From positions 1 through 59,715 of the forward strand of contig CAKZVF010000195.1 in NCBI GenBank assembly GCA_937921995.1: 59,715 nt of DNA. Direction: 5' to 3'. Source of the stretch: an uncultured Pirellulaceae bacterium. Lineage in GTDB: Bacteria; Planctomycetota; Planctomycetia; Pirellulales; Pirellulaceae. The notes under the pieces are model-generated. The model saw only the letters and a program-made list of their open reading frames with translations. It was not told where the DNA came from and ran no database searches. The position numbers were made by a program, and so were the translations under genes. Below are positions 1-59,715 of this stretch, piece after piece (position 1 is the stretch's first letter; each line of letters starts with the position of its first letter).

Positions 1-1
1 C

Positions 2-197
2 GGTTGAGTCGCTGTCGGGCCGATTTTCCCTACAAACGCGCTGACAGCACTTCATTCGTTGGTTGCCTTAGATCTCCAGCGGTAGTGGACGACGTTAGGA
101 GTCCTTGCGGGGAATTAAGGCGTTGCGATCTAATTCCCCGCAGGGATTCGTGGCCTCATCCACTACGTGAGGGGTTGAGTCGCTGTAGGGCCGGTTT
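2..197. repeat. 25-bp direct repeat flanking a REPIN
   Basis: A 25-bp sequence beginning GGTTGAGTCGCTGT occurs at 2-26 and again at 173-197, with two mismatches, on either side of the GTAG palindrome pair at 82-166. The right copy runs into the stop codon of the fhcB-like gene. It may record a local duplication of the gene end together with the palindrome pair, or it may be part of a longer repeat unit. No gene was seen in 1-196. Confidence 0.55.
82..166. repeat. REPIN-like inverted pair, GTAGTGGA family (G·A stem type)
   Basis: Two palindromes face each other at 82-104 and, inverted, 144-166. Each starts GTAGT. The left has stem GGACGAC, loop GTTA, stem GGAGTCC. The right, read on the minus strand, has stem GGATGAG, loop GCCA, stem CGAATCC. 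Both stems carry the same tandem G·A / A·G mismatch, while the flanking pairs change in a compensatory way. The interior contains a second inverted repeat around GGGGAATTA / TAATTCCCC. A 5' GTAG before a hairpin is the hallmark of REP elements mobilised by RAYT transposases. Confidence 0.8.
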
Positions 198-1450
198 CAC
201 TGATTCGAGCAAAGACGCTCAAAAACCATTCTTAAAAGATCACTCGCCGAACCAAGCTCTCCGGCAACCATGCAACTAGCGGCGATTGAAACATCATCCA
301 CGCGACAGAATTCGCCCGAATCACTCACGCCGGGACGGTCGACGTAGACCCGCAGTTCGGCGTCTACTTCCGACAGCACTTCAGAGGAGATGAGTGCTTT
401 TGGCGTTTGAGCCAAATACTTCCTGGCGGCAGGAGAAAGTTTCTCTATTTCGCCTGAAGTGCCCTGCCCTGCAAACAACAACACAAAATCACACTCGCCG
501 TTCTCCAGTACCGTTTCGGCGGCATACTCCGGTCCGTTGTACTGCGGAATGGACATCGACAGATTCACAGCCACCGGAAATCCGCTGAGCGCTGCCAATA
601 CATTTTCGCCGCTGGCCGCATTCTGATCATCGCGCAGGGCCAAGCTGATGAAACGCGTGTGGTCGTTGAGCTCCCGGACCAGCGTTTGCGAGGCGATCGT
701 GACATCGTCTTGTTCGGCGGCAACGTTGGTGTGACCGTAGATCCAGCTGCCATAGTTGCTATCGGTCAACAGCCGGGCGAGCCGATGAGCGTCTTTGGAT
801 GTTGAATCGGTTGCGTCGTCCTTGGTTTCGCCGTCTTTGTTTCCAATCGCGCGACGAAGATCTCGGATCATATCGGCCGCGTCGGCTTCGGCGACATCGA
901 AAACATCATCGGCCACCTCAGCTGTCGCGCATCTGCCATCACCCACAAACACAATCCGCTTCTGCGCGGCGCTGTTGGTTTGTTTCAGCCGCGGAATCAG
1001 ACGGGGATGAGTCGTCACCGGGTCGCAGAACCAAAAGACGATCAGATCACCGCGCGTCGCGATTTCGCCAAGTGACGCGGTTACCTTTCCCAGCCTCTGC
1101 AGAGCGTAAATGCTGGCGCGATTGGCCTTGGACAGCGTCGTGTCAATCGTCGCGCCGGCAACGTCCGCAATCCGCCAAGCCCATTGTTGTGCCTCGGTTG
1201 TCAAATGGTTCAGCCCCACGATCAGCGGCGCGTCGGCCGATTGCAGGCGATCGCTGAGTGATTTCGACAGCGCCGGGAAATCGGACGAATTCTTGGGAGC
1301 GCTGGCGCGGAATTGGTTTGCATTTTTGAGGAAGGCTTGAGCGACATGACAATCGACGTTGGAAGAGACACCACTTTCGCCTACGACGAAATCAACGTCA
1401 TCGCACAATAGCGTGCATCCGGTGCAAATAGGTGGTTTCGTTTTTTTCAT
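197..1450 (-). CDS. fhcB: Formylmethanofuran dehydrogenase subunit B homologue (FhcB/FwdB-like)
   Basis: A 417-residue cytoplasmic protein. It begins with the cysteine cluster CTGCTLLCDDV at about residues 9-19, typical of bacterial FhcB/FwdB proteins in Planctomycetota and methylotrophs. In the bacterial tetrahydromethanopterin C1 pathway, FhcB is part of the formyltransferase/hydrolase complex that releases formate from formyl-methanofuran. It is related to the molybdopterin subunit of archaeal FwdB, but the methylotroph version is thought not to bind the metal cofactor (family knowledge). The ATG at 1450 is preferred to a TTG 15 bases upstream because MKKTKPPICTGC matches the family start. 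The other fhc genes are not in the window. A mogA-type molybdopterin gene lies at the far end, but no link is shown. Confidence 0.85.
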   Translation of the reverse strand: MKKTKPPICTGCTLLCDDVDFVVGESGVSSNVDCHVAQAFLKNANQFRASAPKNSSDFPALSKSLSDRLQSADAPLIVGLNHLTTEAQQWAWRIADVAGATIDTTLSKANRASIYALQRLGKVTASLGEIATRGDLIVFWFCDPVTTHPRLIPRLKQTNSAAQKRIVFVGDGRCATAEVADDVFDVAEADAADMIRDLRRAIGNKDGETKDDATDSTSKDAHRLARLLTDSNYGSWIYGHTNVAAEQDDVTIASQTLVRELNDHTRFISLALRDDQNAASGENVLAALSGFPVAVNLSMSIPQYNGPEYAAETVLENGECDFVLLFAGQGTSGEIEKLSPAARKYLAQTPKALISSEVLSEVDAELRVYVDRPGVSDSGEFCRVDDVSIAASCMVAGELGSASDLLRMVFERLCSNQ

Positions 1451-1489
1451 TTTGTCTCGGACCAATAAGCTTCATCGCGCTAAATCGAG

Positions 1490-1569
1490 GTAGTGGATTT
1501 TGTTAAAAATCCCTGTTCGCAGTTATTTAGATCTCTCCCGTGCAAGGGATCTTTGACAAGATCCACTAC
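1490..1569. repeat. REPIN-like inverted pair, GTAGTGGA family (fully paired type)
   Basis: Palindromes at 1490-1512 and inverted at 1547-1569. Each has GTAGT, then a perfect 7-bp stem and a 4-base loop: GGATTTT/GTTA/AAAATCC on the left and GGATCTT/GTCA/AAGATCC on the right (minus strand). The C-G to T-A change between the two stems is compensatory. The pair sits upstream of the fhcB-like gene and downstream of mutY, so it may also act in termination. Confidence 0.8.
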
Positions 1570-1609
1570 AGACAAGGGATTGAGCCGCAACAGAAATGTG
1601 ATCCTCGTC

Positions 1610-2683
1610 CTACAACCGCCCTACGATCTTCCTGCCAGTCACGCTCATCGGCAGTTCCTGTAACTGCTCAAGCGTAGCCCACCGGGTTTCGGTTGTCTGT
1701 TTTTTCAGCCTTCCACTAACGCTGGTTGCCGCAAAACAGTGTAGCTCGATTCGATACTTCGTCACAGCATGTTTAATCGGTCGACCGCGTGATTCGAGTG
1801 TGGCACTAAACCCCGTATTGAGTTTCAGCTGCTGGGCCAGCGTTTCTATTTCCGATTCGCCATCAAATTTATAGCGCGGAAAATCCCAAAGTCCCGTCCA
1901 TCGTTCATCGGGACCGCAGACGCGCACCAGCCACTTGCGCTGCCCGCGCACCTTTTTGGATAATAGTACAACGGCTTCCCGCAGGTCCTCGTAGACGATT
2001 TTTTTTCCCCTGGCCGGAATCACATCCTGCCAGCCTTTGACAAACGTCGGGCACCAAGAAGCGATGGGGCACTGGTCGCACAGCGGCTGCTTCGGTTTGC
2101 AAATTTGGTTGCCGACCTCCATCAAGCTTTGATTGAAATCGCCGCAGCGCCTCCGCGGGAGGATCGATTCAGCGAACTCCCACAGCACTTTTTGATTCGC
2201 GGTCGTACGAGGATCGGATTTCATCCCCAACAGTCGCGCGTACAGACGGATGGTGTTACCTTCGAGGATAGGCAATCGTTGGTCTTGGGAGATCGAAAGA
2301 ATGGCTCCGGCGGTATAGCGGCCGATGCCGGGCAAGCTTAGCACCTCGTCGAACGTTTCGGGGAAAACGCCGCCTCGGTTTTCAACGATTTCGATCGCCG
2401 CCGCGTGCAGCTGCCGGGCGCGTCGGTAATAGCCTAACCCTTCCCATAGCTTCAAAACTTCGGCTTGATCGGCCGCCGCTAGTTTCTTCACATTGGGAAA
2501 CCGCTTCATGAACCGCAAGTAGTAGTCAATGACGGTCGCCACCTGCGTCTGTTGCAGCATGATTTCGCTGATCCAGATGCGGTAGGGCGTCTTGTTTTTA
2601 CGCCATGGCAGATCGCGCTGGTGGCCGTCGAACCAGGCGAGCAACTTGCGTCGCAACAGAGCGTTAGATTTTGGTTGCCACAT
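1610..2683 (-). CDS. mutY: A/G-specific adenine glycosylase MutY
   Basis: A 357-residue base-excision repair enzyme that removes adenine mispaired with 8-oxoguanine or G. The catalytic-helix segment EIMLQQTQVATV is followed by the helix-hairpin-helix LPGIGRYTAGA. The iron-sulfur cluster is C-x6-C-x2-C-x5-C (ICKPKQPLCDQCPIASWC). A Nudix-like C-terminal domain of about 120 residues follows and ends in the motif-poor segment typical of MutY. The ATG at 2683 (MWQPKSN) is preferred to an upstream TTG at 2701, because that TTG lies inside a simple-sequence repeat. It is on the same strand as leuS upstream, 130 bp away. Confidence 0.93.
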   Translation of the reverse strand: MWQPKSNALLRRKLLAWFDGHQRDLPWRKNKTPYRIWISEIMLQQTQVATVIDYYLRFMKRFPNVKKLAAADQAEVLKLWEGLGYYRRARQLHAAAIEIVENRGGVFPETFDEVLSLPGIGRYTAGAILSISQDQRLPILEGNTIRLYARLLGMKSDPRTTANQKVLWEFAESILPRRRCGDFNQSLMEVGNQICKPKQPLCDQCPIASWCPTFVKGWQDVIPARGKKIVYEDLREAVVLLSKKVRGQRKWLVRVCGPDERWTGLWDFPRYKFDGESEIETLAQQLKLNTGFSATLESRGRPIKHAVTKYRIELHCFAATSVSGRLKKQTTETRWATLEQLQELPMSVTGRKIVGRL

Positions 2684-2698
2684 GTGCGCGGTGGATCT

Positions 2699-2761
2699 CA
2701 AATTTCAAATTTCAAATTTCAAATTTTGGATTTTGGATTTTGGATTTTGGATTTTGGATTT
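2699..2761. repeat. Simple heptamer tandem repeat (CAAATTT x4, TGGATTT x5)
   Basis: Nine contiguous 7-bp units: four copies of CAAATTT (2699-2726) followed by five of TGGATTT (2727-2761). The array lies 15 bp upstream of the mutY ATG, between mutY and leuS. Such arrays change length by slippage and would alter the spacing of any upstream mutY promoter or leader. Confidence 0.9.
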
Positions 2762-2812
2762 TTAGAATTCCGAAATTAGAAATCATAAATTCGAAATCGC
2801 CCGTCAGGGCGC

Positions 2813-5707
2813 CTACCTCGCGACAAAATTAACCAAGCGATCCGGTACGACGACCGTTTTTATGATCTGCTTATCGGCCAACAGTTCGGCCACCTTTTCA
2901 TCGGCCAACGCCAATTTCTCAAGTTCGTCCTTAGACGTGCCGCGCGGCACTTTCAAACGTGTTTTAATTTTGCCCATGATCTGAACAGGAATCTCAACGG
3001 ACGATTCGATCGTCAGCGCTTCGTCAAATTCCGGCCAAGGTTCATACGCCAGCGTATTCTCATTCCCCAACACCGACCAAAGTTCTTCAGCGATGTGCGG
3101 TGCAAACGGCGACAGCAGCAGTAAAAACGGATTCAAACAGTCCTTGGGCCGCTGCTCTTGCTTAGTAAAGAAATTGGCAAACTCCATCATCCGCGCGATC
3201 GCGGTATTGAAGCTCAATTTCTCGATATCCTGAGTGACCGCTTTGATCGTCTGATGCAGGATGCGCGTCTGTTCTTCGTTAGGCGGCGTATCCACGACGG
3301 CGGAACTGAGCGTAATCTCATTCTGAGCCTCGTTCTTATCGGCGTCCTTGTCGCCTTCGACCACCAAACGCCAGACTCGGTCCAAGAAATTCCTCACGCC
3401 ACTGACGCCGGCGGTGCTCCAAGGCTTCGCCTGCTCCAGGGGCCCCATGAACATCTCGTACAAACGCAGCGAATCAGCACCGTGAGTTTCAACAACATTG
3501 TCCGGCGTCACGACGTTGCCTCGGCTCTTGGACATTTTATAGGCGCGACTATCCACCGAGATCTCAGGGTTCTCTTTCAACACAAATGTGCTGCCTGATT
3601 TCTGCGCGTCATCGGGTTCCACCTTGAGGGTCGTCAGCGCATCGCCGGCCTTGGTGATGGGGTTCCGTTCTTCGTCGCGGTGGACATCGGTGCTGGAGAT
3701 CCAGTTGGAATTTCCATCTTGATAACCGGTGAATTCGATGTCGCCCAAGATCATGCCTTGGTTGACCAGCTTTTGAAACGGTTCTTTGGTCTGCAAGTGG
3801 CCGCGATCGAACAACACCTTGTGCCAAAAACGAGCGTACAGCAAATGCAGTACGGCGTGTTCGGCGCCGCCGATGTAAAGATCGACCGGCATCCATTGTT
3901 TTTCCAATTCTGGATCAACGAAGACCGTGTCGTTGTTGGGGTCGATAAACCGCAAGTAATACCAACATGATCCGGCCCACTGCGGCATCGTGTTGGTCTC
4001 ACGTTTGTAAACCACGCCGTCGATTTCGGGATACAGCCAATCATCATCGGCCAAATCCAATGGCGGTGCATACTCGTTAGCCGCATCGCCCTCGGGTTGT
4101 CCGCCGTAGTCGCTAAATTCGGGCAAGGGCACGGGCAGATCCGCGATGGGAACTGTTCTTACATTTCCTGTGGGTTGAACTTTGCCCGCCGCGTACTGCT
4201 GCTGATCCAGTTCATGCAAAATCGGAAACGGTTCGCCCCAAAATCGCTGGCGACTGAACAGCCAATCACGCAGTTTGTAATTGACCGCTTCGCTGCCAAC
4301 GCCCGACGCGGCCAGCGATTGCGTGATGGATTGTTTGAATTCGACGGTGGGCGTGCCGTCGTATTGCTGCGAGTTAATCGCGGTGCCCAAACCGGCGAAG
4401 CAAATTTCACCGGCGGTTAATTTGTCCAAGTCCACATCGTCGTTGTTGGTGGGTTGCACAACGGGGATGATTTCGATGTCGTACTGTTTGGCGAATGCGA
4501 AGTCACGGGTGTCGTGAGCCGGCACGGCCATGATGGCTCCGGTGCCGTAGGACGCCAACACATAATCCGCGATCCAAATTGGAATCGGTTTGTCGTTGAC
4601 CGGGTTGATCGCGTAAGCCCCCGTGAAGACGCCCGACTTTTTTGTTTTGTCGTCTTGGCGGTCACGATCACTCTTGGCCGCCGCTTTGGCCACGTAGTCC
4701 TCGACCGCTGATCTTTGATCGTCTGTTGTCAGTCGCTCAACCGCCGCATGTTCGGGCGCCAAAACCATGTAGGTCGCCCCGAACAGGGTGTCAGGGCGCG
4801 TCGTGTAGACGCGCAGAACGTCATTATCAGGTTTGCGTGGGAATCCGCTGGCCGATCGACCGGACTTCCATTGGCCGATGTTCTCTGTGGCCCCGATATA
4901 GAAATCGACTTCGGCTCCGGTGCTGCGACCGATCCAATCGCGCTGCAGTTTCTTGATCCCATCGGACCAGTCCAGCGCCTCAAGATCTTTCTCCAAACGG
5001 TCCGCGTAAGCCGTAATCCGCAACATCCACTGCCGCAGCGGTTTCCTCACAACAGGATGACCACCGACTTCCGATTTTCCGTCGATGACCTCTTCATTGG
5101 CCAGCACCGTCCGCAGTTCGGGACACCAATTGACCAAAGCTTCGGTTTGATAAGCCAAACGGAAATCGTCTTGGTATCTGCGCACCTCTTCATCGCCGGC
5201 CTCCTGCACATCACTGGGGATCGGCAATTCGCTGATCGGACGGCCGGTTTGCTGATCATGGTCGTACCAGGTATCAAACAGCACCGTGAAGATCCACTGC
5301 GTCCACCGCACGTAGTCCATGTCGGTCGTGGAAATTTGTCGGTCCCAGTCGTAGCTGAACCCCAGCATCTTCAGTTGGCGAACAAAATTCTCAATGTTGC
5401 GTTCGGTCGAATCGCGTGGCGGCGTGTTAGTTTTTTTGGCGTACTCTTCGGCCGGCAATCCAAAGGCGTCAAAACCCATCGGATGCAGCACCGAAGTCCC
5501 CGTCATGCGTGCTTGCCGCGCGACGATGTCGGTGGCGGTGTAGCCTTCGGGGTGTCCGACGTGCAGTCCTTCGCCGCTGGGGTAGGGAAACATGTCCAGC
5601 GCGTAGAGTTTCTTACCGGTGACGGTCTCCGGCGTTTTGAAGGTCTTGTTGTCGGCCCAGTACTTTTGCCATTTGGGTTCGATTTGCTGCGGAATGTATC
5701 GTGCCAC
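2813..5707 (-). CDS. leuS: Leucyl-tRNA synthetase
   Basis: A class I aminoacyl-tRNA synthetase of 964 residues that charges tRNA-Leu. The ATP-binding HIGH motif appears as HVGH at residues 49-52 (in [16 protein letters not shown]), and KMSKS is at 724-728. Between them lies the long connective/editing region with [17 protein letters not shown] and the [19 protein letters not shown] editing pocket. The C-terminal anticodon-binding and tail domains end in [13 protein letters not shown]. The bacterial type is usually 800-880 residues; the extra length is in insertions within the editing and catalytic parts. The start [17 protein letters not shown] matches the family. Confidence 0.97.
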
Positions 5708-5872
5708 GGAGAAAATTCGCTTTCTTGGTTTGCTGCTTTGTTTGGCGGAGATTCTAACAAAGAGGGGCAGGGCGGTCGATGGTTCGGATTGTCGCTCGAT
5801 TCTCCGAATCGTATGCGTAATAGGGGGCGCTGATTACCAATTTAAACGGAGATTTTTGGGCTAACGGTGTTT

Positions 5873-5907
5873 GTAGTGCGCGCTATCAACTTGGAAAGTT
5901 GAGCGAC
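5873..5907. repeat. Single GTAG-headed palindrome (REP-like)
   Basis: GTAG is followed by the GC-rich TGCGCGC and then TCAACTT-GGA-AAGTTGA, a perfect 7-bp hairpin. It lies between the trpC stop and leuS, just downstream of trpC. It could be a lone REP of another family or part of the trpC terminator. Confidence 0.45.
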
Positions 5908-5915
5908 AATGGGCT

Positions 5916-6698
5916 TCAACTTCCCAGCAGCGTCTTCACCGCGTCGCCAATATCGTCGGCACGCATGAGCGATTCGCCGACCAGCATCGCATCGACGCCG
6001 TTTTCCCGAAGCATCTGAACATCGCTTGGGCTGTAGATACCGCTTTCGCTGACGAAAGTCACCGACGGGGGCAACAGTTTTTTGACGTTGACGCTGTGGT
6101 TGAGGTCGACCTCAAAGGTGTTGAGGTCACGATTGTTGACGCCGACCAGCACCGGGTGGGCGGCGATCACTTTTTCGACGTTCTCTTCATCGTAGAGTTC
6201 GACCAGGGGTGTCATGCCGAGATCACAAATCCGTTGATGCAGTCCGATCAACTGGTCAGGCGTGAGACATTCGGCGATCAACAGCACCCCATCGGCACCC
6301 GCAGCGCGCGCCTCGAAGACTTGATATTCGTCAATGATGAAGTCTTTGCGAAGCAGCGGGATGTCTACCTGCTGGCGAATCGCCGTGAGATAGTCCAGAT
6401 GCCCCTGAAAGAAATTTTCGTCGGTCAACACACTGATGCAGGACGCTCCTGACTGGGCGTAGATTTTGGCGATTTTCACCGGATCGAAATCGGCACGAAT
6501 GACGCCTTTGGAGGGGCTGGCTTTTTTGACTTCGGCGATCAGCGCGATATCTTCGGCGTTTTGCAACGCCGATAAAAAATCCCTTGGCTCGGCCGCTTTG
6601 TCGGCGGCAGCGGTGACGTCCTGGATCGGCCGCGCGGCCTTGGCGGCGGCGATTTCGGATAATTTATGATCGACGATTTTTTGCAGGATTGAATTCAA
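5916..6698 (-). CDS. trpC: Indole-3-glycerol phosphate synthase
   Basis: A TIM-barrel enzyme of tryptophan synthesis that closes the indole ring of carboxyphenylamino-deoxyribulose phosphate. Family blocks are all present: IAEVKKASPSKGVIR (catalytic Lys and phosphate region), LLRKDFIIDEYQV, VGVNNRDLNTFEVDL, SESGIYSPSDV and MLVGESLM. I place the start at the TTG at 6698 (reading MNSILQKIVDHKL), which aligns with the usual family N-terminus. A GTG at 6764 would add 22 unrelated residues and leave only 22 bp before the divergent neighbour. Length is 260 residues. It stands alone, without other trp genes. Confidence 0.93.
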   Translation of the reverse strand: MNSILQKIVDHKLSEIAAAKAARPIQDVTAAADKAAEPRDFLSALQNAEDIALIAEVKKASPSKGVIRADFDPVKIAKIYAQSGASCISVLTDENFFQGHLDYLTAIRQQVDIPLLRKDFIIDEYQVFEARAAGADGVLLIAECLTPDQLIGLHQRICDLGMTPLVELYDEENVEKVIAAHPVLVGVNNRDLNTFEVDLNHSVNVKKLLPPSVTFVSESGIYSPSDVQMLRENGVDAMLVGESLMRADDIGDAVKTLLGS

Positions 6699-6786
6699 TG
6701 CGTTTCCGTGCAGAAGATTCCGGTTAACTTGTGGTGGAGGATCCGGTCCAAGTTTTATAGTCACAAATCTGTACCAAGAGGGTCAA

Positions 6787-7323
6787 ATGATCAACCCGCC
6801 TACGCTGGAACTTTCTGATGATGCCGAAATAGGCTACCGATTGCGGGCGACGATGGAAGTTCAACGTCCAATTGACGAAGTTTTTGATTTCTTTTCAGAT
6901 GCCCAGAATCTCGAGGCGATCACGCCGCCGTGGTTGAATTTTCAGATTTTAACGCCTATGCCGCTGGCAATCAGCCATGGGGCCTTGCTGGATTACAAAA
7001 TTCGTCTGCACATGATCCCGATCAAGTGGCGGACCGAAATCTGCGTTTGGGAACCTCCTCACCGATTCGTCGATCAACAATTGAAAGGCCCATACAAAAA
7101 GTGGTATCACGAACACACCTTCTTCGATTTGGGCAATGGTGTGACCTCAGTGATGGATAATGTGCACTACATTCCACGTGGTGGAAGTCTGATTCATAAA
7201 TTGATGGTGAAACCCGATTTGAAAAAGATCTTCACCTACCGTCAAGAAAAGCTGACGGAAATTTTTGCTCAAAACGCTCCATCGCCGTCCGTTCAGCAAA
7301 CTGAATCATCGGTGCTGACCTAA
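6787..7323 (+). CDS. SRPBCC (START/Bet v1-like) ligand-binding protein
   Basis: A 178-residue cytoplasmic protein. The N-terminal half reads ATMEVQRPIDEVFDFFSDAQNLEAITPPWLNF, the classic opening of the SRPBCC cyclase/dehydrase-like fold. WRTEICVWEPPHRFVDQQ and a C-terminal helix follow. Similar proteins in other bacteria are annotated COG4276 and sometimes sit beside nucleoside-sugar epimerases; the ligand is unknown. A GAGGG ribosome-binding site lies just before the ATG. It is divergent from trpC and convergent with the sulfatase downstream. Confidence 0.75.
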   Translation: MINPPTLELSDDAEIGYRLRATMEVQRPIDEVFDFFSDAQNLEAITPPWLNFQILTPMPLAISHGALLDYKIRLHMIPIKWRTEICVWEPPHRFVDQQLKGPYKKWYHEHTFFDLGNGVTSVMDNVHYIPRGGSLIHKLMVKPDLKKIFTYRQEKLTEIFAQNAPSPSVQQTESSVLT

Positions 7324-7347
7324 TGCTACTCGTCGCCAATCGCCCCA

Positions 7348-8832
7348 TCATGAACCCTTGGCCTCGGATGGTGGTCGTTCATAATTTGGTTCGAGTTCGG
7401 TTTGCAGATCACTGAGGGCTTTCCGCATCTTCGCCAGCTGGGGGGCGAATTCGGGGTTCGTGGATAGATCGTTGGTTTCGAGAGGATCCTTTTCCAAGTT
7501 ATAAAGCCGCTCGACGCCGATCTTGGGGTAAGCAATCAGCTTCCACTGGTCCACGGTTACCATCCGCTGCCGATCTATATATGCGGCGTAGATCGCCGAG
7601 TAGTGCTGCAATGTTTCGCCGCGTATCAGCGGCAGCAGACTTTTGAAGTCAACGCCGGCGGTCGATGCACCGCCCTGCTCCAACGTCGTCGCCATGGCGT
7701 CCTGCAGATAGATCGGAGTTTCGACATTGGTTCCCGCTTCAATGCCCGGACCAACGACGAAAAAGGGAACTCGCACGCTGTGGTCATACATGTTCTGTTT
7801 ACCCGAGAGCCCGTGTCGGCCGACGGCCAGACCATGATCCGCGGTGAAGACGACGTATGTGTTGTCCGCGTTGCCGGTTTTTTCAAGCGCCGCCATGATC
7901 CTGCCGATCTGATCGTCCATGTGAGTCACGATTGCAAAATACTCTTGGCGGTGGACCTTGACGGCAAACTCGGTCCGCGGGTAAGGCATCAGTTTCTCAT
8001 CGCGCGGCCCCAAACCACAGATCTTGTCGGCGTGCGGGTATTGCGGCAAAAAGTTCTCAGGAAGTTTGATGCGATCCAAAGGGTATCGGTCGATGTATTC
8101 CTCGGGCGATTGACGCGGGTCAAGGGTTGCGTTGAAGGCCAGGTACATAAAGAAAGGATCATCGTCCTCGGCCGCGGTCTCTAAGTACTCAATCCCGTCG
8201 TTGGCAACGACTTCACTCCAGTGCGTGCCGCCTTCCCAGAATCCACCGTTGGTTTTGTCCCATGGCTTCCCACCGTTTTTGTAATCGTCTTCATCCAGTG
8301 GCCGGTTGTAGCCGTAGCCCTTGGGTTTGCCGTCGGCGCCTTGGCTTCTGAAGTCCTGCGGCATACCCGCGCGGACATTTTTGACGACGTCAAATAAAGC
8401 ATCGGTGGAGGCATTGGGCACGTGCCATTTACCGGTCATGTAAGTTTTATAGCCGGCGGCGTGCATGCGCTGCGACCACATTTGTTTCTGTTCAATGGCC
8501 GGTTGTACACTGTCTTGGGCTTGCCAAAGAAACCGGCCGGTGTTGAGCATCGTTCGGCTGGCGGTGCAAACGGCACCCGCCCAAGCGCCCATGTTGTACG
8601 CGTGAGTGAAACTGACGCCACCTCGGGCCAATTGATCAATGTTGGGCGTGGTCACCACCTTTTGTCCGTAGCATCCCAACATGCCGATGCCAAGATCGTC
8701 AGCGTAGATCAAGATCACGTTTGGCTTTTTCTGCGTTGACGCTTGTGTTTGATCCTGTGGAGCAGCATTGAGGGGACCGTCGGCGGTGAGCGCGAAAGCG
8801 ACGGTGAACAAGATTCGACTAAATAGATTCAT
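7348..8832 (-). CDS. Secreted sulfatase with C-T-A-S-R formylglycine motif
   Basis: A 494-residue type I sulfatase. The signal peptide MNLFSRILFTVAFALTADG precedes the metal-binding block NVILIYADDLGIG (about 38-50). The active-site cysteine is C89 in CTASR, which a formylglycine-generating enzyme converts to the catalytic residue. GKWH and HMDDQIGR/TADHGLAVGRHG provide further metal and sulfate ligands. The Pro of C-x-P-S-R is replaced by Ala, which is tolerated in the family. The likely substrate is a sulfated polysaccharide; neighbouring GH95 and esterase genes suggest a fucose-containing one. It is the last gene of a long minus-strand series. Confidence 0.9.
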   Translation of the reverse strand: MNLFSRILFTVAFALTADGPLNAAPQDQTQASTQKKPNVILIYADDLGIGMLGCYGQKVVTTPNIDQLARGGVSFTHAYNMGAWAGAVCTASRTMLNTGRFLWQAQDSVQPAIEQKQMWSQRMHAAGYKTYMTGKWHVPNASTDALFDVVKNVRAGMPQDFRSQGADGKPKGYGYNRPLDEDDYKNGGKPWDKTNGGFWEGGTHWSEVVANDGIEYLETAAEDDDPFFMYLAFNATLDPRQSPEEYIDRYPLDRIKLPENFLPQYPHADKICGLGPRDEKLMPYPRTEFAVKVHRQEYFAIVTHMDDQIGRIMAALEKTGNADNTYVVFTADHGLAVGRHGLSGKQNMYDHSVRVPFFVVGPGIEAGTNVETPIYLQDAMATTLEQGGASTAGVDFKSLLPLIRGETLQHYSAIYAAYIDRQRMVTVDQWKLIAYPKIGVERLYNLEKDPLETNDLSTNPEFAPQLAKMRKALSDLQTELEPNYERPPSEAKGS

Positions 8833-8941
8833 TTCAGAGCTTTTCTAGATTATCCATAGCCCAACTGGCAAAGGACCGCGCGTGAGATTAAATACAATTT
8901 TGAACCAAGTAACTTGGGCGAATCCTCTGGGTGCGAGAAGA

Positions 8942-11422
8942 TCAAAGGCCCAACTGATCAGCCAACTCACAACTCTGGCCGACGTCCGTTTTCAATTCGA
9001 TCACGGTTTCGCCGTAGCGGACTTGGCAGCCATTACCCAGCTTCGACCGCAGCGTCGCCGAGGATAGCTTACCATCGGACCACTGCATATCGACTTCGAA
9101 GCCGCCGCGGGCACATAGGCCTTTCACCGAACCATCGGCCCAAGCCTTAGGCAGTGCCGGGAGCAATTCGATTTCTCCGGCATGGGATTGGACGAGTGCT
9201 TCGGCCATGCCGGCGGCGCTGCCAAAGTTGCCGTCGATTTGAAAGGGAGGATGTTTGTCGAATAGGTTGTCATGCGTTGACTTCTTTAAAAGCAGCACGA
9301 TGTTTTCATGGCACTTTTCGGCTTCTTTGAATCGCGCCCAAAAATTTATAATCCACGCGCGGCTCCATCCGGTATGGCCTCCGCCTTGAGCCAACCGTCC
9401 GTCGATCGTCTTGCGAGCCGCGGCGACCATTTCCGGGGCGTTGTTCATGTGGTATTGGCGACCGGGATGCAAAGCGTACAGGTGAGAGATGTGGCGATGC
9501 CCGGGATCGAATTCTTCAAACTCTTCGGTCCATTCCATCAACCGGCCGTCAGCGCCGATCTTCGGCATGGCAAGATTATCAAACGCCGCTTTTACCTTCC
9601 GGGTGAAATCGTCTTCGATGCCAAGAATTTTTGCCGCCTCGATCGTGTTGTTAAACAAATCCCAAATGATCTGCTGGTCCATGGCACAGCCCATCGTGAG
9701 GTTACTGTACAGCTTCTTCGATTCCAGGATCTTCCGTTGTTCGCCGCCGCTTTTCCCTTTGACGGCCTTTTGCTCTTTCGCCAATCGTTCGCGCGTAACT
9801 CCCGGAAGCAAAAATTTGTTCTCCGGCGAGGTATTTGGGCCCGAAACCAGTTTGCCCGTTTCGGGATGTTCCACCAACCAATCCAAAAAGAACAATGAAG
9901 CTTCTTTCAAGATTGGATAAGCCCGTTTTTGCAGAAAGTCTTTGTCTTCGGTGAAGCGATAGTGCTGCATGAAGTGCCGAGTGCACCAGGCGCCGCCGAC
10001 GACCCACTGTCCGTATTGGACGTTGCCAAAAGGAACCGTGCCATGCCAAGCGTCGGAAGTGTGACCCGCAAAGAACCCGCCGACGCCGTAAAGTTCCTTG
10101 GCGGTTTTCTGCCCCGACGGAACCAAGCGTTCGATGTAATCCATAAACGGCAGGTGACACTCCGATAGATTCCCGACTTCGGCAATCCAGTAGTTCATCT
10201 GCATGTTGATGTTGATGTGGTAATCCGCGTTCCACGGCGATGCCATGTCTTTGGCCCAAATGCCCTGTAAGTTGGCGGGCATCGTTCCCGGTCGCGAAGA
10301 CGTGATCAGCAAGTAACGTCCGTACTGAAAATAGAGTGCTTCAAAATCCGGGTCGATCGTCGTGTTGTGTTTGTCTTTGTAGCCTTTGAGTCGCGTTAGC
10401 GTGTCCAGCGTTGATGGCGATCCTAATTTGAGTGCAATTCGGCGAAAAAGCTCTTGATGCGATGCGATCGAATCGGATTTCAGTTGAGCGTAATCTTTAG
10501 ACGCTGCCGCTGTTTCGGTTTGCTGGCAGGCCTTTTTAAGATCATGAGCCAACGGATTGCCGGTGTCGGTGGCGTTGTAGTCCGTCGCGGCGGTGATGTA
10601 GATCACAACCGACGTCGCATCGGTGACGTTAATTTTATCCCCTTCGACGCGCGTCGTGCCGTTTTCGGTGGCGACTTTGTAGCGGCTGGCGAATTTCACG
10701 CCTAAATGCTTATTGCCGTGAGACGCTTGACCCATTGCGACCAGCGTATCATCTCCGTCGGCGACCACTGAAAATTTGCCTCGCCGTTTGACCTGCATTG
10801 AAAACGAAACGGCCCCCGGTTTGTCGGCAGTAACCCGCATCACAAACACATCATCGACGGGGCTGATGAACTGCTCACGTACATAGTTGACGCCGCTGCT
10901 TGAATAGCGCGTGGTGGTGACGGCGGTGTCAAGATTCAGATCCCGCCGATATTCGGTCGCGCTGCCGGCGTGGCCAAAATCGAAGGTTAGATCCGAAAGC
11001 GGTTGGTAGCTGCGCGGCGAAATTCGTGCCGTCAGCACCGATTGCTGTAGGGCTTGCGCTTCGGTGTATTTCCCTTCAAACAACAGTGCGCGGACTTTGT
11101 CGACCGTTGCGCTGACGTTTTCCTTAACCTCGGGGATCGGTGGTCCGGCCCAGATCGTGTTCTCGTTGAGCGTGATGCGTTCTTGGCCGACGCCGCCGTA
11201 AACCATCGCGCCCAGTCGACCATTGCCCAGCGGCAGCGCGTCTTCCCAAATCACGGCGGGCTGTTTGTACCACAAGGACAGCGGCGCCTCGGGCGGTTGA
11301 TCAAGCGCGGTCAGGTTGACGGTTTCTTTGTGTTTGAAGTAGTTCTTTTGCGCCTGTAGATCAGAGGTCAAAAGCAAGAACAAAAGAAGGAGAAATGTGC
11401 CGGTGTAAATTTGCTTTTTCAT
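8942..11422 (-). CDS. Glycoside hydrolase family 95 alpha-L-fucosidase-like enzyme
   Basis: An 826-residue exported enzyme. The signal peptide [18 protein letters not shown] fixes the start at 11422. The GH95 N-terminal beta domain begins with [19 protein letters not shown] and [13 protein letters not shown]. The (alpha/alpha)6 catalytic core contains [13 protein letters not shown] (two catalytic-site Asn), [10 protein letters not shown] (Glu of SPE is the probable general acid) and [17 protein letters not shown] (Asp). These correspond, from memory, to N421, N423, E566 and D766 of Bifidobacterium AfcA. GH95 removes terminal alpha-1,2-linked fucose or related galactose by inversion. Its neighbours are a sulfatase and dockerin proteins. 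Confidence 0.92.
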
Positions 11423-11495
11423 GAAAGCATAATAGCACGAAAGCTGTTCATTGAATCCGAGGGCGCTAAAATGGCAACAAAGAAATCGAACTCGC

Positions 11496-12230
11496 TCATC
11501 CACCAAGTATCTCAACAAACGCAGCGATATCGAAGAAGTTCACTTCGCCGTCTACGTTGCAATCGGCCTCGATTAGAAAATGGCCGGAGGTCAGCGTTTG
11601 AATGAACGGTGTGATATCCAGAAAGTTCGCTTCGCCGTCAAAGTTGCAGTCGCCCAGGATCGGAGGAAGGCCAAGCGGAACGACGATGACCAGTGTTACC
11701 TCATTGCCGGCAAACGACCAGGTATACATCCCTTCCTCTAAACCAAGGTCGACGAAACTGCGGTTGTGGAAGGTCATTTCACTAGAGAGAAAATCACCCG
11801 AGACGTAGCCTTGGGGGACGGCGATGTACGGCGCGTGTCCTAAAATGGGGTTCAACGGATTGGCGGCGAAGCCATGTACGTCACCTGAACCCGAGTCAGG
11901 AAGAGAAGTGAAGGTCCCAAACCCGAACGAATTCGGGCCACTTACTGGTTCCGCATTCGGGTTGAAATAAACGTCGACCGGCTGGTTGAGTTCGCCTGAA
12001 CCGGTGGTGAGGTTCGCGTTTGCGGTGGGATCCGCGTTTGTGGCCGGCTGCAACGCGCCGCCAAAAATTTCGGTTGAGCCAAGCACCAAATTCGTCGTAT
12101 CGACGGTGCCGGCGGACGTTACGACCACGTCATTCCTGTATTGCAGCACTTCAATGTACAAATCGCCCGCAGCGGTTTGACAAGCCGATGAGAAAAACGT
12201 GGCAAGGACGCATAAGATGAATGTTCTCAT
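11496..12230 (-). CDS. Secreted protein of unknown function with C-terminal dockerin-like tail
   Basis: A 244-residue protein. The signal peptide [22 protein letters not shown] places the start at the ATG at 12230, not further upstream. The middle (about 30-175) is a beta-rich domain I do not recognise, with [21 protein letters not shown] and [19 protein letters not shown], as in planctomycete PEP-CTERM/dockerin reader domains. The tail holds two calcium-loop segments, [18 protein letters not shown] and [18 protein letters not shown], 34 residues apart. It ends five residues later. It is expressed in the same direction as the GH95 gene below it. Confidence 0.8.
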
Positions 12231-12286
12231 GAATGGCTCGTTAGGTTTCAGGACTGCGTGCAAAGTCACGGCCGTTTTGTTGAAGC

Positions 12287-14623
12287 TTAATTTTGAGCCA
12301 GAATATCAATAAAGGCGATGATGTCCACGAAGTTCACGACATCGTCTTGATTGCAATCTGCCTCTGTCAGAAAACCATCATTTCTTAGTATTTCAATAAA
12401 CGGAGCGACGTCAAGCAGATTTACTTCACAGTCTTGATTGACGTCACCCAAGATAGCGGGCTTGGCCTGGCTGAAAAATAAATAGCCTTCATTGATAGTG
12501 CCATAGAAAGTACTGATCAAGAAATCGGTCGCGCCATCGTTGTTGATGTCTCCGTCGGCTCTTGAGGAGAAACCGAACTGGTCGCCGGCTGAATTCCCGT
12601 CGAAGGTATTTAGCACTCGTCCATCAGCACCCGAAAGCAAACGGGCGCTGCCGCTATCGACGCCGTTGTTATCGTCCAAGGGCGCCCCGACGATTAGGTC
12701 AGCGGTTCCGTCGGCGTTGGCATCGCCGACGCCCGTCACGGAGATGCCGAATTGATCGCCCGCCGAATCGCCGTCGAAGGTGAAGATGACGCTGCCATCG
12801 GAACCTGAGAAAAGTACAACGCTACCACTGTCGACGCCGTTGTTGTCAGCAAAGGGGGCTCCCACAGCCACGTCGTCAAACCCATCGCCGTTGACATCGC
12901 CGATGCCGGCAACGGATAAACCAAACCGGTCGCCAGCGGAGGCTCCATCGAAGCTGAACAGCACACTGCCGTCGGATCCGGAAAACAGTCGGGCGCTTCC
13001 GCTGCCGATACCGTTGTTGTCATCAAAAGGTGCTCCCACAATCAGATCGGCAACTCCATCGCCATTGACATCACCGGCGGCGGCGACGGCGGCCCCGAAT
13101 TGATCGCCCGGAGAATCACCATCGAAGCTGTAGATGACACTGCCGTCGGATCCTGAGACCACCCGCGCACTCCCGCTGTCGGTACCGTTGTTGTCGTTCA
13201 GCGGAGCTCCCTCGATTCTGTCATCGACGCCATCGCCATCGACGTCGCCCGCGTCGGTGACGGTTCTGCCGAAAAGGTCACCTGCGGAATCTCCGAAGAA
13301 GCTGAACAGAGAAGTGCCGTCAGTTCCGGAGAACACACGCACGCTACCGTTGTTTTCGCCATTGGTGTCATCGCTTGGGGCGCCCACGACTACATCAGCT
13401 GCCCCATCGCCATTGGTATCCGCGCCGCAAGTTGATCGGCCAAAGGAGTAACCATCGGATTCACCATTCAAATTGTAAATGACGCTGCCGTCAGCTCCCG
13501 AAAACACACGCGCGCTACCGCTTTCGGCGCCGTTGTTGTCATCTCTGGGAGCTCCAACAATCAGGTCGGAATTCCCATCGCCATTGATGTCCGCACCGCT
13601 GACGGACCGGCCAAAAATATCACCTGCGGAATCACCGTTGAAGCTGTAGAGTACGCTGCCGTCGGCGCCGGAGAACACGCGCGCACTTCCGCTGTTTTCG
13701 CCATTGTTGTCATCGAGTGGGATTCCCACGATGAGGTCCGCAAACCCGTCGCCGTTGACATCGCCCGGTCCACCGACGGCTCTGCCCATAAAGTCGCCTG
13801 CGGAATCCCCGTTGAATGTGTAAAGTGCGCTGCCGTCGGTGCCCGAGAGCACTCGGGCGCTACCGCTGTTGAGCCCTGTGTTGTCATCACCTGAGGCGCC
13901 GACGATCAAATCCGCAAACCCGTCACCGTTGACGTCGCCGGTATTGCTGACTGCGAAACCAAACTCGTCGCCGGCGGAATCGCCATCGGAGTTGTACAGC
14001 ACACTACCGTCGGCTCCGGAGAACACGCGCACGCTACCGCTGTTAACGCCATTGTTGTCATCGCCTCGGATGCCCACAATCAGATCAGAAACCCCATCGC
14101 CGTTGACATCGCCTCCACCACTGACCGCGGCGCCAAATTCATCGCCCGCCGAATCGCCATTGAAGCTGTAGAGGACGCTGCCATCAGCTCCGGAAAACAC
14201 TTGAGCGCTACCGCTGTTTGTGCCATTGTTGTCATCGCTGGGGGCGCCTACGATCAGATCCGCGAACCCGTCGCCGTTAACGTCGCCAGCGCCGCTGACG
14301 GAGAACCCAAAAAGGTCTTCGGCGGAATCCCCTTCGAAGAGGTGAAGCACGGTGCCGTCAGCGCCCGAAAGCACACGCGCGCTTCCACTGTTGTTGCCGT
14401 TCTTGTTATCAAGTGCGGCTCCCGCAATTAGATCGTCAACTCCATCACCGTTGACATCACCGGCGCACCTGACGGATTCACCAAAAGCGTCGTTGGTTGA
14501 TTCACCGTCGATGGTGAATAATGGGGCATGCGTGAAGGTTTGTGCGAGCGTTTGCGTGACAGTCAACGCACAGGTGATCAGCATACAAAATGAAAAGCGA
14601 TAGGTGACTTGTTGAATATTCAT
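12287..14623 (-). CDS. FG-GAP (integrin-alpha-like) repeat protein with dockerin-like tail
   Basis: A 778-residue exported protein. MNIQQVTYRFSFCMLITC begins a signal peptide ending near TLAQ, so the start is the ATG at 14623. The frame is open further upstream, but that stretch reads as non-coding. Eleven tandem repeats of 57-58 residues follow, each with GDVNGDGxxDLIVGAP and SGSARVFSGADGS, plus a partial twelfth. This forms a calcium-binding beta-propeller-like solenoid, probably two stacked propellers. The C-terminus carries GDVNQDCEVNLLDVAPFI and ADCNQDDVVNFVDIIAFI, the dockerin pair shared by its neighbours. Its role is likely surface binding; no enzymatic motif was seen. Confidence 0.88.
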   Translation of the reverse strand: MNIQQVTYRFSFCMLITCALTVTQTLAQTFTHAPLFTIDGESTNDAFGESVRCAGDVNGDGVDDLIAGAALDNKNGNNSGSARVLSGADGTVLHLFEGDSAEDLFGFSVSGAGDVNGDGFADLIVGAPSDDNNGTNSGSAQVFSGADGSVLYSFNGDSAGDEFGAAVSGGGDVNGDGVSDLIVGIRGDDNNGVNSGSVRVFSGADGSVLYNSDGDSAGDEFGFAVSNTGDVNGDGFADLIVGASGDDNTGLNSGSARVLSGTDGSALYTFNGDSAGDFMGRAVGGPGDVNGDGFADLIVGIPLDDNNGENSGSARVFSGADGSVLYSFNGDSAGDIFGRSVSGADINGDGNSDLIVGAPRDDNNGAESGSARVFSGADGSVIYNLNGESDGYSFGRSTCGADTNGDGAADVVVGAPSDDTNGENNGSVRVFSGTDGTSLFSFFGDSAGDLFGRTVTDAGDVDGDGVDDRIEGAPLNDNNGTDSGSARVVSGSDGSVIYSFDGDSPGDQFGAAVAAAGDVNGDGVADLIVGAPFDDNNGIGSGSARLFSGSDGSVLFSFDGASAGDRFGLSVAGIGDVNGDGFDDVAVGAPFADNNGVDSGSVVLFSGSDGSVIFTFDGDSAGDQFGISVTGVGDANADGTADLIVGAPLDDNNGVDSGSARLLSGADGRVLNTFDGNSAGDQFGFSSRADGDINNDGATDFLISTFYGTINEGYLFFSQAKPAILGDVNQDCEVNLLDVAPFIEILRNDGFLTEADCNQDDVVNFVDIIAFIDILAQN
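12605..14512 (-). repeat. Eleven tandem ~174-bp coding repeats
   Basis: The FG-GAP units are 174 bp (nine copies) or 171 bp (two copies) and are similar at DNA as well as protein level. Examples are the recurring GTTGTTGTCATC and CCGTCGGCGCC-type blocks on the plus strand. This points to recent amplification or gene conversion and makes the region prone to assembly collapse. Confidence 0.85.
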
Positions 14624-14975
14624 AGAATCAATTTTAGCAACCAAGAAATTGCGATTGTCAATGTTTTTCTCTGTGGCTTCACTTTTCCGGGTTCGCCCGC
14701 TTACAAGAAGGACTCTTTCTCTACTGAACCTAACGCCGAGGCGCTTCAAGCTTTTTCTGGAGGATAAACCTCCGCGTTTTGGCTCCTCTGAGCTTGGCGG
14801 AAGAATATTACCGCGCGCAGAGACGCGCAGCCGCAGAGGTTTCTTTTTAAAGAATGAGCCTCGGTTTTGATAACCAGATGGAGAGGGACGCAAAGGGCAT
14901 AGCACTTAAGTGAGGCCGACCCTTTATTCCCTTTCTAACGCCAACGATCAAAACGTTACGCGGTTTGTTGGACGC
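14624..14975. other. Non-coding gap between two repeat-protein genes
   Basis: This gap of 352 bp holds the leader of the FG-GAP gene and the end of the beta-helix gene region. It contains several short imperfect palindromes such as CGCGCAGAGACGCGCAG at about 14815 and a TCCTGGAGGATAAACCTCC-like segment near 14760. No convincing gene was seen. Confidence 0.5.
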
Positions 14976-17381
14976 TTAAGCGCTCAAAAGTATTTGAATG
15001 AATGGATGTATATCTAAAAAGTTCACCACACCATCTTGGTTGCAATCAGCTTGAGCTCGATAAGCTCCAGTGGCCAGAATTGCAATAAACGTAGGAATGT
15101 CTGAAAGGTCGATGACTCCATTGAGATTGACATCACCCAAGCTGGCCGGCGAAACAAGCGTCACGGTCAGCGTCGCGTCCGGCTCGAACCAGGCAACGTG
15201 TGCCCCGACGTAGCGTGGGTTGAGCACGAAGCTGAATTGCTCGCCATCGGCAAGGAATCCCGAAAGCGTCACGCCCCGATCGGTGATGGTGAAGGCTTCT
15301 CCTGGCACCAAAGCCTCCAGCTCATCACCATCAATCGAAAACGCGCTACCGAAGATATTTACGGCGCTGCCGGATTCGGCATTAACGCCACGCTCCACTT
15401 CCCCGCCACTGATGTTCACCACACTGCCATCGAAGGCTTTAAAGTTGACACCCCTGTCCACGCCACGGATGTTCACCACACTGCCGTTATAGGCGTAGGC
15501 CGTGCCTACGGTCCCGCCGCTAATAGTCACTTCGCTATCGAAGACAAAAAACGAACCCACGGCCCCGCCGCTGATGTTGACCACACTGCCGTCAAAGGCG
15601 GAAAGGCCTAGGCCCGTTATCCCACCACTAATATTGACCACGCTGCCGGCCGCTTCAGCCCATTCGCCCAAGTGCCCCCCCAATACGTTTAGCGTAGCGT
15701 CGATGATTGCGAAGTTCTCGCGCAGGGATCCGCCAGCTTCGAGACTAAGCGTTTGGCCTGTCCTTAACCCGGAAGAACCACTGACGACCGGAGTGTTGAT
15801 TACATTTGGACTAAGATCTATTGCCGGCAAAACGACGTTTGTCAGGCTCACGTTCACCAATTCATCCGAAGCGGCATCGCTGAAAATAAAGGACGAACCA
15901 TCGGCGAGTGTGCCAGTGAAAACATCGTCGTCAGCGAGAGTAATTGTACTGCCAGAAAAATCAGCTCCGTTGAGACGGAACTCGCCACCTATCAACTCGA
16001 CGTCACTTCCATCGGTTGCTGAAAATCTTCGACTAACGGACCCACCGCTGATGTTTACCACACTACCGGATTCGGCACTCAAGTTACCCAAGCTGATCCC
16101 CACGGTCCCACCGCTGATGTTCACTGCGCTGCCGGATTTCGCATTGGCATCAATGACGGTCCCGCCACTGATATTCACTTGGCTGCCGTCCATGGCATTT
16201 AGAACTTGCAACGTCCCGCCATTGATCTTCACCGCGCTGCCAGATTGTGCAGAAAAAGTTCTCTGTAGATCCCCACCACTGAAGTGCACCTTACTACCAT
16301 CCAACGCGGTAAAGCCATTGCCAAAACGCCCGCCGTTAATGCGTACCACACTGCCGTCGAAGGCAGTAAAGTCACGGGCCACATCCCCGCCGCTGATGTT
16401 CACCACGCTGTTGTATGCCTCGGCAAACTGACCCACTTCCCCATCCTCTACGTTCAGCGTTGCATTGACTATCGCGAAGTTATGGGGAAGGGATCCACCG
16501 GTCTGAAGCGTCAAGGTTTGCCCCGCCCTCAACCCGGAAGGTCCACTGGCAACCGGAGCGTTAATCGTAATCGGACTGGGATCCGCTGGGGGCAAAGTGG
16601 ATGCTGTTAGAGTCACGTTTGCTAACTCATCCGAAGTGGCGTGGCTGAAAATGAAAGACGAACCATCGGCAAGGGTGCCAGTGAAAACATCACCGTCGGC
16701 AAGAGTAATTGTACTGCCAGAGAAATCGGTTCCATTGAGACGGAACTCGCCGCCAATCAACTCTACGTCACTACCAGCGACTGCCGAAAAGGGATGACCA
16801 AAGGCCCCGCCGCTGATGTTCACTGCGCTGCCGGATAAGGCAGTGAAGTTGACGCCCATGTTTCCGCCACTGATGGTCACGACACTACCGGAGAGGGCCT
16901 CAAATCCACTGCCAACGGTTCCGCCAGTGATATTCACCGCGCTGCCGGAGAGGGCCTCAAAGAAGTTGCTTACGGTCCCACCGGTAATGTTCACAACACT
17001 GCCCGTTCCGGCATCAAAGTAGCGGCCCACAAAACCGTCGCTGATATTCACTTCACTGCCCAATTGAGCACTGAACAAGCGGTCTACGGACCCGCCATTG
17101 ATATTCACCTCGCTGCCGGAGAGGGCCTCAAAATAGCCCCCCAAATCCCCGTCGTCATTGACATTGAGTTGAGTGGTCTGCCCGGCTATCCCTCCAACGC
17201 TCTCAAAAATAAAACCCGCGATGACTGCCTCGTCGCCGGGCAGGTTCAGGACGGTGTCAAAGAGTTCTGACGGCGAGGTCCCCGGCCCGTTGACCTGAGC
17301 CAAGGTCGGCGAATTCAAGAGCACCAAGGTGCCTACGCAGCAGACGAGAAAAAGTTGTGCTTTTCCAATAGCTTGATTCAT
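14976..17381 (-). CDS. Secreted beta-helix protein with VNISGG repeats and dockerin-like tail
   Basis: An 801-residue protein starting at the ATG at 17381, which gives the signal peptide MNQAIGKAQLFLVCCVGTL. About 30 repeats of roughly 20 residues follow, pattern F-x-A-x-x-G-S-x-V-N-I-S-G-G-x-V, as expected for a right-handed parallel beta-helix or autotransporter-like solenoid. The helix is broken twice by a conserved insert containing FRLNGxDFSGSTITLADxD and GQTLxLxxGGSL. The protein is thus two large paralogous modules plus a third shorter stretch. The C-terminal GDVNLNGVIDLSDIPTFI and ADCNQDGVVNFLDIHPFI are the dockerin pair. No catalytic motif was seen; surface binding or structure is likely. 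Confidence 0.83.
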   Translation of the reverse strand: MNQAIGKAQLFLVCCVGTLVLLNSPTLAQVNGPGTSPSELFDTVLNLPGDEAVIAGFIFESVGGIAGQTTQLNVNDDGDLGGYFEALSGSEVNINGGSVDRLFSAQLGSEVNISDGFVGRYFDAGTGSVVNITGGTVSNFFEALSGSAVNITGGTVGSGFEALSGSVVTISGGNMGVNFTALSGSAVNISGGAFGHPFSAVAGSDVELIGGEFRLNGTDFSGSTITLADGDVFTGTLADGSSFIFSHATSDELANVTLTASTLPPADPSPITINAPVASGPSGLRAGQTLTLQTGGSLPHNFAIVNATLNVEDGEVGQFAEAYNSVVNISGGDVARDFTAFDGSVVRINGGRFGNGFTALDGSKVHFSGGDLQRTFSAQSGSAVKINGGTLQVLNAMDGSQVNISGGTVIDANAKSGSAVNISGGTVGISLGNLSAESGSVVNISGGSVSRRFSATDGSDVELIGGEFRLNGADFSGSTITLADDDVFTGTLADGSSFIFSDAASDELVNVSLTNVVLPAIDLSPNVINTPVVSGSSGLRTGQTLSLEAGGSLRENFAIIDATLNVLGGHLGEWAEAAGSVVNISGGITGLGLSAFDGSVVNISGGAVGSFFVFDSEVTISGGTVGTAYAYNGSVVNIRGVDRGVNFKAFDGSVVNISGGEVERGVNAESGSAVNIFGSAFSIDGDELEALVPGEAFTITDRGVTLSGFLADGEQFSFVLNPRYVGAHVAWFEPDATLTVTLVSPASLGDVNLNGVIDLSDIPTFIAILATGAYRAQADCNQDGVVNFLDIHPFIQILLSA

Positions 17382-17682
17382 CGGTTGGCTCCAACGATTT
17401 GGTCTCGGTTTGAAAATCAATAGCAGCGTCCGGCAACTGCCGTGCGTCAAAATAAGTGAATGTGCTTCGATCCACTGTCACAAAGATCTACGTTCATATA
17501 ATACTGCATGATTTTTATTGCCACTGTAAGTTTTCAGGAGGCGACGTGTTCAAACCGTCGCTGACGCTATTTTTCCAACAGATGCAACATGGCCGTGTCG
17601 TAAAACGGCAAGAGAAGGCGGTTCATTCTTTGCCGGTTTATCTTCTGTTTGACTCAAGCGCGTTCTTATGCCGTGGGGAGTT
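17382..17682. other. Upstream region of the beta-helix gene
   Basis: About 300 bp between the start of the beta-helix gene and the stop of the sulfatase, both on the minus strand. It is AT-rich around 17490-17530 and probably holds the promoter of the beta-helix gene, but no box could be fixed with confidence. Confidence 0.4.
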
Positions 17683-19152
17683 TTAGAGGCCGACGCCCGT
17701 TCCTTGGGCTTCAGTTTTGTTGCCCCAGACGATCTGCCAAGGATCCTTGGTTTGGATCTGCAGAGCTTTCATTTTCTCTTTCATTGTCACAAGCAATTTG
17801 GCGTGCTGAGGGGCGTTGGCTAAATTGTTCAGTTCGTCAGGATCTGCCTCTAAATCATACAGCTCAAATTTTGGACGGAATAAATAGTCTTTGACTTTCC
17901 GTTTTCCGAACAGAGGTTGTTGCGCCCGGTGAATGCTCTGCCAAGTCGATGCGGTCCAAAGATCCGACGCGAAAGGATATTCCAGCCCGGCAGCGATGTT
18001 GAAAATCAGTTTCATGTTGCCTGATCGCACCACACGCATCGGGTAGTACATCGTTAATTCGTGAAAATTATGAGCGGCAAACATTTCGTCCCAACCCTCG
18101 GGATCGGTTTGGTCGAGTATGTTGCGAAAGCTCTTGCCGTGGAAGTCACCGGCTTTAAATGGAACCCCGGCAAAGTCCAAAATCGTTGGCGTGAGGTCAA
18201 CCCAAGTCACGATCGCATTGTTCACAGATCCTTGGGCGGCGGATCTAGGATCTTTAACGATCAGCGGCAATCGGATTCCCGGTTCGTAAACGGTCGTTTT
18301 GGCTCCCGGGAATGCGATGCCGTTGTCCGACAGATAGATGATAATCGTATTGTCGGATTTGCCAGATTTTTCGAGCAACTTAAGTAACCGCCCCAACCCT
18401 TGGTCGATGCGCGAGACGGACTGATAGTACTGAGCAAGTTCAGCGCGGCACTCAACCGTGTCGGGCAAAAACGGCGGCACTCGTACCGTTTGCGGATCAT
18501 ACTTTTCGGTTGTCACACCAGGATATCCTTCAGGACGATTTCCAAAAGAATTGGGGGCGTTCCAAGGTTCGGGAGTGAAAGGGTCCCCGCGATGCGGATC
18601 GTCGGGACAGAAGTAAAGGAAGAACGGTTTTTCGCCCGCGATGACTGGTTGGCACAAGTCCGCCATTTCGACAGTGCTGCGTGGATCGGCTTTGAGTACT
18701 TTTGTAAAACGGTAGACCGAATCCGGAGCCAGATGGTATTTGCCGATACGCGCCGTTTCGTATCCCGCCTTTTCCATCAGCACCGGAAGCGATGCCACAT
18801 CCGGGAACGTGCTGAAATGGTGGTAGTCGTGAACATGCCCATAGGAACCTGTGGCGTGACCATACTTGCCCGTCAAAATTACGGATCGACTGGCGGCACA
18901 ACTGGCACTGGTGCAATAGGCGTTAGTGAACTTAACACCTTGGTCCGCCAGACGATCCATGTTGGTAGTTCGAATCACCGGATTGCCATAACATCCGAGC
19001 GCGTCGAGTCCATGATCATCGGAGACAAACAAGACCACGTTGGGTTTCTCCGTCGCATGCGTTTCGCCCAGGCAGACTGAATCTTCCAAGATCACCGCCG
19101 CCAGCGCGACCGTGAAAGCAAAGTGAGTGAAGAAGCGCAGCCGTGGAATCAT
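17683..19152 (-). CDS. Secreted sulfatase with C-A-A-S-R formylglycine motif (heparan N-sulfatase-like)
   Basis: A 489-residue exported sulfatase. A hydrophobic N-terminus (FFTHFAFTVALAAVILEDS) precedes NVVLFVSDDHGLDALGCYG, the metal-binding start of the sulfatase fold. The modified cysteine is C85 in CAASR, followed by GKYGH. DDPHRGDPF and LSDNGIAFPGAKTT supply further active-site residues. The DDHG variant and short C-terminal half resemble the N-sulfoglucosamine sulfohydrolase branch. It lies 34 bp downstream of the acetylesterase on the same strand, so the two are probably co-transcribed and act on one sulfated, acetylated substrate (inference). Confidence 0.9.
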   Translation of the reverse strand: MIPRLRFFTHFAFTVALAAVILEDSVCLGETHATEKPNVVLFVSDDHGLDALGCYGNPVIRTTNMDRLADQGVKFTNAYCTSASCAASRSVILTGKYGHATGSYGHVHDYHHFSTFPDVASLPVLMEKAGYETARIGKYHLAPDSVYRFTKVLKADPRSTVEMADLCQPVIAGEKPFFLYFCPDDPHRGDPFTPEPWNAPNSFGNRPEGYPGVTTEKYDPQTVRVPPFLPDTVECRAELAQYYQSVSRIDQGLGRLLKLLEKSGKSDNTIIIYLSDNGIAFPGAKTTVYEPGIRLPLIVKDPRSAAQGSVNNAIVTWVDLTPTILDFAGVPFKAGDFHGKSFRNILDQTDPEGWDEMFAAHNFHELTMYYPMRVVRSGNMKLIFNIAAGLEYPFASDLWTASTWQSIHRAQQPLFGKRKVKDYLFRPKFELYDLEADPDELNNLANAPQHAKLLVTMKEKMKALQIQTKDPWQIVWGNKTEAQGTGVGL

Positions 19153-19186
19153 GTTTTCTTTCGTACGTATTTGGTTGTCGCAGATT

Positions 19187-20161
19187 TCAATTAAGCTTCA
19201 TCAGAGCCCGCCCCATGGCAGTTCCCAGTCGTTTCTGTCCCTCGGCGTTGTAGTGGGCTCCGTCGACTTTGGGGAAGTCCGTTGGCGGTCTTTCCTTCAT
19301 GGTGCGAATGACTTCTACGCGCGGATCGGCCTCGGCCACGGCGACAAACGCAGCGCGGACGGTGTCCGGTCCCGCATCAAAAGTGCCGTATTGGGAATTG
19401 ATCTGCCCGCAAACAAACGGCAATTCGGGTAATTCAAAATCGGAACGATAGGCGGCCACCAGTTTCTTCAGGTTGGCCTCGTAGCTGATCGCTGAAACTT
19501 CCAGTGCCGCATCGTTCTCGCCTTGCATCCACGCCACACCGATAATCTTGTACTGTCTACCTTGGGACTTCAATTTAGACAGGTTTTCATTGATCGCGTC
19601 GACATGTTGCTGGTAGAGTTTGGCGTTCTGTTTTCTCTCGGTCTTTTCGACGGCTTTGGATTTTTCGAGAGACCATTGAGGATTCCACGCGCCGTAAAGC
19701 GCCGTGCCGCCCATGGAGTACTTCACCAAGAGATAGTTTCGTTCAGGATTTGCTTCGGCCAGCGTGACCGCGATAAACATCTCTGGCCCAAAGCGATCAA
19801 GAGGAACGGGGACCTTGTTTTGTGCTTTGGCCGAAGCCGCGTCAGTAGCCCCTTCCTTTTTCTTGGCTGACGAATCAGTGGGAGCGGCTTTCGTTTTTCT
19901 GGGCTTGGTTTGTTCGACGCCCAATGGCTGAGCCGGTTTCCCGTTGATGCTCAGCATGACCCGCGGGGCAACCGCTTCGACGCGTTTTTGATCTTCGGCA
20001 GATAGTTCGCTGAAACTTCCTTTTCCGGCCATGTTTGACTGCCCGGCCAGCAAGATGACATGTACCGTTTGAGTATCGTCACCGTGGGCGAACGAAGTCA
20101 AAAGGCATAGACTCGCTACAGCAGCGGCCGCGATCGTGGTTAAGCAAAATTTGCCAAGCAT
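19187..20161 (-). CDS. Sialate O-acetylesterase-like SGNH esterase (SASA/CE6-like)
   Basis: A 324-residue exported esterase. The signal peptide MLGKFCLTTIAAAAVASLC is followed by ILLAGQSNMAGKG with nucleophile Ser42. VAWMQGENDA is the central block, and the C-terminal VDGAHYNAEGQKRLG supplies the Asp/His pair. This is the SASA (DUF303) carbohydrate-esterase domain found in sialate and acetylxylan esterases, which removes acetyl groups from sugars. A charged, Lys- and Ala-rich insert of about 40 residues (near 85-120) looks like a loop. It heads the minus-strand run that continues with the sulfatase, and is divergent from the third sulfatase. Confidence 0.85.
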   Translation of the reverse strand: MLGKFCLTTIAAAAVASLCLLTSFAHGDDTQTVHVILLAGQSNMAGKGSFSELSAEDQKRVEAVAPRVMLSINGKPAQPLGVEQTKPRKTKAAPTDSSAKKKEGATDAASAKAQNKVPVPLDRFGPEMFIAVTLAEANPERNYLLVKYSMGGTALYGAWNPQWSLEKSKAVEKTERKQNAKLYQQHVDAINENLSKLKSQGRQYKIIGVAWMQGENDAALEVSAISYEANLKKLVAAYRSDFELPELPFVCGQINSQYGTFDAGPDTVRAAFVAVAEADPRVEVIRTMKERPPTDFPKVDGAHYNAEGQKRLGTAMGRALMKLN

Positions 20162-20362
20162 TGAATTTGTTTTCCGCGTTTTGGTTTAGATTGTATTTGT
20201 TCCAGAGCTATCAAGATTGAGCTCTTTTACTTATGTTAATTCGGTGACTGTTGATAATCGGGGGGCCTTGCCAACGTGTTCAGAAACAAAAGCCATCGAG
20301 TACGTCGTAGAAGAAAACACTTTATACCATTCTCAAGCATTGAAAATAATTATAGGGCGAAA

Positions 20363-21751
20363 ATGAAGTTCCAATCCTTGCTTCTGATCCTTGGTGCGAT
20401 ATGCGTGTTGTCAGCCGATGTATTGGCCGACACGGTTGATGCGAAGTCTTCGGCGCCCAATATCGTGTTGTTCTTTGTGGACGACTTGGGATGGGCAGAC
20501 TTAGGGTTTCGCAACGATAAATTCGAATCTCCCAATGTTGACCTCCTGGCGAGCGAGAGCCTAGATTTCCAGCAGGCTTATGTTGCCTGTCCAACTTGCA
20601 GTCCCAGTCGAGCGACGCTTCTGACGGGAAAACATCCCGCGCGATTGAAGATCGTCCGGCATATCCCTGGCGGTCCCAAGTTTCCTGAGTTTGATAAATT
20701 TGGTCGAACCGAAACCGAATTTAATCTGTGGGAGAATGATCCAGCTCAGTTCCCGTGTCGAAATTGGTTGCCCTTGGAAGAGACGACCTACGCGGAAGCT
20801 TTGAAAGAACTTGGGTATTACAATCTGTTAGTCGGAAAATGGCATTTAGGCCACGAACCTTATCACCCGGTACATCAGGGGTTTGATCGTCAGATTGGAA
20901 CAACAAACTGGGGACACCCAAAATCGTATTATCCGTCCTACTTCAAAAACACGGATGTGCTGGGCGACGAAAAGGAGAAGTATCTCACCGATCGACTGAC
21001 GGATGAGACGGTAGAATTTATCCAGCAATACGATCAAGAGAAACCGTTTATGATCTCGTGCTGGTACTACAACGTGCACGGTCCGCACGAGGGACGAAAA
21101 GATTTCCTCGAGCATTTTGAGAAAAAGGGGCTCACCGGAAGATTCGCGCACTACGCGGCCATGGTGGCTGCAATGGACGAATCGGTTGGACGCATCCGCG
21201 GCGCGATCCAAGAGAAGGGAATGAAAGACAACACCATCATTCTGTTTATCTCCGATCAAGGCGGCTACTTTGAAAACGGGCCGTTTCGCGGCGGCAAACG
21301 TTCGGACACGCTTTGTGAGGGCGGCGCGCGAGTTCCCTTCATCGTGCATTGGCCGGGGGTTACCAAACCGGGAACTCAAAACGACAGCGTCATTCAGACG
21401 ACGGATCTGTTTCCGACATTGGTCGACATCGCCGGCGGTGATGCTTCGAAATTTGCGGGTCTTGATGGTGTGTCGCTGAAGACGGTCATCACCAACAATG
21501 ACACGCTGCAACGTGCAGAACCAATCTATGGGTACCGAGCGTACGAGGACCTTTACGCCTCGGTTCGCGCCGATGATTGGAAGTTACTGGCCTATCGCAG
21601 CGGAGCACTCAGTTTGTACAACATCGCCGATGATGTCGGCGAAGAGAACGACATCTTGGAAGATCATCCTGAACTTGCCCAGAAATTGGTCAAGAAGCTC
21701 AAACTTTGGGAAAAAGAGATGGGCGTTGAGCAATACTCTGGTGTGCAGTAG
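20363..21751 (+). CDS. Secreted sulfatase with classic C-S-P-S-R motif
   Basis: A 462-residue exported sulfatase on the plus strand. I start it at 20363 (MKFQSLLLILGAICVLSADV, a good signal peptide) instead of an ATG 87 bases upstream that adds a basic leader. NIVLFFVDDLGWADLG provides the metal site. C79 in CSPSR is the formylglycine precursor, followed by LTGKHPAR. GKWHLG and ISDQGGYFENGPFRGGK are later ligands. It resembles arylsulfatase A-type enzymes annotated widely in Planctomycetota. It is convergent with the metalloprotease gene, 11 bp apart. Confidence 0.93.
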   Translation: MKFQSLLLILGAICVLSADVLADTVDAKSSAPNIVLFFVDDLGWADLGFRNDKFESPNVDLLASESLDFQQAYVACPTCSPSRATLLTGKHPARLKIVRHIPGGPKFPEFDKFGRTETEFNLWENDPAQFPCRNWLPLEETTYAEALKELGYYNLLVGKWHLGHEPYHPVHQGFDRQIGTTNWGHPKSYYPSYFKNTDVLGDEKEKYLTDRLTDETVEFIQQYDQEKPFMISCWYYNVHGPHEGRKDFLEHFEKKGLTGRFAHYAAMVAAMDESVGRIRGAIQEKGMKDNTIILFISDQGGYFENGPFRGGKRSDTLCEGGARVPFIVHWPGVTKPGTQNDSVIQTTDLFPTLVDIAGGDASKFAGLDGVSLKTVITNNDTLQRAEPIYGYRAYEDLYASVRADDWKLLAYRSGALSLYNIADDVGEENDILEDHPELAQKLVKKLKLWEKEMGVEQYSGVQ

Positions 21752-21762
21752 GTGACCTTCTG

Positions 21763-22716
21763 TCAATTGCCGGTCAGGAATGAGATGAACGGCGCGATGT
21801 CCATGAAGTTCACATCGCCGTCCTCGTTGCAATCTGCTTGAATGAGATACTCGCCCGTTGTCAAGAATCCGATGAATGAGGCGATGTCCGAAAACGTCAC
21901 AAATCCGTCCAAGTTCGCATCACCCAAGACCGGTGGAGGAACGACGTAGGTCGTAGCAATCGTTTCATAGCCAAGGTCTCTCATGATTGCCAGCGACGTG
22001 TCGGAAAGGAAGTTTTGCGAGGGATTATTCGCGTTGGTTATGTTGGAGATGATTGGAGACATCAGGTCATCTCCAATCGCGCGTCCAAAGGCGTCCGATA
22101 ACGGGTTGTTCTCATCAAGATGACCGTTGATCACGCGCGTGCCGTCTGGCAAGGTGTCGTTTTGCAGTGGCACGAACGTCGCGGAAGAGTCGTATTCAAT
22201 CTGGTAGGCGGCCAAACCTTCGTTGCCGATGTACTCCCCCGGATCTGGAGAGAGGTCATTAAGGTCGAACAAAGTCCCGAATCCCAAGGCATGTCCTACC
22301 TCATGTTTGAGAACGTCAAGGATTAGATTGGTAGAGAAGTCCGCGGTGTCGATGGTCACGACGCCGGCGGAAGAATTAAATTGGCGGTCGGTAAGAAATG
22401 TGAAACCGCCGCGCGTGACGCGGAAGCCGCCCGGTCCGGCCTGTGCCAAGATTCCGTTGGGGCCATCGATGGCGGCGGCTTCGACGACAATGTCGATGCC
22501 ATCGAGATTTACCCCGGGCTGATAGCCGGTGATGATCGTTTCCCAATAGCTCTTGGTGGCGGCCAGCGTGGGAGCCAGCTCCGTTTGCTGTTGGGACGTT
22601 AGAGCGGAATCATTGAATCGAACCTCAAACACTCCCGGAGTTTGAGCCTGAGCGTTGCTTCCCAAGGCGAAGACGCAAACAAAAATGATGCACGTCAAAA
22701 GTGAATTACTTTTCAT
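21763..22716 (-). CDS. Secreted metzincin-like zinc metalloprotease with dockerin-like tail
   Basis: A 317-residue exported protein; the signal peptide is MKSNSLLTCIIFVCVFALGS. The zinc motif is HEVGHALGFGTLF (His138, Glu139, His142), followed by GHLDENNPLSDAF and a possible Met-turn region DDLMSPII. The order resembles leishmanolysin/metzincin proteins and NF038122-type planctomycete proteases. A third zinc ligand is plausibly the His of GHLD. The tail has GDANLDGFVTFSDIASFI and ADCNEDGDVNFMDIAPFI. The target is unknown; maturation of surface or secreted proteins is one possibility. Confidence 0.8.
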   Translation of the reverse strand: MKSNSLLTCIIFVCVFALGSNAQAQTPGVFEVRFNDSALTSQQQTELAPTLAATKSYWETIITGYQPGVNLDGIDIVVEAAAIDGPNGILAQAGPGGFRVTRGGFTFLTDRQFNSSAGVVTIDTADFSTNLILDVLKHEVGHALGFGTLFDLNDLSPDPGEYIGNEGLAAYQIEYDSSATFVPLQNDTLPDGTRVINGHLDENNPLSDAFGRAIGDDLMSPIISNITNANNPSQNFLSDTSLAIMRDLGYETIATTYVVPPPVLGDANLDGFVTFSDIASFIGFLTTGEYLIQADCNEDGDVNFMDIAPFISFLTGN

Positions 22717-22791
22717 GATTTACTTCTTCGGTTTTTAGGAATCGAAGGGAGCTATGGTTGCTTAGAAATTATTATTTGAAAGTGATTGTTC

Positions 22792-24882
22792 TTAACCGCC
22801 GGTCAGAATGGTGATGAAGGGAGCGATATCCAAAAAGTTCACAAAACCGTCTTCATTACAGTCGGCTTGTTCGAGATAAATGTCAGCCGTCAGAAGCCCA
22901 ATCAAAGGATTGATATCCTGAAAGTTCACGAAGCCGTCTTGGTTGACATCGCCCAGCCCAAATTCGCTGGCGGCGGTGACCGAAAAGTTATCCACGCTGA
23001 ACCAACCTCCGACAAGATCCATCCGCACTTGATGAACGCCTTTGTTCAGCATCACATCCCGCGCGACGGTGAGATCTGTCCAATCCTCCAGCCCGTTGGT
23101 TACCGGGACCGCGGCCAACCCCGTTTTGTCTTCTCCGTCGATCAAAAATCGGATGCTGGTTCCTGGAAACGGCGTCGACACTCGTGCACGGAAATCGTAG
23201 TTGCCCGTTTCAGGGACGTTGACGGTGTAAGTGAGAAACTCGCCATCGGCGGTCAAGCCAACATAAAAATCTCCTGCAGCACTTTGGCGGACATCGACGT
23301 TGGAATCAAAACGGTAGGTGAAACCCGTATTGCCGAAAGTGGTGTCACTGTAAGTACGTCCCTCGCCATCGCCGGTGAAGTGGTCAAAATTCTCGGCCTC
23401 GATCGTCATCGGAAGTTCATTCATGGCGAACTTGGGCAAACCGTTACTTTCAAACCCGCTGATCGGATCGCCGGGACTGACTCGCCGGAACGCCATGCTG
23501 CCGAAGACAGGATGGTCCGTTACGACTCCTTCGACCTCGATTCCGATTTGTTGACTGAATATGTCATGGCCCCGTTGCAGCCAGTGATAATCGGTGCTGG
23601 GCAGGTTTAAGCGATCCTTGTAATGGGCCAATGACATTTCGTAGAACGGATTAAAGATATGCCGTCCGCGCGTGATGTTGGTTTGGTCGCAGTTCACCGC
23701 GGGGTTGATCTTGCGAGAACGCCAACGACCGGACCTGTCGGTTCTGACGATGTATTCGCCTGATTCCACCGTCGGTTCCCAGGGCGTAGGTTGATCGGGG
23801 AAGGAGAACTCAGAAGTGAGGTTGTAACGCAAGAAAAATTCCAGCCCCAACAGCGGCCGATTGTCCAGCACCCCGTAGAGGTCGTCGCCTTGATTCCACG
23901 CCATTTCCGCCATGACGTTGATCGTTGCGACGCCACCGAGCGCATGGGCTTGATCGCGCGACGACTCTTGGCTTTGACCATTTTCGAAAATGTAGTTTCC
24001 TACGACTTCGTTAAAACCGTAATCCGGAATTGAATTACTGAAACCATTCTGCGTGAATTCGTCGAAGAAATCGCATGACGTAATGTTATTGTTGTTGATC
24101 GGCGGGCCGGAACGATAAGGCAAATCATCCGGGCGATGCGTTTGGCCTTGTAAATATCGCAGAGCGCGATCGTACATTACTTCGTTATCCAGAAAGATCC
24201 CCATCGCCATCATCGTTCTCATGGCGAACAGACCTTGATTACCGTGTCGGGCGGGATCGCCGTCGTAGATGTGCCAATAGAAAGTGAAATTGTCGCTGTC
24301 GATCGCTTGCTGGGGCACCGTCGTCTGTGAATATCCGGGGTAGACCAGCATATCTTTGAACTCTTGCATCTCGACGGGATCCCAGCCGTCGTAGGTGTGA
24401 GCAATGATTTCAGCGGCTTCGATGATTCTCCAAACGCGCCCGGATTCAAGTGGGATGGCGGTCGTGTTGCGACGCAGACCTTTGTAGGTGTTGAAAATTT
24501 CAATCGCTTTTTCGGCGTGCCTCGGGTCGTCGGTGAAGTACCACATCAGGGCGTTGTAATACGCCGCGGTGCCATCGTTGAGCGACCAGTTTCGGTTGTT
24601 CCGCGCGTACTCCACGAGAATGTTTGGATCTTGGTCAAGCACCGTCAACACATAATCATGAGGGGCTCTGCGATGGTTTCGGAGAACCTCGAACGAAGAT
24701 GCCCATGGCTCGATCCCTGCCTGGATCATACGTTTCATGCGATCGAGGTCCGAGCGTTTGTGAGAAATGCCGGGGTGAACCAATTGGCCAAACGCTTGAA
24801 CGCCCAAGACACAGAAAACGATGGTGGCGAGCAAAGTCGTCTTCGTAAATGAAAAATGGCTGGTGCGGATTTGGTTAATCAT
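22792..24882 (-). CDS. Alginate-lyase-like enzyme with carbohydrate-binding module and dockerin-like tail
   Basis: A 696-residue exported protein. The signal peptide (TTLLATIVFCVLGVQAFGQ) precedes LVHPGISHKRSDLDRMKRMI, the usual start of the alginate lyase (PF05426-type) alpha/alpha barrel, which runs to about residue 400. Near 500-620 lies a CBM6-like domain (IEAENFDHFTGDGEGRTYSD, then GEFLTYTVNVPETGNYDF and a Trp/Asp-rich end). The last 60 residues are GDVNQDGFVNFQDINPLI and ADCNEDGFVNFLDIAPFI. The enzyme probably cleaves a uronate-containing or other anionic polysaccharide by beta-elimination; exact specificity cannot be read from sequence alone. Confidence 0.82.
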   Translation of the reverse strand: MINQIRTSHFSFTKTTLLATIVFCVLGVQAFGQLVHPGISHKRSDLDRMKRMIQAGIEPWASSFEVLRNHRRAPHDYVLTVLDQDPNILVEYARNNRNWSLNDGTAAYYNALMWYFTDDPRHAEKAIEIFNTYKGLRRNTTAIPLESGRVWRIIEAAEIIAHTYDGWDPVEMQEFKDMLVYPGYSQTTVPQQAIDSDNFTFYWHIYDGDPARHGNQGLFAMRTMMAMGIFLDNEVMYDRALRYLQGQTHRPDDLPYRSGPPINNNNITSCDFFDEFTQNGFSNSIPDYGFNEVVGNYIFENGQSQESSRDQAHALGGVATINVMAEMAWNQGDDLYGVLDNRPLLGLEFFLRYNLTSEFSFPDQPTPWEPTVESGEYIVRTDRSGRWRSRKINPAVNCDQTNITRGRHIFNPFYEMSLAHYKDRLNLPSTDYHWLQRGHDIFSQQIGIEVEGVVTDHPVFGSMAFRRVSPGDPISGFESNGLPKFAMNELPMTIEAENFDHFTGDGEGRTYSDTTFGNTGFTYRFDSNVDVRQSAAGDFYVGLTADGEFLTYTVNVPETGNYDFRARVSTPFPGTSIRFLIDGEDKTGLAAVPVTNGLEDWTDLTVARDVMLNKGVHQVRMDLVGGWFSVDNFSVTAASEFGLGDVNQDGFVNFQDINPLIGLLTADIYLEQADCNEDGFVNFLDIAPFITILTGG

Positions 24883-25282
24883 GAATGCTTGATGGCCAGC
24901 AGAAGATGGGATGGTGAAAAGTTGGAAGACGTTGGAAGATGTTGGAAGACGAGTCTGGCGTGCCGCTTTAGTATACCGCGGCGTCTTTCAGCGATTCAGT
25001 CTATGGTCCCTCAGTTGCGAAAAAAAGCGGACTTTTAATCATCTTTCGTAGGACAGCCAACCAATATTTCGGGGGCTACCATCGGACACTTTTTCAATTC
25101 TCGGTCGTCGCAGCCAATCCATAACTGATGACCCATCCTCCTCTTAATAACGTACGTCGCCATCGTGGGGTAAGTGGGCGCTTCAAATGCTTACACAATC
25201 AGGCAAGAAAAGTCCTACGCAATCGTGGTGGTGTTATGCCTGTTGACGGAGTTGGAATGGCTGTTGGCGGTGTCGTTGGTGT
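24883..25282. other. Non-coding gap with 10-bp tandem repeat
   Basis: A 400-bp gap. Three near-identical 10-bp units GTTGGAAGAC/T lie at 24921-24950, just upstream of the alginate-lyase-like gene. The rest shows no gene, tRNA or clear hairpin. Confidence 0.5.
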
Positions 25283-26149
25283 TTAGTTACCGCTTAGCAT
25301 TTCGATAAACGGAGCGACGTCAAAGAAGTTTGATTCCCCGTCTCGGTTGATGTCTGCTTCCATCTGGAACTCTCCGGCGGCCAACAAAGACACAAACGGC
25401 GCAATGTCCAGAAACCCGACCGTGCCGTCCCGGTTGATGTCGCCCAATAACGGAGCGGCTTGTAAGTTCAGTGACCGCGCGAAATCAAGATTGTCGACTT
25501 GAATCTCATACAGGTACTCCGGCAGCTGGACCGTGTTGAACACTTGGCCCGTTTCAGCGCTGATCATTCCCAGAGTTGTGCCCTCAACGTAGCTGATGAA
25601 GGTGCCTGATCTTTGATCAAACGCGACCCCGCCGATCACAACGCCCGTATCCTCGAACGCCGGCGTGGATGAAATGTCACTGACTGCGCCGGTCTCCACA
25701 TCAATCTCAACCAGAAAGTTCTGCATCGAAAAAAAGAAAGGGTCGGTCAAGTCGAACGATGAAGTCTGACGGATCCCAAGGAGTCGCTCGTTGGTCCAAT
25801 CGTACTCAAACGCCAACACCTGGCCTTCCACGGCATCCAAGTTTGTGGCAAAGACTGTTTGCCCCGTTGTCACGTCGATGCCGACGACGGAGGCGGAACC
25901 TTGGTTGAAGCTTAAGAAGATAAACCGATTGTTGATTGGATCGAAAGTAGAGTTGCCTTGCCCGGTTGCTTGGGTGTCTGGCAGATCGCTGACAACGGCG
26001 GTCGCGCCGGTTTCCAAATCCAATTCGACCAAGTCCAAATCACCAAGGCCAGGGCTAAACGGATCAGAACTATCGCCGGGAGTCAGGCGCAGCCCGTAAA
26101 CCTTTCCGTCGGCGTAGCTATATTCGATATCGACGATGATGTCCGCCGT
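25283..26149 (-). pseudogene. Headless remnant of a secreted propeller-like protein with dockerin-like tail
   Basis: Coding-like sequence for 288 residues with no usable start. It opens directly after the TAA (26150-26152) of the gene above and in the same frame: DIIVDIEYSYADGKVYGLRL reads straight on from that stop. The only start codon is an internal TTG at 26038, inside a coherent protein segment and without a ribosome-binding site. No signal peptide is present. The middle has repeated DLETGATAVVSDL / DVTTGQTVFATNL / DVETGAVSDISST blades, propeller-like. The end has GDINRDGTVGFLDIAPFV and ADINRDGESNFFDVAPFI. A 5' deletion that fused it to the neighbour's stop is the simplest reading. Confidence 0.7.
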
Positions 26150-27226
26150 TTAGGTGCTTTCGAGAATCGAAACAAACGAAGCGATATCCAAAAAGTTTAC
26201 AACACCGTCCTGGTTGCAATCGGCTTCTGCGCGATATTCTCCCGATGTTAGAAACCCAATAAACGGCGTGACATCCAAAAAGTTGACAAAGCCGTTTTGG
26301 TTGACATCCCCCAAGATGATCTCTGGTTCAGACGCGATGAACACGAAATCCGAATAGACCGGCAAGTGATCGCTGGCGGAAATGAGGGCGGCAAGGACTT
26401 CGGGTGTATCTCCTGTGCCGGTGTCGATCCAACTTCCAAGCACGTGAGTTCCGTTATTGCCGAGGACGTTATATGACCCTTCCAAATAATTCAGACCCGT
26501 ACCATCGAATAAACCTGCCGAAGCGAGCTGAAGGTCAAAACGATCGTCGACGTTTCCGTTTGGGTTTTGCGTATGCAAGTCAATGAAATCGGGATTGTCG
26601 CGCCAGTCTCCGGGCGCGTCAGCGACATCGAGCGCGTCGAAGTTGGCCAGCTGGTAACTGCCTTGAGCGTTAAAGTCACCCGCGAAGATAACATTCTCGA
26701 CGTTCAGCGCGACCGCGTCACTGTTTAAGACTGCCGCTTCGTTCATGCGAATGTTCACGTCACTATTGCTTACGCCCGATTTGAGATGAATCGAGTAGAC
26801 CGTCACCGGATCGACGAAGGTTGGGTCAAGCGGTTGGAATGTTGCTCGCATCGTGTTGTGAATTAGCCCGTCAGTCAATTCAGATTGTGAAACAAGCGTG
26901 ACGAGGCTGGTGTCGTAGACGAAGCCGGTTCGGTCGTTGCCACCGTCAGGAGTCGTAACGATAACGCGGTAGGAATCAACACTGAAGACATCATTGAAGA
27001 TGTCGCGCAGATCGGTAGACGACGAAGAATCTGATTCCTGAATGGCGAGGATGGCTGGACGCACATCGCGGCCGAGTGCTTCGACCACAATCGAAAAACT
27101 AAGGGTGTCGCCCGCATTAGGACCGTTACTGACGTTCCAAGATCCTATTCGTAGAACTTGGGCACAGCACGCGGTCGAAATCCAGACCGCTAGGAAGATG
27201 CCTATCGGCAGTGTCAGTCGCTTCAT
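26150..27226 (-). CDS. Secreted endonuclease/exonuclease/phosphatase-family protein with dockerin-like tail
   Basis: A 358-residue exported protein. The ATG at 27226 gives the signal peptide MKRLTLPIGIFLAVWIST; the open frame above it lacks coding character. The EEP fold is shown by LRIGSWNVSNG, ILAIQES (metal-binding Glu), TGFVYD, YSIHLKSG, FAGDFNAQG and SASDHLPVYSDF (Asp-His). Family members cleave nucleic acids, phosphoesters or sphingomyelin. The tail is GDVNQNGFVNFLDVTPFI and ADCNQDGVVNFLDIASFV. The stop TAA at 26150 is followed in frame by the headless protein below. Confidence 0.88.
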   Translation of the reverse strand: MKRLTLPIGIFLAVWISTACCAQVLRIGSWNVSNGPNAGDTLSFSIVVEALGRDVRPAILAIQESDSSSSTDLRDIFNDVFSVDSYRVIVTTPDGGNDRTGFVYDTSLVTLVSQSELTDGLIHNTMRATFQPLDPTFVDPVTVYSIHLKSGVSNSDVNIRMNEAAVLNSDAVALNVENVIFAGDFNAQGSYQLANFDALDVADAPGDWRDNPDFIDLHTQNPNGNVDDRFDLQLASAGLFDGTGLNYLEGSYNVLGNNGTHVLGSWIDTGTGDTPEVLAALISASDHLPVYSDFVFIASEPEIILGDVNQNGFVNFLDVTPFIGFLTSGEYRAEADCNQDGVVNFLDIASFVSILEST

Positions 27227-27373
27227 GGAAAAGAAAACTCTAGGAGTAAAAATTGGGCTCGCGGGCCACCGATAGTAGGTTGTTCGTTTTAAGTGCGGCG
27301 GCAGAGGATCAACGCCTCGGTCGTTGCAAACTACGACTTCAAAACATCTGCTCACTCGAACATGCTTCGTCAA

Positions 27374-27421
27374 CAATCAAGATGGGGCAGGCGCAAATCT
27401 GCACCTGCCCCATCTTGATTG
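27374..27421. terminator. Long perfect hairpin, probable terminator or REP-like element
   Basis: An 18-bp perfect inverted repeat (CAATCAAGATGGGGCAGG with its complement at 27404-27421). After one C·A mismatch, the 12-nt centre can extend the stem by GCA/TGC around an AATC loop. It lies upstream of the EEP gene and beyond the end of a small sorting-signal remnant. There is no T-run on either side, so a folded repeat element is as likely as an intrinsic terminator. Confidence 0.6.
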
Positions 27422-27447
27422 AAGAGCCGAAATCTTGAAGGCCTTGT

Positions 27448-27603
27448 CTAAGCTTTGCCGCGACTTCCTGCAATAGCAACCACTCCAGAGCCCAGCAAGA
27501 TCAGCAGCGAACCCGGCGTAGCAGCTACTGATGCCATAGCCGCCGCAGGCAATTCCGATGCTCCGAAGCCAGATGCTCCTGCTTCTATTTCGCCGTTGAA
27601 CAC
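27448..27603 (-). pseudogene. Remnant encoding a PEP-CTERM-like sorting signal
   Basis: A 51-codon reading frame opens with GTG directly after an in-frame TGA and ends in TAG. Its C-terminus reads ATPGSLLILLGSGVVAIAG followed by a basic SRGKA end. This has the order of a PEP-CTERM sorting signal: Pro-Gly, hydrophobic helix with Gly, short basic tail. The preceding residues are Ala/Gly-rich. With no signal peptide or body, it looks like the 3' end of a lost exosortase-dependent protein. A chance hydrophobic frame cannot be excluded. Confidence 0.45.
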
Positions 27604-27725
27604 GTATCAGTTGCCAGAGGTGCGGCTTGCATAGTCGAAGCACGGTTTCCATCTCGGTATACTCGATTAGTATGATGCTCGTGTGTCATCCCGTCACTGT
27701 GCGCTATTTATGGTTATCCAATTCT

Positions 27726-30380
27726 ATGAAGCTGATTTTTATTCCTGGCGTTCTATTGCTTAGCTCGGTTCTGTTGGTTGCCGCGGTCGGCGCGCAGACG
27801 ACAGTTGTCTCCTCTTCCAGCACCGAAACGTCTTCAACGGTCAAACCTCTGGTGCTGCAATACGACCAGCCGGCTCCCGACAGCGACCTTGGTTGGGCGA
27901 ACGCTTCGCTGCCACTGGGCAACGGCTATATGGGCGTCAATGTGTTTGGCGGCATCGATACCGAACGGATCCAGATCACCGAAAACAGCCTCTACGATTG
28001 GGGGAAAGATCGAGGCTTGAAACGCCGTGGTTTGAATAACTTTGCCGAAGTTTATATTGATTTTGATCATGGAGAAGTCAACCAATATCAACGGGCCTTG
28101 GATCTCAATGCGGGGCTGTCCTTGGTAACCTACGAGAGAGACGGCGTCGAATTCCGCCGCGAATATTTCACCAGCTATCCTGACAAGGTCATGGTGATCC
28201 GGCTGTCGGCGTCAAGCAAAGGAGCGCTCTCGTTCACGCTGCGTCCAACCATACCATTTATCGGCGAAGGGAAGACGGGCGCGGCGACCGCCGACGGTGA
28301 TACGGTGACGTTGTCTGGCGAAATGACTCACTACAAAATTCTGTTTGAAGGGCAATTCAAAGTTGTTCCCGAGGGAGGCCAAGTTAAAACAGATTCTGAT
28401 CAAGGCACCATCGAGGTTACCGACGCCGATAGCGCTGTGATCCTGATCGCCGTGGGGACGAACTATCAGCTTGATTCCAAAGTCTTTCTGGAGAACGAGC
28501 CTGAGCAAAAGCTGGCCGGTTTTCCAGCGCCTCATGAGAAGGTCTCTCAATACATCAACGACGCCGCTGCGAAGTCTTTCGATCAGCTCAAAGCCGCACA
28601 TCAATCCGATTACAAAACGTTGTTTGATCGCGTCCGTTTGGATCTTGGGGCAACCGCTCCCACGACTACCACCGACAAAATTGTCGACGCTTACCCTGAC
28701 GGCGAACATAGCCGGTATTTGGAAGAACTCGCGTTTCAGTTCGGTCGCTACATGCTGATTTGCTCGTCCCGAAAAGGCACACTGCCGCCGCACCTGCAAG
28801 GGATCTGGAACGTTTACGCGCGGCCGCCTTGGTCGTCGCAGTACCTCCACGACACGAATGTTCAAATGGCTTATGCTCCGGTGTTCAGTGCGAACTTACC
28901 CGAGCTGTTTGAATCTTATGCTGATTTCTTCAAGGCCTTTGAGCCACGGCAACGAAAGTACGCCACTCAGTACATCCAACAGTTCCACTCCGCTCAGTTA
29001 GACCCCGATGGAAACAACGGTTGGTCGGGGCCGTTCTGGGCCAATCCTTATACGATTCCGGGGAAGTCACCGGTCGCGGGGTTTGGGACCGGATCGTGGA
29101 TCGGGAAGATGTTTTGGGATTACTATGACTACACGCGCGACAAAACGTTGCTCGCTGAAACGGTGTACCCGGTGATGTACCAGCAAGCGAACTTTGCGTC
29201 GCGCTTTGTTCAAGACATCGACGGGGTGTTGCTGGCCAAACCATCGTCGTCGCCTGAGCAAAAGAAACGGGATACCATCGGCACGACGTTTGATCAGCAG
29301 ATGTTTTATGAGAACCATCACAACACATTGATCGCGGCCAAAATTCTCGGCCGCAGCGACGATCGATTGGAGCTGTTTGAGAAACAGTTGCCGCTGTTGG
29401 ATCCGATTCAGATTGGGAAATCGGGCCAAATCAAAGAGTTCCGCCAGGAAGAATACTATGGCGAATTTGGCGATCCCCACCATCGCCATACGTCCATGCT
29501 GTTGGGCGAATATCCCGGTCAGCTGATCAACGACACAACACCGGCTTGGTTGGACGCGGTGGAAGTCAGCCTGCGGAAACGCACCAACAAGTCCCATATT
29601 GGTTGGGCGCGTGCCGAACGGATTGCTTTCTGGGCTCGCGTCCACGATGGCGACGAGGCTTACACGTTTTACCAGGATCTGTTGGAAGGGAATTTTCTGC
29701 ACAATCTATTCAACGATCACCGCGGTGGTCCGCTGTTTCAGGCCGACGCGAACTACGGCGCGACCGCTGGCGTTGCCGAGATGCTGATGCAGAGCCAGGA
29801 CTATGTGATTTCGCCGCTGACGGCGTTGCCGACGGTGTGGCCTTCTGGCAGTTACCAAGGATTGTTGGCGCGTGGCAATTTTGAAGTCTCCGCGGTGTGG
29901 AACAATGGAAAAGCGACGAGTATTGAAGTCCTTTCTAAATCCGGCGGTGAATTAAAAGTAAGGTATCCCAACATCGCCAAGTCCCAGATCAGAACGGGCG
30001 CGGAAACTGCTGTCCAATTCGATGCGACCGGTGACGATTTGGTCACGATCAATACGACTCGGGGGCAGACCTATACCTTTACAGATTTGGTTGACTTTAA
30101 AATCGTCCCGCCTCCATCGGGGCTGAAGATCGAAACTAACGATGAAGAGGCGATTGTGCTGCGCTGGGATAAAAACGCAGACGCCGATAGTTACAACGTG
30201 TATCGCGCTGTTGGAAATGCGCCTGAATACGAACGGGTCCAATTCGATGTCGAGGAAACGACGTTGGTCTACCCGTCGCAGGTGCCCGAGGAGATTGAAC
30301 AGATGACGTTTAAGGTGAAGGCCGTTAAAGGAAAACGCGAAAGCAAAAAAGGAAGTGCGGCGGTTTGGTTGAAGAAATAG
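27726..30380 (+). CDS. Second GH95-like glycoside hydrolase with C-terminal fibronectin-III-like domain
   Basis: An 884-residue exported enzyme. The ATG at 27726 gives MKLIFIPGVLLLSSVLLVAA as signal peptide. The GH95 core starts LGWANASLPLGNGYMGVNVFGG and ITENSLYDWG. The active-site block reads LHDTNVQMAY: one of the two Asn of canonical GH95 aligns with Asp. SSSPEQKK keeps the acid Glu and FQADANYGATAGVAEML keeps the Asp. A fibronectin-III-like domain ends the protein (PPSGLKIETNDEEAIVLRW, YNVYRAVG). Specificity probably differs from the first GH95, for example beta- or alpha-galactose-type substrates; this is inference. Confidence 0.88.
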   Translation: MKLIFIPGVLLLSSVLLVAAVGAQTTVVSSSSTETSSTVKPLVLQYDQPAPDSDLGWANASLPLGNGYMGVNVFGGIDTERIQITENSLYDWGKDRGLKRRGLNNFAEVYIDFDHGEVNQYQRALDLNAGLSLVTYERDGVEFRREYFTSYPDKVMVIRLSASSKGALSFTLRPTIPFIGEGKTGAATADGDTVTLSGEMTHYKILFEGQFKVVPEGGQVKTDSDQGTIEVTDADSAVILIAVGTNYQLDSKVFLENEPEQKLAGFPAPHEKVSQYINDAAAKSFDQLKAAHQSDYKTLFDRVRLDLGATAPTTTTDKIVDAYPDGEHSRYLEELAFQFGRYMLICSSRKGTLPPHLQGIWNVYARPPWSSQYLHDTNVQMAYAPVFSANLPELFESYADFFKAFEPRQRKYATQYIQQFHSAQLDPDGNNGWSGPFWANPYTIPGKSPVAGFGTGSWIGKMFWDYYDYTRDKTLLAETVYPVMYQQANFASRFVQDIDGVLLAKPSSSPEQKKRDTIGTTFDQQMFYENHHNTLIAAKILGRSDDRLELFEKQLPLLDPIQIGKSGQIKEFRQEEYYGEFGDPHHRHTSMLLGEYPGQLINDTTPAWLDAVEVSLRKRTNKSHIGWARAERIAFWARVHDGDEAYTFYQDLLEGNFLHNLFNDHRGGPLFQADANYGATAGVAEMLMQSQDYVISPLTALPTVWPSGSYQGLLARGNFEVSAVWNNGKATSIEVLSKSGGELKVRYPNIAKSQIRTGAETAVQFDATGDDLVTINTTRGQTYTFTDLVDFKIVPPPSGLKIETNDEEAIVLRWDKNADADSYNVYRAVGNAPEYERVQFDVEETTLVYPSQVPEEIEQMTFKVKAVKGKRESKKGSAAVWLKK

Positions 30381-30428
30381 CTGCGACTGGGGGGCGCTGT
30401 TTCCGCCGGTTCTCCACAGAGAAAAAAC

Positions 30429-30893
30429 ATGCTCAATAGATTCTTGCCGTTACTCTTCATCGCCGCGACGGTGTCTGTAGCGTTCACTGCCTCTGTATCG
30501 TTCACTGCTAATGCCGACACGATTGTTCTCTCTGATGCGGTTACCGGAACGTACTCCGAAACGCTCGAAGAGGCCAAGCCGGAAGCAAAAGGGATCGTGC
30601 TCCATCGCGCATTAAAACTACCAGCGTTTAAACGCGGAGCCTATTTCGGTGGCGGTTGGGTTCCAACTTCAAATGTCCTCGGCTGGCCAACCAGATGACG
30701 CCTTGTTTCAACTTGAGTCGGGCGAAAACCTAACGGAGCACCGCTGCCGGATTCGGTGATGCTGGAGGTTTACAAAAGTGGCAAAGCGTTTCGTGTGATC
30801 GCGCCGCTGGCGAATAAGTGTGCCGCGCTGGTCACCTACAACTTGCATCAACTTCAAGAAAAAACGCTACCAAATTGCTGGTTTGCGAACTAG
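30429..30893 (+). pseudogene. Frameshifted remnant of an exported protein
   Basis: It starts MLNRFLPLLFIAATVSVAF, a good signal peptide, and runs to an early TGA at 30696. From about 30673 coding-like sequence continues in the +1 frame (PDDALFQLESGENLTE). From about 30738 it returns to the original frame (PLPDSVMLEVYKSGKAFRV, then APLANKCAALVTYNL) to TAG at 30891. Two compensating indels and a probable internal deletion explain this. I do not recognise the family; carbohydrate-active neighbours make an exported glycosidase possible. Confidence 0.6.
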
Positions 30894-30942
30894 AGTTGGA
30901 TCTCCATCCCCTTCCTCAATCCCTCAGTTCTGGAGACTCAAA

Positions 30943-31482
30943 ATGAGCCAACGTCTTTATCAATTGCTGCTTTCGGTCGCGCTTTTGTTTTTCGCGCTTC
31001 TTGCGCCATGTTCAGCACAGTATTTCCAAAGCGCGCCGATGGACGCATCGTACGTTTATGATGCGGGAACGTCGATCGTTTACGAATCATCTTTTGGCGA
31101 TCAACAGGCTCAGTCCTATTGGGAACCGAGTTCCGGATCCGTGGTGGCCTTGGATGCCTATCAAAGCAATGTTTACCCAGAAACTTATACGGTTCAGGCC
31201 GCAAATTATTCCGACCCGTTTTCTGGATCAGAAATGATCTACGCAGACGCCGCTCCTCTGGCGACCTCAAGCGAACACGGCGGGCTACCTGTCATCGTTG
31301 ATCCGAACTACGGTTACCAAGGACCGGGCGATATGCGGACGCATCTTTGGAATGATCACCACAGTGAAATGTCTGACAACGGGTTCACCGAAGCTCAAGT
31401 TTTGTCCATGTCGCTCGATACTGCTCAAAAGTGGCACAACTATTTCCACGGCACGCAGGGACTCCCCAGCGAAAGGGAGTAG
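30943..31482 (+). CDS. Hypothetical exported protein
   Basis: A 179-residue protein. A TGGAG ribosome-binding site precedes the ATG at 30943, and MSQRLYQLLLSVALLFFALL is a clear signal peptide ending near CSAQ. The mature part is rich in Tyr, Ser, Asp and Ala with no Cys and no repeats. The C-terminus (GDMRTHLWNDHHSEMSDNGF) is polar and His-rich. I recognise no family. It lies between the broken gene and the convergent GH113-like gene. Confidence 0.65.
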   Translation: MSQRLYQLLLSVALLFFALLAPCSAQYFQSAPMDASYVYDAGTSIVYESSFGDQQAQSYWEPSSGSVVALDAYQSNVYPETYTVQAANYSDPFSGSEMIYADAAPLATSSEHGGLPVIVDPNYGYQGPGDMRTHLWNDHHSEMSDNGFTEAQVLSMSLDTAQKWHNYFHGTQGLPSERE

Positions 31483-31545
31483 ACGGCGTATTCCAGCGTA
31501 TAACGCAAGACCTGTTGCTCGACATCAACCTGCACGGCGCGATGG

Positions 31546-32931
31546 CTATTGCACTTCGAACTCAGCAAAAATCTCATCCAAGTTGATGACGTCGACCGGT
31601 TGCGAAACGGTCGAGAGGTATTCGGTCAAATATTCTCCGCCGCCCCCATCGGTAGGATAGATCGCAAACGACTCAAAACCGTCTTGCGTGCCCAAAACAT
31701 CGGTCGTGCGGCGTCCGCGACTGGCTTGATGTTCCCACGTCCAGAATGTCACCGATTCGAAAACGTCGCCGCGTCCTTCTAACGCCGTGATGACACTTTC
31801 GAAAATTGCTCTTTGTTCCAGAGGGTCAAAGGCGTAACGATCCTCAGCGCCCGCGTCGACCCAGTCACCAGGGGCAACCGACCACGGAGCACGCGAGGCA
31901 TAGTTCTGCTGAACAGCGCCGACCTCTTGCAGAACGACAGGCAGATCGAACTCAGCCGCCGCATGTTCGACTTCATCGAGGAAGTCAGTCCAGTTGCGGA
32001 CGAAACTGTTGAAAACTTCTTCAGACACTTCGCCAACACCGGCAACCGATTGAACGTCGTCCGCAGCAGTCAACCAGCGGTAAGCACTAATTCCAATGAA
32101 GTCGATTTCGTCTTGAGCGAACAGAGTTCGATGCCCGCTGTTGGTGAACGCATCGTGGTTGGCGGCGTAACCGATGCGAGTTTCGGTGTTGCCTTGGGCG
32201 ATGAATGTTTGCTCAACCGATTGCAGCAGGCCTTGAAAAAATCCGGCGTTATTCGGGTTGGCCACCATCGCGTTAAGCTCAGAACCGATGTTGAACCGAT
32301 CAACGCCGTCGATGGCCGCCAGTTCTGTGATCCACCGCGCGTATTGTGTTTGGAAGACGTATTGCTCTTGGCCAACAGGATCGTAATTGCCGCGCCAGCC
32401 TTGGTCGGTTTCGAACAGAGGCAGAATCGTGACCGAGAGATCTTTTTCGACGGCGTACTCAACGGCTTGCGAGACCGTCCATACCGATGGCCCGCCGCTG
32501 ACAACACCTTGGTTCACTTGTCGGAAGACGGCAAAGGAAACTTCGGTGGCATTAATCGAGTGCAGTTCATCGACGGCGTTTCGCCATCCGGTTAAAACGT
32601 CGTAACTGTCGTATGCGTTCTCTGGATCCTGAGCGACAAAAGCGGTGACGATGGCTCCTACGACGGGGTCTTCAACGGTTTGAGAATCGCCGGCAGTCTG
32701 CATCATGTGTTGACAGGCATCGGCAGGAGCGTCCGGTGGATACGCACACGCGAACGAGGCCAGCATCGCGCGGGGTTCCAGCGGTTGAAAAGATAGCCGA
32801 TCCTGTATGGATCGTTTGGACGTCCTTTGTTTGGCGGCCGTTGTAGAAATAGAAGCAATCAGCGAAGCGGCTTTGGAAATTGCGTTTGCAGGAAACGCGT
32901 TTGGAAAACGTGCGCAAATTGAATCAGGCAA
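31546..32931 (-). CDS. GH113-like TIM-barrel glycoside hydrolase with LEPR N-terminal motif
   Basis: A 461-residue protein starting from TTG. The first 60 residues are basic and Ser/Ala-rich and contain LEPRAMLAS at 51-59, the LEPR-xLL motif that marks many exported planctomycete proteins. The rest resembles GH113 beta-mannanase-like barrels: LSVTILPLFETDQGWRGNY (strand with substrate loop), FNIGSELNAM (probable acid/base Glu) and DLPVVLQEVGAVQQN (probable nucleophile Glu), then VFESVTFWTWEHQ. Substrate is not certain; a beta-mannan or related hemicellulose is the family precedent. The end is not a dockerin. Confidence 0.78.
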   Translation of the reverse strand: MPDSICARFPNAFPANAISKAASLIASISTTAAKQRTSKRSIQDRLSFQPLEPRAMLASFACAYPPDAPADACQHMMQTAGDSQTVEDPVVGAIVTAFVAQDPENAYDSYDVLTGWRNAVDELHSINATEVSFAVFRQVNQGVVSGGPSVWTVSQAVEYAVEKDLSVTILPLFETDQGWRGNYDPVGQEQYVFQTQYARWITELAAIDGVDRFNIGSELNAMVANPNNAGFFQGLLQSVEQTFIAQGNTETRIGYAANHDAFTNSGHRTLFAQDEIDFIGISAYRWLTAADDVQSVAGVGEVSEEVFNSFVRNWTDFLDEVEHAAAEFDLPVVLQEVGAVQQNYASRAPWSVAPGDWVDAGAEDRYAFDPLEQRAIFESVITALEGRGDVFESVTFWTWEHQASRGRRTTDVLGTQDGFESFAIYPTDGGGGEYLTEYLSTVSQPVDVINLDEIFAEFEVQ

Positions 32932-33160
32932 AATCTTGGTTCCCAGAAAGGTGATGTGAGGAGAGTCGCGGTGGGTGGCACCTTCGGTTGGGGAAGAGTG
33001 AAGGTGGCTCTAACCTGAAAGGTAGGTCACAAAATCACCTTAGGAGAGAAGATTCTCCAAAAACTGAAGTTTTGTTTTCGTGTGTCGGTTTTTACCGCAT
33101 GAAGTCAAAGAAAAGACTCGCGAAACGGCCCTCAAAGGCTCACATTCGAGGCGGAGCAAA

Positions 33161-33245
33161 GTTGTCTTTCGGTCTCCGAAAGAACATTCAAGCGCCATCG
33201 CGCTCAATTGTGGGCGAGGCGCACTTTCGGAGACCGAAAGGCTAC
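33161..33245. repeat. REPIN-like inverted pair, CTTTCGG/CCGAAAG family
   Basis: Two palindromes: CTTTCGG-TCT-CCGAAAG at 33166-33182 (preceded by GTTGT) and CTTTCGG-AGA-CCGAAAG at 33224-33240 followed by GCTAC, so its minus-strand reading begins GTAGC. They face each other across about 40 bp that is itself rich in GCGC. The GTAG head and facing pair match the other REP families in this window, but the stem sequence is unrelated. Confidence 0.7.
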
Positions 33246-33257
33246 ATTGATTTCTTC

Positions 33258-33407
33258 GCTGGTTACAACGCGACGCTGAGTGTGACACCTGTTTCGCCGG
33301 TCACCATGGGTGACGTCAATTTGGATGGCGTCGTGGACTTTCTCGACATTATTCACTTCATTGGAATTTTGTCTGGCAACTTATGCTTTGTCACAGCTAA
33401 GAACTAG
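33258..33407 (+). pseudogene. Half-dockerin remnant
   Basis: A reading frame with AGYNATLSVTPVSPVTMGDV followed by NLDGVVDFLDIIHFIGILSG, the end of a secreted planctomycete protein. It resembles the end of the beta-helix protein (TLTVTLVSPASLGDVNLNG) but is on the other strand. Only the first calcium loop is left. After LSGN the frame enters the structured element at 33385 and stops. Upstream sequence is not coding-like and contains the REP pair. Confidence 0.7.
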
Positions 33408-33511
33408 GGGGGGGCAATTTGAGCCGTTATTGTGCTAGCCACGGTTTTCGCAGCTTCAACCGAGGCTATCGCCGAAATGGCTCATCCGAAAATTTAGCTG
33501 TGACACCAAGC
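33385..33511. mobile_element. Candidate MITE-like structured element with three nested inverted repeats
   Basis: The outer arms TGTCACAGCTAA (33389-33400) and TTAGCTGTGACA (33494-33505) are perfect complements and can be extended outward by GCTT. Inside lie TGAGCC / GGCTCA, and inside those TAGCCaCGGTT / AACCGaGGCTA with a central A·A mismatch. The whole about 120 bp can fold into one long interrupted hairpin. It cuts the half-dockerin remnant. No transposase is encoded. It may be a MITE or a structured RNA. Confidence 0.55.
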
Positions 33512-33574
33512 ACTAGGCTCCTGATTTGGGCCGGAGCGGACCGCAAGAAAAACAAGTGCTTCGCCAAGACGAAA

Positions 33575-33600
33575 AAAGCCCCATCGATTGATGGAGCTTT
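33575..33600 (-). terminator. Intrinsic terminator of the tRNA-Arg gene
   Basis: On the minus strand: AAAGCTCCATC, loop AATC, GATGGGGCTTT, then a T-run, starting three bases past the tRNA 3' end. One G·T pair in the stem; otherwise complete. Confidence 0.85.
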
Positions 33601-33602
33601 AG

Positions 33603-33681
<79 letters not shown>

Positions 33682-33878
33682 TTAATTTCGCGCTTTCGCA
33701 AGATCGACCAATTTAGTCGGTAGAGCTGTTATCGTAAAGCGGCTTGCTGGGCTTGATCAGATTTTATCGAAAAACCCGACTTCCTGAAAATGACTGCATT
33801 TTAACGACAGTATCTGAGCCCTTGGGTTCGCGGTGGATTTGACTTGATTTCGTCCAGTAGAAGCCGCCGCCCTACGCG

Positions 33879-34070
33879 CTACTGGTTGGTGGCATTTGCC
33901 TTTGGCTTGCTCCGCGGTGAGAAAGGCACCTCTTCGGGCAGCGGATTCTCAAACGAAGGTCCGGTGGGCACATCCGTTTCGGGAGCACCTAAGATCGCCC
34001 GGGCGGCGTAGCCCAATAAAATTCCGGTGAGGATCAGCGACGTGCGCGATTGCCAAAATGATTTCTTCAT
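33879..34070 (-). CDS. Small membrane protein, hypothetical
   Basis: 63 residues. A basic start (MKKSFWQSR) leads into one hydrophobic segment TSLILTGILLGYAARAILG (about 10-28), then a Pro-rich polar tail ending KANATNQ. This looks like a single-pass inner-membrane protein with an N-in anchor. There is no strong ribosome-binding site, so expression is uncertain. It is divergent from the pspA cluster. Confidence 0.5.
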   Translation of the reverse strand: MKKSFWQSRTSLILTGILLGYAARAILGAPETDVPTGPSFENPLPEEVPFSPRSKPKANATNQ

Positions 34071-34618
34071 GCCGCTATACGAATCAACCTATCAAAATTT
34101 TTCGCGAAAATTGACCGCCAAAAGTTGCCGTACACTTGGAGGATAACAGCCGCTTCGGTTTGAAAGATGCCTAATCCTTATTCGAGCCACCGAAGCGCGG
34201 CCTGCAAAACGCCTCTATAACTAAACAACTAAACCAAGATCTTATCTCAGTTTTCGCCATTTCACCACTGCCGCGAATCCGACCGGTTGGCGTTGGCCTT
34301 AAAATATACCATTTAAAAAATACCGTTTAGGTTGATTGGCGATCAAGAATAGACCAAGAACCGGGCTTCATTGGATTTTTGGCGACGGTGGCTTGCGACA
34401 ACTTGGTAACGGCCGCTAATTGCGTTACATTAAAAGACTGATAACGAGCAACCGTTTTTCGATTTTTGATTCAAATAATCAATCGCCTGCCGCGAATAGA
34501 TAGCAGACGTCATCATTTGATCCGCATTGAAAAACAGCGTTGCGTTCAAGGGCAGGGGGGGAGCGACTGAAAATCCTCCGTGTCATTATTTTTGAGAAAT
34601 TTGGAAAGGTAATCCGAA
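34071..34618. promoter_or_regulatory. Leader region of the pspA cluster with a 10-bp direct repeat
   Basis: 548 bp with no gene. It includes two copies of ATACCnTTTA at 34306-34315 and 34320-34329, 14 bp apart, in a very AT-rich stretch. The repeat could be an operator. I did not find a sigma-54 promoter that fits TGGCAC-N5-TTGCA, the usual pspA promoter of enterobacteria. The ribosome-binding site AAAGG sits at about 34605. Confidence 0.35.
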
Positions 34619-35368
34619 ATGATATTTGGAAAGTTTTGGCGAGCAATTTCGGCACAGATTAATAAGTTGGCCAACTATTTCTGGACGGCGGATCCAATTG
34701 CTCAGATGCAATACGAATACGACAAAGCCGTCGAAGAAATGAAGGGCGGCCGTCAGGGACTGGAGCAGTACCGAGGCCTCGTCGAACGCGTGACCCGTCA
34801 AGTCACCGGCGAAAAACGCCACGTGAAGGAACTGGAATCGAAGATCAAGGCTTATCTGGCCGCCGGTGATCGTGAAACCGCAGGTAAGTTCGCCGTTGAG
34901 CTCAATAGGGCCAAGGCCGACCTTGCCGAAAACCAAGAACAACTGGACATGCACGAGAAGGCGTACGACAACAACGTCCGCAAGGTGAAAAGCGCGATGG
35001 GCAAGCTGTCGAAGATTCGCGAAAAGATTCAGTCTTATGACGCCGAACTGAAGATGAGCCGCGCCGAAGCGGAGATGGCCGAACTGGCAAAGGATTTTAA
35101 CTTTGACGTAACAACCGACTTCGGGCAAATCGAAACCGTGATCCAAGATAAGATCGCGCTCAACCGAGGCAAGGCGCGCGTGGCGGCGGATCTCAGTGAA
35201 GAAGGCATGGTCGACATCGAACGCGAAGAAGCGATGGAAAATGCTCAAGCCGAAGATGCGCTGCGTGGCTTCGAGGTTGAAATGGGTTTGGTCACGCCTT
35301 CGACGGCTGGGCTTGAGGACGATGTTAAAGAGATGGGGCCTGCGGATAAAGAGACTGAATTGAATTAA
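34619..35368 (+). CDS. pspA: PspA/IM30 family membrane-remodelling protein
   Basis: A 249-residue, almost wholly alpha-helical protein. FWRAISAQINKLANYFWTADP is the amphipathic N-terminal helix of the PspA/Vipp1 (ESCRT-III superfamily) fold, followed by a long coiled coil (about 28-150) rich in Glu, Lys and Arg. The C-terminal third is acidic. Family members polymerise on inner membranes and protect them from stress. It leads a same-strand set with an AAA+ ATPase and ABC transporter genes. An AAAGG site precedes the ATG; the start is unambiguous. Confidence 0.9.
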   Translation: MIFGKFWRAISAQINKLANYFWTADPIAQMQYEYDKAVEEMKGGRQGLEQYRGLVERVTRQVTGEKRHVKELESKIKAYLAAGDRETAGKFAVELNRAKADLAENQEQLDMHEKAYDNNVRKVKSAMGKLSKIREKIQSYDAELKMSRAEAEMAELAKDFNFDVTTDFGQIETVIQDKIALNRGKARVAADLSEEGMVDIEREEAMENAQAEDALRGFEVEMGLVTPSTAGLEDDVKEMGPADKETELN

Positions 35369-35374
35369 GTAAGA

Positions 35375-35480
35375 GTAGTTTGGGCACTCCTGCCCGAGCT
35401 TTGGCAGTAAGTGGGGTCGGGCAAGAGTGCCCAACCTACGCTTGGTGTGAATTGTGGTCGGGCAGAAGTGCCCAACTTTC
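35375..35480. repeat. REP-like cluster, TTGGGCAC/GTGCCC family (three copies)
   Basis: Three copies with a GTAG-type head: 35375-35398 (GTAGTTTGGGCACTCC..), 35416-35439 inverted and 35457-35480 inverted. Each can form a GGGCA/TGCCC hairpin around a 4-base loop. The first two form a facing pair. The third lies just before the AAA+ gene, so an ATG or GTG upstream of 35502 inside this repeat is not a real start. Confidence 0.75.
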
Positions 35481-35501
35481 GGACTAGGGGCGAATCACCG
35501 C

Positions 35502-37418
35502 ATGGCTTCAGCAACGACAACATCTGCTACCAGTGTCTCGGTGCCTGATTGGTATCCCGGATGGGCGCGTGAAATGGCGAATTTGTATTTCGCCGCCAAT
35601 ACGTGCCTGTTTGTGATTCACGGCAACGTCAATGACTTGATCCATTGCCAAGAACAAGACGGCGGTAAAACGGTCGATAAATTTTGCGGGCTGACGGAGT
35701 TTTTGTCCAAGCAGATTTTCGGATCGTGGGATTTGGTGACTTCCTACGACATGGGACGCGGTATTCAGGCTCAGGCCGGCGCAGATCCCAAACGCCATCG
35801 CAGCATGATGGAAACGTTGGGCAAGAACATGGGCAGTCCGGCCTCATGGACTCGCAATCCCGATGATGTGTTGACCAATTACCAACGCATGATTCAGCGG
35901 AACTTGCTCGAGGAAGACCCCAAGGAGCGACAACGCATGGCGTTTCTGTTTCCTTACGCTCAGTTCTTGATCCCATCGGGCGACCAATCATCGGTCTCGC
36001 GGACGCAGGCTTCGCATTTGGTCCGTTTTTTATCATGGGCTCAAAACCCCTATATCAAACGAGTGAATATGTCGTTCTGTTTGATCGCCGAGACGCTGAC
36101 CGAGGTAAACAAACGGCTTGTTCAGGATCCGCATGTCGCGACGATCGAAGTCCCGCTGCCCGATGAAGCGACTCGCCGGGTTTTCATCGAAACGAATTTC
36201 GATCTGGACAGTGAACCCGAAGAAGAACCCGCCGCCGAACCGGTGGGCTTTGATCTTACACGCGCCCCTGAGGAGGTTGAACCGGAACCCGAACCGGTTG
36301 CGGCTGAAGCGAAAACGGATTCGAAGGCATCTGAGGCTTCCAAGGATGAAAATGGCGGAGGCATGTCCGTCGAAGCGATCACGCAGATCTCCAACGGATT
36401 GAACTTGATCAACCTCAACGTCGCGATGTCGCGCAGCAAGCTCTCGGGCAAAGCGGTCGACATCAACCAATTTCGGAATTTGAAAAAAGGACTGATCGAA
36501 CGTCAGTGTCAGGACTTGGTCACCTTCCTTGAACCCGAACACACGTTGGACATGGTGGTCGGGCACACGGCCGCTAAGGAGCGATTGAAATTGGACGCTC
36601 GCTGGATCGTCGAAGGCCGGTTGGATGCTTCGCCGATGGGGTATTTGATCTGCGGTCCGGTGGGGACGGGGAAGACGTTCATCTCCGAATGCTACGCCGG
36701 TTCGATCGGTATTCCCTGTTTGGTACTGAAGAATTTCCGCTCCAAGTACGTTGGTGAAACCGAAGGCAACCTTGAAAAGGTGCTGAACGTGTTGCGTTCG
36801 CTGGGACCGGTGATGGTCATCATCGACGAAGCCGACGCGGCGCTTGGCAATCGTGAAGGCGGCGGCGATTCGGGGACCAGCAGCCGAGTGTTCTCCATGA
36901 TCGCCAGCCAAATGGGCAACACGAAATACCGAGGCAAAATCATTTGGATGTTGCTGACCAGTCGACCGGAACTGTTGCCGATCGACTTGAAGCGGCAGGG
37001 CAGGGCGGAGGTGCACATTCCGCTGTTTTATCCCAAGAAAGAGTCAGAAATTCAAAAGATGTTCGTCATCATGGCGAAGAAGAACAAAGTGAAACTGGAA
37101 GACGACGCCGTTCCCGATGTTTCGGTCGAACGCGAACTCAGCGGTGCCGACATCGAAAGCGTCGTGCTCAACGCAAAACGGCGAATGATGGCCGATGGGC
37201 GTGACGTGCTCAATCGCAAAGACATGGAAGAGTCATTAGAGAGCTTCATTCCTTCGGCCCAGGGGATCGAGAAAGAGCTTCAGGAAATGAACGCGGTGCT
37301 GGAGTGTACCGATCGAAGATTCCTGACCGACCATTGGCGCAAGGTGCTTGAGGAACCCAACGGCCGCGCCGAAATCCAACGCAAGGTCGCGCTGAACGAA
37401 CAGTTGCTTGGAAAGTAA
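35502..37418 (+). CDS. Two-domain AAA+ ATPase linked to PspA
   Basis: 638 residues, cytoplasmic. Residues 15-235 look like a degenerate AAA domain (TCLFVIHGNVNDLI) without a Walker A. Residues 236-288 are an acidic Glu/Pro-rich linker. The active AAA domain has Walker A GPVGTGKT at 385-392, pore-loop SKYVGETE at about 414-421, Walker B VMVIIDEADAA at 437-447, sensor-1 region MLLTSRPELLPIDLK and Arg finger near RQGRAEVHI. The pore loop resembles the Vps4/p97 type and the layout Ycf46. Start at 35502 because the region above is repeat sequence. It may disassemble PspA polymers as Vps4 does ESCRT-III (inference). Confidence 0.85.
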   Translation: MASATTTSATSVSVPDWYPGWAREMANLYFAANTCLFVIHGNVNDLIHCQEQDGGKTVDKFCGLTEFLSKQIFGSWDLVTSYDMGRGIQAQAGADPKRHRSMMETLGKNMGSPASWTRNPDDVLTNYQRMIQRNLLEEDPKERQRMAFLFPYAQFLIPSGDQSSVSRTQASHLVRFLSWAQNPYIKRVNMSFCLIAETLTEVNKRLVQDPHVATIEVPLPDEATRRVFIETNFDLDSEPEEEPAAEPVGFDLTRAPEEVEPEPEPVAAEAKTDSKASEASKDENGGGMSVEAITQISNGLNLINLNVAMSRSKLSGKAVDINQFRNLKKGLIERQCQDLVTFLEPEHTLDMVVGHTAAKERLKLDARWIVEGRLDASPMGYLICGPVGTGKTFISECYAGSIGIPCLVLKNFRSKYVGETEGNLEKVLNVLRSLGPVMVIIDEADAALGNREGGGDSGTSSRVFSMIASQMGNTKYRGKIIWMLLTSRPELLPIDLKRQGRAEVHIPLFYPKKESEIQKMFVIMAKKNKVKLEDDAVPDVSVERELSGADIESVVLNAKRRMMADGRDVLNRKDMEESLESFIPSAQGIEKELQEMNAVLECTDRRFLTDHWRKVLEEPNGRAEIQRKVALNEQLLGK

Positions 37419-37429
37419 CAATCATTGAC

Positions 37430-37483
37430 GTAGTGGATCTTGTGAAAGATCCTCGTGGCGGGATCTTTAACAAGATCCACTAC
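37430..37483. repeat. REPIN-like inverted pair, GTAGTGGA family (fully paired type)
   Basis: Arms at 37430-37452 and inverted 37461-37483. The hairpins are GGATCTT/GTGA/AAGATCC and GGATCTT/GTTA/AAGATCC after GTAGT. The arms are only eight bases apart, the shortest spacer in the window. It lies between the AAA+ gene and the small-protein gene. Confidence 0.85.
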
Positions 37484-37516
37484 CCATTCACCCATACTAA
37501 ACTTCAGGAGAAAACG

Positions 37517-37813
37517 ATGGCGCGTAAAAGCTGGTTAGATGATAAAGGCGAATCAACCTTAATTGATGGTTACGCTCAGCAAAGTTCCGATTTCATTCAA
37601 GCGATGGCCGACGGTACGATTGACGACAGTGAAGTCGAACAGCAGGAGGCTAAATTGGTGGCCTTGATGAAGAAAATCGAGCCCAACCTCAGCGATGAGC
37701 AGCACGCGGAGATCACCGAATTGTTGTGCGAGATGTCCGCGTTCAACGTGATGCAAATGCTGAACGTGATTCACAAGTCGCGTCCGGCCGCGACGTCGAC
37801 TTGGGTGCCTTAA
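37517..37813 (+). CDS. Small helical protein of the pspA cluster
   Basis: 98 residues, acidic and helical: STLIDGYAQQSSDFIQAMAD and DSEVEQQEAKLVALMKKIEP, with SDEQHAEITELLCEMSAFNV. AGGAG at 37506-37510 fixes the ATG at 37517; a longer frame above is repeat sequence. No known family was recognised. Its position between the AAA+ ATPase and the solute-binding protein suggests an adaptor or regulator of the PspA/AAA pair (inference). Confidence 0.75.
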   Translation: MARKSWLDDKGESTLIDGYAQQSSDFIQAMADGTIDDSEVEQQEAKLVALMKKIEPNLSDEQHAEITELLCEMSAFNVMQMLNVIHKSRPAATSTWVP

Positions 37814-37835
37814 CTTAAACAATTGTTCGTCGGAA

Positions 37836-37942
37836 GTAGTGGGCGAGGCCACGAGTCCTGGGGCTGCGTTAAACGATGCATGAAAGTTCAATGATGAATG
37901 ATAGTTCAATACAGCTGCTGGATTCGTTGCCTCATCCACTAC
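37836..37942. repeat. REPIN-like inverted pair, GTAGTGGA family (G·A stem type)
   Basis: Arms at 37836-37858 and inverted 37920-37942. Stems GGGCGAG/GCCA/CGAGTCC and GGATGAG/GCAA/CGAATCC after GTAGT. Both keep the tandem G·A mismatch. It lies between the small-protein gene and the solute-binding/OmpA gene. Confidence 0.85.
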
Positions 37943-38030
37943 CCTGAAATTGAGGCGTCGCGCTTCACGATGGAGATCCATCGTTTTTCGATTTAGATTC
38001 AAAGACCATTCTTGATTTGGAGATCACCCT

Positions 38031-39824
38031 ATGGCGGGCAAACCAACACCTATTTTTTATCTGGCTGTACTTGCGGTTGTTTTTGGATTGATCGGATTCG
38101 CCGCCTATCAAGCATTCGCGCCCGGAGGCGATGGTCCCGCTGCGCCGACGAAAGAGGCGGCAAGTAATAACGGTGGCTCCAGCGGTAGCAGCGGAGAGAG
38201 TTCGGGCTCGGACACGGATATCGACCTCAGCGAAATTAGCGGCGCAGAATCCGCTGACACCCAAGGGATCACGACGGTCAGCGAATACACCTTCACACCT
38301 TCGGAGCGTTTGCCCAAAGTGAAGGGCACCGCGGCGTATAAAAAGATGGAAGATAACACCGTCAAGTTTGCGCTGAACGTGTGGGCGGGTTGGGCTCCGA
38401 TCATACAAGCCAACAATGGTTTTAAAGCCGACAAAACCTGGAAGACGCCCGACGGCAAAGAATTCAAACTTGAACTAGTACTGATCGACGATCCGGTCGC
38501 GATGCGCGAAGCCTACGTCAATGGCGACGTTCACATCGGGTGGGCGACGCTTGATATGATGCCGCTGCTGATGGAAGGCTTTGTAAAGCGCAACGGCGAT
38601 CCGATCGACAGCCGCGTGATGCCAAGGATTTTTCAACAGGTTGATTGGTCCAACGGTGGTGACGGTATCGTCGCGCGAAATGGCGTGAAAACGATCACGG
38701 ACCTGCGTGGCAAGAAAATCGTATTGGCCCAGAATTCGCCTTCAGAATATTTTGTTACGAACATGCTGGTCTACGGGGGCATCCAGCCGGCAGAGGTTGA
38801 GTTTGTGTACACCGGCGATGCGTTTCAAGCCGCCGCGGCGTTTAACGCGGACAAATCCATCGACGCCGTTGTGACTTGGGCTCCGGATATTTACAACCTG
38901 TCGGACGTGAAAGGGAACAAGATGATTGTTTCCACACTCACCGCAAACAAACTGATCGCCGATGTGTGGTTCGCTCGCGCTGATTTTGCGAATGATCATA
39001 AAGATATTTGCGAAGGCTTGGTGCGAGGCATTTTTGACGCGATGACGGAGCTGAACACTGAAGCCGGAAAGAAATCTGTCTCTGAACTGATGGCCGATGG
39101 TTTTGGATTGCCCGCCAGCGAAGCGTACGACATGCTGGCGGACGCTCACAGTACCAATTGGGCGGAGAATTTTCAGTTCTTCATGAACAAGAACAATCCC
39201 GCCAACTTCGAACGGGTTTGGAATCAGGCTTACTACATTTACCGCCGGTTGGGAAAGATCTCGCATTCGACGGTCAAGTTCGACAAGGTCATGGATTTTT
39301 CGATTATCGAGAAACTGAAGTCCGATGATAAGTATTCCTCGCAAGTCGACGAGTACACGACTCAATTTATGCCGACGACGACCAAAGAGGTGCGGGGCGC
39401 CGAGGAAATCCTGACCAATACGGTTGTGATTCACTTCTTCCCTAACAGCGCGGATCTGAACAAGAAGGTCGTGAAAAGAGAAAACGGAAAGGATGTCGAG
39501 GTTCCCTATGATCCTAAGGTTGATTTCGTTTTGGAAGAGATTGGAAAATTGGCGGGCCAGTTCGGCACCGCGCGGATCATTATCGAAGGTCACACCGATA
39601 GTTCGATGAAGGGCAAGGCTCCGGTCGATTTGGTGAAGGGGTTGGCGAACAATCGCGCCCAAGCGGTGAAGCAGGCGCTGACCAAGAAATTCGAACTCTC
39701 GCCCAACCAATTCAATACCGATGGCTTGGGCTGGGACCGTCCGGCAGATCCCGATGATCCGCTGAACCAAGCCAAAAATCGACGCGTCGAGGTGAAGATT
39801 TATCCGGCTGAGTCGTTGAATTAG
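38031..39824 (+). CDS. Membrane-anchored solute-binding protein fused to OmpA peptidoglycan-binding domain
   Basis: 597 residues. One N-terminal membrane anchor (IFYLAVLAVVFGLIGFAAY, about 8-26), a Gly/Ser linker, then an NMT1/SsuA-like ABC solute-binding domain (about 100-400) with VWAGWAPIIQANNGF, GDVHIGWATLDMM and VTWAPDIYNLSDVKG. Residues 463-595 form an OmpA/MotB domain: VVIHFFPNSADL, IIIEGHTDSS and NNRAQAV with NRRVEV, including the Asp and Arg that bind diaminopimelate. The protein would span from inner membrane to peptidoglycan and hold the substrate site of the following ABC permease. Its ligand is unknown. Confidence 0.85.
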   Translation: MAGKPTPIFYLAVLAVVFGLIGFAAYQAFAPGGDGPAAPTKEAASNNGGSSGSSGESSGSDTDIDLSEISGAESADTQGITTVSEYTFTPSERLPKVKGTAAYKKMEDNTVKFALNVWAGWAPIIQANNGFKADKTWKTPDGKEFKLELVLIDDPVAMREAYVNGDVHIGWATLDMMPLLMEGFVKRNGDPIDSRVMPRIFQQVDWSNGGDGIVARNGVKTITDLRGKKIVLAQNSPSEYFVTNMLVYGGIQPAEVEFVYTGDAFQAAAAFNADKSIDAVVTWAPDIYNLSDVKGNKMIVSTLTANKLIADVWFARADFANDHKDICEGLVRGIFDAMTELNTEAGKKSVSELMADGFGLPASEAYDMLADAHSTNWAENFQFFMNKNNPANFERVWNQAYYIYRRLGKISHSTVKFDKVMDFSIIEKLKSDDKYSSQVDEYTTQFMPTTTKEVRGAEEILTNTVVIHFFPNSADLNKKVVKRENGKDVEVPYDPKVDFVLEEIGKLAGQFGTARIIIEGHTDSSMKGKAPVDLVKGLANNRAQAVKQALTKKFELSPNQFNTDGLGWDRPADPDDPLNQAKNRRVEVKIYPAESLN

Positions 39825-39846
39825 TGGGGGGAGCGACGCATCGGCG

Positions 39847-39974
39847 GTAGTGGACGAGGCCACGAGTCCGGCATCTCCATTGAACGTCGCATTAAATAGA
39901 CGTCGCATAAAATGAACGCCGCATAAATTTGGGCAGATCAAATTCCCCGCAGGATTCGTGGCCTCATCCACTAC
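39847..39974. repeat. REPIN-like inverted pair, GTAGTGGA family (G·A stem type)
   Basis: Arms at 39847-39869 (stem GGACGAG/GCCA/CGAGTCC) and inverted 39952-39974 (GGATGAG/GCCA/CGAATCC) after GTAGT. The interior has AATTCCCCGCAGG, as in the copy at 82-166, so the inner sequence is also partly conserved. It lies before the permease gene. Confidence 0.85.
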
Positions 39975-40040
39975 GATTGGGCTTTGATGTAACGTTGCGG
40001 TCGTAAACACGTTGATGTTTCGAAAGTATTTCGAGGGAAA

Positions 40041-41084
40041 ATGGCAACTGAAGACACTACTGTCGCCAGCGCGAAAAAATTGCCTTGGTTTCCGATCCGA
40101 GGCGAAATAGGGATCGTTACCTCGGTGCTGCTAGGCCTATCCTGCATCGCGTTGGTGTTTGGGCTGTGGTGGTTTGTGACGCTGGGCGAAAGTTCAGAGG
40201 ACCGCATTGTTAGCGCACTTGCCCTGCCGAGCCCTTCGGAAACCTTTTCGACGTTCGAGCAATTGTGGAACGACCGAGAGTTGGTGAGCAACACGTTGAC
40301 GACGCTCTACCGAGTCGCTGCCGGATTTTCTTTGGCGACCGTGATCGGTGTACCGCTGGGAGTTTTGGCCGGTTGTTTCCCGCCGGCGAAAGCGTTCCTA
40401 ATGCCGCTGATCTTGTTTGGGCGTAACATCCCCATCGCTGCCTTGGTTCCGTTGTCCTTCTTTTTCTTTGGCATCGGTGATTCGCAGAAGATCGTGTTTA
40501 TCTTTATGGCGACCGTGGCGTTTGTGATCGCCGACACCGCAACGTCAATCATCAACGTCGGACAGCAGTATTTGGACACCGCCTACACCGTCGGAGCCAA
40601 TCGCTGGCAAACGATTATCAAAGTCATGGTTCCGCTGGCGATGCCGTCAGTGCTTGACTCCTTACGACTGTTGTTTGGATTGGCGTTTGGCTACATCATG
40701 CTGGCCGAAACGATTAAACTGGGCACCGAATCCGGCGGGCTTGGCCATTTGATCAGCATGTCGCAGCGGCGAGGCCCACGAGCTCATATCTACCTGATCA
40801 TTTTGATCATTCCCGTTGTGGCGTTTTTGATTGACCGCGTTCTATTCGCGATTCAAAAAGGGCTGTTTCCGCACAAGTACGGCGGCAACGGATGGCTGTT
40901 GGGGATTTTTAGAACTGTGGCCGGAGCGTGGGGAGACGTGAAGTCGAAAATGTTTCAACCGGTACCTCCATTTGATCAGCTGACTCTGGCGACAACTTCG
41001 GACTACGAAGCGAAACCAGTTCCTGAAAAAACACCTACCTTTCGCAAACGACGTGGTGATGACAATGCGGAGTGGCGACCATGA
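40041..41084 (+). CDS. ABC transporter permease (SsuC/TauC-like)
   Basis: A 347-residue inner-membrane protein with about six segments, starting with VTSVLLGLSCIALVFGLWWFV and ending in a long cytoplasmic tail. The EAA-type coupling loop is GANRWQTIIKVMVPLAMPSV. It is of the BPD_transp_1 type used for sulfonate, nitrate or thiamine-precursor uptake. A 4-base ATGA overlap couples it to the ATPase gene; the solute-binding protein lies just upstream. The transported molecule cannot be named. Confidence 0.9.
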   Translation: MATEDTTVASAKKLPWFPIRGEIGIVTSVLLGLSCIALVFGLWWFVTLGESSEDRIVSALALPSPSETFSTFEQLWNDRELVSNTLTTLYRVAAGFSLATVIGVPLGVLAGCFPPAKAFLMPLILFGRNIPIAALVPLSFFFFGIGDSQKIVFIFMATVAFVIADTATSIINVGQQYLDTAYTVGANRWQTIIKVMVPLAMPSVLDSLRLLFGLAFGYIMLAETIKLGTESGGLGHLISMSQRRGPRAHIYLIILIIPVVAFLIDRVLFAIQKGLFPHKYGGNGWLLGIFRTVAGAWGDVKSKMFQPVPPFDQLTLATTSDYEAKPVPEKTPTFRKRRGDDNAEWRP

Positions 41085-42019
41085 ACGAATCAGCACAACC
41101 GCAACCGTCAAAACAAATTGGCTCAGCCACCGACAACGAAGACATTGGTAAAGATGTTGGTGTGGCGACGGTGGTTGCTTCAGATTGCGTAGACGCCGAA
41201 GATGATCGAGTCCCGGTGGTCGAATTTAGTAACGTCACCAAAACTTACAACGCCGGCGGTGCGAATGCTTTCACGGCGATTAAAGACGTATCCTTTGTCG
41301 TCCAAGATAAACCGGACGAGGGCGAATTTATCGGCGTGCTTGGCCCGAGCGGCTGTGGTAAGAGTACGATCTTGAAGTTGATCGCCGGACTGTCGCCGCA
41401 GCATCCTCCGACGACCGGTTCGGTGAAAGTTTTGGGCAAAGAGGTCGTCGGTCCCGGAGCCGATCGCGGGATGGTGTTTCAGGATTACACCAGTTTCGAT
41501 CACCGCACGGTTTTGGAGAACGTGACCTTTGGATTGGAATGCCACGGCGTTTCACGAGCCATCCGCGAGGAACTGGGCCGGCACTGGATCGAACAGGTCG
41601 GGTTGGATGTTGCCAACGATGCGTCGAAGTACCCGCATGAGCTTTCGGGCGGAATGCGTCAGCGCGTGGCGATCGCGCGGAGTCTGATCTTAAAGCCGCG
41701 CGTGATTTTGATGGACGAACCGTTTGGGGCTCTGGACCCGCAAACGCGATTAAACATGCAAGATCTTTTGGTGGAACTATGGCGCAAGGTGGAAGCGACG
41801 GTGTTCTTTGTGACGCATTCGATCGAGGAGGCCGTGTACCTTGGGGATCGAGTCTATGTGTTGAGTAGTTCGCCCGGGACGCTTGCCCGTGAATTGGAAG
41901 TAGAACCGCCCAATCGTCCTGCGGCAGAGATGCAGCGGGAACAGGAGTTTCAGGAGACGATCTTTTATCTGCGCGATTTAATCGCAGCAGAAGAAGCACT
42001 GAAACAGGCGGGGTTGTAG
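41081..42019 (+). CDS. ABC transporter ATP-binding protein
   Basis: 312 residues. Walker A GPSGCGKST (88-96), the Q-loop region VFQDYTSFDHRTVLENV, signature LSGGMRQRVAIARSL, Walker B VILMDEPFGALD and H-loop VTHSIEEAV are complete. About 45 acidic residues precede the fold. The start ATG at 41081 overlaps the permease stop as ATGA, so it is translationally coupled; an upstream GTG at 41072 is less likely. It energises the SsuC-like permease. Confidence 0.95.
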   Translation: MNESAQPQPSKQIGSATDNEDIGKDVGVATVVASDCVDAEDDRVPVVEFSNVTKTYNAGGANAFTAIKDVSFVVQDKPDEGEFIGVLGPSGCGKSTILKLIAGLSPQHPPTTGSVKVLGKEVVGPGADRGMVFQDYTSFDHRTVLENVTFGLECHGVSRAIREELGRHWIEQVGLDVANDASKYPHELSGGMRQRVAIARSLILKPRVILMDEPFGALDPQTRLNMQDLLVELWRKVEATVFFVTHSIEEAVYLGDRVYVLSSSPGTLARELEVEPPNRPAAEMQREQEFQETIFYLRDLIAAEEALKQAGL

Positions 42020-42070
42020 TCTTTGCTGAATTGAGCCGACCCGCGCGTGACAGACAGCGGCAGTTCAAGC

Positions 42071-42125
42071 CGCTGATCGGCGATTACCACACGCTGATCG
42101 GCGATTATGAAACGCTGATCGGCAA

Positions 42126-42133
<8 letters not shown>
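42071..42133. repeat. 21-bp tandem repeat, three copies
   Basis: Three units of CGCTGATCGGCGATTATGAAA type (42071-42091, 42092-42112, 42113-42133) between the ABC ATPase and the hybrid kinase, which converge here. The last unit covers the stop codon of the kinase. It could serve as a weak bidirectional spacer. No hairpin is evident. Confidence 0.8.
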
Positions 42134-45593
<3,460 letters not shown>

Positions 45594-45656
45594 AATAATC
45601 GGGGGGAGCTAAGGGGTTTTGAGGGGAGCGCGAAAGCGATTCTGTTTCTCTGTTTT

Positions 45657-48600
45657 TTATTCGTCTACGATCTGATGGATTGTCTCTGCTTCTTCTTCGT
45701 CAAACTCTCTAATCAAAGGGCTAACGTCCAGCGTTTTCCAAGCCGGCAATTGCGTCACAACGGTCGTCGCCATCGCTGCGAATCGCAGATAGGAAACAAG
45801 TCCTAAGGAAAGTCCGGCCGAGGCCGCGACGATCGTCGTATTGTCCACTTGTAGATTCCTTCGAATAAATTCATCTTCTGAATCTTCGAAGCCCCGCCAG
45901 AAGTACTTTGCCAACATGCATTCTTCAAGTTTCATGTCCTCAAATGTTGAGCGGGATTCGGTAAGGTCCCCAATTTCTTGGGTAATTAATTGTGGTCCCT
46001 GCGCAGTGGACTGATAAGCGTAGGACACCGAATCCGACGTGAGTTCAAAAAACACGTCATCATCACCAATTTTCGAATCGGAACTTGCGGTAATACCGTT
46101 AGTGTCGTTTCTACGTTGCGAAATCGGTTGCGCTATCGTGTCTGGGTTGGTTTCTGGCTTCGCTGTCGAAATCACGTCGGGCTTGTCCGTTGTCTGAGGA
46201 GCGTTCATCTCGGGATTCATGATTGATGTTTCTACGTCATCATCAACAACTTGAATTTGAGGATCGTCATTGGTGGTTGAATTGGTTGCGTTATCAACCA
46301 CATTCACACCGCTAGTGTCCTTGAGAGAAACCCGGATTGTTTCGGGAGCCGAAGTCAACTGGCCATCCGAAGCGACGACGCTGACTTCAAAGTCTCTTTG
46401 GTCGACTCCCGTTAATAGAGGAGTGGTCGCAAATCGAAGCCTATTATTTCCATCGATGAAGAATATGCCGTTGTCTGCGCCGGTTCCGTGAAGCAAGAAA
46501 TTTACAGGGTCGCCATCCTTATCAAAGGTAACGGCTTGATTGAGGTCTGCGACAATGATGCCAGGCCGGACTTGAGATAATTCGAAATCTTCAATCGAGT
46601 TTATCACGGGGGCGAAATCAGTGATCTCGGGTCGGTCGTTGATATTTTCAACCGTGATCTCAAATGTGATTATCTCAGAGTTCACAGTCCCATCGTTGAG
46701 CGCGGTCGTGACGACATAGGTGTTTTTTCCGCCATTTTCCCAAGTCGGAGGGTCAATAAACTGGATCCTGTCATTGACGATTTCGAAGAGACTGTTGTCT
46801 GGCCCATCTCCGGCAATGACAAGGCTGGTGGCATCACCATCGGCATCACTTCGGTACTGGGCGTCGAGCCCGAATGATGCATCGGACAGTTCGACCTGTG
46901 AAACGGAGATCGCGTTGATGCTCGATTCAGGGGCGTCGTTGATGTTGTTGATGATCAGGTTGACCGTTTTTGCCTCGGAATCGTTGCTGCCGTCATTGGC
47001 AACGATTTGAACTTCATAGGTTGGCGACTGTGGCCCGATTAGCTCGGGAACATCGATCAGAGTCAATTGATTGTCGACGATATGGAACAATCCCGCGTCG
47101 GCACCTCCGGCTATCTCCAGCGTCATGCTCTGATTTTCCGGATCCTCAAATAGCTCTAACAAGTCGAATGATGCCGTGCTACTTTCGTCCTGGTCAAGTG
47201 AAAGCTGTTGATCGTCGCCGACGAAAACCGGTGCTTCGTTGACATCTCTCAGTGTGACTCGAATCGTCTGAGTCGCGGTGCCTCCGCGGCTATCGTTGGC
47301 CACAACGGTCACCTCGTCGATGTTGTTCCCTCCGGCATCAAACGGCATTTCATAATCGGGTGTGTTGATAAACGTAATTCTTCCCAATTGATCGATCGTA
47401 AATACTGGAGGTTCTCCATCATCGAAGATTGAAAATATCACCGAATCACCATCCGGATCAGTCGCGCTGATCGTTTGGACGAAATCGTTACCTTCGTCGA
47501 TGAATGATTCATCATCGGCAATGATGACGGGGGACTCGTTGGCGTCCAGCACTTCGACATTGACTATGCGCGAAACAGATCCGCCCTTTGGGTCTTCAGC
47601 CATTACGGTAAGCGTATAGATGGTTCCATTGTTGGAGCTCATTGGGTTTTCGAAATCAGGCGGCGAATCGAAAGACAGGGTGCCATCAGAAGCAATATGG
47701 AACAGATCTCCATCGCCAACAGCAGGCACAATACTCAAGGTTACGGTGTCGCCATCTGCGTCGGACGTCGAGATAACATCTACCTCTGTTTCGCCTTCGA
47801 CGACCGTGAATCCGGTTGTTGGGCCGATGACGGGTAAGTGATTTTCCTCGGTAACATCAACGAAGACCAATTGCTCAGTGGTTTCTCCGTTTTGATCATC
47901 GGCAACCACCGTTAGCGTGTAGCTGTTGTCGTTATTGGTAGAATTTGGAGCGTCGTAGTCTGGTGCAGAGATGAACTCGATATTTCCATTGGCATCTACT
48001 TTAAATAGTCCGCCATCGCCAGTGTTAGGCTTGATTGAGTAAAACAGGGGGTCGCCATCTTGATCTGTCGCATCTATCGTCGCGACAAACGTTTCGCCTT
48101 CCAAAATACTTTGGTCAGAGATTGGAGTGATTTTAGGCGCGTCATTTAGGTCGACGATGTGGATTTCGATTGCTTCGGTGGTTATCCCGCCGTTCCCATC
48201 ATCGGCGACAATGGTTAGCTTGTGCTCGTTGTCCTGCAAGTCGCCAGGGGGAACCTCAAAATCAGGTATCTCGCTTAGGAAAATGTTTCCCAACGCATCG
48301 ATCGTGGCTCGCGGGGGATCCAGGGCAGTGTCGATGATACTTAAGGTGACTTCATCTCCGTCGGGATCGGTGACGGTAACTGTTTCAACGAAAAGCTCGC
48401 CTTCATTTACCGTGTAAATGGGGCTGAAATTGATGATTGGACTTTCGTTGACATTAGTCACTTCGACCGTAACGTTTTCTGTCCTGCTCAGTAGAGCGCT
48501 GCTGGCGGTGACGGAGAAGTTGTAGAAGTTGTTTCCGTCGGAATCTTGTGGGGTTTCAAAATCTGGTTGCGACCGAAAGCTAATGTTTCCGTCGGCATCA

Positions 48601-51600
48601 ATTTGAAAGAGATCACCATCGCCACTTCCTGTAGGAATCGAGTAGTCGATCGAACCCATGTCCGTAGTGCCTGATACTTGGCCTACCGAGAGTTCGCCCT
48701 CTTTAACTTTAAAGGGATCCGAAACGGTGAAGGTCAGCTCATCATTCACATTCTGAACGAAAACTGCGATGGGCAGGTGAGTGATGTGGTTCCGGGAAGT
48801 CGCGGTGAGGCGCACTGCATACCGATTGTCTCCTGCCTCGTTTTGTGGGTTTTCGAAATCGGGAGGCGCGAGGAAAGTCAGCTCGCCTGTCTGCGCATCA
48901 ATTTGAAAGAATTGATTGTCTTGAACGGTCGGGTTAAGACTGATCGTGACATTGTCCCCGTCGGGATCAACTGCAGAGACCGTGGTGACTTCAGTTTCTC
49001 CCTCAGTCAAAAATATCGGGGTGTCCACAGTGATGACGGGCGCTTCGTTTCGGTCGGTGACATTGACGGTGACCGTTTCTTCTACGCTTCCACCGTTGCT
49101 ATCATTGACGACGACAGTAACTTCGTAAGTTTTGTCTAAGTCGGCATCGAGCGGGTTTTCGAAGTTCGGTGCGCTGTTAAAGGTGAGGGCACCCGTTGAT
49201 GAGATGGTGAACAGGCTAGTGTCGCCAACGGAAGAGTTGAGTGTGAATGTGAGCGGGTCGCCGTTTGGATCGGTGGCTGTAACATTGCCTGCGGCTGTTG
49301 ATCCTTCGACAACGTCGAACGTTTGGTCAGGCGGTATCACAGGCGCGCTGTTACCGTCAACGATATTGATGGTGAGATCATGGTTGGTTACCTCACCATT
49401 GTTCGCGTCCACCACAACGATATTGAGAACAAGGTTGGGCTGAGCTAACAGTTGAGACGGAACAAGTTCAATCTGAAATCCGCTTCCGTTGCTAATTATC
49501 CTTGCGCCATTGACCGCCGGGGCTACATAGATGTTTGCTGGGGGATTCGCTGAACTGCCCATGAAGTTGTCAGGATCAATCACAAACGAATTCAAGTCGA
49601 CAATTTGCGTACCACCATTTTGATCGATGGTGATTTCGTTATATTGCTGGACGGGTAGGTCGTTGACTCCCACCACGTTCAGTTCGGTGACCGTGTCAAA
49701 GATCTCTGCGCCACGCTGAATGACGACGTCCGTCGTCGCCGTTTCAGTCTCCAAATGAGTCAACTGATTGAAGTCGGATTGTGGATCAAACTGAAGATCG
49801 CCGTTGGCTAGAACGCTGAACGTTGAGGCGATGTTGTTTTGGTTAGATGTGAAATTGATCGTGCTTGCAGATTCTAAAATTTGTCCGTTAATACCGATGA
49901 TTCGTGGTGCATTCCTGATGGCGTTGTATCGCTCTTGTACTGCGTCCGCGTCGAGCATGCTATTCTCAAAGCGCAACAGTCCTAGTTCGCCACCGAAATT
50001 ATCTGCCGTTGACGCTCCGACGCCAACGCTGCCACCTGCTGATCCAAGGTTAATAGTGTTTGAGACTTGCACGACATCAGCGAAGTGCGCTCCCAATACA
50101 TCGTTAATTGATTCGGATAATTCTCCATTAAGGTAGATCGCGGCATCGAGCTTGTTGGGATCGCCAGCAGCACTCCCGAAGGAAACGACGATCTGATCGT
50201 AACTGCCAGATCCCTCAATTCCCCCCAATCCTGCGGCGGAAAGCTCGGTAATGTCTGAACTGTCGGACTTGAACTGCAAGACAACTTCGTCTTGCCGCTG
50301 AATAATAGAAAACCCTTGGTTTTCATCGCCAAGTTGGGCGATGATGCGGTCGTTGCCTGTGAAGTCTTCCCAACGCATCCACAGTTCGAGCGACGCGGCT
50401 TGGCCAATCGCAGGTAAATCGGCCGTCAGCGGTGTCGTACCATCGAAGACATACGATGACGAAATCCCGCTGGTCGGGGAGGGGGAACTGCTGATTCGAT
50501 CTTCAAAGTCTGTTTCAACAAAGTCGACGTTGCTGATGGAATTCAACAGGTCAGCTGGCAACTCTCCTTCGGTGTCGATGAAATTACCAATGAATTCCGC
50601 TTGAGTCATTGTTAAGGAGGTGTCTTCATCGGTGGTAAATACGGTGCTAGAGAAGGTTGGGGCGTCATCAACAGGATTGACGACTACTTGGAATTCCGTG
50701 ACGAACGCGTCGTCCATGCCGTCATTCGTCGTCAGCGTCGCAGTGGCTTCGATCGTCCCCGATACGTTAGCAGGAGCCATGAATTGCAGCGGACCGATGT
50801 CGGTTGGATTGTAAAGCAGATTTTGATTAGTTGGGGATACTACGGTGTAAATCAATTTGCCTTCAGTATCAGTTTGGCCTGTGGAGATCTTAGATCCGAT
50901 CGGCAGACCAGTGATCTCAAGAGTTTCAAAGACCTCGGTGGTTGAACTTGGATCAATCCCCACCACGGAATTTAATGAAATCCAAGAATCTTCATCGCCA
51001 GTGGTGGACATTCGAAGACGCTGATGGAAATGCTTCGCTGGAGTCGCTTGGTCATCGGACTTAAAGGTGGCCACAAGTTTGCCGTCGTTAAGTACCGCTA
51101 GTTCTGAGTCCGTTTGGTCGCCCACGCTGAACGAGTTTATTTTGAAGGCATCGCCCAATGGGGTGAGGTCAGCATTAAGACGCAGCCCCACAATGTCCTG
51201 TATTCCTGCTGAATCCACTGAGGTAATTGAAACAACAAAAGAGCCGTCGTCGAGCGTGACGATGTCTGGTGAACTGTTGTTGGGGTTATTTGCGACAAGT
51301 TCGCTGGTTATGATATTGCCTGAGTTGTCGAGCTTCGCCACGAAAACGTCGTTGACAAAGTTCGAAGTGTTTTCAAAGACGACTGCAAAACCATTGTCTG
51401 TTGTGCTAACGACAGACACATCGCTTCCGGTGATGCCAGACGCAACTGCGACATCTACTTCAAAGAAGCCTCCGGGGTCAAAGATAGATGAAAAAATTGA
51501 GTATGTGCCACCATCGTCGACGACGCGCGTGCGTACAAATCTCCCATCTGAGAGAAGCTCCGTGCCAACAGAAAGGGTGTCGCTGTTTTGGATCAGAGAA

Positions 51601-52853
51601 TCACTGAGCACCTTGACGAAGCTTCCACCAAAGTCGAATATCTCAGATTTAACCTCTCTTGTGTCGGACTGAATGAAGGAAATAACGAATTTATCTTCGC
51701 CGAGGAATTCGATGTCGATGTCGTCGAAACTCGTGAACTCTGTGGGCTTAAGTTCGATGAATGAATCGAGAAAGTTCAGTTCTTGGCCTGTCTCGGTGAA
51801 TCGGTGAATGTTGAGCAGTTCATTGCCGGTTTGTGAACTTGCGTAGCCGACCAAGAAACCTCCATCATCAACCGTGGTGACCGTAAGGTTATCGACAGCA
51901 AGTTTATTGGCGACTTGGACAGGGCTTCCAATTGGGACGCCATCGTTGTCAAAAATTTGAAACATCACGTCCCCATCGCTTGCACCCACAGTGGATACGA
52001 CGACATAACCACCGTTAGAAAGGGACTCAACGTGAGTTTCTGAATCAGGGGAGGTGGTTTCAAAAACGGGTGCTGACCCGTCTATCAGAGCGAAGGTATC
52101 CCCGAATACGGCGACGCCGTCATCGGCGACGCCCTCGTAAAGGGTTGCGAAAGAATCGCCGAAACTAAATGCATCGCCCTGTAAAGTAAAATCGACATTT
52201 CCCACAAAACTGGGATCAGGCACAAATACAACCAGATTGTCGTTTATTTCCTGTGAAGTGACGGTCTGAGTGCCTACCTCAAGTGGCTCACCATTGACTA
52301 AAATCTCGCCTGATGAAGGCGGGACAAGCAAGGTAAATCCTTGGCCAAAGGTAAAAAGTGAATTTTCAGTCGGGTCTCTGAGAAAATCATAGTCGATCGT
52401 GAATGATTGACCTTCGTCAAATGTATAGAATCCTGCTGCATCAGGCGTCGCTTCGGCGAGCCCCATCGCGGTTCGGGGGCCTTCGTCTTCGGTGGAAGCC
52501 GTATCGTTTTGCTCGAACGAGTTCACCAGTTGATCGAGATCTTCAAGCGTTGCTTCGGCTGATGTTGCCGCGTCTGGTGCGGTGTAGGTGTCTTGGGCAA
52601 GGAACTTAGATGAGGTCTCTTCAGCAATGGCTTCGCCGATAGGCAGGGTCGTGTTTGAATCAATTTCGATGAATTGAACATCATCCAAGTCTGTGTTCTC
52701 AACAGGCGCATCAACGTTGTCCACCGGTAGAGGAACAGCGCTATAAAGCACGCGTTCCTCAAGCGTCTGCAGCAGTAGCGGAGATTCGGACTCGCCCGTC
52801 TCCTTCAAAAACCACTTACTCAGGTTCTTCGTTAATTTGCTGATTTTATTCAT
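45657..52853 (-). CDS. Giant surface protein with cadherin repeats, LamG-like domain and LEER motif
   Basis: 2398 residues. LEERVLYSA at about 32-40 is the LEPR-type planctomycete N-terminal motif. Residues about 150-640 carry bacterial-Ig- and propeller-like repeats, then a concanavalin/LamG-like domain around 800-980. About ten cadherin-like repeats of 95-100 residues follow (pattern NEAPVI, DPDGDxVxxSI, FxIDxxGxI, YxxTVVAxDxxGGS). The end has a hydrophobic segment IVAASAGLSLGLVSYLRFAA and PAWKTLDVSPLI, as in other giant planctomycete/gammaproteobacterial adhesins that lie beside hybrid kinases. The role is probably cell-cell or surface adhesion in the outer envelope. Confidence 0.87.
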   Translation of the reverse strand: MNKISKLTKNLSKWFLKETGESESPLLLQTLEERVLYSAVPLPVDNVDAPVENTDLDDVQFIEIDSNTTLPIGEAIAEETSSKFLAQDTYTAPDAATSAEATLEDLDQLVNSFEQNDTASTEDEGPRTAMGLAEATPDAAGFYTFDEGQSFTIDYDFLRDPTENSLFTFGQGFTLLVPPSSGEILVNGEPLEVGTQTVTSQEINDNLVVFVPDPSFVGNVDFTLQGDAFSFGDSFATLYEGVADDGVAVFGDTFALIDGSAPVFETTSPDSETHVESLSNGGYVVVSTVGASDGDVMFQIFDNDGVPIGSPVQVANKLAVDNLTVTTVDDGGFLVGYASSQTGNELLNIHRFTETGQELNFLDSFIELKPTEFTSFDDIDIEFLGEDKFVISFIQSDTREVKSEIFDFGGSFVKVLSDSLIQNSDTLSVGTELLSDGRFVRTRVVDDGGTYSIFSSIFDPGGFFEVDVAVASGITGSDVSVVSTTDNGFAVVFENTSNFVNDVFVAKLDNSGNIITSELVANNPNNSSPDIVTLDDGSFVVSITSVDSAGIQDIVGLRLNADLTPLGDAFKINSFSVGDQTDSELAVLNDGKLVATFKSDDQATPAKHFHQRLRMSTTGDEDSWISLNSVVGIDPSSTTEVFETLEITGLPIGSKISTGQTDTEGKLIYTVVSPTNQNLLYNPTDIGPLQFMAPANVSGTIEATATLTTNDGMDDAFVTEFQVVVNPVDDAPTFSSTVFTTDEDTSLTMTQAEFIGNFIDTEGELPADLLNSISNVDFVETDFEDRISSSPSPTSGISSSYVFDGTTPLTADLPAIGQAASLELWMRWEDFTGNDRIIAQLGDENQGFSIIQRQDEVVLQFKSDSSDITELSAAGLGGIEGSGSYDQIVVSFGSAAGDPNKLDAAIYLNGELSESINDVLGAHFADVVQVSNTINLGSAGGSVGVGASTADNFGGELGLLRFENSMLDADAVQERYNAIRNAPRIIGINGQILESASTINFTSNQNNIASTFSVLANGDLQFDPQSDFNQLTHLETETATTDVVIQRGAEIFDTVTELNVVGVNDLPVQQYNEITIDQNGGTQIVDLNSFVIDPDNFMGSSANPPANIYVAPAVNGARIISNGSGFQIELVPSQLLAQPNLVLNIVVVDANNGEVTNHDLTINIVDGNSAPVIPPDQTFDVVEGSTAAGNVTATDPNGDPLTFTLNSSVGDTSLFTISSTGALTFNSAPNFENPLDADLDKTYEVTVVVNDSNGGSVEETVTVNVTDRNEAPVITVDTPIFLTEGETEVTTVSAVDPDGDNVTISLNPTVQDNQFFQIDAQTGELTFLAPPDFENPQNEAGDNRYAVRLTATSRNHITHLPIAVFVQNVNDELTFTVSDPFKVKEGELSVGQVSGTTDMGSIDYSIPTGSGDGDLFQIDADGNISFRSQPDFETPQDSDGNNFYNFSVTASSALLSRTENVTVEVTNVNESPIINFSPIYTVNEGELFVETVTVTDPDGDEVTLSIIDTALDPPRATIDALGNIFLSEIPDFEVPPGDLQDNEHKLTIVADDGNGGITTEAIEIHIVDLNDAPKITPISDQSILEGETFVATIDATDQDGDPLFYSIKPNTGDGGLFKVDANGNIEFISAPDYDAPNSTNNDNSYTLTVVADDQNGETTEQLVFVDVTEENHLPVIGPTTGFTVVEGETEVDVISTSDADGDTVTLSIVPAVGDGDLFHIASDGTLSFDSPPDFENPMSSNNGTIYTLTVMAEDPKGGSVSRIVNVEVLDANESPVIIADDESFIDEGNDFVQTISATDPDGDSVIFSIFDDGEPPVFTIDQLGRITFINTPDYEMPFDAGGNNIDEVTVVANDSRGGTATQTIRVTLRDVNEAPVFVGDDQQLSLDQDESSTASFDLLELFEDPENQSMTLEIAGGADAGLFHIVDNQLTLIDVPELIGPQSPTYEVQIVANDGSNDSEAKTVNLIINNINDAPESSINAISVSQVELSDASFGLDAQYRSDADGDATSLVIAGDGPDNSLFEIVNDRIQFIDPPTWENGGKNTYVVTTALNDGTVNSEIITFEITVENINDRPEITDFAPVINSIEDFELSQVRPGIIVADLNQAVTFDKDGDPVNFLLHGTGADNGIFFIDGNNRLRFATTPLLTGVDQRDFEVSVVASDGQLTSAPETIRVSLKDTSGVNVVDNATNSTTNDDPQIQVVDDDVETSIMNPEMNAPQTTDKPDVISTAKPETNPDTIAQPISQRRNDTNGITASSDSKIGDDDVFFELTSDSVSYAYQSTAQGPQLITQEIGDLTESRSTFEDMKLEECMLAKYFWRGFEDSEDEFIRRNLQVDNTTIVAASAGLSLGLVSYLRFAAMATTVVTQLPAWKTLDVSPLIREFDEEEAETIHQIVDE

Positions 52854-53255
52854 CGTTACACTTTTACGTTGGAGAACACCCTTGATCTGTCTTGGATTGA
52901 AGAGGCTGCTGCAAAGGGTTCAAAATTGCTGGATTCTCTTCGAATTGGCGCGCAGAAACACGCGCACCAAGTACGGAGAGACAGTGCGAAAATTTAGCTT
53001 TTTCTAAGGACAAAGACGAAGAAATGAGTGTCCAGACTGAGCGCGGACGGTCTTAATCCGAAAATGAAACGGTCGTAGGGAGAACACCGGTTAGGCTGAG
53101 TCTCCAACCATTTTTGAATGACCAAACGCAAGCCAAAAGGCCACTGTTAGCCCGTGTCGCGATAGTGTTACGACCGCGTCAATCGTTAAGATACGAACCT
53201 CAAACCCAAGTTCCAGAAGCTCGAAAACCCCAAGAGAAAGCGGAGCAAACTGAGT
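52854..53255. other. Upstream region of the giant surface protein gene
   Basis: 402 bp with no gene. It should hold the promoter and leader of the giant cadherin gene. Short GC-rich palindromic pieces such as CGCGCAGAAACACGCGCACC near 52949 occur. No REP-type pair was seen. Confidence 0.45.
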
Positions 53256-55442
53256 CTACGGGGCCAGACTTTTGATCCATTGGCCAATCAGTTCAACACC
53301 CTGCCTGTCGACTATTGTGCTTCCGATGGTCGGCATACGCCCTTGGCCCAACGTTTCCATGCGCTGCAAAAGCGTGGATTTCTTCGGAGAACCCGGCTTC
53401 AAGATCATACTGCCGGCAACGCCAAGATCGCTCTGCGCAGGTCGCACGTTCACCATTTTGGTTTGATCAGTAGCGGTCTCAAAACGTAGGTCAATGTTCG
53501 CATTTCCCGGGCCGTTGGGGCGATGACACATCGCGCAGTTCACTTCCAGCAACACACGGGCTCTGGTTTCCAAGTCTGCCGATTCATCAAACGGGTAACA
53601 GTATTTGGGTGCCGCCGCGGAGTCAAAAACTTCCAAATCGACCAATCCGTCTGCAATCCACTGCAGAATTTGGTTTGATTCTTTTCCTTCTTGGGCGCGA
53701 TTGAGCTGAGCCGTATTCATGCCCAACACATATCCCGCAGCTTCGGTATGACAGCTGGCACATTCAGATGATGAAGGAGCGTGCCATGTTATTGGTTTCC
53801 ATTTCTTGCTTCCCTTAATCGGGCGCCACAACTCAAATTGTTTGCCATTGGGTAATAGGTCCGCATCACTACGTTTGTTGTTCCATACGTAGGTCGCCGC
53901 TTCCCAGCCATCTTCGGTTCGGACGATCAAACGCGTTTCGATGGGTTTTTTGTCGATGTTTTGGAAGTGTTTGACGATTCGAGTACCCACGGGGATCGTC
54001 CATGTTCCAGATTCTTGATACCCCAACGACTTCCCTTGAGGCACTTTGAAATAACGATGCTTAATGGCGTGGTCCGACCAGAACGGCGCGTTCACTTCGT
54101 AGCGGCTGTAGGCATCGGAAAAAGTTTGTTTTTTTAACGACGAAAAAATGTCGGTTTGAGAGAGTTTCTGCTCCCATTTGGTAAACACATTGGCTGGCTT
54201 TTCCGAAGGCACAAGGCGATAAATATAACCATCGAAACTACACGCGTAGACTTCTCCAGCCTGGTCTTCGCCAAAGCCGGCAATGCTTCGTCCGGTTTGC
54301 CGAACGAGGGTACTTTTGTATCCAGCTTCCGTTTTTCGCAGACTCCATAAGTTGCCCGAAACATAATCGGCATAGAAGTACAGTCCATCTAATTCGGGGA
54401 ATCGCTGGCCCCGGTAAACATGCCCGCCAGTAATGGACAGTCCCAGATCGTGATGATAGGTGGCAACAGGTTCAATCGCTTTGCCTTGAGCCAACGATGT
54501 CTCCTCATGGAAGATCTCGTCTGCTTCAAAACGGTTCCAACCGTAATTGCCACCAGCGGTGATAATGTTCACTTCTTCGATTTTGTTTTGTCCAACATCG
54601 GCGGCCCATAGATCTCCCGTCTGACGGTCAAACGAAAAACGCCAAACGTTTCTCAAACCGTAAGCCCATATTTCAGGAGCCACATCTTGAGTCTCCACCG
54701 ATGGTGACGGATCGACAAACGGATTGTCATCAGGAACCGAGTATTTCTTTCCGTCGGCCTGATGGTCGACGTCGATTCGCAAAATCGCACCCAGCCACGT
54801 TTCCAGATTTTGCCCGTTACTGTGGGGATCATTCTTGGAACCCCCGTCGCCAAAGGAGATGTAAAGGTATCCGTCGAGCCCGAATTTTATGTCACCGCCG
54901 TTGTGGTTCCGGTAGGGCTGGCGCAGCGTGAGAATAATCTCCTCAGAATCCGGATCGGCTTGACTTGGATCATCCTCACGCACGTTGAATCGAGAGACCA
55001 CGCTGTGCATGTCCTTTTTCTTGGATGAATAGGAGACGAAAAACTGCCCATTGGTCTTATAGTTTGGATGAAACGCAAGGCCGAGTAAGCCTTCTTCGTT
55101 ACCCTTGCGACTGACCAGCGCAGAAGCGTCCAGGAACACCTCAGCTTTTGTCGGCGATTGCCCATTTTCAAACACGAGAATTCTTCCTCCTTGTTCAAGA
55201 ACGAAAACTCGGTCGCTTCCATCGCCGGCATGAGTTAATAGAATGGGGCGCTCAAACCGCAATCTTTCAAAGCATTTTTGGAGACCGATTCCGACGGTCG
55301 GGCTGAGTTCTTTGGCTTCGGCGGCCACCTTGGGTTCGGCTTCGGCTTCGGCTAGGGTTTGGCAGTTGCCGGTGTTACAAAAAACGACGGCTAAAAAGCA
55401 CCCGAGAAAAGGTAAAAAGAAAAATTTCATCAGAGTCTGCAT
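53256..55442 (-). CDS. PQQ/sugar-dehydrogenase-like propeller fused to a di-haem cytochrome c region
   Basis: 728 residues, exported. A GAGG site precedes the ATG at 55442; the signal peptide follows from MQTLMKFFFLPFLGCFLAV. Residues about 65-420 form a soluble glucose-dehydrogenase/GSDH-like propeller (HAGDGSDRVFVLEQGGRILV, GDIKFGLDGYLYISFGDGGS, WAYGLRNVWRFSFD). The C-terminal 250 residues have two haem c sites, CASCH and CAMCH, linked by FELWRPIKGSKKWKPITWHA. The protein may oxidise a sugar or alcohol and pass electrons to its own haems. This fusion is common in Planctomycetota. It is divergent from panB. Confidence 0.85.
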   Translation of the reverse strand: MQTLMKFFFLPFLGCFLAVVFCNTGNCQTLAEAEAEPKVAAEAKELSPTVGIGLQKCFERLRFERPILLTHAGDGSDRVFVLEQGGRILVFENGQSPTKAEVFLDASALVSRKGNEEGLLGLAFHPNYKTNGQFFVSYSSKKKDMHSVVSRFNVREDDPSQADPDSEEIILTLRQPYRNHNGGDIKFGLDGYLYISFGDGGSKNDPHSNGQNLETWLGAILRIDVDHQADGKKYSVPDDNPFVDPSPSVETQDVAPEIWAYGLRNVWRFSFDRQTGDLWAADVGQNKIEEVNIITAGGNYGWNRFEADEIFHEETSLAQGKAIEPVATYHHDLGLSITGGHVYRGQRFPELDGLYFYADYVSGNLWSLRKTEAGYKSTLVRQTGRSIAGFGEDQAGEVYACSFDGYIYRLVPSEKPANVFTKWEQKLSQTDIFSSLKKQTFSDAYSRYEVNAPFWSDHAIKHRYFKVPQGKSLGYQESGTWTIPVGTRIVKHFQNIDKKPIETRLIVRTEDGWEAATYVWNNKRSDADLLPNGKQFELWRPIKGSKKWKPITWHAPSSSECASCHTEAAGYVLGMNTAQLNRAQEGKESNQILQWIADGLVDLEVFDSAAAPKYCYPFDESADLETRARVLLEVNCAMCHRPNGPGNANIDLRFETATDQTKMVNVRPAQSDLGVAGSMILKPGSPKKSTLLQRMETLGQGRMPTIGSTIVDRQGVELIGQWIKSLAP

Positions 55443-55612
55443 CAAAAGAACCTCTAATTGGGCCGCGCGGTGGTTACCGGTCCGCACGTGAGCCATAGTT
55501 TGGAATAGAATTGTAGAAGCGACAAAAGATCTTTCTTTGGCTCGTCCGATTGTAGCTGAATTTTCCCCTCGTACCAAAAGGTTCTCGCGACCATGTGTCG
55601 CAGTGTTAGATA

Positions 55613-56422
55613 ATGCCTCCCAAGAAGAAACGTTCCGTCTCCCGTTTGACCGTTCCCCAGATCGTGGCCATGAAGTCCGCCGGCCAGCGGATTACCATGT
55701 TGACCGCTTATGATCATACGCTTGCCACCCTGCTGGATTCAGCGGGCGTCGATATGCTGCTGGTTGGAGATAGTTTGGCAATGGTCGTTCAAGGGCATCA
55801 GAACACGCTGCCGGTGACGCTGGAGGAAATGATCTATCATGCTGAAATGGTGGGCCGCGCCTCCAAACGAGCTTTGGTGGTGGTGGATCTTCCGTTCCCC
55901 ATCAATCATCAGGGCGTTCATCAGACCGTGGTCGCGGCAGGACGCATCCTAAAAGAAACGCGCTGCCAAGCGGTTAAGTTGGAGGGTGGGGCCGATCAAG
56001 CGGAAGTGATTTCTGCGCTGGTCACGGCCGGGATTCCGGTGATGGGGCATGTCGGATTGCGTCCCCAAGCGGTCCATGCCATGGGCGGTTACAAAGTGCA
56101 ACGCGATTTGAATCAGCTGATCACCGACGCGACCGCGGCCCAGGACGCCGGTGCGTTTGCCGTAGTTGTGGAATGTGTGCCGGCGGAAATTGGCGAAGCC
56201 GTATCGAAAGAGCTCCGAATTCCAACGATTGGCATCGGCGCGGGCGCCGGATGCGACGGGCAGGTCTTGGTGTGCAACGACATGTTGGGTTTGACGACGG
56301 GGTATGTGCCCAGCTTCGTGAAAGCCTACGCCGATATTGGCAACACGATTAAATCAGCCACCAAAAAATGGTGCGCCGATGTGAAAGAGAGTCGGTTCCC
56401 CGATGATGATCACTCGTTCTGA
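55613..56422 (+). CDS. panB: 3-Methyl-2-oxobutanoate hydroxymethyltransferase
   Basis: 269 residues, cytoplasmic TIM barrel. It makes ketopantoate from ketoisovalerate and methylene-tetrahydrofolate in pantothenate/CoA synthesis. MLTAYDHTLATLLDSAGVDM, VVDLPF, KLEGG, GHVGLRPQAVHAMGGYKVQ, the catalytic VVECVP Glu and IGIGAGAGCDGQVLV are all present. Start at 55613 fits the family. It stands alone, divergent from the dehydrogenase-like gene, and is closed by the terminator at 56472. Confidence 0.96.
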   Translation: MPPKKKRSVSRLTVPQIVAMKSAGQRITMLTAYDHTLATLLDSAGVDMLLVGDSLAMVVQGHQNTLPVTLEEMIYHAEMVGRASKRALVVVDLPFPINHQGVHQTVVAAGRILKETRCQAVKLEGGADQAEVISALVTAGIPVMGHVGLRPQAVHAMGGYKVQRDLNQLITDATAAQDAGAFAVVVECVPAEIGEAVSKELRIPTIGIGAGAGCDGQVLVCNDMLGLTTGYVPSFVKAYADIGNTIKSATKKWCADVKESRFPDDDHSF

Positions 56423-56471
56423 GTGCGATCGGGCTGCCAAGAAATCTGCCGCCAACGAAACTCACGAAAAA

Positions 56472-56501
56472 AAAACGCCGGTCGATGTCGACCGGCGTTT
56501 T
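56472..56501 (+). terminator. Intrinsic terminator of panB
   Basis: A 14-bp perfect hairpin with arms AAAACGCCGGTCGA and TCGACCGGCGTTTT around a 2-base loop. It ends in Ts on the plus strand and has a poly-A on the other side, so it can work in both directions. Confidence 0.9.
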
Positions 56502-56512
56502 CAAATGTATCC

Positions 56513-56545
56513 CCGATCTTGAAACGGAAGACCGTTCAAGATCGG
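56513..56545. other. Second strong hairpin after panB
   Basis: Arms CCGATCTTGAA (56513-56523) and TTCAAGATCGG (56535-56545), with an inner CGG/CCG pair around AAGA and one bulged A. No T-run follows. It could be a repeat element or an RNA structure rather than a terminator. Confidence 0.6.
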
Positions 56546-56999
56546 TGAAAGCTCAGCCGTGAGCACCCAATGAAATGATTGACCCAGAAACCAAATTCAT
56601 CAAGCTAAATTGCGCTCGGCCCCAAGGAGGAGGGATAGTGATAAATTCCCGCGACTCTATCACTGACGGCTGAACTTAAAAAGGTTTGTTAGCGCTATCT
56701 GACGCTTGGGCGCCGATAACATTTCTCTCGTTCTGGGTTCAACGTATAAAGCAAAAGATAAAACCTCGCAACACTGATTGTTGCCTTACCGATGATCACG
56801 CTAGCGACGCTCTAATTCTGCGTCCCGGCCAAGACGATCTGACACATTGAAATTGCCGCACTTTGCCGATTAAATTGCCAAGAAAACCGTCGCGCCGGTA
56901 GCGACAACGAGATATCGACGATAGCTTGATATCACGCATTCGTGGCGAGCCAATTAAGTTATCATCGCCGCCAGCAAAATATCTCAGCAGCAGGGAAAC
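56546..56999. other. Non-coding gap upstream of surE
   Basis: About 450 bp with no gene or tRNA. AGTGATA/TATCACT facing segments lie near 56637 and 56660. The surE promoter should lie in the last 200 bp, but no box stands out. Confidence 0.4.
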
Positions 57000-57785
57000 A
57001 TGAAGGTTCTTATCACAAACGACGACGGCTATTTCGCCAAAGGTATCAAAACGTTGGCTCGCCACATCGCCAAATCGCATGAAGTATTTGTCGTCGCTCC
57101 GCAGTTCGAACAAAGCGGCATCAGCCAAGCGATCACCTTCCTGCGGCCTCTTACTGCGAACCCGGTCGTTGACGGGGACCATCATCTGCAAGGCTACGCC
57201 GTCAACGGAACTCCGGCCGATTGTGTCAAATTAGGCATCCACGAACTGTGTCCTTGGAAGCCAGATCTGATCATCAGCGGGATTAACTGCGGGTTGAATA
57301 TCGGAATCAACGTTTGCCACTCGGGCACGGTGGGCGGAGCGTTTGCCGGCGCGATGTTTGACTTTCCCACCGCCGCGATCAGTGTCGAAGCGACCTCAAA
57401 TCCCGACTTTGATTTGGCCGCTGAGATCGGATGGTCACTGATCGAGCGCACCGATTGGACAAAGATGCCGGCGCGATCGGTGCTGAACATCAACGTGCCA
57501 GCGGCGGTAACCTCCACGGACTATAAACTTGAAGTTGTCCCCGTGGAAACGAATCCTTTGGGGTACCATTTTCAAAAGGGCACCGATCCGAAGAAACGTA
57601 CCTTCTATTGGGCCACCAATTCACCGGCGCCCAAGCCGTCCCCTATGAGAACTGACACCGTTGCGACGCGCGAGGGCAGTGTCACCGTTTCGACGATTTC
57701 TTATGATCCGAACCAAAACGAGGCCCTTGAGGCACTGGCCAAACAATGGAAGCCCGCGGCCGCCGATGCGGAGAAGACGAAATGA
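57000..57785 (+). CDS. surE: 5'/3'-nucleotidase SurE
   Basis: 261 residues, cytoplasmic metal-dependent phosphatase that acts on nucleoside monophosphates under stress or stationary conditions. MKVLITNDDGYFAKGI holds the metal Asp pair; VVAPQFEQSGISQ, SGINCGLNIGINVCHSGTVGGA and the C-terminal SISYDPN-type end (TVSTISYDPNQN) match the family. AGGGA precedes the ATG at 57000. Its stop overlaps the mogA start (ATGA), so the two are coupled. Confidence 0.95.
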   Translation: MKVLITNDDGYFAKGIKTLARHIAKSHEVFVVAPQFEQSGISQAITFLRPLTANPVVDGDHHLQGYAVNGTPADCVKLGIHELCPWKPDLIISGINCGLNIGINVCHSGTVGGAFAGAMFDFPTAAISVEATSNPDFDLAAEIGWSLIERTDWTKMPARSVLNINVPAAVTSTDYKLEVVPVETNPLGYHFQKGTDPKKRTFYWATNSPAPKPSPMRTDTVATREGSVTVSTISYDPNQNEALEALAKQWKPAAADAEKTK

Positions 57786-58312
57786 GCGTCGCCAAAATTG
57801 GAATCGTGACCGTTTCTGATCGAGCCAGCCGCGGCGAATACGTTGACCGAGGTGGTCCGGCGTTGAATGACTATCTGTCCGCGACGTTGACCTCGCCCTG
57901 GCAAGCGGAACATCGTTTGATCAGCGACGACGTTGCCGACATCGAATCGACGTTGATTGAATTGGCCGATAGGGCAGGGTGTTGTTTGATCGTCACCACC
58001 GGCGGCACGGGGCCGGCGCTGCGTGACGTGACGCCTGAGGCGACCGAGTCGGTTTGCGAAAAAATGATGCCCGGTTTTGGAGAACAGATGCGCGCGGTCA
58101 GCCTGCAGTATGTGCCGACGGCCATTCTTTCACGTCAGACGGCGGGCATTCGCGGGTCATCGTTGATCGTCAATCTTCCCGGCAGCCCCAAAGCGATCAG
58201 CGAATGCTTGGACGCGATCTTTGCCGCGATTCCGTATTGCATCGATTTGATCGGCGGGCCTTTTTTAGAAACCGACCCAGAGAAGATCGCTGCGTTTCGC
58301 CCCAAAAAATGA
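57782..58312 (+). CDS. mogA: Molybdopterin adenylyltransferase MogA
   Basis: 176 residues. The enzyme adenylates molybdopterin before metal insertion. IGIVTVSDRASRGEYVDRGG, LIVTTGGTGPALRDVTPEAT and IVNLPGSPKAISECLDAI are the MogA blocks. The ATG at 57782 overlaps the surE stop (ATGA); an upstream frame start inside surE is not used. It implies molybdo- or tungsto-enzymes in the cell. Confidence 0.93.
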   Translation: MSVAKIGIVTVSDRASRGEYVDRGGPALNDYLSATLTSPWQAEHRLISDDVADIESTLIELADRAGCCLIVTTGGTGPALRDVTPEATESVCEKMMPGFGEQMRAVSLQYVPTAILSRQTAGIRGSSLIVNLPGSPKAISECLDAIFAAIPYCIDLIGGPFLETDPEKIAAFRPKK

Positions 58313-58358
58313 GTGAACTAACACGGGCGGTAGTGCGTAAGAGGCCAATGAAAAAAAA

Positions 58359-58382
58359 CCGAAAATCAAAAGTGATTTTCGG
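58359..58382 (-). terminator. Terminator between convergent mogA and the helical-protein gene
   Basis: CCGAAAATC and GATTTTCGG pair around a 6-base loop. Read on the minus strand it ends in eight Ts, so it mainly serves the 58431-58988 gene. The plus side has only an interrupted T-run. Confidence 0.8.
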
Positions 58383-58430
58383 TCTTGGTTTTTGTCTTCT
58401 TATTTGGTCGTACGCTGGAAGCCACCGCGG

Positions 58431-58988
58431 TTAAGCAAACGCGGCTTCCAATTCGTCGATGACGGTTTGTTCGGCGGATGAGATTTTGCTGATGCCGAGG
58501 TAACCACCGGCGGCTCTGGCGACTTCTTTGGATCGCGTCATGACGCTGTGCTTCAGTTGGCTGGTCGCCGAGGGATCAAGTTTGCCCTTGATCGAAGCGA
58601 CGTAGCTTTTCCATGCGTCCAGCAATTCATTATCGGGGCGAGTCTCTAGCCAACCTTCGACGACATTGTATGCGGTCGAATCGGATGTGACTCCCGCATC
58701 GGTGGCGGCTTGCAGGATCGCCTTTTTCTCTCCGTCGGCCATCTCGCGATCGGCCCAAGCGACGGCGACCAGCGGAATCAGCGAAACTGCCGTCAGCGAT
58801 TCTGGCGTGATACCTTGATCGACCAAGCCTTGTAGAACCGCTTCATCTTCGATGCCCGAAGCGGCCTTGAGCGCAGAACGATCCTCTTCGCCGGCCAATT
58901 CTTGCTTCAGCTTTTCAAGCAGCTCTTTATCTCGTTTGGCAAAGAAGCTTTCGGCCAAAGATTCGCCACGACTGTTCAATTCATCCAT
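58431..58988 (-). CDS. Hypothetical helical protein (possibly TerB-like)
   Basis: 185 residues from the ATG at 58988, which has GGAG six bases upstream; the longer frame starting at a TTG is not needed. All alpha-helical and acidic, without membrane or signal segments: LNSRGESLAESFFAKRDKELLE, LIPLVAVAWADREMADGEKK (recalls TerB/DjlA-like acidic helices) and SVMTRSKEVARAAGGYLG. No function can be assigned with confidence. Confidence 0.65.
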   Translation of the reverse strand: MDELNSRGESLAESFFAKRDKELLEKLKQELAGEEDRSALKAASGIEDEAVLQGLVDQGITPESLTAVSLIPLVAVAWADREMADGEKKAILQAATDAGVTSDSTAYNVVEGWLETRPDNELLDAWKSYVASIKGKLDPSATSQLKHSVMTRSKEVARAAGGYLGISKISSAEQTVIDELEAAFA

Positions 58989-59249
58989 CAGATACTCCGG
59001 CTTCCGCCTATGTTGTTCGAAGGCACTTGGTTGCGCCAATTTAATGTTTGTAAATGTGATCGCTGGATTATATAAAACGCGGCCGTTTGTGAATACTCGA
59101 CCGGTAAAAAAAGTCCACTGTCGCGATTTAAGCCATGCGTGGGACTCTGCGTTTGGAGTTTTCAGCCCGAACGACCGAAAGTGGACACCGCTGAAAGAAA
59201 CGGCATCAGACCCGAACCCTCGACCAGCGCGACGTTACGTCGTTCTGGG

Positions 59250-59338
59250 GTAGTGGATGAGGCCACGAATCCTGCAGCTGCATTAAACGGTGCCTCAAAG
59301 GGTAATGGAGAGGCCGGACTCGTAGCCTCGTCCACTAC
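59250..59338. repeat. REPIN-like inverted pair, GTAGTGGA family (G·A stem type)
   Basis: Arms at 59250-59272 (stem GGATGAG/GCCA/CGAATCC) and inverted 59316-59338 (stem GGACGAG/GCTA/CGAGTCC) after GTAGT. Same tandem G·A core as the other copies. It lies between the helical-protein gene and the oxidoreductase end. Confidence 0.85.
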
Positions 59339-59370
59339 CGTCTGACCTACGTTTCAATTTAAACTCAGCG

Positions 59371-59715
59371 TTAGTGAACCAGCGCGTTGTGGATCGTGAA
59401 CTGTTCGGGATAGTCGTGCCGAATCAGTTTCTGCGTCGATTCGTCAGCGTCCTTTGCGATCATGGTTTTCGCATCCCACTGGACTTTCTTCTTGGACCAC
59501 AAAGCCAGATTGCCAAGCAGAATCGTCTCCGTGAGTGGCCCAGCGTAATCCGGGAAGTTCGAAACCGCTTGTTCGCCCGAGTTGATGGATTCCACGAACT
59601 CTTCAAAGTGTCCCGGCGACCGCACGAACTCCGTCCGCCTGAATTCAGCGAATGGATCTTTGCCGCGCACGATGTCACGGATCGACGTGAAAGTCCCGTC
59701 GGCCAGTACGCCGGT
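59371..59715 (-). CDS. Gfo/Idh/MocA-family oxidoreductase, C-terminal part (cut by window edge)
   Basis: The last 114 residues of a protein whose start lies beyond the window. LTETILLGNLALWSKKKVQW and WDAKTMIAKDADESTQKLIR are the typical end of planctomycete NAD-dependent Gfo/Idh/MocA dehydrogenases, which act on sugars, inositol or related polyols. The frame is open to the edge. Catalytic and NAD-binding parts are not visible. Confidence 0.8.
   Translation of the reverse strand, partial: TGVLADGTFTSIRDIVRGKDPFAEFRRTEFVRSPGHFEEFVESINSGEQAVSNFPDYAGPLTETILLGNLALWSKKKVQWDAKTMIAKDADESTQKLIRHDYPEQFTIHNALVH

Follow-up and report, generated by a model that had tools for sequence, protein, structure and literature searches.

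A PspA and AAA+ ATPase gene core beside a putative wall-anchored ABC importer in an uncultured Pirellulaceae bacterium

Gene content of the locus

The window, meaning the whole stretch of 59,715 nucleotides that was analysed, carries six forward-strand genes at positions 34619-42019. An open reading frame (ORF) check gave, in order, a PspA-family protein, an AAA+ ATPase, a small protein, a solute-binding protein fused to an OmpA domain (SBP-OmpA), an ABC permease and an ABC ATPase (Table 1). The permease and ATPase genes overlap via an ATGA (41081-41084), while the remaining gaps are 133, 98, 217 and 216 bp in gene order. The first-pass annotation had described six same-strand genes with this order, these domains and this coupling, and both the ORFs and the Pfam matches agree with it. 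All six members of its gene list are confirmed, but it overlooked a seventh gene, c4, which in the window's genome lies on another contig. A terminator-like hairpin (37967-37984) is present between the small protein and fusion genes; terminator-like sites in the window are no more numerous than in shuffles (12 against a shuffled mean of 10.8), and the promoter scan likewise gave site numbers close to those in shuffles.

Table 1. Features of the locus, with positions numbered from the first letter of the window
Feature	Position	Strand	Basis or remark
PspA-family (ESCRT-III superfamily) protein, 249 aa	34619..35368	+	PF04012
Motif KEMGP, PspA residues 237-241, candidate AAA+ docking tag	35327..35341	+	putative function
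AAA+ ATPase; N-terminal AAA domain degenerate, C-terminal one complete	about 35502..37418	+	PF00004, E 1e-20
Walker A GPVGTGKT, C-terminal AAA domain	36654..36677	+	sequence alignment
Pore loop SKYVGETE, AAA+ ATPase	36741..36764	+	sequence alignment
Helical protein of 98 aa without a Pfam match	37517..37813	+	usually after AAA+ gene
Solute-binding/OmpA fusion, N-terminal hydrophobic anchor at residues 8-26	38031..39824	+	PF09084 and PF00691, both above cut-off
Solute-binding domain, residues 112-360	38364..39110	+	stretch matched by TIGR03427
OmpA-like peptidoglycan-binding domain, about residues 487-590	39489..39800	+	PF00691 above cut-off
ABC permease, related to TauC, NrtB and SsuC	40041..41084	+	PF00528
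ABC ATPase, related to TauB and NrtD	41081..42019	+	PF00005

The fusion protein has just one hydrophobic segment, its N-terminal anchor. Its OmpA-like domain possesses the conserved aspartate and arginine, D523 and R542, both invariant in 20 of 20 sequences; in OmpA-like domains these two residues bind diaminopimelate. The ligand had previously been proposed to be lipid- or wall-linked, a suggestion that gains no support here: the models closest to the binding domain are those for small solutes of the urea, sulfonate and taurine types, and its scores fall far short of their cut-offs. Membership of the SaoP/SaoA, TauABC and urea (TIGR03427) transporters was rejected because the scores fall below the equivalog cut-offs (73.8 against 333.9 for TIGR03427, 138.2 against 295 for SaoP and 206.2 against 357 for the taurine ATPase). 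Among the listed matches of a literature search for binding proteins fused in this way, none was relevant.

The AAA+ ATPase, PspA and its C-terminal motif

The start codon of the AAA+ gene was inferred from homologues. Its product is of the Cdc48/Afg2/FtsH classic type, with catalytic residues identical in 34 of the 34 sequences that reach them. The pore loop singled out in the first-pass annotation is present, and its second position is aromatic in all 34 sequences reaching it, of 35 aligned (W 26, Y 7, F 1). The N-terminal half has no Walker A motif and aligns to the C-terminal half by hhalign with an E-value of 6e-4 (reversed control 0.41) and a probability of 28%. The first-pass annotation likened the pore loop to that of Vps4 or p97, but the protein is not a Vps4, with its N-terminal half being a degenerate AAA domain and Pfam finding neither an MIT domain nor the Vps4 C-terminal oligomerisation domain; its score against the CdvC model is 38.2 bits (cut-off 650). 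A reading as the anti-phage ATPase IetA/IteA was also rejected (NCBIfam 42.5 bits, cut-off 510), and the best PADLOC model, one without a curated cut-off, gave 52.7 bits and covers only residues 382-608.

The PspA protein possesses the PspA/IM30 domain of the ESCRT-III superfamily (PF04012, 46.6 bits against a cut-off of 33.9, E 4e-12) and is the sole match to this family in the window's genome, which is 77% complete. Near its C-terminus lies a short motif, K-x-[ILMV]-G-[PE] in its strict form, which 59 of the 85 distinct operon PspAs carry and the other 26 lack; it occurs in 0.75% of shuffled tails. These counts draw on overlapping sets, two of 26 'divergent' PspAs being duplicates of members of 55 'close' PspAs. 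Ten further PspAs were checked later, four of them already in the 'close' set, and the strict motif is present in all six new ones (6/6 outside its defining set). A relaxed form matches 84/85 operon PspAs but also 6/40 non-operon PspAs and 6% of shuffled tails, and is too weak for specificity.

Of the 87 PspA-family places listed, 26 adjoin AAA+ or fusion genes and 61 do not; 45 of the latter were examined for the motif (40 + 5, with one of the 40 cut by a contig end) and 16 were left out. Five of the 45 carry the strict motif, and all five of their genomes also encode at least part of the AAA+ protein, found in two cases only after the motif had prompted a search. There is also a strict-motif PspA adjoining the fusion gene in genome G131 (82% complete), where no AAA+ protein of this operon type was found. 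The motif is a subfamily trait and therefore the sequences bearing it are not independent events; its co-distribution with the AAA+ protein may simply reflect common ancestry. The tail motif is a candidate docking site for the AAA+ protein.

Conservation and modularity of the gene set

The gene-neighbourhood check suggested in the first-pass annotation was performed with relatives of the fusion protein, and its claim of a single gene set is upheld among the nearest of these. From 411 relatives the scan retained the best 80, of which 41 are well flanked (4.5 kb on either side), and the resulting count therefore describes nearest relatives: 34 of the 41 loci carry the full set of PspA, AAA+, small protein, fusion, permease and ATPase together with c4, six of the 34 having a VWA-like protein as well. 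In the other seven the set is incomplete, three of these being without any partner. Some loci with shorter flanks, including L162 and L165, stand outside this count. The same content appears in two gene orders, PspA-AAA-small-SBP-perm-ATPase-c4 and PspA-SBP-perm-ATPase-c4-AAA-small, and is retained jointly in Planctomycetota, in Myxococcota and in a bin labelled Acidobacteria (L224). Carriers include a named strain, Paraliomyxa miuraensis SMH-27-4 (L198).

Among 246 Planctomycetota genomes the AAA+ protein was identified in 34, this type of PspA in 33 and both in 29, a co-occurrence that exceeds chance by a Fisher test ignoring relatedness (2e-28). Thresholds were E 1e-5 for the AAA+ N-terminal half, 1e-20 for the fusion and 1e-5 for PspA. 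The analysis used 31 of 32 fusion places, the second G131 gene piece being dropped, with one row for each of 35 AAA+ genes, and the strong fusion set comprised the first 22 places in 20 genomes. Mirror-tree correlations over 46 loci range from 0.65 to 0.94 but include shared ancestry and are given little weight.

The modules can also be found apart. Genomes G253 and G276 have a PspA-AAA-small-c4 core, the 20 kb examined there being free of transporter genes, and the fusion was not found in either genome at E 1e-40. PspA-AAA pairs without a nearby transporter occur at several Planctomycetota loci, while G310 has the fusion and PspA-AAA-small on one contig and permease-ATPase-c4 on another.

The small protein and c4 are frequent partners of the operon, newly added here. 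No sequence or fold match to the small protein was found in the PDB. A TerB or MIT-like identity was considered for it, and one of 43 members matches TerB (E 0.009). The c4 product is a coiled-coil protein whose N-terminus is hydrophobic. By hydropathy its segments number from one to three in different sequences, and it probably forms a membrane hairpin that carries a coiled coil on the cytoplasmic side. The gene is present in 10/10 family genomes with a strong fusion match, the window's included, and in 4/139 others, of which two are PspA-AAA-small-c4 cores and the other two are pieces of the operon lying at the ends of contigs. In three of the ten relatives, as well as in the window's genome, c4 is kept though not beside the fusion gene. 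A reading of c4 as a second ESCRT-III protein was rejected: profile comparison with PspA was blank and Foldseek gave no match below E 0.001 (best E 0.22). BAR-domain entries are common in the Foldseek list but were set aside because their TM scores are about 0.2.

Proposed function and comparison with known systems

The reading that we modestly favour is a two-module bacterial machine for envelope maintenance, in which a PspA/AAA+ core would sit beside a wall-anchored importer. PspA would polymerise on the cytoplasmic membrane, at its inner face, where a hexamer of the AAA+ protein with its small helical partner may grip the free PspA C-terminal tail at K-x-[ILMV]-G-[PE]; the aromatic pore would then draw subunits out of the polymer and so drive its turnover, while c4 may anchor or nucleate the complex. 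In the second module, the membrane-anchored binding protein would clamp peptidoglycan through its OmpA domain, so that the ABC importer would be active only at the correct distance between membrane and wall and could signal osmotic or envelope stress to the first module or relieve it. An action of the AAA+ protein on PspA, already proposed in the first-pass annotation, is made more likely because there is a transporter-free PspA-AAA-small-c4 core in two genomes and because the motif tracks the AAA+ protein; that it disassembles PspA is inferred.

These two observations also bear on a distinctly unlikely alternative, that the AAA+ protein is a chaperone for loading or assembly of the ABC transporter or its wall anchor, with PspA only stabilising the surrounding membrane. 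Next to the AAA+ gene, the nearest relatives conserve the fusion, permease and ATPase genes, and AAA+ distances correlate with those of the fusion (0.90) as well as with those of PspA (0.85), shared ancestry included, as a chaperone might predict. However, the tail motif sits on PspA, and the G253 and G276 cores and several other PspA-AAA pairs without nearby transporter genes also speak against a chaperone for the transporter. Unlikely, too, is an ordinary nutrient importer for which OmpA is merely a periplasmic fixation, the PspA-AAA co-location reflecting no physical link but induction of both by the same starvation or osmotic stress. The nearest models of the permease, ATPase and binding domain, which are those of nitrate, taurine and sulfonate importers, would suit this, as would the separation of the modules in some genomes such as G310 and the hairpin before the fusion gene, a kind of site that shuffles yield about as often; against it stands the joint retention of the set in two gene orders across the three groups named above. 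Under the favoured two-module reading, the importer binding protein fused to a wall-binding domain would couple transport to membrane-wall distance. The conserved PspA-AAA+ core, with its candidate docking tag and two uncharacterised partners, is open to bench tests with few purified proteins.

Like the ESCRT-III and Vps4 systems of archaea and eukaryotes, the operon pairs an ESCRT-III superfamily protein with a classic AAA ATPase bearing an aromatic pore loop, and its polymer subunit has a C-terminal tail motif. In ESCRT-III such tail motifs are the MIM motifs, and the PspA motif is unlike the known MIM1 or MIM2. The operon also differs in having PspA rather than Snf7, and an AAA+ protein with a degenerate AAA domain as its N-terminal half, in which Pfam detects neither MIT nor the C-terminal domain of Vps4. 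As a broader and more tentative suggestion, the system may be a full bacterial functional counterpart of the ESCRT-III/Vps4 cycle with an origin apart from archaeal Vps4. It would consist of a distinct PspA subfamily that ends in the docking tag, an AAA+ unfoldase of two domains, a small protein as adaptor and c4 as membrane-anchored coiled-coil organiser, and would be coupled in many lineages to a peptidoglycan-clamped importer so that remodelling would follow the state of the wall.

The phage shock system of Proteobacteria also combines PspA with an AAA+ protein; however, PspF is an NtrC-type transcription activator whereas the operon protein is of the Cdc48/Afg2/FtsH classic type. With the NrtABC, TauABC and SsuABC importers and the TIGR03427 urea-type binding proteins the locus has its permease, ATPase and binding-domain families in common, but its binding protein is membrane-anchored and fused to OmpA, and its scores are well below curated cut-offs. 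An archaeal VAT-like Cdc48-type ATPase gene with a PspA-like gene upstream has been described (Makarova et al., 2024; PMC10936438), an arrangement resembling the one seen here, although that system has a VAT-type N-terminal domain and its description mentions no transporter or OmpA fusion.

The closest likeness is to operons predicted in section 18 of Ravi et al. (2024; PMC11237479), which comprise PspA/Snf7-TM, a two-domain AAA+ protein, an ABC ATPase, a permease and PBPB-OmpA (example OGG56892.1). The first-pass annotation knew of no characterised system of this composition, yet the composition had been predicted there with a similar ESCRT-like and peptidoglycan-related reading. By gene order and domains, the locus has all five named components in a predicted shared operon: PspA, an AAA+ protein with two AAA domains of which the N-terminal copy is inactive, an ABC ATPase, a permease and an OmpA-fused binding protein. 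Section 18 describes neither c4, the small protein or the VWA partner, nor the PspA tail motif or the split between core and transporter, and the term VWA is absent from the main text of that paper. What the present analysis adds is c4 and the small protein as frequent partners, the transporter-free core and the C-terminal motif of PspA.

Conservation and distribution of the gene set

The six forward-strand genes that the first-pass annotation had placed at 34619-42019 were confirmed by ORFs and domain matches, and the proposed ATGA coupling of the ABC pair corresponds to an overlap between the stop codon of the permease gene and the start codon of the ATPase gene at 41081-41084. The window, contig C195, belongs to a 4.8 Mb genome which is 77% complete. 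Among the best 80 of 411 relatives, those closest to its solute-binding/OmpA fusion protein (hereafter the fusion) come from bins labeled Pirellulaceae (identity 75, 72, and 76%).

Genes of the operon, its neighbors and the off-contig coiled-coil partner c4
Feature	Position	Strand	Assignment or remark
PspA	within 34619-42019	+	PF04012, 46.6 bits (cut-off 33.9)
AAA+ ATPase	within 34619-42019	+	PF00004
98-aa small protein	within 34619-42019	+	no family assigned
Fusion protein	within 34619-42019	+	NMT1-type binding and OmpA domains, single N-terminal hydrophobic segment
ABC permease and ABC ATPase	within 34619-42019	+	domain matches
PAS/HisKA/receiver/Hpt hybrid kinase	42126-45593	-	adjoins the gene set
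GH113-like protein	31546-32931	-	farther upstream of the gene set
c4 in the window's genome	contig C50, 23218-24078	-	

The hybrid kinase gene converges on the end of the operon, with 106 bp separating it from the stop codon of the ABC ATPase. A 7-bp hairpin with a T run after it (37967-37984) sits where the two modules meet, between the genes for the small protein and the fusion; overall, such sites are not more frequent than in shuffles. Two large reverse-strand proteins, the GH113-like protein and a 2398-aa repeat protein (45657-52853), begin with LEPR-x-LL-like stretches (FQPLEPRAML and LQTLEERVLY).

That these genes form a joint set was borne out by a neighborhood survey of relatives of the fusion, with one genome per species, in which the best 80 of 411 were fetched and 41 of these had at least 4.5 kb on either side. 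PspA, AAA+, small protein, permease, ATPase and c4, a coiled-coil protein with a hydrophobic N-terminus, were all present in 34 of these 41 well-flanked loci. The set is incomplete in the other seven, three of which have no partner at all, while one (L147, the locus of genome G310) has its permease, ATPase and c4 on another contig. The titles of the 80 loci are mostly Planctomycetota, with larger sets also found in loci labeled by their depositors as Myxococcota or its groups (L179, L196, L198, and L221, of which L198 is Paraliomyxa miuraensis strain SMH-27-4) and Acidobacteria (L224). In L179, L198, L221, and L224 the gene order is PspA-fusion-permease-ATPase-c4-AAA+-small protein. A short locus with the depositor's label Deltaproteobacteria (L174) has PspA, AAA+, small protein and fusion, and loci L210 and L211 (depositors' labels Gammaproteobacteria, Lysobacterales) have fusion and permease, with no PspA or AAA+ found in the flanks examined.

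Across 246 Planctomycetota genomes, the AAA+ N-terminal half was identified in 34, an operon-type PspA in 33 and the fusion in 26 (20 of them strong matches), with AAA+ and PspA co-occurring in 29. Each of these two is present in 18 of the 20 strong-fusion genomes. A same-strand PspA gene lies within 10 kb of 21 of 35 AAA+ genes. Of the 22 strong fusion genes, 17 have a PspA gene and 11 an AAA+ gene within that distance; several of the contigs are short. The distribution is patchy: of 149 genomes in the window's family, 10 have a strong fusion match, as do two of six listed same-genus genomes. Eight Fuerstiella/Planctomycetaceae loci (L181, L184, L190, L192, L195, L199, L217, and L220) possess a fusion about 60% identical, and PspA, AAA+, small protein, permease and c4 were not found in their examined flanks, several of which are short. 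The gene set is real and conserved, and its genes are very probably functionally linked.

PspA, AAA+ and the tail motif

The C-terminal half of the AAA+ protein is a complete classic AAA domain with Afg2 and Cdc48/p97 as best solved matches. Of 35 aligned sequences, 34 share its Walker A lysine, Walker B DE, D-x-K-R-x-G-R arginines and pore-loop glycine, and the last is gapped there. The N-terminal half lacks a P-loop. It contains a stretch, H-G-N-[VI]-x-D, in which G and D are kept in 35 of 35 sequences and N in 31, and it aligns with the C-terminal half (E 6e-4, hhalign probability 28%; reversed control 0.41). Its sequence fits a degenerate AAA domain, as stated for the AAA+ family of PspA/ABC operons by Ravi et al. 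(2024; PMC11237479), and for this reason a Vps4-like layout was rejected.

The operon PspAs have a variable C-terminal stretch bearing a short motif, KEMGP at residues 237-241 in the window, which was scored within the last 40 residues. Two sets of operon PspAs were scored, 55 close and 26 further ones, with two members in common; 37 of the former and 17 of the latter carry the strict form (K-x-[ILMV]-G-[PE]), as do 0.75% of shuffled tails. The strict form is also present in all ten PspAs from family genomes, of which four repeat the close set, leaving a true hold-out of 6/6. Relaxing the pattern to [KR]-x-[ILMV]-G brings the counts for the close and further sets to 55/55 and 25/26, which is weak evidence because 6% of shuffled tails also carry the relaxed form. 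With each distinct operon PspA counted once, the figures are 59/85 (strict) and 84/85 (relaxed), although as a subfamily trait these occurrences are not independent events.

For comparison, PspA-family (PF04012) proteins located away from AAA+ and fusion genes were scored, covering 45 of 61 places. The strict motif was found in one (G164) and the relaxed motif in six of 40 such proteins, and the strict motif in four of five further ones (genomes G009, G076, G187, and G191, not G102), giving 5/45. In G164, G076, and G191, the AAA+ gene is on another contig. For G009 and G187, where the first survey had shown no AAA+ gene, profile searches identified a match over the full length of the protein (G009, E 9e-191) and, close to the end of a contig, a piece of the N-domain (G187, E 7e-30). 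In G102, whose PspA is without the motif, the only match was partial and confined to the shared ATPase part. The search tool reported one in-frame TGA in the G009 gene (C15:48804-50537, reverse strand), which may reflect decay of the gene or a fault in the assembly. In G131 (82% complete), PspA has the strict motif and no AAA+ of the operon type was found. Several genomes (e.g., G130, G134, G149, and G178) have both kinds of PspA, the second being without the strict motif. Judged from sequence, the tail motif marks the subfamily of PspA that goes with the AAA+ protein, and it is a candidate site at which that protein would dock or pull.

Partner proteins and the transporter

The c4 protein has about 285 residues, of which the N-terminal 50 are hydrophobic and are followed by long helices. 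A model of the L150 protein (mean pLDDT 79) places helices at 14-28 and 31-51 of this region, and hydropathy gives one to three hydrophobic segments, varying with sequence. There was no consistent match in Pfam, no convincing sequence relative in the PDB (best E 0.009), no convincing fold match (best E 0.22) and no similarity to PspA in profile comparison. In the window's family, c4 is present in 10/10 strong-fusion genomes and 4/139 others (Fisher 9e-13, uncorrected). Two of these four (G305, G342) hold operon fragments near contig ends (ATPase-c4 and permease-ATPase-c4), and the other two (G253, G276) have PspA-AAA+-small protein-c4 with no transporter gene within the 20 kb examined. The c4 and fusion genes are about 0.88 Mb apart on one contig in G263 and on different contigs in G279 and G310. 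In all, c4 occurs in 26 of 246 genomes, 23 of which also have AAA+. From this distribution, c4 is therefore kept with the PspA-AAA+ core even if unlinked. In locus L226, taken from contig C50 of the window's genome, the relocated c4 occupies 9218-10078 (reverse strand), and an NfeD-like gene and a flotillin/band-7-like gene, recognized by eye from translations, lie some 3 kb away on the opposite strand (L226:13048-15737); band-7/flotillin proteins in PspA operons are described by Ravi et al. (PMC11237479).

The small protein is modeled as helical (mean pLDDT 89), with W6, D32, E39, Q43, H63, T67, L69, and L70 invariant in 43 aligned sequences, and no solved relative was found by sequence or fold search. 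It is present in 60 of the best 80 of 411 loci, usually after the AAA+ gene in either gene order, which suggests that it is an AAA+ cofactor. In divergent groups (L038, L043, L054, L041, and L042), another protein, c6 (about 200-280 aa), follows the AAA+ gene; profile comparison found no similarity between c6 and the small protein. Six of the 41 well-flanked loci also have a VWA-like protein, recognized by eye from sequence. Some fusion genes are preceded, in the place of PspA, by c31 (L136, L137, and L139, sometimes two in tandem), a coiled-coil protein whose N-terminus has a hydrophobic segment. Its alignment with PspA is weak (E 8e-4, probability 25%), and it may correspond to the Snf7 homologs with a TM segment of Ravi et al.

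The binding domain of the fusion is best matched by the urea-type model TIGR03427 (73.8 bits, cut-off 333.9), followed by sulfonate and taurine models, and among solved binding proteins it matches those for taurine, sulfonate and nitrate. The OmpA domain resembles a variety of proteins that bind peptidoglycan. Its Asp and Arg, which in OmpA hold diaminopimelate, are invariant in 20/20 sequences.

Comparison with described systems

The first-pass annotation knew of no characterized system of this composition. The composition itself has already been predicted, Ravi et al. (2024; PMC11237479) describing PspA or Snf7-TM with a two-domain AAA+, ABC ATPase, permease and PBPB-OmpA, and proposing ATP-dependent membrane remodeling tied to solute transport; this is a prediction and not a characterized system. 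A search of titles and abstract beginnings in the open-access literature found no experimental study of the set, and the passages of PMC9239133 that were examined do not mention it. In PMC11746142, chaperones or PspF are suggested as possible PspA recyclers. On balance, we lean slightly toward a mechanism in which the AAA+ protein would pull PspA through its tail, with the wall-clamped importer acting as partner or sensor. As far as the text available of Ravi et al. goes, the operon of the window is a member of the set predicted there, to which are added features not found described in that text, namely two frequent partners (c4 and the small protein), a modular build and a candidate docking motif.
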